Assembly: GCA_007571185.1 (NCBI GenBank)
Contig: RKRX01000207.1
Span: 1 to 30,364 of the forward strand
DNA from: Oceanicaulis sp.
Lineage (GTDB): Bacteria > Pseudomonadota > Alphaproteobacteria > Caulobacterales > Maricaulaceae
DNA length: 30,364 nt
Direction of reading: 5' to 3'
The position numbers and the translations under genes were made by a program. This document shows, in pieces, positions 1-30,364 of this stretch (its first letter is position 1; each line of letters begins with the position of its first letter). The notes beneath the pieces were generated by a model, which was given only the letters and a program-made list of their open reading frames with translations, made no database searches and was not told where the DNA came from.

Positions 1-190
1 TGCACGCTGCGCAGATCGGCTCCGTTGGCTAGAAGATGAGTGGCGAAGGCGTGCCGCATGACGTGCGGGCTTATCCTGGCGGGATCAAGCCCCGCCCGCA
101 CTATCAGCGCCGGCAGCCCACGCCGTGCCCGTCACGGGCGCAAGCCAACCCTTGCCGCCATTGCCAGTGATCACAAAACAGTACTCGGCG
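1..190 (-). pseudogene. Remnant of Xer-type tyrosine recombinase (XerC/XerD-like), broken
   Basis: From about 117 down to 1 the minus strand reads the C-terminal catalytic region of a Xer recombinase, including [18 protein letters not shown] and NGADLRSV, which carries the HxxR active-site pair. It runs off the window edge, so the final Tyr is not seen. Just upstream (about 180-120) a second frame reads [17 protein letters not shown], resembling the GKGGKERLVPL strand that normally lies about 50-60 residues earlier in Xer proteins. The two pieces are in different frames and the intervening residues are missing, so this copy appears deleted and frameshifted. The upstream N-terminal half is absent and is replaced by AT-rich sequence. 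Whether an intact xerC and xerD exist elsewhere cannot be seen. Confidence 0.65.
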
Positions 191-420
191 CGAGTAAATA
201 AAGATGGAAAGCAAGTATCAAGGATAGTTGAGATCGCTCTCTCAGCCAGATAAAATTTTAGATTTTTTGCCACTCATCATCTTGTGACTGAAATTGCGCC
301 TTGCTCTCCGGAAGCATTTCCAAAGCTTTCTTGATCCATTTCTTCATAGCTTCGGAATTCATGGGACGATCATATTTCTCTGGAACCGATTCTTTACTTC
401 GTGTGGACAACTCTACAATA
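191..420. other. AT-rich spacer between recombinase and transposase remnants
   Basis: This stretch is visibly richer in A and T than the rest of the window. A short minus-strand frame (258-461) ends here with MNSEAMKKWIKKALEMLPES followed by a hydrophilic tail, but its start lies inside the transposase remnant in another frame. I do not recognise it. It may be the C-terminal tail of a lost gene, or chance coding. The composition suggests imported DNA. Confidence 0.4.
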
Positions 421-755
421 TTACGTATGGCGCGTGTTTGGGATGACACCGTGCAGCCCATCCCAGCGTCCGGCCTCGGCGATCTGATTCATGTCGATCT
501 CGACCCAGGCCTCCCCCTTGACCCGGATGAAGCGGGAAACACCTTTCCCGCTGATAAACCGCTTCGCGCTGGCGTTGCCCGACAAGCCGCTCCACCACCC
601 GCCGCCGGTCATGAGCGTCTTCGCGCGCCCGTTTCCGGTTCCGGGTCACGACCAGCCGGCGGGGACTCAGGCTGAACATGCCGGCATCGGTGATATACGC
701 TGAGCGTTCCGCAGCCGGTTCCTCTTCGTACCGTGATTGTCGCCACCATCTGGCC
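421..755 (-). pseudogene. IS1634/IS4-superfamily transposase remnant, frameshifted and truncated
   Basis: On the minus strand one frame (about 755 to 590) reads AERSAYITDAGMFSLSPRR, then RLVVTRNRKRAREDAHDRRR. A second frame (about 610 to 421) continues with KRFISGKGVSRFIRVKGEAW, then EIDMNQIAEAGRWDGLHGVI. Together they match the order seen in the middle of IS1634-type DDE transposases (an R-Y/L-I-V-C/T-R-N segment, a charged helix, GNKGYRRFLK-like, then IAEEARWDG-like). A frameshift separates the halves, and both the N-terminal region and the C-terminal part with the last catalytic residues are missing. No terminal inverted repeats were identified. The family assignment is from memory of the motifs, not a search. 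Confidence 0.6.
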
Positions 756-986
756 GAACCACAACATCATGAGTCACGAAAACCAGCCTCTCCCTGGACA
801 TAGCGTGTTGCACTTCGCAGTGGCATGGGGCAACACCAAAACGCTGTGCACGCCATAACCTCGACGCTAGCCCAAAGCTGCGCTATCAACGGCTCGTGAG
901 ATAAGGCGATACTGGCTTACGGGCCGTCTTTCCATCCTGCCCGCACAAGTCCATCCTTGTGCCTAATCAAGAAATAAGGAGAAGGC
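756..986. other. Intergenic region upstream of fabI
   Basis: No convincing gene is seen. A 7-bp inverted repeat (GTGTTGC at 805-811 with GCAACAC at 830-836) lies in the middle; its role is unknown. The fabI ribosome binding site, AAGGAGAAGG, sits directly before the ATG at 987. No sigma70 promoter with both hexamers could be called with confidence. Confidence 0.4.
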
Positions 987-1811
987 ATGGCCAACACTGA
1001 GTTTCCAACCGGAGCGCTGATGAAAGGCAAGCGCGGCATGGTCATGGGCGTGGCCAACAAGAACTCCATCGCCTGGGGGATCGCCCGGCAACTGCACGCC
1101 CAGGGCGCCAAGCTGGCTTTTTCCTATCAAGATGAGACCCTGGAAAAGCGCGTGCGCCCGCTGGTGGACTCCTTGGGTCAAGAACCGTTCATGGTCACCG
1201 CTGATGTGAGCAGCGATAAGTCCATGGATGCCTGTTTCAAGGCGCTGGAAAACAGGTGGGATAAGCTGGACTTCCTGGTTCACGCCATCGCATTCGCTGG
1301 CAAGGAAGAACTCCAGGGCAGCTTCACGCACAACACCACGCGCCCGGGTTTCCAGCGTGCTATGGATATTTCAGCTTTCTCTTTCGTAGATGCCGCCAGA
1401 CGCGCCAGTGCTCTGATGCCCTCCAAAGAAGAAGGCGGAGGCGCTATGGTGTCGCTCACCTATCTGGGATCTGAGCGTGTTGTGCCCAACTATAACGTCA
1501 TGGGCGTGGCCAAGGCGGCGCTGGAGGCGAGCACCCGCTATATCGCCCGTGATCTGGGTCCGCAGGGCATCCGTGTCAATGCCATCTCCGCCGGTCCCAT
1601 GCGAACCCTCGCCATGGCGGGTATTTCCGGCGGCCGGACCCTGATGAAAACCGGCAAGGACTGGTCCATGCTTAAACAGGACACGACCATGGAAGGCATC
1701 GCCGGGGCGGCCCTGTACCTGCTCAGCGATCTGGGCAAATCCTGCACCGGCGAAATCCTGCACGTAGATGCCGGTTTCCACGCTGTGGCCGTGCCGGATA
1801 TTGAAGATTGA
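987..1811 (+). CDS. fabI: Enoyl-[acyl-carrier-protein] reductase (NADH), FabI
   Basis: FabI catalyses the last step of each fatty-acid elongation cycle in the cytoplasm, reducing trans-2-enoyl-ACP with NAD(P)H. The 274-residue product is a short-chain dehydrogenase-type fold of normal FabI length. The N-terminal nucleotide-binding segment reads KRGMVMGVANKNSIAWG (about 15-31), the FabI variant of the glycine motif. The catalytic Tyr-x6-Lys pair is seen as YNVMGVAK with Tyr169 and Lys176, and an earlier Tyr159 sits in SLTYLGSE. The start at 987 is supported by the purine-rich AAGGAGAAGG just upstream; an in-frame ATG at 1020 has no such site. The gene stands alone on the + strand, facing pnp, with a hairpin between the two. 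The call is firm. Confidence 0.97.
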   Translation: MANTEFPTGALMKGKRGMVMGVANKNSIAWGIARQLHAQGAKLAFSYQDETLEKRVRPLVDSLGQEPFMVTADVSSDKSMDACFKALENRWDKLDFLVHAIAFAGKEELQGSFTHNTTRPGFQRAMDISAFSFVDAARRASALMPSKEEGGGAMVSLTYLGSERVVPNYNVMGVAKAALEASTRYIARDLGPQGIRVNAISAGPMRTLAMAGISGGRTLMKTGKDWSMLKQDTTMEGIAGAALYLLSDLGKSCTGEILHVDAGFHAVAVPDIED

Positions 1812-1833
1812 GCAATAGACCGGCGCACGGAAA

Positions 1834-1863
1834 AGATCCCGTCAAGGCGTGCCGACGGGATCT
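1834..1863 (-). terminator. Intrinsic terminator-like hairpin downstream of pnp
   Basis: There is a perfect 10-bp inverted repeat, AGATCCCGTC (1834-1843) and GACGGGATCT (1854-1863), with a 10-base loop. Read on the minus strand, the stem is followed by a short T-run (TTTT), as expected for a Rho-independent terminator ending the pnp transcript 37 bases after its stop. On the + strand it lies 22 bases after fabI but lacks a T-run, so a bidirectional role is possible but weaker. Confidence 0.65.
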
Positions 1864-1899
1864 GACCTGATCAACCAAGCGAGCGGGCCAAAGAGGCGG

Positions 1900-4029
1900 T
1901 CATTCCCCGTTTTTATGCCTGATGATTTCCTTGCCTGTCTCCTGATCGACGACCTTCATCGACAGGCGGACCTTGCCGCGGTCATCAAGAGCTACGAGCT
2001 TGACCCAGACGTCCTGACCCTCGCTGACCACATCCCCGGGGTGACCCACGCGCTCATTCTTCATCTGGGAGACATGCACCAGACCGTCACGCGGACCAAA
2101 GAAATTCACGAAGGCGCCAAAATCAACGACTTTTACGACCGTGCCTTTGTAGATTTTGCCGACTTCCGGTTCGGCGGTCAGACTCTTGATCCAGTCATAA
2201 GCTCCCTTGATGGAGCCCGCAGACACAGCGGAGATTTTGATCAGACCGTCATCCTCGACATTCACCTTCGCCCCGGTTTCCTCGACAATCTGGCGAATCA
2301 CCTTGCCGCCCGCCCCGATAACATCGCGAATTTTATCGGTCGGTATCTTCATGGTCTCAATCTTGGGCGCATATTCGTTGAGCCCTTCACGGGCGCCTGA
2401 CAACGCCTTGTTCATTTCTTCGAGAATATGCAGGCGTCCGCCTCTGGCCTGATCGAGAGCAGTCTGCATGATCTCTTTGGTGATGCCGGCAATCTTGATG
2501 TCCATCTGCAGGCTGGTCACGCCGGCCTCAGTGCCCGCCACCTTGAAGTCCATGTCGCCGAGGTGATCTTCATCGCCTAAGATATCGGACAGCACCGCCA
2601 CGCCTTCAGGATCCTTGATCAAGCCCATGGCGATGCCAGAGACCGGGCGGGTGATCGGCACGCCCGCATCCATCAACGCCAGAGAACCGCCGCACACGGT
2701 CGCCATGGAGGACGAACCGTTGGATTCGGTGATTTCAGACACCAGACGCACGGTATAAGGGAAAGCCTCGGAATCGGGCATAACGGCATTCAACGCACGC
2801 CATGCAAGCTTGCCGTGACCAATTTCACGACGACCCGGAGCCAGACGGAAACTGGTCTCTCCCACCGAATAGGGCGGGAAATTATAGTGCAGCAGGAAGC
2901 GTTCCTTGTAGGTGCCTGTCAAAGCGTCAATGAACTGCTCATCCTCACCGGTGCCCAGAGTCACCACGGCCAGAGCCTGGGTCTCGCCACGGGTGAACAA
3001 CGCCGAACCGTGCGTACGGGGCAACACGGTGGCTTCAGAGATGATCGGACGCACCTGATCAAGCGTACGGCCATCAATCCGCTTTCCGGTCCTGATGATG
3101 CCGCCACGCACGACGCGGGCCTCAACGCTCTTGATCACGTCCTTGAGCACTGCCGGATCCACACCTTCACAATTCTCTTCAGTCGCCGCCAACTCGGCCA
3201 TGACCTTTTCCTTGGCGACGCCAACTGCGGCCTGACGTTCAGTCTTGTTGGTGATGGCGTAGGCCCGAGCGATCTCCTCGCCCGCCAGACCACGAACCTT
3301 CTCCTCCAGTTCGCAATGGTCTTCCGACTCGAAGGCCCACGGCTCCTTGGCGGCCTTCTCCGCCAGGCGGATGATCATGTCGATCACGGGCTGGAACGCT
3401 TTATGACCTGCCATCACGGCGCCTAGCATGATGTCCTCGGACAACTCCTTAGCTTCTGATTCCACCATCATCACCGCATCGCTGGTGCCGGCGACAACTA
3501 GGTCCAAATCAGATTTCCCGGTCTCGATCACAGATGGATTGATCAGGTATTCACCGTTCCTGTAGCCCACGCGCGCGGCGCCAATCGGACCCAAGAAAGG
3601 CAAGCCGGACAGGCATAGAGCCGCCGAAGCGCCGACCATGGATACAATGTCAGGATCATTTTCCAGATCGTGACTGAGCACGGTGATCATCACCTGGGTG
3701 TCGTTCTTGAACCCTTTGGGAAAGAGGGGACGAATCGGGCGATCGATCAAACGCGAAGTGAGTGTCTCTTTCTCGGTCGGACGGCCTTCACGCTTGAAAT
3801 AACCGCCCGGAATCTTGCCAGCGGCAAAGTATTTTTCCTGGTAGTTGACAGTCAGCGGGAAGAAGTCCACGCCCGGCTTCACGTCTTTCATCGCAACCGC
3901 TGTTGCAAGAACTGTGGTTTCACCATAGGTGGCAAGCACCGCGCCATTGGCCTGACGCGCCATACGACCGGTTTCAAGGGTCAGCGTGCGACCGGCCCAC
4001 TCAATCGTTTCAGTTTGGATATCGAACAT
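1900..4029 (-). CDS. pnp: Polyribonucleotide nucleotidyltransferase (PNPase)
   Basis: PNPase degrades RNA 3'-to-5' by phosphorolysis and is a core component of bacterial RNA-decay complexes. The 709-residue length is standard. Two RNase PH-like domains are seen, the first starting [20 protein letters not shown] and the second around residues 320-460 with [16 protein letters not shown]. They are separated by an all-helical linker and followed by a KH domain with its GxxG loop ([13 protein letters not shown], about 565-580) and a C-terminal S1 domain ([25 protein letters not shown]). The start codon is preceded by GAGAGATAA. It follows rpsO at a spacing of about 104 bases, the arrangement in which pnp is often autoregulated through its leader in other bacteria. 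No strong RNase III-type stem was found by eye in that leader. Confidence 0.98.
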
Positions 4030-4133
4030 TTATCTCTCGTCCATACAGTCATGTTCGGCGCTGCCGGATTGCAGTCGCCGGATATGAAAACACCCGCGGC
4101 CCACAAGGGAGCTGGCGTCTCATCGGGAGCGCC

Positions 4134-4403
4134 CTAACGGCGCAGACCCAAGGTTTTCACAATCGCCTTGTAGCGGTCTTCGTCAATCTTCCTGAGATAG
4201 TCGAGAAGGCGCCGTCGCTGGGAGACCAGCTTCAGAAGGCCACGGCGAGAGTGGTTGTCTTTCTTGTGCATCTTGAAGTGCTCAGTGAGGTTGGAGATAC
4301 GCTCGGACAGCACTGCAATTTGCACCTCGGCAGACCCGGTGTCATTTTCACTGCGGGCATGCTCCTTGATGAGTTCGGCTTTGCGTTCGGCCGTAATCGA
4401 CAT
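4134..4403 (-). CDS. rpsO: 30S ribosomal protein S15
   Basis: S15 is a primary 16S rRNA-binding protein of the small-subunit platform. The 89-residue product has the full family length and the characteristic [19 protein letters not shown] core and LLDYLRK segment. It begins 14 bases after truB ends, and the truB TAG stop is part of the Shine-Dalgarno sequence (TAGGAG) for rpsO, suggesting coupled expression. It lies between truB and pnp, the order shared across many proteobacteria. Confidence 0.98.
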
Positions 4404-4417
4404 CGTTTATCGGGCTC

Positions 4418-5371
4418 CTAATCCCATTGAAAGACACGGACAGGCGAGAGTTTGCCCGCACGCGCTTCGCCGATCGCCACAGCCCGTTCCGCATCCATCG
4501 CCACAACAACCTTCGAACAGTCCTTGCCCGCGATATCGCGGGGACGCCGAAGTTTGCGCAGTTCCAAAGCGCGACGGGGAGGCAGAACGATCGACCGACC
4601 TTGCCTCAACTGGAACCCCTCATCCTCGGTCACGGCCGTCGCCGGGATGTCGTCCAGCGCGGTCTCGACCGGAAGCAGAGCTTCCAGCGCGCGGCCCTTA
4701 TGAACCAGTTCCTCAAGCTCGTCCAGTGAAACAGCCTGTGAAACACTGTACGAACCCACACAGGTTCGGCGTAGGGCCGCCACATGACCTTCCACCCCCA
4801 ATGTCGCCGCCAGATCGCGTGCAAGGGCGCGCACATACACGCCCTTGCCGCACCGCATTTCAAGCACGGCCAGATCTGCACCGGGTATATTCAGCAATAC
4901 CAGCTTGTCAATCCGCACCGGGCGGGGTTTCAGCTCCACCGCCTTACCGTCCCGCGCCAAATCATAGGCGCGTGCGCCATTCACCTTGATGGCGGAATAT
5001 CTGGGCGGGATTTGTTCGATCTCGCCAATGAATCGGCCCAGCGCCGCCCTGATCGCTTCCGGGGTCGGGAAAACATCGCTTTCCCTGATGACTTCGCCTT
5101 CCGCATCCAGAGTCTCAGTGGACACGCCCCATCGGATTGTGAACCTGTAGACTTTGGGGCTTGCCTGCGCAAAGGGCGCTGTCTTGGTGGCTTCACCAAA
5201 AGCAATCGGCAACACGCCCGAGGCTAACGGATCCAGCGTGCCGGCATGACCAGCTTTACGAGCGTTAAACAGCCGCCTGCAGCGTGACACCGCTCGGGTG
5301 GATGTCATATCCAGCGGCTTGTCCAGGATCAGCCAGCCATGAACATTGTCGCCCTTCATGCGACGGCTCAT
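4418..5371 (-). CDS. truB: tRNA pseudouridine(55) synthase TruB
   Basis: TruB makes pseudouridine-55 in the T-loop of most tRNAs and also acts as a tRNA folding chaperone. The 317-residue product has the family N-terminus [17 protein letters not shown] and the catalytic loop [15 protein letters not shown], with the nucleophilic Asp in TLDP. It also has the YRFTIRWG and [11 protein letters not shown] segments and a C-terminal extension. The ATG shares one base with the rbfA stop (TAATG), so translation is probably coupled. An alternative in-frame ATG lies four codons downstream; the first was kept because of the overlap with rbfA. Confidence 0.96.
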
Positions 5372-5754
5372 TACGCTTCACCATGCTTATCGAGATCGCG
5401 TTTGACGCTAGGCCGATCCAGCAAGGCCTCGACCGATTTTACCTCATCCTGACGATCATCGACGGCAAAGCGCAATCTGGGGGTGAATTTCAGCTCGGTC
5501 CGCCTGCCCAGTTCGCGCTGGATGAAACCGGCAGCCTTGTTCAAAACATTGACCGCTTGTTCGCGATCGCCTGCACCCAGAATATCCACATACACTGTGG
5601 CGTAGCGCAGATCAGGGCTGATCCGGGCTTCAGTAATGGTCACCGCACCCGAGGCGATTATCGGATCATGCATATCGCCCTCTCGGATGATATCCGCCAC
5701 AGTGCGACGCACAAGCTCGCCGGCGCGCAATTGACGTTGGGATTGAGCTTTCAT
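5371..5754 (-). CDS. rbfA: Ribosome-binding factor A
   Basis: RbfA binds the 30S subunit late in assembly and helps 16S rRNA 5'-end maturation. From the chosen ATG the product is 127 residues, close to family size, with the single KH-like fold: [18 protein letters not shown] near the N-terminus, [19 protein letters not shown] in the middle, then LRFAVDD. The same frame is open upstream to 5898 and would add 48 residues. I prefer 5754 because that extension looks nothing like RbfA and an AAGAGG site lies a few bases before this ATG. It sits between infB and truB in the usual order. Confidence 0.93.
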
Positions 5755-5901
5755 GATGACCTCTTCGTCACCCGAACTCGACCGGGAACCAGGCCACGCC
5801 GCGCCGTTTTTGCGAAAGGCACGGATGAGTCGCGGGAACAGAAATGAGCTTGAATTTGCAAAATCAGATGACGGTTCAGCATTTGTCTTTGAAGACATAT
5901 C
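5755..5901. other. infB-rbfA intergenic spacer
   Basis: These 147 bases hold the rbfA Shine-Dalgarno sequence and an open but unlikely N-terminal extension of rbfA. No clear terminator or promoter was seen, consistent with read-through from infB into rbfA. Confidence 0.4.
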
Positions 5902-8409
5902 CTACAGTGATCGCTGGATTTCTTCAACTTCAAAGCACTCAATCATGTCGCCAGCCTGGATGTCCTGATAGTTCTCGAACGCCATGCCGCACTCGGAGCC
6001 AGCGTGCACCTCGGGAACTTCATCCTTGAATCGCTTGAGAGTGGACAGATTGCCTTCGTGGATCACGGCCTGGTCACGTAGCAGACGCACGCCACAGCCG
6101 CGCTTGACCACGCCTTCGGTGAGGCGACAACCTGCGACGCGGCCGACCCTGGCGATGTTGAAGATTTCCAGGATTTCGGCGTAACCGATGAAGTTCTCGC
6201 GTTTCTCCGGCGCAAGCATGCCTTCCAGCGCGCCTTTGACGTCGTCGATCAGGTCATAGATCACCGAGTAATAACGAATCTCTACGCCTTCTTTCTCCGC
6301 CAGATCCCGCGCTTGCTTGTTCGCACGCACATTGAACGCAAAGATCGGCGCACCAGAGGCTCGTGCCAGAAGCACATCACTTTCCGAAACGCCCCCTGGG
6401 GCGGCATGAAGCACCCGGGCCTGAACCTCTTGGTTCCCGACCTTTTCCAGCGCGCCCATAATCGCTTCGGCGGAACCGCGCACATCAGATTTGACAAGCA
6501 GCGGCAACTCTCGGACTTCACTTGTCCTGAGCTTGGCCATCATCTGTTCAAGTGAGGCGCCGCCGCCCGCCCTCCGGGTTGCTGTCCTGTCCCGATTTAC
6601 GCGTTCACGGTATTCCACCAGTTCGCGGGCACGGGCCTCTGTCTCCACCACAGCGAAAACCTCACCGGGCTCGGGCGCTCCGTCGAGGCCCAGGATTTCC
6701 GCAGGCAGAGAGGGACCGGCTTCTTTCATCCGCTGACCACGTTCATTCACCAACGCACGCACCTTGCCCCATCGGGCGCCGGCCACGACGATGTCGCCGC
6801 ACTTGAGAACACCGCGCTTGATCAGACAGGTCGCCACAGAACCGCGACCCTTGTCGATCTGGGATTCAATCACCACGCCCTCAGCGGAACGATCGGGATT
6901 GGCTTTCAGTTCCAGCACTTCGGCCTGCAGGTTGATAGCGTCGGTGAGCTCATCAAGGCCGGTTTTCTTCAGGGCTGAAACAGATACCGACTGCACATCA
7001 CCACCCATGTCTTCCACGAAGACTTCATGCTGGAGGAGCTCCTGAAGCACACGCTTGGGATCGGAATCAGGCTTGTCAATTTTGTTGACAGCCACAATTA
7101 TCGGCACGTCGGCTGCTCTGGCATGGTGAATCGCCTCGATAGTCTGGGGCATGACACCGTCATCAGCCGCCACGACCAGGATCACAATATCCGTCGCCTG
7201 GGCGCCGCGCGAACGCATGGAAGAGAACGCCGCGTGGCCCGGAGTATCTAAGAAGGTGATCTTTCCACCGGCCTTCAACTGCACCTGATAGGCGCCGATA
7301 TGCTGGGTGATGCCGCCCGCTTCCCCGGCCGCCACATCGGTAGAACGCAAGGCATCGAGCAGCGAAGTCTTACCGTGATCAACATGACCCATGACGGTCA
7401 CCACCGGCGGGCGCGGTTTCTTGGTGTCTTCGGCATCATCTTCAGAGATGAAACCTTCTTCCACATCCGCTTCCGCGACGCGCTTGATCGTATGACCGAA
7501 TTCCTCAACGATCAGTTCGGCGGTGTCAGCGTCGAGTATATCGGTAGCACGCATCATCTGGCCCTGATCCATCAGATATTTCACCACATCCGCAGCGCGC
7601 TCCGCCATGCGCTGGGCCAGATCCTGAACAGTAATGGCTTCAGGAACGACCACTTCGCGGGCGACCTTGTCCCGGCTCTGACCGGCCTGCGTGCGGCGCT
7701 GTTTCTCACGCTCACGCGCACGGCGCATGGACGCCAGCGAACGCTGACGGCCCTCATCATCCTCAACAAGATTCTGAATGGTCAGTTTGCCTTGACGACG
7801 TTTGGGTTGCTTGGTGCGTGGAGAGGCGGCCTTGTCGCCAACTGGCGCCGCCTTCCTAGATTTCACGCGACCGCCCGGGTTTGCCGGTAAATTGTCAGGC
7901 TCAGCCGCCGGCTGCGGCCTGGACTTGCCTTTGTCAGACTTACGCGCCCCTTTGGAGGCGCCTTCCGGCTGGGTTTCCTCCGCCGCCTTTTGGGCTTCTT
8001 CAGCAGCAACGCGCTGGCGCTTGATCTCTTCAGCGGCGCGGCGCTCCTCTTCCTCACGACGCTGGCGTTCTTCCTCTTCCACCTTGCGCCGGGCCGCGCG
8101 CTCCGCCTGCTCGGCGCGAGCGCGCAGGATAGCCTTCTGGCGCTTGATTAATTCTTCTTCGGACAGGCCCAGCTGCTTGGCTTTCGTAACAAGGGCGGCG
8201 CGAACCTTGTCCTTGGGAGTTTGCGGCGAGCTGGACTTGCCAGTCGCGGTGACCTTGCCGGGCGGTGCGCCCGGGCGCTTGCGCTTCTTCTCCACCACGA
8301 CAGACTTCTGCCGCCCGCGTGTAAAGCTTTGCTGCACGGTCCCTGAGGAACGTCCAGCAAGAGAGAGGGGCTTGCGGCCCGGGAGATCGTGTTTGTCGGA
8401 GTCGCTCAT
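5902..8409 (-). CDS. infB: Translation initiation factor IF-2
   Basis: IF-2 is the GTPase that brings fMet-tRNA to the 30S P site and promotes subunit joining. From the chosen ATG it is 835 residues. A long lysine-, arginine- and glutamate-rich N-terminal region (about 1-255) includes the alphaproteobacterial start [10 protein letters not shown] and a charged [18 protein letters not shown] stretch. Next come an IF2-N-type domain ([21 protein letters not shown]), the G domain with P-loop [14 protein letters not shown] near residues 334-347, DTPGHAAF and NKIDKPDSD, and then the C-terminal beta-barrel and tRNA-binding domains. A GTG at 8424 is also in frame. The ATG at 8409 is favoured because AAGGA (8415-8419) sits five bases before it and falls inside the longer version. 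Confidence 0.97.
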
Positions 8410-8484
8410 AGGCGTCCTTGCCACGGCTTTGGCTTCTCAGGCGCGACTTCACCGCCGCGTGGTGAAGCCGCATCATCATTCAGA

Positions 8485-8513
8485 TCAATCCCGGGAGTAT
8501 TCTCCCGGATTGA
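8485..8513 (-). promoter_or_regulatory. Strong hairpin in the ylxR-infB gap
   Basis: TCAATCCCGGGAG (8485-8497) pairs with CTCCCGGATTGA (8502-8513), leaving a four-base TATT loop and one bulged C. The stem is about 12 bp and GC-rich. Neither strand has a following T-run, so a simple Rho-independent terminator is unlikely. It sits about 75 bases before the infB start on the transcribed minus strand. It could be an RNA-processing site or partial attenuator, or a small palindromic repeat; its function is not shown. Confidence 0.5.
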
Positions 8514-8546
8514 AGGCGCGTCAGACTAGCCGCCTTCAAAGGTGTT

Positions 8547-9188
8547 TCAACTCTTGTGCGCGGACGCCTTCGCAGGATCAAGATCAATGAAGCCTGCAAG
8601 CTTGCCTGCAAGGACAGTCACTGCTGTCGCCTCCGGTCCTTCGAGCAGCACCGCATGAACCGCATTTCCAACCCCGAGTACTCCAGACAGCGTCCCGGCG
8701 TCAAAACATCCCAGCACCGGCGTTGCAACCCCCAGAGCCTTCATCAGCCGGTCCAGCTTGCTGCGACCATCCACCGCCGCATCGCTCGCTTCAATGCGCC
8801 AAACCGGCGCAGGCGCCGACTGCAACGCCAGACGCACCGCATCGGTCCCTATATCCAGCCGTCCCGCCCGGCGCGCCAGACCCAGAGCACTGAGCAGGCG
8901 CGCCCTGAGCAAAGCTTCAAACTGATCGGGCAAATCCGCCGGGGTTTCGACCGCTCGTTCAAACGCCCTATCGAACAGACGCCTGCTCACTGCCTTGTCG
9001 ATCAGGATCCGGTCAGCAGAGACCCAAACGCCACGCCCGGGAAGGCGGGCCGCCACATCGGGCGTGACACGCCCCCTAAAGTCCAGCGCCACCCGTAGCA
9101 GCGCGGCCTCGGCTTTTGATTGTCCGGTGGCGACGCATCGGCGTTCACGCACCTGCTTGCTCCGGCCCCGGCGTACGCCACGACTCAC
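8547..9188 (-). CDS. YlxR-type RNA-binding protein fused to an L7Ae-like domain (DUF448 family)
   Basis: The 213-residue product begins with a YlxR (DUF448) domain, seen as RERRCVATGQ and LPGRGVWVSAD. A second half (about 90-200) resembles the ribosomal L7Ae/L30e-like fold found fused to YlxR in alphaproteobacteria: LGLARRAGRLDIGTDAV, then LDRLMKALGVATPVL. YlxR proteins are RNA- or nucleoid-associated factors encoded in the nusA-infB operon; the exact role is uncertain. The start is GTG, overlapping the nusA stop by four bases (GTGA), which implies translational coupling. Confidence 0.9.
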   Translation of the reverse strand: MSRGVRRGRSKQVRERRCVATGQSKAEAALLRVALDFRGRVTPDVAARLPGRGVWVSADRILIDKAVSRRLFDRAFERAVETPADLPDQFEALLRARLLSALGLARRAGRLDIGTDAVRLALQSAPAPVWRIEASDAAVDGRSKLDRLMKALGVATPVLGCFDAGTLSGVLGVGNAVHAVLLEGPEATAVTVLAGKLAGFIDLDPAKASAHKS

Positions 9189-10924
9189 GATTGTTTGTCA
9201 TCCTCCGCTGCATCGGCATCGAGCAGATCTGCCAGGTCAACACCCAGTTTTTCCGCTTCTAGCCCCAGATCAGACAGGCCGATATTCTCCAGATCGACGT
9301 CTTCGACCCCTTCATCAAAAATCTCGCTTTCAGTTGTTTCGGTCTCTGCAATTTCCGATGACGGCAGATCTTCTTCAGATATCCAGCCCGCCATCACACG
9401 CGCCCGCATGATCATCATTTCAGCATCTTCGGGTGATATGTCATCACCTTCCAGAACACCGGGTTCACGCACGCGCTCGCCATTCCTGGTCTCGTACCAA
9501 CCCCGCAACTCATCCGGGGTCAAACCCGCCAGATCTTCAATCGTGCAAATCTGATTCTCTCCAAACCTGATCGTCATGGACAGATTCACACCCTCGACAT
9601 CCAGCACAGCATCATCCACACCCAACTCCTTACGGCGCGCATCCTGCTCGGCAGCACACTTTTCAAGATGCTCACGCGCCCGGGTCTGGATTTCCTGCGC
9701 CGTGTCCTCATCAAAACTTTCAATCGCGGCGATCTCACCCAGATTCACAAAAGCGATATCTTCCACTTCGGCGAAACCTTCAGTGGCCAGCAATTGCGCG
9801 ATCATTTCGTCCACGTCCAGCGCGGCCATGAAAGCGCTGGTACGCTCGGCGAATTCCTTCTGGCGGCGCTCGGAGTCTTCCTCCTCGGTGAGGATGTCGA
9901 TGGTCCAGCCAGTCAAATCGCTGGCCAGACGCACATTCTGACCCCGACGACCGATCGCAAGGGACAGCTGATCATCGGGGACCACGACTTCGATACGCTC
10001 AGCTTCCTCATCAAGCACCACCTTGGTCACCTCGGCTGGCTGCAATGCGTTGACGATGAACGTAGCGGGATCAGAATTCCACGGGATAATGTCAATTTTC
10101 TCGCCAGCCAGCTCATTGACCACAGCCTGGACCCGACTGCCGCGCATACCTACGCAAGCGCCCACAGGATCAATGGAACTGTCATTGGAAATCACGGCGA
10201 TCTTGGCGCGCGAGCCCGGATCACGCGCCACACGAGGGATCTCGATGACACCTTCATAGACTTCCGGCACTTCCTGAGCAAACAGAGCGGTCATGAAGTC
10301 AGGATGGGCGCGCGACAGAAAAATCTGCGGTCCTCGGGTCTCTTCACGCACAGCATAAATATAGGTGCGAACCCGGTCGCCCATCTGCAGGCTTTCGCGC
10401 GGAATGCCGTCCGAGCGGCGGATAACGCCTTCGGCCTTACCTAGGTCGACGATAACATTGCCGTATTCCACACGCTTGACGATGCCGCTGACGATCTCCT
10501 CCACGCGATCCTTGTATTCATTGAACTGACGCTGACGCTCGGCCTCACGCACTTTCTGCATGATCACTTGCTTGGCGGTCTGGGACGCCACGCGACCAAA
10601 CTCGATCGGAGGCAATTCCTCTTCGTAGAATGCGCCGATTTCAGCTTCGGGATCACGGTGACGCGCCTGTTCCAAAGTCAGCTGATGAGCATCGTTCTCC
10701 ACCTCTTCCACCACAGTGGTGCGGCTAGTCAGGCGCATCTCACCGGTCTTGGGGTTGATGTCGCAGTGGATGTCCAGCTCGGCGCCATAACGCGAGCGAG
10801 CCGCCTTCTCGATGGCCTCTTCAATAGCCTCTAGTACGATCGACTCATCAATCATTTTCTCCTGCGCCACCGCACGGGCAATCTGCAGGACTTCCAGCTT
10901 GTTGGCGCTGACCCCGATAGCCAT
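9185..10924 (-). CDS. nusA: Transcription termination/antitermination factor NusA
   Basis: NusA binds RNA polymerase and nascent RNA and modulates pausing, termination and antitermination. The 579-residue product has the NusA N-terminal domain (ANKLEVLQIARAVAQEKMID), an S1 domain (GIVKRVEYGNVIVDLGKAEG), and two KH domains including CVGMRGSRVQAVVNELAGEK and LAIGRRGQNVRLASDLTGW. C-terminal helix-hairpin-helix repeats follow. The tail is strongly acidic and longer than in E. coli, as is common in alphaproteobacteria. The ATG at 10924 is preceded by AAAGAGG. The gene lies 17 bases downstream of rimP and overlaps the YlxR gene. Confidence 0.97.
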   Translation of the reverse strand: MAIGVSANKLEVLQIARAVAQEKMIDESIVLEAIEEAIEKAARSRYGAELDIHCDINPKTGEMRLTSRTTVVEEVENDAHQLTLEQARHRDPEAEIGAFYEEELPPIEFGRVASQTAKQVIMQKVREAERQRQFNEYKDRVEEIVSGIVKRVEYGNVIVDLGKAEGVIRRSDGIPRESLQMGDRVRTYIYAVREETRGPQIFLSRAHPDFMTALFAQEVPEVYEGVIEIPRVARDPGSRAKIAVISNDSSIDPVGACVGMRGSRVQAVVNELAGEKIDIIPWNSDPATFIVNALQPAEVTKVVLDEEAERIEVVVPDDQLSLAIGRRGQNVRLASDLTGWTIDILTEEEDSERRQKEFAERTSAFMAALDVDEMIAQLLATEGFAEVEDIAFVNLGEIAAIESFDEDTAQEIQTRAREHLEKCAAEQDARRKELGVDDAVLDVEGVNLSMTIRFGENQICTIEDLAGLTPDELRGWYETRNGERVREPGVLEGDDISPEDAEMMIMRARVMAGWISEEDLPSSEIAETETTESEIFDEGVEDVDLENIGLSDLGLEAEKLGVDLADLLDADAAEDDKQS

Positions 10925-10941
10925 ATCCGCATTTCCTCTTT

Positions 10942-11478
10942 CTACTTGTCAATCTGACCGTCTTCACCCCTGATCGGACTACGGGCTTTTGGGCTCGTTT
11001 CCATAAGCGCATCGACCATCACCAACCTGGCGTCTGCAATCCAATCGAAGGGGATGACAGCCGTGTCTTCCTCTCCCGCAAGGTCCATCCGCACGTTTCT
11101 ATCCTCAACGCCCGCTAACATGCCGCGGAATCGCTTGCGTCCTTCCACCAACCGGTCCAGTTCGATTTTCGCTTCGAATCCTTCCCAGCGTTCAAAATGC
11201 GCCAGAGTGGTCAGGAGGCGATCAATACCCGGCGAGGAGATTTCCAGATCATATTCGCCCGGAATTGGATCAACATCATCAAAAACCTCCGACACCGCCC
11301 GCGACAGGCCTGCGCAGTCATTCACATCCATACCGCCCTCATGACGCTCGGCCATAATCTGCACAGTGGTTTTCCTGCCGCTCATCACCCGCACACGCAC
11401 GATCTCGAGCCCCAGCGCCCCAGCCAAAGGTTCAGCAATGGTGAGAATCCGCTCGTCTTGCGGGCTGCGAGTTTTCAC
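10942..11478 (-). CDS. rimP: Ribosome maturation factor RimP
   Basis: RimP assists 30S subunit maturation. From the GTG at 11478 the product is 178 residues, matching the family. The two-domain pattern is visible: ILTIAEPLAGALGLEIVRV, then DCAGLSRAVSEVFDDVDPIP, then YDLEISSPGIDRLLTTLAHF with the conserved LEISSPG. The frame stays open to an ATG at 11610, but the extra 44 residues are unlike RimP. The GTG choice rests on the homologous start and on a GGAGG about a dozen bases upstream; the spacing is a little long, so the exact start is uncertain. It leads the nusA-infB operon. Confidence 0.92.
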   Translation of the reverse strand: MKTRSPQDERILTIAEPLAGALGLEIVRVRVMSGRKTTVQIMAERHEGGMDVNDCAGLSRAVSEVFDDVDPIPGEYDLEISSPGIDRLLTTLAHFERWEGFEAKIELDRLVEGRKRFRGMLAGVEDRNVRMDLAGEEDTAVIPFDWIADARLVMVDALMETSPKARSPIRGEDGQIDK

Positions 11479-11640
11479 GGACGGCTCTGACCCTCCATAT
11501 AAGACCGGATCAGGTATGAAAAAAGCGACTCCGATCCAGAGCCGCCCGATCCACCATCCGGCACGTCGAACTGATAAGACCTTCATACGCCGCAATGATC
11601 GGCAGGGCAATGGGGGTTGCGCTCATGGTCAGTATGGCAA
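11479..11640. other. trmB-rimP intergenic spacer
   Basis: These 162 bases contain the rimP ribosome binding site (CCTCC on the + strand at 11492-11496). A TTATAT element occurs nearby but overlaps that site and has no good -35 partner, so no promoter is called. No terminator hairpin with a T-run was seen. Confidence 0.35.
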
Positions 11641-12324
11641 TCAACCTTTCACAAAATCAAAAAAAACCGGTTCGATATCGCCCAGACGCTTGGACTGGTA
11701 GCGGGTGATAATGTGGTCAACGGGACTGCACCTCCAGTCCGACGCCTGCGTTGCGGTCCAGTTCAACCCTGACGCGCCGATCAGAATCGGCAAGGCGTGA
11801 TCAGCATAAGCACGGACGTCGGTCGCCACTCGCAAACGGCCACCCGGTTTGAGCAACCGTGCGAACTCCTCCGCGGTGTCGGGTTGGACGAAACGACGCT
11901 TGGCGTGACGCTTTTTGGGCCAAGGATCGGGAAACAACAGGAAAATCCTGTCAAAACCCGCCGACGGCATTCGGTTCATCTCATCCCTGGCGTCTGACCG
12001 CTTGACCCGCACATTGGTGAGCCCATAGCTATCAATACCTACCAGCGCTTTGGCCACACCGTTGAGAAAAGGTTCGATGCCCAAAAACCCGATTCCAGGC
12101 GCTCGCCGGGCCTGACCAATCAGATGTTCGGCCGCGCCAAACCCGATCTCCAACGCATAACCGTCATGGCCGGGCAGGAGAGAGTGAATATCGAGCCTGC
12201 CTTCATCCGGCCAGCGCAGCGTGGGTAGGCGGACATCCACCAGGGTTTGCTGACGCTTGGTGAGCCTGTGACCGCTGGTGCGCCCGTATAAGCGTCGCGC
12301 TCGGGAACGCTTCGGCTCGGTCAT
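11641..12324 (-). CDS. trmB: tRNA (guanine-N7-)-methyltransferase
   Basis: TrmB methylates guanosine-46 of tRNA using S-adenosylmethionine. The 227-residue product has the SAM-binding motif ALEIGFGAAEHL, the family motif LLFPDPWPKKRHAKRRFVQP and the C-terminal TRYQSKR element. It lies just downstream of metK, which makes its cofactor, and may be co-transcribed with it; the gap is 103 bases. A GGATGG precedes the ATG. The call is firm. Confidence 0.96.
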   Translation of the reverse strand: MTEPKRSRARRLYGRTSGHRLTKRQQTLVDVRLPTLRWPDEGRLDIHSLLPGHDGYALEIGFGAAEHLIGQARRAPGIGFLGIEPFLNGVAKALVGIDSYGLTNVRVKRSDARDEMNRMPSAGFDRIFLLFPDPWPKKRHAKRRFVQPDTAEEFARLLKPGGRLRVATDVRAYADHALPILIGASGLNWTATQASDWRCSPVDHIITRYQSKRLGDIEPVFFDFVKG

Positions 12325-12427
12325 CTAGAGTTTCCATCCTGTCTCGGTCTCGTCCGGCGACAGCATGCCGGACACCAGGGCCTGGCTTCCGGCCCTTCAT
12401 GATCCGTTCCGTCTGCAACATGACCCG
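12325..12427. other. metK-trmB spacer with short inverted repeats
   Basis: Read on the minus strand this spacer contains two small GC-rich inverted repeats, GGGCC...GGCCC and TCCGGC...GCCGGA. Neither is followed by a T-run. They may weaken read-through from metK, but no terminator can be claimed. Confidence 0.3.
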
Positions 12428-13615
12428 TCAGACCAGCGCTTTGATCTGGTCGACCAGATCAGTCTTTTCCCACGAGAAACCGCCATCAGCGTCGGGCGTC
12501 CGCCCGAAATGACCATATGCGGCGGTACGCTCATAGATCGGGCGGTTCAACCCCAGATGGGTGCGAATGCCCCGCACACTCAGATCGACCATTTCTGGCA
12601 GGACTTTTTCTAAGATAACATCGTCAATCTCACCAGCGCCATGCGTGCTTACATATACAGATAGCGGTTTGGCCACACCGATCACATAGCTCAACTGGAT
12701 TGTGCATTTACGGGCAAGCCCCGCGGCCACAACATTTTTCGCCAGGTAACGGGACACATAGGCTGCCGAACGATCCACCTTTGTGGGATCTTTGCCAGAG
12801 AACGCTCCGCCGCCATGGGGCGCGGCGCCGCCATAAGTGTCCACGATGATTTTGCGGCCGGTCAGACCGGCATCACCATCCGGACCGCCAATCACAAACT
12901 TGCCAGTGGGATTAACATAAAACTCGTCTTCAGGCGGGAACCAGCCCTCGGGCAATACTGAAATCACCGCAGAACGCACCAGCTCACGCACATCATCGGG
13001 ATTGACGCTTTCTTTATGTTGGGTGGAAACCACCACGCTGGCTACATCCACCGGGCGGCCGTTTTCGTAGCGCAGGGTCACCTGGGACTTGGCGTCAGGC
13101 CCGAATTCAGGTCGCTCACCGGTTTTGCGCTGACGAGCCATTTCTTTAAGTATCTGATGAGAATAACTGATCGGCGCTGGCATGAGTTCAGGGGTTTCGT
13201 CACAGGCATAACCGAACATGATGCCCTGATCGCCCGCTCCTTCTTCGAGAAAAAGGCCGGCGCCAGCATCGACACCCTGGGCGATATCAACGGATTGTTC
13301 ATGCAGATAGTTATCAACATGCACAGTTTTCCAGTTAAAACCGTCTTGCTCATAGCCGATTTCGCGCACAGCCCGGCGAGCAGCGTCCTCAATCTCATTG
13401 TGGTCGATCTGACCCGCGCAGCGCACCTCTCCCGCCAGCACAATCCGGTTCGTGGTTGTCAAGGTCTCACAGGCCACACGCGCCACCGGATCCCTGGCCA
13501 GAAACAAATCCACCATCGTATCAGAAATACGGTCACAAACCTTGTCGGGGTGCCCCTCAGACACACTTTCACTTGTGAAAAGACAGGACGAACGAGCCAA
13601 GAGCGTGCTCCACAT
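12428..13615 (-). CDS. metK: S-adenosylmethionine synthetase
   Basis: MetK makes S-adenosylmethionine from methionine and ATP. The product (395 residues) shows [20 protein letters not shown] at the N-terminus, the signature [12 protein letters not shown] and the phosphate loop [16 protein letters not shown]. The start is uncertain. The ATG at 13615 lies inside an inverted repeat and has no clear Shine-Dalgarno sequence. A TTG at 13600 (giving [12 protein letters not shown]) is preceded by GGAGC at seven bases and gives a more usual N-terminus. SAM made here would serve TrmB and, in principle, the methyltransferases of the adjacent glycan cluster. Confidence 0.95.
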
Positions 13616-13633
13616 AAGGCGATCTTTATGTGG
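13610..13633. promoter_or_regulatory. Palindrome at the metK start (candidate operator or RNA hairpin)
   Basis: CCACATAA (13610-13617) and TTATGTGG (13626-13633) form a perfect 8-bp inverted repeat around eight central bases, GGCGATCT. It overlaps the upstream metK ATG. The ACATAA...TTATGT form resembles the operators of ArsR-type regulators of SAM/SAH metabolism as I remember them, but that link is an inference. The same arms could fold in mRNA and hide the start codon. Confidence 0.45.
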
Positions 13634-13752
13634 CGGGCTTAAACTCCATCAGGCGCCGGAGCGCAAGGCCATCTCTGTAACACAATCCGGCCCACACTCG
13701 CCAGGTCAATGATCTTTCTCAACAGGCGGTTACAGGCACATGGGCCAGGCGA
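13634..13752. other. metK upstream region
   Basis: These 119 bases separate metK from the glycan cluster upstream of it on the same strand. A TTGACC is present on the minus strand, but no good -10 lies at the right distance, so the metK promoter is not placed. No SAM riboswitch consensus was recognised. Confidence 0.3.
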
Positions 13753-14616
13753 TCACACATCCCCGGGAATAAAAGCGGGATTTTCCGCAACCAGAACGCC
13801 ATCACCGATCTTGATCAGGCCATAGGGCGTGTCACAGAGCTGACCACGTTCATAGTCCACACGGATACGCCAGCCCCGATCGCGAAACAGAGCCACCATA
13901 GCGTGGTGACGTCCAGAGGAAATATGCGTGCCTATGAGCACGGCTTTCGCTCTCGCCTTCACCAACGCCATAGCGTGGGGAAGAACGTCATATTCCACAC
14001 CCTGAACATCCATGTGCAGAAAGTCCACAGGCCCTGAGAGACGGCCGAAAACATCCTCCAACGTGTACTGCGGCACCGTCACCGTGGCGGCGGCCTGCCC
14101 AGCCTGACGCAAGGATGCCCCATAATCCTCATCGGGGTTCTCAATCACCGGGAAGGATATTTCCCCGGTTTCAGCGCCGAGAGCGCCATGGATCAGGCTC
14201 ACGCCATCGCCGTTCAAGCCGTTGATCTCAAAGTGCTCTTTCATGAACGCATAGTGTACGCTATCGGCCTCCACGGCGATGGCTTCCACATCAGTGATCG
14301 CAGACCGTTGGCGGCAGGCGGCCAGCGCCGCTGACGTCCATGGGCCCCAACCTGCACCAAGCTCCACAAAGCGATAGGCGCCCTCAGCGCGCAACACGCT
14401 TTCCAGAACCGCCACCCAGTCCAGATAATGCTCGTTCACCACCGGAAACCCCGGCGTCATTCTGGCGCCTGCAGGCGGTGCAAATTTCACCCAGCCCTTC
14501 TTGTACCGGACCCGTGTAGCGAGCCCCAGAAAATTGTATACGCTGCGCCCATCCGCCTCGATTTCAACAGGATTGAATGCCTGAAACACCGGATCCTGTT
14601 TGTACTTGCCCATCAT
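13753..14616 (-). CDS. FkbM-family methyltransferase
   Basis: The 287-residue product is a SAM-dependent methyltransferase of the FkbM type, a group that often O-methylates sugars of surface glycans. The SAM-binding loop is VELGAGWGPWTSAAL (about 84-98), an acidic residue follows in AIAVEAD, and the FkbM-typical HMDVQGVEYDVL motif lies near 197-208, with a preceding TLEDVFGRL segment. It starts nine bases after the large glycosyltransferase gene, with GAAGGA upstream; two adjacent ATG codons are possible starts. It is the last gene of the glycan cluster. The acceptor is unknown. Confidence 0.85.
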   Translation of the reverse strand: MMGKYKQDPVFQAFNPVEIEADGRSVYNFLGLATRVRYKKGWVKFAPPAGARMTPGFPVVNEHYLDWVAVLESVLRAEGAYRFVELGAGWGPWTSAALAACRQRSAITDVEAIAVEADSVHYAFMKEHFEINGLNGDGVSLIHGALGAETGEISFPVIENPDEDYGASLRQAGQAAATVTVPQYTLEDVFGRLSGPVDFLHMDVQGVEYDVLPHAMALVKARAKAVLIGTHISSGRHHAMVALFRDRGWRIRVDYERGQLCDTPYGLIKIGDGVLVAENPAFIPGDV

Positions 14617-14625
14617 TGTTTTCCT

Positions 14626-16458
14626 TCAGGCCGACATCAAAGATAAAATATCGGACACGAAATTGGCACGACCGTAGCGTGCCTTAATCAGGGTCAGCGC
14701 CGCCTGGCGCCGACGGAGGGTGTCTAGGTCAGAACCCAGCGCCTCCAGCCGCTCCGGCAGGGCACGGACACTGGCCCGATCTTCCGCACACTGAACAACA
14801 CCCTGTTCCCAGATCAGTTGGGATCCTGGCGCCTTGTAATTGTCAGACAGAACAACGGGCACGGCCCCATTAGCGATAGCTTCCCATAAACGGATTGAAT
14901 TGGGCCCCGTCCCTGAGGGACATAACGCAAACCTAGTCTGCTCCATGATATGACGAAACTCGGCAGAGGCTTGCATATCCACAGAATTTTCATCGGTCCC
15001 GGTTTTGTTGAACACCTGCCGGTCATAAACGATTTTGTTATAGTGCCAGGATTCGCGATCTCGCACATAGCCGCGAGGGTCGTCACCGAGCTCCTCAAGC
15101 ACATAGGTGCGGGATCGGGTCAGATAGAGATCAGTGCCTCGCGCTCCTACAAACGAGAATAGATATTGGCGAGTCTGCAACGGTATCGCGACACTGTCGG
15201 AAACCTGAACCGGATATAGTGGAAACGGATGAATGGCCATGGACCTGTCTGCACCAAAGCAGATGCGATCATGGGTGGCGTGCGCCCAGAACACATCCGT
15301 TACGCCTGATTCTTCAAAAAGTGCGACAAATTCCAGCATGTGAATATGCTGGCAGACGGTCACGATCCGATCATAACTGCGCAAGGCGTCAGCCGCCCGC
15401 GCCAACCCGTTCTTAAGTTCAGACAAACGGTCCATATCCGATTTGTTGTGATTTGTTACATCAACCAGGGTCGCCCAGGGAAAGCCCAGATAAGCGACCT
15501 TACCGCCACGCTGCGCCAGTCGCCGAATCTGATTGAATGCATGCTGTTCGGTAATGGCGGGATACTGCCAGTGCGCGTCATATCCCGCCACATTCCGGTC
15601 CCGATACAGGCCCCCGCTCCGGCGATCCGCGTTGGGCGAACCTTCAATACGGGTAACAGGCAAAGCCCTCTTCGTGCAATCGGGAGCGTGCCGGACGGGT
15701 GTCTGCGTACCACGCTCCTGCGCCCATTTCTCAAGAGTCGAGTTTAATCTGACGGACGGAAATTTATCGGTTCGGACCGGCCACATCTCAATGTCGAGCC
15801 GGGCCGAATCGGTCAATCCGTCACCAGGGTGCACCATGGCCATGCCGCCTACGATCCGCATATCGCCTTTTTTGTCATAGGTGCGGATGCCGGTGTCGTG
15901 CACATGGATGCTACGCACATGGCGGCAGGGATTGTAAAGCGTGTGACCATAGATCGCGAAAGTATAGGCAACCTTGTTATCACAACGCGGCGTTCCCAGC
16001 GGAAAATTCAAGCACCGATCCCGGTCCGGGTTACAGGCGTGCGCGGGCGCATAGGCCCAAACATCCTGCGACCAGTGTGGATCTGGATGCAGAACTGGTT
16101 GATCGTCTTCAAGTTCATGACGACTGAGGGCCACAAAACCGGTGGGATCATGTTCAAACACCGTCTCCAGCGCGTTGAGGGTATCGTCAAAGTAGATATC
16201 GGCGTTCGCGAGTACCGAAATATGATCGGGGCAGTACGCTTCGGTCAGCTGCGTCCAGTCCTGATAGGTCGGACGATGGTCCATGCGAATGACCGTAACC
16301 CGTCCATCCTCCAGCGCGATCTCCGCCCCGTCATCAACCATAAGATAGACATGCGCAATCGACGCATTCTGTCTGTTCTTCTCGAGGCAAAGTCCAAGCT
16401 CTTCACGTCGGGCGGGGTCGGTGGGCCTGAAATAGGGTGCAAACAGGGAAATGGGCAC
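14626..16458 (-). CDS. Two-domain glycosyltransferase with C-terminal exostosin (GT47-like) domain
   Basis: The 610-residue product joins two apparent sugar-transfer domains. The N-terminal part (about 1-200) begins ISLFAPYFRP and carries NADIYFDDTL near residue 84, a DxD-like element typical of GT-A folds. The C-terminal part (about 290-605) resembles exostosin-like glycosyltransferases, with the region RFALCPSGTGPNSIRLWEAI followed by ANGAVPVVLSD near residues 520-555. The start is GTG with CAGGAG about ten bases upstream, three bases after the preceding sulfotransferase. No signal peptide or membrane segment is evident, so it probably acts in the cytoplasm. Donor and acceptor cannot be read from the sequence. 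Confidence 0.75.
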   Translation of the reverse strand: MPISLFAPYFRPTDPARREELGLCLEKNRQNASIAHVYLMVDDGAEIALEDGRVTVIRMDHRPTYQDWTQLTEAYCPDHISVLANADIYFDDTLNALETVFEHDPTGFVALSRHELEDDQPVLHPDPHWSQDVWAYAPAHACNPDRDRCLNFPLGTPRCDNKVAYTFAIYGHTLYNPCRHVRSIHVHDTGIRTYDKKGDMRIVGGMAMVHPGDGLTDSARLDIEMWPVRTDKFPSVRLNSTLEKWAQERGTQTPVRHAPDCTKRALPVTRIEGSPNADRRSGGLYRDRNVAGYDAHWQYPAITEQHAFNQIRRLAQRGGKVAYLGFPWATLVDVTNHNKSDMDRLSELKNGLARAADALRSYDRIVTVCQHIHMLEFVALFEESGVTDVFWAHATHDRICFGADRSMAIHPFPLYPVQVSDSVAIPLQTRQYLFSFVGARGTDLYLTRSRTYVLEELGDDPRGYVRDRESWHYNKIVYDRQVFNKTGTDENSVDMQASAEFRHIMEQTRFALCPSGTGPNSIRLWEAIANGAVPVVLSDNYKAPGSQLIWEQGVVQCAEDRASVRALPERLEALGSDLDTLRRRQAALTLIKARYGRANFVSDILSLMSA

Positions 16459-16461
16459 CGA

Positions 16462-17421
16462 TCAGTACTCCTGATGCTCGACATCGCTTCCAGGCCCTGC
16501 GGTGCGCGAGATCGGCAAAACCTCCAGTGCAGCCTCATACCCCAAACGCGCACACAATGACCGATAACCTTGACTGTCGGCAGCCTCTTTAACCAGATCG
16601 CTGGTGTAGATGCGGCGGCAACGTGGCGTGATCTTGTGGCTGCGTCGCCCGCTGTCCCCCGACAGATTCATGACGCAGATGAGCATTTTCCAGTCTGGAT
16701 TGAACCGCAGCTCCAGGATGTCACAAATTTCCCGCATGCTGCGGTCAGGGTCTTCGGTAAACGTTTCATATCGAATCAGTGGTAGATCCGAGTGAGCGTC
16801 CAGAAAAGCCAGATAGCGGATCGCATACTCTTCCAGACAGAAAGGAGAGAAATGCCGCCAGTCATTCCACGCCAGCGCCAGCCAGGAATCAATGGGATGG
16901 CGGACAGTCACGATTGATCGCACCGGCGCCAACTCTTCAACCATTTCACGCAAGCCGGGCCGCTCCCGCCAGGGTGTCTCGGTACAGAACCTAGAATGGG
17001 CATGATCTCGTAATACCAGGTTCCGCCCAGTACGGGATAGACGCTCATAAAGCGCACCAATTGAGGCCCTGAACATGGATACGGCTGTGTCGGTGTCAAT
17101 CGGATTGCGCACATTGCGCGCCAGCAGGATGGGGTCTGTCGGTGCAAACCGGGACTGTCGGGTCTTTGTATGAAGACTGCTGAGCGGATCCACCTCGCTG
17201 AGTACTAGGGTATTAGGCTGGGACTGCACCCCCTTCGAAAACAGCGTCCCGCCCGTGCAGGCGAAATGATGCACTGTGCGAATCGGTGCAGGGTCCGAAC
17301 GTGGCCTCCGATCCAGGATTGCGACCAGCCGGGTCAAGTTCTCAACCGGCAAGCGACGCACACCCTCCACATCGGGAAGAATCGCGCCCTGTCCGTCAGC
17401 ATATCGGGTTAAGTTATCCAT
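16462..17421 (-). CDS. Sulfotransferase-like protein
   Basis: From the chosen ATG the product is 319 residues. The 5'-phosphosulfate-binding loop of PAPS-dependent sulfotransferases is seen as HHFACTGGTLFSKGV (51-65), and the 3'-phosphate-binding segment as IVTVRHPIDSWLALAWN (170-186), followed by RYETFTEDP. The acceptor is unknown but is likely a sugar, given the neighbours. The ATG at 17421 overlaps the end of the preceding gene by eight bases (ATGGATAA). An upstream start at 17541 would add 40 basic residues lying over the preceding gene and is less likely. Confidence 0.8.
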   Translation of the reverse strand: MDNLTRYADGQGAILPDVEGVRRLPVENLTRLVAILDRRPRSDPAPIRTVHHFACTGGTLFSKGVQSQPNTLVLSEVDPLSSLHTKTRQSRFAPTDPILLARNVRNPIDTDTAVSMFRASIGALYERLSRTGRNLVLRDHAHSRFCTETPWRERPGLREMVEELAPVRSIVTVRHPIDSWLALAWNDWRHFSPFCLEEYAIRYLAFLDAHSDLPLIRYETFTEDPDRSMREICDILELRFNPDWKMLICVMNLSGDSGRRSHKITPRCRRIYTSDLVKEAADSQGYRSLCARLGYEAALEVLPISRTAGPGSDVEHQEY

Positions 17422-18541
17422 CCGCCGAAGTCCGCCCGGAGCTGTCCGTCGCAAGCGCGGTCGTTTTCGCTCTTTCCGACTGGTCAGTGGCGACGGTGGC
17501 GATCTCGGCCCGCAGGCGAGCCGCGAAAACTTCGAGCACACGCTCTAGTTCGGTCTTTTCTTTAAGAAGGTCCGCATGTTGCGCCTGGAGATCGGACACA
17601 TCCGCCTGGGCAAGCCGTTGCAGGCGCAATGACAAGCGGTTATCCTCGCGCAGTTTTTCTATCTCGGCGTTGAGGCGCTGCTGGCTCTGACGCTCCGCCT
17701 CTAACGTATCCGCCAACCCGGAATGCTGGGCGCGCAGTTTTTCTATCTCGGCGTTGAGGCGCTGCTGGCTCTGACGCTCCGCCTCTAACGTATCCGCCAA
17801 CCCGGAATACTGGGCGCGAAGATCAGAATGGCTCTGACGCTCCGCCTCTAACGTATCCGCCAACCCGGAATGCTGGGCGCGAAGATCAGATACGTCTGTT
17901 TCAAACTCTTTCGCACGTCGCTCCCAGTCCGGTGCAATGACGCCTTCCATGATCTCCGGGTCCGGCGACCCGGCGCGCCAGTTTACTTTGAAGGCATGTT
18001 CATCAAGCCAAGCCTGAACCTCGGCAAGCCCGGCGCCGCCCTCATGAAGCGGGGCCCGGGCGATCTTCACCACGATCAGTTCAAAAGCCCCAAGCAGATC
18101 CGCTTCGTGCAGATCAGACAGCACCAAAAGCACCTCCGAAGGCGCTTCAATCACCAGCCCGCATCCTCTCTGCTCAGGCCTGCTCATATGATCGCGCACC
18201 AAGCGGCGCGGGGTGAGCGCCCGCACCGACAGGGTCCGAAGAGTGCTCAGACCGGGGAACAGTTCCAGCGCACCGGTCGGAGCGCGCGTGCTGCTGAGGG
18301 GGGCGTGGCGCGTGCAGTTCAGACGCGCCCAACCTGTCCGGGCCGCAACCGCGGCCTGGACTGTTTCCCCCCCGCCGTGGGCCTCAAGCCAGGTTTCAGC
18401 TTGAACAGCCGCGACGGGATCAGGCTCAACCAAAACCACATGTTCAGCCTTAGCGCATAACTCTTTCCAGCCCTGCGCACCGGCCCCGATGTGCAACAGC
18501 AACGGCATGGACGGGATCAGCATATCCCCAACCCGTTCCAT
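17414..18541 (-). CDS. Degenerate FkbM/methyltransferase-like domain fused to a tandem-repeat coiled coil
   Basis: The 375-residue product starts with a Rossmann-like segment, LLLHIGAGAQGWKELCAKA and VVLVEPDPVAA (about 14-45). Later comes LIVVKIARAPL (155-165), occupying the place of the FkbM KIDVEG motif but lacking its acidic residues, so catalysis is doubtful. From about 205 to 345 it is a predicted coiled coil. Residues 220-296 consist of three tandem units beginning LRAQ[HY]SGLADTLEAERQS, of 21, 28 and 28 residues, that is three, four and four heptads. The ATG shares one base with the preceding stop (TGATG); a GTG one codon earlier is also possible. It may be a scaffold for the glycan enzymes around it. 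Confidence 0.65.
   Translation of the reverse strand: MERVGDMLIPSMPLLLHIGAGAQGWKELCAKAEHVVLVEPDPVAAVQAETWLEAHGGGETVQAAVAARTGWARLNCTRHAPLSSTRAPTGALELFPGLSTLRTLSVRALTPRRLVRDHMSRPEQRGCGLVIEAPSEVLLVLSDLHEADLLGAFELIVVKIARAPLHEGGAGLAEVQAWLDEHAFKVNWRAGSPDPEIMEGVIAPDWERRAKEFETDVSDLRAQHSGLADTLEAERQSHSDLRAQYSGLADTLEAERQSQQRLNAEIEKLRAQHSGLADTLEAERQSQQRLNAEIEKLREDNRLSLRLQRLAQADVSDLQAQHADLLKEKTELERVLEVFAARLRAEIATVATDQSERAKTTALATDSSGRTSADG
17654..17884 (-). repeat. Tandem in-frame repeats, 84/84/63 bp, within the coiled coil
   Basis: Units at 17654-17737 and 17738-17821 are both 84 bases and differ at about two positions by eye. The unit at 17822-17884 is a 63-base version lacking the last part. All three keep frame and heptad phase. 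The near identity implies recent duplication or slippage. Confidence 0.9.
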
Positions 18542-19479
18542 CACCGGGCGTCTCCTTTAACCTTGCCGCCCGCGCCGCGGATTGTTCTCAGAGGCGCGGT
18601 GACCTTCCATGAGGTGGAACTGCGCATCTGCGCCAGCGCACTGCGATGCTCATCACTGTCTTTGCGCGCCCATTCCAGCGCCTTGGTCGCCGCCGCCAGC
18701 TCGTCCTTCAAATCATCACACTGATGTTGCAGCGCGATCACTTCATGCTCAAGTTTTTTCTGGCGCACCACATCAGGCTTGCCAGCCGTCATTTCCTGAT
18801 ACCATTCCAGCTCCTGCTCACAGGCGAGCAGTGCAGATTGGAAGGCGGCGATTGTTTCACGCTGTGCGTCAAGCGTTTCGTCACAGACACTGTCCGATGA
18901 GAACCTTGGTGAATCGGAGCGTGCAAATGCCCCGATCGCTGCAAGTGCAGCCCCCGCACGCGCGGCAAGCGCCGCCTCGTCATAAACGATCGGGCTGAGA
19001 CAAGCCTCCAGCTCGTCAGACAATCCGCTGAGCACAGGCTGTGATCGAAGCAGGCTGGGCGCGATCAGTGTCTGACGCAAGATGCCCGTGTGCGGGACCG
19101 GACAGGTCTCCCCTTTCACGCTGAACACCGGGATGATGCGACTTTCAAAAAAGCGCGCGGCCGTCTTTTCAAGTTCGACTTCGGGTAGATGACCGGCGTC
19201 GGCGGGGATCAGAAGCACGCGGCGGCGATGCTTGCGATGAAGCCCCAACAGCACAGACAGGCGCTCCTGAACAAAAGACAAAGCCTTATCGGGCTCCATG
19301 CCCCGGTACAGGGCGTGGCCCAGCAATTCTGGCGCGGGCGCGCACCAGATCATCAAACATTGCGCAGCATGCTCCTCAAGGCGAGCCAGAAGATCAGCCG
19401 GATCAAAAGCGACAAGCAGCGCCCGGTGCTCTTCGCTCAGGTGGTTACGTAACCCGTCAAATGAGAGCGTGTAAAGCAA
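18541..19479 (-). CDS. Uncharacterised glycan-cluster protein with C-terminal coiled coil
   Basis: The 312-residue product has no domain I can name. The N-terminal 190 residues look globular (LLVAFDPADLLARLEEHAAQ, CLMIWCAPAPELLG, RRRVLLIPADAGHLPE). The region of about 205-290 is a coiled coil (ALLACEQELEWYQEMT, HEVIALQHQCDDLKDEL). It ends with SSTSWKVTAPLRTIRG, a segment commonly found at the end of coiled-coil regions in glycosyltransferases and polysaccharide-locus proteins. The start is TTG with GAGGGAG about eight bases upstream. The C-terminal stop overlaps the start of the next gene. It may be an adaptor or length-control protein; that is inference from context only. Confidence 0.6.
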   Translation of the reverse strand: MLYTLSFDGLRNHLSEEHRALLVAFDPADLLARLEEHAAQCLMIWCAPAPELLGHALYRGMEPDKALSFVQERLSVLLGLHRKHRRRVLLIPADAGHLPEVELEKTAARFFESRIIPVFSVKGETCPVPHTGILRQTLIAPSLLRSQPVLSGLSDELEACLSPIVYDEAALAARAGAALAAIGAFARSDSPRFSSDSVCDETLDAQRETIAAFQSALLACEQELEWYQEMTAGKPDVVRQKKLEHEVIALQHQCDDLKDELAAATKALEWARKDSDEHRSALAQMRSSTSWKVTAPLRTIRGAGGKVKGDAR

Positions 19480-19590
19480 TAGTCCGGCTCCCTCAGCGTT
19501 TGAACGCGAACATATTAGCCCCTCACTCCTCTCGACACCACTGCCCTTTCAGAGCGATCCAGACCCGAGCCCGGTCGGGCACGGCGGCGC
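19480..19590. other. Spacer inside the glycan cluster
   Basis: This 111-base gap is the only large one within the minus-strand glycan cluster. It holds the GAGGGAG site for the downstream TTG start and a small CCCGA...TCGGG inverted repeat with no T-run. An internal promoter is possible, but none was identified. Confidence 0.3.
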
Positions 19591-20550
19591 TTACCGGTTT
19601 TCAAACGCTCGTTGAACACTCGCCCACCAGTATTCAATTCCCAAACGTTCAAGAATCATCTCCCGCTGGACCCTCATAAAACCGGTCCGAAAATACCGGG
19701 TGAACCAGGTCTCAATCTTGGCCGGGCAAAGCGCCTGCTCAGTCCAGTCCCCTACAGTCACAACCGGAAATGCCGCATAAGCCTCACTGACTGCGGTCCG
19801 ACGGATGATCGGCACCGCCCCGTTCAACAAAGCCTTCCATGCCTTTGGAGAGGGGTCTAGCCCTCCGCCTTCCACACACAGAACAAAGGCATGGTTGTGA
19901 ATCAGCGCCTCATATTCAACCTCGTCAACAGGAGCTTCCAGTACAGTTGTGAAGGGGCGCCAGTGCGACCTGGCCAATGCCGTGACGGTCCTGCGAGGCT
20001 CCCACTGCGCTCCCTCGCGCACGCGGTGGGCGCACAGAACGCGGCGATACCGATCCGCCGTCCGGCCCCATTCGGGTGCGGTCAGCGTGGCCGGGATTGC
20101 ATCGGAATCGGGATAAACCATGCCCAACGGCAGGGGGCGAACTTTAGGATGAAAACAGGTGTCGAGGTTTTCACAAAACCAAGCGAGCAGGAGTGGATGC
20201 TTGGCCAGTTTGAATAACCGCTCCCGCATGAGACCGGGCAGGGCTGGCCAGCGCTTGTCTACCTGATGAGGAAGCGTGACGTCTTCTGATCCGGTGATCA
20301 GCACAAAGGGTCGATGGAGCTGGGGCAAGACGGTGTCAAGAAAATACGTCAGGGCATACTCATGCGCCCGCAAGGAGACGAACACGGTTCGAACTGAGTC
20401 TGGATCGGTTTGTAGCCGATCGGCCACATGAGGCTCGACCCGATCGCTGAGCACCACCCGGTCACAGCGCGCTGCAATCCCGGTGAGCACATAGGCCTCC
20501 GCCCCCTGAAATTTGGGGAACAACCGTGTGCTGTGCGGTGTGAACCCCAT
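19591..20550 (-). CDS. Exostosin-like glycosyltransferase
   Basis: From the ATG at 20550 the product is 319 residues. The C-terminal half shows the exostosin/GT47-type nucleotide-sugar region: FVLCVEGGGLDPSPKAWKAL followed by LNGAVPIIRRTAVSEAY, the same architecture as in the large glycosyltransferase of this cluster (LWEAIANGAVPVVL). The N-terminal half has RPFVLITGSEDVTLPHQVD. No signal peptide is seen. The start lies one base after the preceding sulfotransferase stop (TGAGATG), so coupling is likely; a longer frame to 20622 overlaps that gene and is less plausible. The sugar transferred is unknown. Confidence 0.75.
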   Translation of the reverse strand: MGFTPHSTRLFPKFQGAEAYVLTGIAARCDRVVLSDRVEPHVADRLQTDPDSVRTVFVSLRAHEYALTYFLDTVLPQLHRPFVLITGSEDVTLPHQVDKRWPALPGLMRERLFKLAKHPLLLAWFCENLDTCFHPKVRPLPLGMVYPDSDAIPATLTAPEWGRTADRYRRVLCAHRVREGAQWEPRRTVTALARSHWRPFTTVLEAPVDEVEYEALIHNHAFVLCVEGGGLDPSPKAWKALLNGAVPIIRRTAVSEAYAAFPVVTVGDWTEQALCPAKIETWFTRYFRTGFMRVQREMILERLGIEYWWASVQRAFENR

Positions 20551-20551
20551 C

Positions 20552-21244
20552 TCAGAGCGCACGGTCGCGTAACCCGTTCCAAACCTCCACAACCGGGGTG
20601 GGCAGCGTATCTCCAGCCTCATTCTGGACGGTCAGAAGGGAAGCGTCGAAAAAACCGGGATCAGTTTTGGATTCAAGATCCAAAGCCTCCAGCAAGTTCT
20701 GTAATTTGACCTTCATCTCCGCTGCGTCCGACACACATTCTATGATAGGAAAATTCAGCTCGTCCCGCCAGTGCAGAAGACGTGCATTATAGGCCAGCCA
20801 TACCTCAAGCCCTGTCCCGATCGGAAATCCGTTCCGACTTTCCAGCGACCGCGCCACCGCCATGGGATGACGGAAAATCCCCAGTGGCCGTGCTTTGGGC
20901 AACACATCCAGCCAACCTTGAAGGGTCAGCAGAGTGCGCGGATCCTTAAACCCCCATTTCTCCATGCCCTTGCGGGATTCAATGAACAGATCGCGTACAG
21001 CAGCATGCAGGGGCGGCCAGTGCAGGGTTTGGGGAGGATTGTCCCAACTGCCGCCGTTAACCTTGAGCAGATCTTCTTGCATGTACAAAACTGCGGGCGG
21101 TTCCTGAAGCCCTTTAGGATTGCGCCTGATGCTCCTGTCCAGAACCCGGCCCAGATACACGCCAGCTTCAAGCAAAGCGCCGGTCAGCGCACTCGTCCCG
21201 CTGCGATGCATGCCCAATACGATATAGCATGTGCTATCAGACAT
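20552..21244 (-). CDS. Sulfotransferase family protein
   Basis: The 230-residue product has a clear sulfotransferase P-loop at the N-terminus, IVLGMHRSGTSALTGALL (8-25). Next comes KWGFKDPRTLLTL (about 96-108), a known conserved segment of this family. The 3'-phosphate-binding motif is GIFRHPMAVARSLESR (about 123-138). Length and motif order fit PAPS-dependent carbohydrate sulfotransferases of bacterial polysaccharide loci. It is the first gene of the minus-strand glycan cluster. The ATG is preceded by GGGGAGAACAGG, and an intergenic stretch separates it from the divergent third sulfotransferase gene. Confidence 0.85.
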   Translation of the reverse strand: MSDSTCYIVLGMHRSGTSALTGALLEAGVYLGRVLDRSIRRNPKGLQEPPAVLYMQEDLLKVNGGSWDNPPQTLHWPPLHAAVRDLFIESRKGMEKWGFKDPRTLLTLQGWLDVLPKARPLGIFRHPMAVARSLESRNGFPIGTGLEVWLAYNARLLHWRDELNFPIIECVSDAAEMKVKLQNLLEALDLESKTDPGFFDASLLTVQNEAGDTLPTPVVEVWNGLRDRAL

Positions 21245-21335
21245 TTTCGCCTGTTCTCCCCAGTCGCCGACCGAAGGCTAACCGAGCTTGGCGACGACGA
21301 CGAGGCATTACAACAGCTGCTCGGATCGCCGCCCC
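21245..21335. other. Divergent intergenic region between two sulfotransferase genes
   Basis: About 90 bases separate the starts of two divergently read sulfotransferase genes, so promoters for both directions are expected here or inside the gene ends. No matched -35/-10 pair stands out on either strand. A TTG at 21288, preceded by GAAGG, is an alternative start for the + strand gene. Confidence 0.3.
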
Positions 21336-22139
21336 ATGTCCCAGTCTCTCCGTTTCCATGCAATGTCCCCCCATCCCCATGTCATGGTCGTCGGCGGGCT
21401 GGGAGGGTCAGGCACGCGGGCCATCGCCGGGGCCATCGAACGGCTGGGTTACGCCCATGGCCCCGCTCTCAACATGTCCCGGGATTGCCTGACCTTTACC
21501 TATCTGTTCGTGCGCACCGGGTGGATGCCTGCCCCTATGCCCAACAAGAGGGATCGACTAGATCAGCTTCGGCGCATAACCGAAGACGGCCTTCAGCCGG
21601 ATCAACCGGAGTTTAAAGCTCTGTCAAACGCCGTGACCTGTTGGACAGCTCCAACGGGATCGGATCCTTTCCTGATCAAGGAACCCAATACCTGGATTTT
21701 TGCGGACACGATTCTGGAACACTGGCCTGACGCGGCCTTCGTGTTCGTGCATCGCAACCCGCTGGACATGGCGGTCAACCAAAACACCAATCAGCTCAAA
21801 CGCTGGGGCCCGGAGCGTGGAATCGACCCGGTCCGCCTAGGTTCCGTTCCCGCCGCACAGCTTGCTCTATGGATTGACGCCTATAAGCAGCAACAGGCTC
21901 GAATGAAGCGTTTTGCCAATCGCACCACCCTGCTGGATTATGACGCTTTCGTGTGTGCTCCCGAAGACCACCTGACAGAGCTGTTCACCCGGCTTGGTAG
22001 CCGGATTGACCCCAATCTGCTGAGTCAGGCGTGCACAGGCATCATCACGCCCAGCAGCCAAGGCCGAGGCAGGGAAACCGATCTGAGCCTGTTTTCAAAG
22101 GACCAGCTAACGTTCTGTCGAGCCCATGGATGGCTCTGA
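21336..22139 (+). CDS. Sulfotransferase family protein (divergent)
   Basis: The product is about 267 residues from this ATG. The P-loop is unusual but recognisable, MVVGGLGGSGTRAIAGAI (about 17-34). Further on are DPFLIKEPNTWIFAD (KEP in place of KDP) and FVFVHRNPLDMAVNQN, the 3'-phosphate-binding region. This pattern resembles bacterial sulfotransferase-domain proteins rather than kinases. The start is uncertain: ATG codons at 21336 and 21363 and a TTG at 21288 are all in frame, and none has an excellent ribosome binding site. It ends three bases before gspF ends on the other strand. It probably belongs functionally with the adjacent glycan cluster. Confidence 0.75.
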   Translation: MSQSLRFHAMSPHPHVMVVGGLGGSGTRAIAGAIERLGYAHGPALNMSRDCLTFTYLFVRTGWMPAPMPNKRDRLDQLRRITEDGLQPDQPEFKALSNAVTCWTAPTGSDPFLIKEPNTWIFADTILEHWPDAAFVFVHRNPLDMAVNQNTNQLKRWGPERGIDPVRLGSVPAAQLALWIDAYKQQQARMKRFANRTTLLDYDAFVCAPEDHLTELFTRLGSRIDPNLLSQACTGIITPSSQGRGRETDLSLFSKDQLTFCRAHGWL

Positions 22140-22142
22140 GAT

Positions 22143-23345
22143 TTAGAGCACGTCGAAGCTGTACAGGCTGGACATGGCCAGAACCAGGCTGATCACGATT
22201 AACCCGATCACTGAAGCAATGAAGCAAATGGCCAAAGGCTCAGTCAGTGCGGTCAACCGTTTGGCCAGGTTACGTGCATCTTGCTCTCCCGTTTCGGCGA
22301 TAAAGAGCAGCATCTCGTTGAGAGCGCCGGACAGCCGTCCGGTACGAATCAAGTTCAGGGTCATGGCGTCAGTATCAGTGTGTACCCTCAGGGCGACCTC
22401 CAGCGGGTCGCCCGAACGAACAGCGCGACGGGCCTGTTCTAACCCCCGGCGGCGTTTATCCGACATCATCCCGCGCTCGGCCAGCTTCAACGCGTCAATC
22501 AGCCCCGCGCCTGCAGACAATGCCGTGCCGGTGATCCGCGCCCAGCGGGCCGTGTCGCTGGTTGACAGAAACCGCCCCAGAACCGGAGTACGCAAAGCTG
22601 CCCGCACCAGGACGCGCCGGGTCCGGGATGCGCGTAACCCCTGCCCCGCCCCCAACACCAGCACCAAGCCGAGGCCCATAACCAGGACCGTATTATTGCT
22701 CAAAAACACTCCGATACTGAGCACTGCACGCGAAAGCGCCGGAATCGAGGCGTCTGCGTTGTCCAGCAGAGCGGAAAAGCGCGGCACCACGAAGAGGAAG
22801 ATAAAGATCACCGCCGCTAATCCAGCGAGAGCCAGAAAGACAGGATAGGACAGGGCATTGCGCACCTCCTCAGCCGAGGCCAGATCACGGCCTATCTGGG
22901 CGGCGACTTCGTTGAGTCGCGCATCGAGAGAGCCTGTCGCCTCACCCAGCTCCACAAGACGCGGCGCATAGTCAGGCAGGGTCGGCATATGCACGGCCAG
23001 CGCCCGGGACAGACGCCCTCCCCCGCGCAATTCTGATCGAATCGCCCGCATCTGCTCAGAGAGTTCCCTGCAAGACTCCTGCTCCAACAGACTGTCAAAC
23101 GCACTCAACAGCGGCGCCCCCGCCTTTAGCAAGGTCGCTAGCTGACGCATGAAGCGATGGTGATCACGAGGCTTGGCCGACTTGCGGGTGAAAGTCCGAT
23201 CCGCACCGTCACTGGCGTTGACTTCATAGGCCAGAATGCCCTGACTGCGCAGCTGACTGACAGCATCATCGCGATCATGAGCGTTGGTCCGGCCCTCGAC
23301 CAAAGCGCCGTCGCGCTTGAATCCCTTATAGGCGAAACTAACCAT
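22143..23345 (-). CDS. gspF: Type II secretion system inner-membrane protein GspF
   Basis: GspF is the polytopic inner-membrane platform protein of type II secretion and interacts with the ATPase GspE. The 400-residue product has the usual N-terminus (FAYKGFKRDGALVEG) and two T2SSF domains, the first starting HRFMRQLATLLKAGAPLLSA and the second after ARWARITGTALSAGAGLIDAL. Hydrophobic segments occur at about 162-188, 215-235 and near the C-terminus (IASVIGLIVISLVLAM). The ATG overlaps the gspE stop by eight bases (ATGGTTAG). It converges tail to tail with a sulfotransferase gene, leaving no room for a dedicated terminator. Confidence 0.95.
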   Translation of the reverse strand: MVSFAYKGFKRDGALVEGRTNAHDRDDAVSQLRSQGILAYEVNASDGADRTFTRKSAKPRDHHRFMRQLATLLKAGAPLLSAFDSLLEQESCRELSEQMRAIRSELRGGGRLSRALAVHMPTLPDYAPRLVELGEATGSLDARLNEVAAQIGRDLASAEEVRNALSYPVFLALAGLAAVIFIFLFVVPRFSALLDNADASIPALSRAVLSIGVFLSNNTVLVMGLGLVLVLGAGQGLRASRTRRVLVRAALRTPVLGRFLSTSDTARWARITGTALSAGAGLIDALKLAERGMMSDKRRRGLEQARRAVRSGDPLEVALRVHTDTDAMTLNLIRTGRLSGALNEMLLFIAETGEQDARNLAKRLTALTEPLAICFIASVIGLIVISLVLAMSSLYSFDVL

Positions 23346-25140
23346 GGTCGGCCCCCTGGCTCAGCGCCGCCTGCGAAGCCGCCGCACCGCCCAGAACGCG
23401 CAGCACTTCTTCCACAGATGTAATCCCGGCGCGCGCCTTGAGCAGACCATCTTGCATCAACGATAGGAATCCCGCCCGACGGGCAGCGTCCTCCACGCCA
23501 GCCCGCCCCCGGCCATGAGCAATCGCTTCTTTCAGATCACCTTCAACCGCGGCAGCTTCATAGACTGCAATCCGACCGGCGTAACCCTGGTTGCGACAGT
23601 GCGGGCAACCCACCGGCGACCGCCAGTTTGCGGGTTCTGACCGTGAGTCTAGAGGCCAGATCACGCCGCGATCAGACGCTTGCGCCATCAGACGCTCGGC
23701 CTCATCAATGCGATCCTGTGAGGCCGGGATGGTGCAATGCGCACACAGACGTCGCAACAGACGCTGAGCCAGCAAGCCACGTAGAGAGGCCGACACCAGG
23801 AATGGTTCCACACCCAAATCGATCAAACGCTCAATGGCCCCCAGCGCGGTATTGGTATGCAGGGTCGAGAGCACCAGATGACCTGTCAACGCGGCCTGAA
23901 TGGCGATGCGTGCGGTTTCCCCGTCACGGATTTCACCAATCATGATCACATCGGGATCCTGACGCAGAATGGCGCGCAAACCACGGGCGAAATCATAACC
24001 GATATCGGCGCGCGCCTGGACCTGGGTGACACCCTCCATATCGTATTCCACCGGATCTTCGATGGTGATAATTTTTCCTGTACCATCATTAACCCGCTCA
24101 AGAGCGCGATAGAGCGTGGTTGATTTACCCGAACCGGTCGGGCCGGTCACGAGGATCACGCCATTGGGTTCGCTGATGACCCGGTCAAACACGGCGCGCT
24201 GGGAACCCTGAAGCCCCAGACCTTCCAGGGACGGCAGTTGCTGTCTCTTGCGCAGCAGGCGCAGCACCAGCGACTCACCCCAGGCGCCGGGCAAGGAAGA
24301 AACCCGCAGGTCGATATCCTGACCGGCGAATCGGACCGTCTGGCGGCCATCCTGCGGTAGGCGGCGTTCGGCGATATCCATGGCCGAGACCAGCTTGATC
24401 CGCGACGCCACGGCATCAAACCGGGATCGGGGCTGGGTCTGCACCAGGCCCAGAACGCCATCCACCCGGAAACGAACCTGGAACTCGTGCTCGAAAGGTT
24501 CGATGTGAATATCGCTGGCGCCATCGCGCAGCGCATCCTCAAACACCGCACTCACGAAATCGATGACAGGTGCTTCCTCCGCCATCTCCCGCAAACGCTC
24601 TACATCCGTCAGCCCAACTTCACGGGTCCGGGCGCCCGCGGTTTGCAACCGAGCAAGCGCGCTGTCAAGCATGCGGTTGGAGCCCAGAACCACTTGCATC
24701 TCACCCCGCCACAACATGCTCAACCGTTCCTGAAGACCGGGATCAAGCGGATCACGCGCCAGCACGACGAGCCGGGCGGCATCTGGCGCGGGGGAAGTCC
24801 GCTCTGGGTATTTTAGTGCTGCGAGTCGGGCCTCATCAGCGCCGGCCCACCACATGACGGCGGTTTTTTCCAACAGCCAGCGCAGCGGCAGTCCCAGCGC
24901 CGCAGGCGCATGGAGATAGTCTGCATCTTCCCGTGGTAAAGCCTCTGCATCGAGAAGCGGGATACCCAGCTGACGGGAGAGCGCTGCAAGCAGGCGCTCC
25001 TCGGCCACCGCGCCCATCCGCAAAAGAGCTTGACCGAACAGAACAGGCGTTTCACGCTGATAAGCCAAAGCCTGATCAATATCGGTTCGGCTGATTGCCT
25101 TTTGCGCCAGTAAAATCTCACCAATGGGATGAGGGATCAT
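23338..25140 (-). CDS. gspE: Type II secretion system ATPase GspE
   Basis: GspE powers assembly of the type II secretion pseudopilus from the cytoplasmic face. The product is 600 residues from the chosen ATG. The N-terminal domain begins HPIGEILLAQKAISRTDID. Walker A is VTGPTGSGKSTTLYRAL (about 328-344), the Walker B region is ILRQDPDVIMIGEIRDGET, and the tetracysteine zinc element typical of GspE is present as CAHC (about 467) and CPHC (about 511). The ATG at 25140 follows GAGAGG by seven bases; a longer frame to 25176 adds 12 residues with no gain in similarity. It is coupled to gspF by an eight-base overlap. Confidence 0.96.
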   Translation of the reverse strand: MIPHPIGEILLAQKAISRTDIDQALAYQRETPVLFGQALLRMGAVAEERLLAALSRQLGIPLLDAEALPREDADYLHAPAALGLPLRWLLEKTAVMWWAGADEARLAALKYPERTSPAPDAARLVVLARDPLDPGLQERLSMLWRGEMQVVLGSNRMLDSALARLQTAGARTREVGLTDVERLREMAEEAPVIDFVSAVFEDALRDGASDIHIEPFEHEFQVRFRVDGVLGLVQTQPRSRFDAVASRIKLVSAMDIAERRLPQDGRQTVRFAGQDIDLRVSSLPGAWGESLVLRLLRKRQQLPSLEGLGLQGSQRAVFDRVISEPNGVILVTGPTGSGKSTTLYRALERVNDGTGKIITIEDPVEYDMEGVTQVQARADIGYDFARGLRAILRQDPDVIMIGEIRDGETARIAIQAALTGHLVLSTLHTNTALGAIERLIDLGVEPFLVSASLRGLLAQRLLRRLCAHCTIPASQDRIDEAERLMAQASDRGVIWPLDSRSEPANWRSPVGCPHCRNQGYAGRIAVYEAAAVEGDLKEAIAHGRGRAGVEDAARRAGFLSLMQDGLLKARAGITSVEEVLRVLGGAAASQAALSQGADHG

Positions 25141-25153
25141 ACTCCCGCCTCTC

Positions 25154-25186
25154 ACCGTCATCCATCCCCGGATCAAACCCGGGGAA
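25154..25186. repeat. Small REP-like palindrome upstream of gspE
   Basis: CCCCGG (25166-25171) and CCGGGG (25179-25184) form a short stem, preceded by CCGTCATCC. This layout resembles the dispersed CGTCATCCCCGG-type palindromes common between genes in alphaproteobacteria. Only one copy is visible, so its repetitive nature is inferred. Confidence 0.35.
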
Positions 25187-25227
25187 CGCGATTAATCTCC
25201 CAAAGGGTCCATTATCGGACAAAAAAG

Positions 25228-25250
25228 AAGGGCGGACCAAGTCCGCCCTT
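25228..25250 (-). terminator. Rho-independent terminator of the exported-protein gene
   Basis: AAGGGCGGAC and GTCCGCCCTT form a perfect 10-bp stem with a three-base loop. On the minus strand it is followed by CTTTTTTG. It lies 25 bases after the stop of the exported-protein gene and separates it from gspE. Confidence 0.9.
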
Positions 25251-25275
25251 CATCCGACACATCCAAGATGATATC

Positions 25276-27126
25276 TTACTCCTCGGGCTCTGGCACCTTC
25301 AGCGTTTCGACAACCTCTCGGACATCGTAGCTGTCAAAGCCTGTACCCCCCACACTGCCATCCCTGGTCAGCAAGCGGACGACTTTCAGAGCACTGGTAT
25401 CGGTTCCATCAGGCAAGGTGATGTCAAGACTAATATCGGCGTTGACACCGCCCTGAGTTCCCAAGAGTTGCGCCAGACCTTCCGTGGTGAAAGTAGCGAC
25501 ATATTCCCCTCCGTTTAGGGGATCCTCTTCGAGATGGACGATTTCCCTACCATCAGACAACAATGGCGCCGGATATATTGTCATCACTGACCCCGTTGGT
25601 GCAACGCCCTCCAGATCACGCCTATAGACGCCATCCAATCTAACCACGATGGCATGGGCTCCCTCGGCAGCGGCATTATCTTCATCGAACAAATGCCCTG
25701 GCCTGGCTTTCATACCGGAGATACGGAACGCCGACCTAGTGCCACCAGAAGGACGCAAAGAGGTCCACGGGAAGGGGCCGACTCTGACCGTTTCCACACC
25801 ATCATCCTCTCCTAAAGTACCTGTGGTAAGCAAACCCAGACCGGGAGAATAATAGCTGCCTCTCTCCGCCGGTTCGAACTCAAACCCAATGTCCTGCGGC
25901 AGAGTATCTTCCGACACCTCTATACCATTGAGACGCAACCGAAACCGAATTGGACTGCCCGATGCCTCTTGCACTGCACTAGCACTCAAAGTACAGGATA
26001 TCCTGAGAGAAACTGGAGTTCCACAGCGCACGCCCGACGTCGGAGCAGGAAGCTGTTCGTTCCCGGCCTGGGTCGGCGTCGGCTCGACACTCGTCGGATA
26101 GACACTTTCAAGACCTCTAGTACCCTCAAATGTAAACCTAACCGTGCTTGTGTCCAACAAGATGTCAGCCAATTCCTTGATGTCAACAAAGTGGTCCCCA
26201 ATGTCCGGTTCGGACGGAAGAGTTTGACTTGTATCGAGGACTTTAATAGGCTTATCGTCTCCGTCTCGCGGCGTCACAAACCTAAACTCCGTGGAGAGCG
26301 CACCCATTAGACCCCACTCATCACTCCTGTACAGATTTGTTTCCGGGTGTCTGGTCCAATCGTCTAGCTCAGACCGCTGGAGCAGAAGAGCGTCCGGCTT
26401 TCCGAGATCTCCTTGTTCTACGTTCGTGCTATAAGGGTAGCTCCCAATGACCCGAACGTACTCTATCAGGGGGAACTCGAAGGATCTGCCAGCATAATTT
26501 ACAGGGGGTGATGATGTGAAGTCAGCCTTAAGAACCACCTTACCCGTACGCAAGGTTTCTGTTTGAGTTGACTTGACAAGGATCTCCAGATTCACAAGTT
26601 GACTTGTCGCTCTAGTTTCGTCAACCCCACACTGATCCACCCTGCTGTTGCTCCTATACACGAGCGTTCTGTCTCCGATGCCTCCTTCCATTACAAAGTC
26701 ACATTCCACGTCTTCGAAATTGATCTCGTCAGGGGCCGACATGAACACAGCATCAGCACCATCGTTCAATGTTAGTTTCATCGTAACCACGGAACCAGAG
26801 CCCACAGTTGTAAACACATCACGGAGTCGCAAAAAGACATCTACATCGCCCTTAATAGTTCCTTGGTACTCACCCGCGACATAGATCGTCCTGTCTCCTC
26901 CCCAATCGTGGTCCGCTGTCCTAACATCAGGGCTGGCTCTCCGATTTCCATCATCGTCGAGCAATGCGACTTCTACACTCGACCCGTTCTGGGGTAGTTC
27001 GAAAAAGTCACACTCCCGTGCGAGCACGCCAGAGCCCGGGGCACAATTGCTTGTGTTTTGGGATACAGCAGCACCCGTTAGAGCCGACATCGCTGCCGCA
27101 CAAAGTATAAACTGACCAAATCTCAT
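25276..27126 (-). CDS. Exported protein of unknown function, 616 residues
   Basis: I do not recognise a family. The N-terminus is a clear signal peptide, MRFGQFILCAAAMSALTGAA, probably cut near AAVS/QN. The mature part is acidic, rich in Asp, Gly, Ser and Thr, looks beta-rich and has six or so cysteines (SNCAPG, ARECDF, VECDFV, DQCGVD, VRCGTP, RISCTL) that could form disulfides. No transmembrane anchor, LPxTG or autotransporter end is evident. The start is decided by a strong AAGGAGG (27135-27141) eight bases before the ATG. The gene has its own promoter, leader and terminator. It uses more A/T-rich and rare codons (AGA, ATA, CTA) than its neighbours, suggesting transfer or fast evolution. 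Its location among gsp genes makes it a candidate type II substrate or accessory protein. Confidence 0.75.
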   Translation of the reverse strand: MRFGQFILCAAAMSALTGAAVSQNTSNCAPGSGVLARECDFFELPQNGSSVEVALLDDDGNRRASPDVRTADHDWGGDRTIYVAGEYQGTIKGDVDVFLRLRDVFTTVGSGSVVTMKLTLNDGADAVFMSAPDEINFEDVECDFVMEGGIGDRTLVYRSNSRVDQCGVDETRATSQLVNLEILVKSTQTETLRTGKVVLKADFTSSPPVNYAGRSFEFPLIEYVRVIGSYPYSTNVEQGDLGKPDALLLQRSELDDWTRHPETNLYRSDEWGLMGALSTEFRFVTPRDGDDKPIKVLDTSQTLPSEPDIGDHFVDIKELADILLDTSTVRFTFEGTRGLESVYPTSVEPTPTQAGNEQLPAPTSGVRCGTPVSLRISCTLSASAVQEASGSPIRFRLRLNGIEVSEDTLPQDIGFEFEPAERGSYYSPGLGLLTTGTLGEDDGVETVRVGPFPWTSLRPSGGTRSAFRISGMKARPGHLFDEDNAAAEGAHAIVVRLDGVYRRDLEGVAPTGSVMTIYPAPLLSDGREIVHLEEDPLNGGEYVATFTTEGLAQLLGTQGGVNADISLDITLPDGTDTSALKVVRLLTRDGSVGGTGFDSYDVREVVETLKVPEPEE

Positions 27127-27332
27127 GGCTAAGGCCTCCTTGAACGCCTCGATGTTGCACCAGCCAGCAGGATCAAACCCCGGCCGTCTTTTCTGACTCG
27201 TAACGCAGACCGCAATCATTGTCAAACACTCAAACTGCAGAACGCGCCAACGCACTCCACCCACACCCGCAGGGCGCTTCGCTCGATCTCGAGAGACCAC
27301 GCGACGTCATACCCCAGCGTCGGTTAATAGCG

Positions 27333-27361
27333 ATATAATCTCCCGAGGTGCCGTCTGTCAA
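27333..27361 (-). promoter_or_regulatory. Sigma70-type promoter for the exported-protein gene
   Basis: On the minus strand a perfect TTGACA -35 (27356-27361) is followed by a 17-base spacer and TTATAT (27333-27338). This is the best promoter match in the window. The predicted start near 27325 leaves a leader of about 200 bases before the ATG at 27126. Confidence 0.75.
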
Positions 27362-27893
27362 ATATAATTGCAGCAAACAACCGCAATTATTCCCAAGAAA
27401 ATCAGAACTGTGATCAATTTGCATCATTCGACGCCTCTACCCCCCCTTGCAGGCGAGCGTTTAATGTGGGGCTATTGCTAAGTCTTTGTTTTTCTGGCCT
27501 CTGATCCTCGAAATGGATGAGCCTTGAGCGCGCGGGTGAGTTTTTATGGTTTTTACGAGGTGTCCATTCTCATGGGCCACTCAGGCTCTCCGCATAATGA
27601 TCGGACGAAAGCCCGAGGCATTCGAAATGTCCATTTTTCTCACTGATTCCTGAAACCTGGCCTAGGGCGGTCGGAAGTCAAACCTCAAGGTTATGATTGT
27701 GTGATCTTGTGAAAAAAAGCTCCAAACGATGGCGCTGAGAGCGATAAGCCGGACGACCCAAGAGCACAACATCGCGCAAAGCGGCGAAAAGGGTGTCTGA
27801 AAATCCCTATGCTCGCTCTTCAAAACCAGGGTCCGAGCCATTCGAAAACGTCTCGCCGGCACCCCAAAATCCCCAAACTCTGGAAGGTTTGAA
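27362..27893. other. 530-base region without a recognisable gene
   Basis: This stretch lies between the promoter of the exported-protein gene and the end of gspH. Frames here are short or continue as shadows of gspH, and none has a plausible start with recognisable protein. A few short similar words recur (GGCATTCGAAA near 27617 and GCCATTCGAAA near 27837; TGTCCATT near 27561 and 27628), but no ordered repeat was found. It may be a decayed gene or upstream regulatory DNA. Confidence 0.4.
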
Positions 27894-28391
27894 TCAATTA
27901 ACAGGGTGACGCGCCTGAATACGAAACGCCGCTCGACAATCGGGAGGGCCCACCACACGTTGCCATATCCGCCCTCGGGGCGAACTGATGCGCACCGCGC
28001 TCGGCCCACAAACGCCTGAGGGATGTATCCGCCATTCGGAGAGAAACTCCACACTCCAACCGGCAGGCAATTGCAACTCAGGATGGAAAACCGGTCCAGC
28101 GGAGTGCGAACGTCCCACCCCAGACAAATGGACCGACAGACGCTGAGCGGCAAGCCAAGCGTTCACGCCGGAAAAAGCCTCATGCACCTGCTGACGTTCA
28201 TGCACAGCGGACATGGACGGAATGACGATCGCGACCGCGAGGCCGAGTATTGACAAAGTGATGAGCACTTCAAGCAGGCTGAACCCCGCCTGCGCCGCAA
28301 AACCCCAGACCGAATCACAAGCGCCCCGCTGCCGGGACGGTTCGCGCTGATCGCACCGCCCCTGAAAAGCAAATCTGGATTTACCGAGCAT
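27894..28391 (-). CDS. Type II secretion pseudopilin, GspH-like
   Basis: The 165-residue product carries a class III prepilin signal: basic leader, then GFSLLEVLITLSILGLAVAI, with Gly at the cleavage site and Glu at +5. The rest is a small GspH/FimT-like globular domain (RQQVHEAFSGVNAWLAAQR, then a beta-rich tail). The leader from the ATG at 28391 is about 35 residues, long for this class, but no alternative ATG, GTG or TTG lies between it and the cleavage site. It lies 132 bases downstream of gspG. The GspH assignment rests on size and position. Confidence 0.75.
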   Translation of the reverse strand: MLGKSRFAFQGRCDQREPSRQRGACDSVWGFAAQAGFSLLEVLITLSILGLAVAIVIPSMSAVHERQQVHEAFSGVNAWLAAQRLSVHLSGVGRSHSAGPVFHPELQLPAGWSVEFLSEWRIHPSGVCGPSAVRISSPRGRIWQRVVGPPDCRAAFRIQARHPVN

Positions 28392-28523
28392 GGGTCATCG
28401 CCGTGATCTGAACGCCCTCGAGCTGAGCGACTTACCCTTTTAAGAACCAAGATCGTGCGGAAGCACACGCTATTACCACATTACCCACCCCCAGAGCCGC
28501 CAGACAGCAAAATCGTGGATCGC

Positions 28524-28979
28524 CTAGTCACCGGGAAAATCAGCGTTGATCCCACTACCACCCGGTGCGCCATCCGCGCCATAGCTGTACACCCGGCCCT
28601 GGATGAGGGGATCGGGGTTCGCTGAGTACTGATAGGCGTTGCCCCACGGGTCGATAGGCACAGCAGAGCCGTCAATATAAGGACCGTTCCATCCTGAAAC
28701 AGAAGTCTTGGCATCGGCCACAAGCAGGCTGAGCCCTTCCTCATCGGTGGGATACCGGCCTAGATCAAGACGCAGAACGTCCAGACCCGTCTTGATCATG
28801 GATATCTGGCTGAGCGCCGCCGTCTTTCTGGAGGTTTCCAACCGCTCAAACAGGCGAGGCGCGACTATAGCTGTCAGCGCAGCGATGATCGCCACTGCAA
28901 TCAGCACTTCCATAAGCGAATAGCCCGCCTCGGACGCCCGAAAGCGGGCGGGAACGGGGGTCTTGATTGAGAGCGACAT
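28524..28979 (-). CDS. gspG: Type II secretion major pseudopilin GspG
   Basis: GspG polymerises into the pseudopilus that pushes substrates through the secretin. From the ATG at 28979 the product is 151 residues, with an 18-residue basic leader, then the prepilin signal EAGYSLMEVLIAVAIIAAL (cleavage after Gly, Glu at +5). The GspG hallmark follows: LDVLRLDLGRYPTDEEGLSL, WNGPYID, PIDPWGNAYQY and YSYGADGAPGGSGINADF, the calcium-binding C-terminal segment. A longer frame to 29033 adds an unlikely leader. It is transcribed towards gspH and divergently from the gspJ-like gene. Confidence 0.95.
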   Translation of the reverse strand: MSLSIKTPVPARFRASEAGYSLMEVLIAVAIIAALTAIVAPRLFERLETSRKTAALSQISMIKTGLDVLRLDLGRYPTDEEGLSLLVADAKTSVSGWNGPYIDGSAVPIDPWGNAYQYSANPDPLIQGRVYSYGADGAPGGSGINADFPGD

Positions 28980-29102
28980 GACTGCAATCCACAGTTCTTG
29001 ACGATGAGAGCGCAGGCTAGAGTTTGCGTTCAACGAGTGTTATCTGAGTATTTTCCACAGATCATCGCAACCGGTGTACAGAATCGTCGAGCATATGTCA
29101 AG
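28980..29102. other. Divergent region between gspG and the gspJ-like gene
   Basis: These 123 bases should hold promoters for both pseudopilin transcripts. A TTGACG on the + strand (28997-29002) has no matching -10 at 17 bases, and other pairs are weak, so no promoter is assigned. Confidence 0.3.
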
Positions 29103-29726
29103 ATGAAAAAAGGGTTCACACTGATCGAGACTCTCATCGCGCTTGTGATCGCCTCAATCACAACGCTCGTCCTGCTGCAATCAATAATCTCGGTCTCACA
29201 CAGTGTAGCAGGTCTGGATCGCGCCGCCGCCATGCTTATCACCGACAGCTTCAATCGCGCCGCCGCCACACAGGCATTGGCCGCCGCACTGCCCCGATAT
29301 CTCAATGCAAACCACCTGTTCACAGGACATGAAAATGGATTTTCCGGCGCAACGGCAAAACCTGTGTTCGACACTCCGGGCGCCGCGCGCGCCTTCTCGG
29401 TGCGCTTGATGGGAACAGGGCGCGGACAGACCACGCTGACCTACAGCGAAGGCGGGCACAGCGTGGACGTCGTCCGGTTTGAAGGCGCGGGCTATAAGCT
29501 GCGTTACACTCATCTGTCCCTTAGTGATTTTTACGCCGGGACGCCGCCCTCGAACACACCGATCTGGCCGCCCGAGACCGGGTTTGATCCCGAGCCCGAC
29601 TATTATCGCCCCCCTCCACACTTTGTCAGCGTCGTCAATGATCTTGAAGAACGAGTGTGGGCGGCGCGTATAGATGCCGGGTTTGCTCTACCCGTGCGGG
29701 CACAGGATTTGGAGAGCATGCTGTGA
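29103..29726 (+). CDS. Type II secretion minor pseudopilin, GspJ-like
   Basis: The 207-residue product starts MKKGFTLIETLIALVIASIT, a short prepilin leader with cleavage after Gly and Glu at +5, followed by a hydrophobic helix. The remaining globular part (FSVRLMGTGRGQTTLTYSEG, VDVVRFEGAGYKLRYTHLSL) fits a minor pseudopilin of GspJ size. The assignment to J rather than I rests on length and on its position just before gspK. Its stop overlaps the gspK start by four bases (GTGA). An upstream in-frame ATG at 28998 is less likely because the prepilin leader would be too long. Confidence 0.7.
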   Translation: MKKGFTLIETLIALVIASITTLVLLQSIISVSHSVAGLDRAAAMLITDSFNRAAATQALAAALPRYLNANHLFTGHENGFSGATAKPVFDTPGAARAFSVRLMGTGRGQTTLTYSEGGHSVDVVRFEGAGYKLRYTHLSLSDFYAGTPPSNTPIWPPETGFDPEPDYYRPPPHFVSVVNDLEERVWAARIDAGFALPVRAQDLESML

Positions 29727-30331
29727 AACGCCGGGCCAGAGTATCGAAGCGCAGGCGAGGAATGCGGCGCGGCTATGTGTTTGTTCTGGCGCTATGGACT
29801 ATCGTGATTCTGGCCGTTCTTTCCGGAGCAGCCTTCACCGCCATGAGCAGCGCCAACGCCACCTTGCGCGCGATCATTGATCGGGAGCGGAGCATCACCG
29901 CCTTCACAGACGCGGAAGCCCGCCTGCTCTATCTGCTGCTGACCGAACCCATCGGTCTGTCAGCACTGCATGTGGGAGGGCAATTAGACCCCGACCCCAC
30001 AATCGGCGGTTTTGCATTTGGCGGAGAGCTCGTAGACACCCAAGGTGCGCCCTATCGGATGAACACATCCCAGGGGCCGGTGATTGTGCGCCTGATTGCT
30101 GCAAACGGTCTCATCAACCTGTCTGGCGACACCGTGCTGAGCGCCCGTGCCCTGCTGACGGCCCAAGGTCTGTCAGAGCCCGCCGCCAATCGCCTGCCGG
30201 CGGGCTCTGACAGACCTTGGGCCGGCAGCAGGGCACGGGCGCTCAGCACGGTGTCGCCAGAGAGGTTGATTACACCGCTTGCAGCCAGCAGGCGCACAAT
30301 CACCGGCCCCCGCGCGGTGATCATCCGATAG
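29723..30331 (+). CDS. gspK: Type II secretion minor pseudopilin GspK, 3' part disrupted by an inverted repeat
   Basis: GspK sits at the pseudopilus tip with GspI and GspJ. The product starts at a GTG coupled to gspJ, has a basic leader, then RRGYVFVLALWTIVILAVLSG, a prepilin-type helix that lacks Glu at +5, as is known for GspK. The family segments ERSITAFTDAEARLLYLLLT and GPVIVRLIAANGLINLSGD follow. Homology should stop near 30191; the frame then runs through the reverse complement of a second gspK copy to a stop near 30331, so the last 47 or so residues are not GspK sequence. A full GspK is normally about 300 residues, so the C-terminal half is missing. Confidence 0.75.
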   Translation: MKRRARVSKRRRGMRRGYVFVLALWTIVILAVLSGAAFTAMSSANATLRAIIDRERSITAFTDAEARLLYLLLTEPIGLSALHVGGQLDPDPTIGGFAFGGELVDTQGAPYRMNTSQGPVIVRLIAANGLINLSGDTVLSARALLTAQGLSEPAANRLPAGSDRPWAGSRARALSTVSPERLITPLAASRRTITGPRAVIIR

Positions 30332-30364
30332 GGCGCGCCTCGGTTGTCTACGCGTCCTCCGCCA
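30019..30364. repeat. Imperfect inverted repeat, two 173-bp arms, reaching the window end
   Basis: Bases 30019-30191 align without gaps to the reverse complement of 30192-30364, with about 21 mismatches counted by hand (about 88% identity). The innermost part is nearly perfect. Both arms lie within gspK coding sequence and end at the window edge. Confidence 0.9.
30192..30364 (-). pseudogene. Second, divergent gspK fragment in inverted orientation
   Basis: The minus strand reads GAPYRMITARGPVIVRLLAA, then SGVINLSGDTVLSARALLPA, which parallels the + strand GspK (GAPYRMNTSQGPVIVRLIAA, NGLINLSGDTVLSARALLTA). Many differences fall at third codon positions or are conservative, so this looks like an allele from a related strain or a paralogue rather than an exact copy. 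It is truncated at both ends by the palindrome centre and the window edge. Confidence 0.75.

Follow-up and report, generated by a model that had tools for sequence, protein, structure and literature searches.

What would a marine bacterium build with eight closely packed genes for glycosyltransferases, sulfotransferase-like proteins, a methyltransferase and coiled-coil proteins, and how would the product be exported? The question is raised by a locus within the window, by which we mean the whole stretch of Oceanicaulis sp. DNA that was analysed (30,364 nucleotides; contig RKRX01000207.1). On balance, we favor the view that this cluster serves to assemble and tailor the chains of a sulfated surface polysaccharide, with export through an ABC (Wzm/Wzt) transporter; the polysaccharide probably contains fucose, and its sugars, linkages and attachment we infer. 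The features of the locus are:

12428..13615, minus strand: flanking metK, end of a metK-trmB-rimP-nusA-infB-pnp block (Pfam)
13753..14616, minus strand: A, FkbM-family methyltransferase of 287 aa (Pfam PF05050, NCBIfam TIGR01444)
14626..16458, minus strand: B, GT-A domain (residues 1-243) followed by a GT47/exostosin GT-B domain (residues 288-610), proposed chain polymerase (Pfam, predicted fold)
16462..17541, minus strand: C, sulfotransferase-like, likely start ATG 17421 (PF13469 below cut-off, invariant motifs)
17414..18544, minus strand: D, FkbM-like domain plus variable-length coiled coil, proposed terminator/ruler (weak fkbM_fam match, coil)
17647..17890, minus strand: tandem duplications in the D coil, in frame, with periods of 84 nt (four heptads) and 63 nt (three heptads) and 98% match (Tandem Repeats Finder)
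18541..19479, minus strand: E, conserved coiled-coil protein without a family (syntenic homologues 33-38% identical)
19591..20622, minus strand: F, A075L/GT114-like GT-B glycosyltransferase, likely start ATG 20550 (profile, predicted fold)
20552..21244, minus strand: G, small sulfotransferase-like protein (PF13469 below cut-off, invariant motifs)
21288..22139, plus strand: H, sulfotransferase (PF13469 over cut-off)
22143..25176, minus strand: flanking gspF and gspE, type II secretion-like (Pfam T2SSF, T2SSE)

All eight reading frames were confirmed at 13753..22139, A to G on the minus strand and H on the plus strand, and the tight packing described in the initial annotation is borne out by their spacing: 9 nt between A and B, 3 nt between B and C, a 4-nt overlap of D and E, 111 nt between E and F, and 3 nt between H and gspF. 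The long overlaps of C with D and of F with G disappear if internal ATG codons, chosen by us, are taken as the starts of C (17421) and F (20550), such that C overlaps D by 8 nt and F begins 1 nt after G. A foreign base composition was rejected for the cluster (GC 0.54-0.62, versus 0.51-0.63 in the flanks). Promoter-like sites are fewer than in shuffled sequence (2 versus 3.4), and terminator-like sites number 15 versus 7.8.

Comparison across the Maricaulaceae shows that the genes are linked rather than scattered. The order E-D-C-B-A is syntenic across several genera and is whole in six of the eight relatives that have full-length B. It is partial in the other two, and gaps are seen in individual genomes: G010 has C-B-A without D or E, G063 lacks A and F, and the A frame of G065 spans only 199 aa. 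C adjoins B wherever B is full-length, in nine of nine genomes (Fisher p 1.4e-9 across 137, uncorrected for kinship and with a marginal F match in G018 left out of the table). Distribution of the locus is patchy, with B present in 11 of the 137 family genomes. Two named strains carry the locus: in Oceanicaulis sp. HTCC2633 it is accompanied by genes for GDP-fucose, PAPS and export, and in Maricaulis maris DSM 4734 by genes for GDP-fucose. The latter strain lacks A and F, and G and H were not seen in it. The synteny, the C-B adjacency and the concentration of Sulfotransfer_3 matches here (three of the four in the whole 1.66-Mb assembly, two of the three being below cut-off) together indicate that the cluster is more than a chance assemblage.

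Inspection of B revealed a feature that the initial annotation had missed, namely two glycosyltransferase domains in one chain, with fold prediction placing a GT-A domain ahead of the GT47 domain. The exostosin assignment itself holds for B, which scores 52.9 bits against Exostosin_GT47 (PF03016; cut-off 33.4). Structure comparison of the GT-A domain places GalNAc-T2, CHSY3, WrtF, K4CP and heparosan synthase within about 1 Z of one another, so its sugar specificity cannot be read. As had been proposed, A is an FkbM methyltransferase, with scores over cut-off in both Pfam (Methyltransf_21, PF05050: 35.8 bits, cut-off 22.7) and NCBIfam (TIGR01444: 62.8 bits, cut-off 37.7).

D and E had been described as two coiled-coil proteins, and both do contain coils, but D is more than a coil: its N-terminus (residues 20-117) matches fkbM_fam at E 1.2e-4, with 22.6 bits under a cut-off of 37.7, and we reject the view of D as a featureless coiled coil. 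The same family is matched at E<=0.01 by seven of ten aligned D members; none of the ten matches a Pfam methyltransferase at that threshold. The HIGxG motif of D is without the acidic residue normally found there, and aligning D to A with hhalign yields a probability of 4.5%. Across the window and seven relatives, D ranges from 376 to 609 aa and its coil from 94 to 316 residues. Tandem Repeats Finder detects tandem repeats in six of eight D genes, four of them with periods that are multiples of a heptad, as compared with none of eight B genes, none of eight C genes and one of seven E genes. E has no Pfam family above cut-off.

The three proteins described earlier as sulfotransferase-like differ in how firmly they can be named. 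H exceeds the cut-off for PF13469 (Sulfotransfer_3: 51.1 bits, cut-off 27), and its profile matches the solved structures 2z6v (deposited unnamed) at E 1.1e-4 and the CurM sulfotransferase 4gbm at E 0.0079. C (20.5 bits) and G (22.9 bits) both fall under the cut-off, yet all aligned members of both families, seven of seven for C and four of four for G with those of the window included, match PF13469 at E<=0.01, and we therefore call them sulfotransferase-like. The C family has the invariant motifs HHFACTGGTL and VRHPxDS, and the G family LGMHRSGTSAL and FRHPxAVARSL. Against solved structures, the C profile reaches a best E of 0.12 and the G profile has no match at E<=1.

F has no Pfam match. 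By both profile and predicted fold its best match is A075L, at about 20% identity, and the profile matches the solved structure of this beta-xylosyltransferase at E 3.6e-15. A075L of PBCV-1, a GT114 enzyme, is described as adding beta-xylose to O4 of L-fucose, with Asp73 as the catalytic base and Asn148, Arg158 and Arg208 as donor-side binding residues (PMC11571054). Under an inferred chain-numbering offset of 2, Arg210 of F aligns with Arg158, which is thus kept, and Lys260 with Arg208; Asn148 and Asn202 are not kept, and Asp73 lies outside the aligned stretch.

Having described the cluster proteins, we turn to precursors and export. Domain scans covered 28 of the 68 window reading frames of at least 100 aa (many of these overlap) and, in line with the initial annotation, found no match to Wzx, Wzy, Wza or an ABC exporter; the window itself has no exporter, gmd or cys gene. 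That absence had been taken to mean that this is not a classical capsule locus, an argument that was based on the window alone and is not supported in that form: a Wzm/Wzt-type exporter lies at the locus in three of the eight relatives (G029, G030 and G086), and in the source genome Wzm and Wzt are found on another contig (C131), with Wzt cut by the contig end. The Wzt homologues of the relatives are 256-334 aa long, leaving no room for a C-terminal carbohydrate-binding module, and the one scanned, from L158, matches ABC_tran alone at E<=1e-5. The gmd and fcl genes (GDP-fucose) share the locus in six of the eight relatives, as judged by homology to the HTCC2633 pair, itself over NCBIfam cut-offs, and were not seen in the stretches of G029 and G030 that were examined. 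In four relatives they lie between E and F, the site of the 111-nt gap in the window. In a Rhodobacteraceae metagenome-assembled genome (L021), gmd and fcl, over cut-offs, share a locus with a mannose-1-phosphate guanylyltransferase gene and with B, D and C. The source genome encodes gmd and fcl on a 5.6-kb contig (C121) without cluster genes, and cysD, cysNC and cysQ on contig C31.

Sulfate-activation genes offer a further link. cysD and cysNC lie within 30 kb of B in five of the eight relatives, a linkage that strengthens the sulfated-glycan idea with which the locus was first annotated. The linked cysNC is one of two copies in G010 and the sole copy in G065, G077, G079 and G086; in these four it therefore need not be dedicated to the cluster. 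Across the family, 18 of 41 genomes have a G-like sulfotransferase match no more than 40 kb from an APS kinase match, versus 1.5 expected; weak partial matches among the APS-kinase hits listed were left out of the count.

The closest working model, and our best reading, is that the module works like the WbdA/WbdD system, although we do not claim membership in it. A coiled-coil terminator marks this assembly strategy, in which WbdA is a dual-glycosyltransferase polymerase (PMC11231755). Like WbdA/WbdD, known from E. coli O9a and Klebsiella O3/O4/O7/O12, the module includes a protein with two predicted glycosyltransferase domains (B) and one with a predicted methyltransferase-like domain on a coil (D), and a Wzm/Wzt-type exporter is found in three relatives; unlike in that system, the FkbM-like domain of D comes without a kinase, GT47 is part of the proposed polymerase, and three sulfotransferase-like genes are present. 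Further differences are that no carbohydrate-binding module of the O9a type is seen on Wzt here and that the exporter lies outside the window. By this analogy, B would lengthen the chain, its GT-A and GT47 domains each adding one sugar, and the FkbM-like domain of D would end growth at a set length, with the coiled coil as ruler. By analogy with A075L, F may attach a side sugar, perhaps a xylose linked to fucose; C, G and H would sulfate the chain, A would O-methylate it, and Wzm/Wzt would export it. Gmd and Fcl, making GDP-L-fucose, and CysD and CysNC, making PAPS, would supply the module from elsewhere in the genome. Several observations count against this reading: the lack of exporter, gmd and cys genes in the window, the presence of the exporter at the locus in three of eight relatives and no more, the gene sets of G010, G063 and G065 with their gaps, the Wzt homologues too short for the O9a module, the cysNC genes that may serve the whole cell, and the scores of C, D and G below cut-off.

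Three other explanations merit consideration. It is improbable, in our estimate, that the sulfated glycan is attached to protein, the genes glycosylating pseudopilins or a secreted substrate of the adjoining type II secretion-like system. F, G and H do adjoin gspF/gspE in several relatives as well as in the window, and the distant genome G128 has a G-like protein (no Pfam match at 1e-5) and a protein that is GT2-like by eye beside gspF, followed by cysD/cysNC; however, B-D-C occurs without a gsp match in the examined stretches of G063 and L021, F-G occurs without gspF in those of G031, G045 and G087, and no oligosaccharyltransferase was found among the 28 scanned window frames.

Equally improbable is that the product is short, a sulfated oligosaccharide or glycolipid for which B performs just one or two steps, much as for a Nod factor. 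No polymerase is identified by name, and the methyltransferase, sulfotransferase and GDP-fucose genes presumably resemble the rhizobial noeI/noeE/noeL/nolK set, which counts for this reading; the fucose of Nod factors can be methylated or sulfated. When plasmids were searched with A, 16 records came up, every one below 60% identity, and the name NoeI is absent from those that are annotated (several are not). The length-variable coil of D, however, has no obvious use for a product of fixed size, and Wzm/Wzt-type genes adjoin A in G029 and G030. Least probable of the three is an ordinary variable surface-glycan island without sulfation, in which C, G and H are remnants or act on other substrates: the sub-threshold Pfam scores of C and G and the patchy distribution of B would fit, but C, G and H keep conserved motifs, and G-like matches are enriched near APS kinase.

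The preferred reading, an exported sulfated polysaccharide, can also be set beside known sulfated-glycan systems. PAPS and sulfotransferase genes within a polysaccharide cluster are described as a hallmark of sulfated polysaccharide, and the capsule locus of Vibrio sp. KMM 8419 combines PAPS genes, sulfotransferases and an ABC transporter, as do some relatives here; it differs in having kpsDME/kpsT/kpsS and UDP-Glc and dTDP-Rha genes, where the present loci have exostosin-type glycosyltransferases, a coil protein and GDP-fucose genes (PMC11641403). The xss cluster for the sulfated exopolysaccharide synechan of Synechocystis likewise pairs sulfotransferases with several glycosyltransferases but uses Wzx/Wzy and a co-polymerase, and the word "exostosin" is absent from the main text of that paper (PMC8205485). 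Human EXT1/EXT2, the heparan sulfate polymerase, resembles B in joining GT47 and GT-A in one protein and in having a product that is sulfated, as is proposed for B, but sequence similarity is remote, at 15% identity across the GT47 portion. The EXT1/EXT2 domain order is the reverse of that in B. A bolder proposal, which we regard as possible though doubtful, is that the locus is a bacterial counterpart of the eukaryotic sulfated-glycan polymerases: an EXT-like single-chain GT-A plus GT47 copolymerase with a tunable FkbM coiled-coil ruler, making a sulfated, methylated, xylosylated, fucose-containing and ABC-exported chain whose length individual lineages would reset through heptad duplication in the ruler.

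Among bacteria, sulfated polysaccharides were called exclusive to cyanobacteria in 2021 (PMC8205485); sulfated capsules have since been described in Vibrio (PMC11641403) and in Cobetia. No title or abstract opening among the open-access literature matches listed describes the present cluster. Bacterial sulfated polysaccharides outside the cyanobacteria are little studied, and the locus provides sulfotransferase candidates, what may be an EXT-like polymerase in bacteria, and proposed rulers that occur naturally in a series of lengths.

The eight genes that the initial annotation had described as a sulfotransferase/exostosin/FkbM cluster were all found in the window, which constitutes the whole of contig C42. 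The parts of this cluster are ordinary, but their combination is unusual: a GT-A plus GT47 protein (B), an FkbM-like protein carrying a coil in which heptads duplicate (D), an A075L-like enzyme (F) and three sulfotransferase-like proteins (C, G and H), alongside an FkbM methyltransferase (A) and a coiled-coil protein (E). The assembly comprises 1.66 Mb in 238 contigs at 91.5% estimated completeness, compared with 2.8-3.4 Mb for the same-genus genomes listed; the genome may be reduced, or the bin incomplete. The cluster is flanked as follows:

Left flank: metK-trmB-rimP-nusA-ylxR-infB-rbfA-truB-pnp block
22143-30364 (right flank): type II secretion-like block with gspF, gspE and pseudopilin-like genes
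25276-27300 (within that block): 674-aa protein with no Pfam match at E<=0.01
28998-30331, plus strand: two ORFs, one bearing a prepilin N-terminal methylation motif and one of 224 aa; gspG and the remaining secretion block lie on the opposite strand

Parts of the secretion-like block were seen again next to glycan genes in relatives.

Among 137 Maricaulaceae family genomes (G numbers below), B was found in 11 and is full-length in nine, counting the window's own; the nearest named relatives found with its sequence belong to Maricaulis, Oceanicaulis sp. HTCC2633, Hyphobacterium and an alphaproteobacterial MAG, which places the window in Maricaulaceae. C occurs in 18 family genomes, including all nine with full-length B, and F in 14 (one match marginal), including eight of the nine. 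Co-occurrence with full-length B over the 137 genomes gives Fisher p values, ignoring relatedness, of 1.4e-9 for C and 4.5e-9 for F (marginal match excluded). The order E-D-C-B-A is complete in six of the eight relatives with full-length B (G077, G079, G065, where the frame of A is short, G086, G029 and G030), and partial sets remain in G063 (E-D-C-B) and G010 (C-B-A). Order-wide, 20 of 398 sampled genomes have a B match, ten of them outside the family, eight of which match through a single domain only. B homologues of about 41% identity also lie within ~1400-aa frames of Okeania and Trichodesmium (L019, L024, L026), with N-terminal extensions that appear repeat-like by eye. C homologues of 38-46% identity (L143-L151) occur in nine family genomes that lack full-length B, seven of which belong to the window's genus; they represent another sulfotransferase setting.

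The length of D's coil segment varies, from 94 residues in the window's protein to 143-316 across seven relatives, whereas the C-terminal part is constant in size. The window's D gene contains tandem duplications of 84 nt and 63 nt (four and three heptads), 98% matching. By TRF, six of eight D genes carry tandem repeats, none of which breaks the frame: their periods are heptad multiples in four (window, G063, G029, G030) and 96 nt in G065, and G077 has a short 15-nt repeat outside the coil. None were found in G079 and G086. The same analysis detected repeats in 0/8 B, 0/8 C and 1/7 E genes. In two papers on Klebsiella and E. coli systems, WbdA is described as a dual-glycosyltransferase polymerase, and an extended coil protein with terminator function as marking the assembly strategy (PMC11231755, PMC3482155). 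In our reading, the cluster would function like this WbdA/WbdD system, whose division of labor between polymerase and coil terminator B and D match; however, we do not count it among that system's members, because the set described here has no kinase domain, no carbohydrate-binding module was seen on Wzt, and G010 lacks D.

GDP-fucose genes gmd and fcl, called by homology (those of HTCC2633 exceed NCBIfam cut-offs), are linked to the cluster in six of the eight relatives, lying between E and F in G077, G079, G065 and G086, adjoining E in G063 and following A in G010. None were seen in the fetched stretches of G029 and G030, the latter contig beginning within F. The window has neither gene between E and F; in its genome both sit on contig C121, where no cluster genes were seen. 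A separate case outside Maricaulaceae is a Rhodobacteraceae MAG (L021) in which B, C and D are grouped with gmd, fcl and a gene for mannose-1-phosphate guanylyltransferase.

The sulfate-activation gene cysNC is found at a distance of 3-28 kb from B in five relatives (G010, G079, G077, G065, G086); G063, G029 and G030 carry it on a different contig from B. Because only G010 among the eight has a second copy, the linked gene need not be dedicated elsewhere. Among the matches listed, 41 family genomes have both G-like and APS-kinase matches (weak partial kinase matches left out); these fall within 40 kb in 18 genomes and within 20 kb in nine, versus 1.5 and 0.8 expected for random placement in 3 Mb, figures that we treat as a trend rather than a probability, since many of the G-like matches score weakly and the genomes are related to one another. 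Counted on the same listed matches, the 18 genomes with a pair inside 40 kb include 13 of the 33 that lack a full-length B. Near cysD in one genome without B, a 1826-aa frame with GT4/GT2 domains (L152:5161-10641) has a G-like protein as its best match (34%) and no sulfotransferase match at 1e-5; similar long frames carry weak G-like matches in other genomes.

Wzm/Wzt-type exporter genes, whose top NCBIfam model is a galactan exporter scored under its cut-off, come after A in G029 and G030; in G086, a genome of the window's genus, they are located ~22 kb away from B, close to cysD, cysNC, cysQ-like and galU-like genes. The stretches of 36-39 kb fetched around B in G077, G079, G065, G063 and G010 showed no homologue; in G031 and G080, which have no B match, the exporter genes share the fetched region with F and G. 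In the window's genome, Wzm and a truncated Wzt lie where contig C131 ends, and cysD-cysNC-cysQ lie on C31; these, like gmd/fcl, are on contigs apart from the window, and contig breaks mask any joining.

The paper on Vibrio KMM 8419 names PAPS genes and sulfotransferases within a polysaccharide cluster as a hallmark of sulfated polysaccharide (PMC11641403), and the synechan paper considered sulfated polysaccharides exclusive to cyanobacteria (PMC8205485). The general idea is not new, because a sulfotransferase and glycosyltransferase cluster in an alphaproteobacterium from a brown alga was already interpreted as serving sulfated exopolysaccharide synthesis (PMC4110880). The sugar identity, attachment and biological role of the present product we infer. 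The set itself is conserved and, in most relatives examined, linked to fucose and sulfate activation; on balance, we lean slightly toward regarding the cluster as a new form of ABC-exported sulfated polysaccharide assembly.
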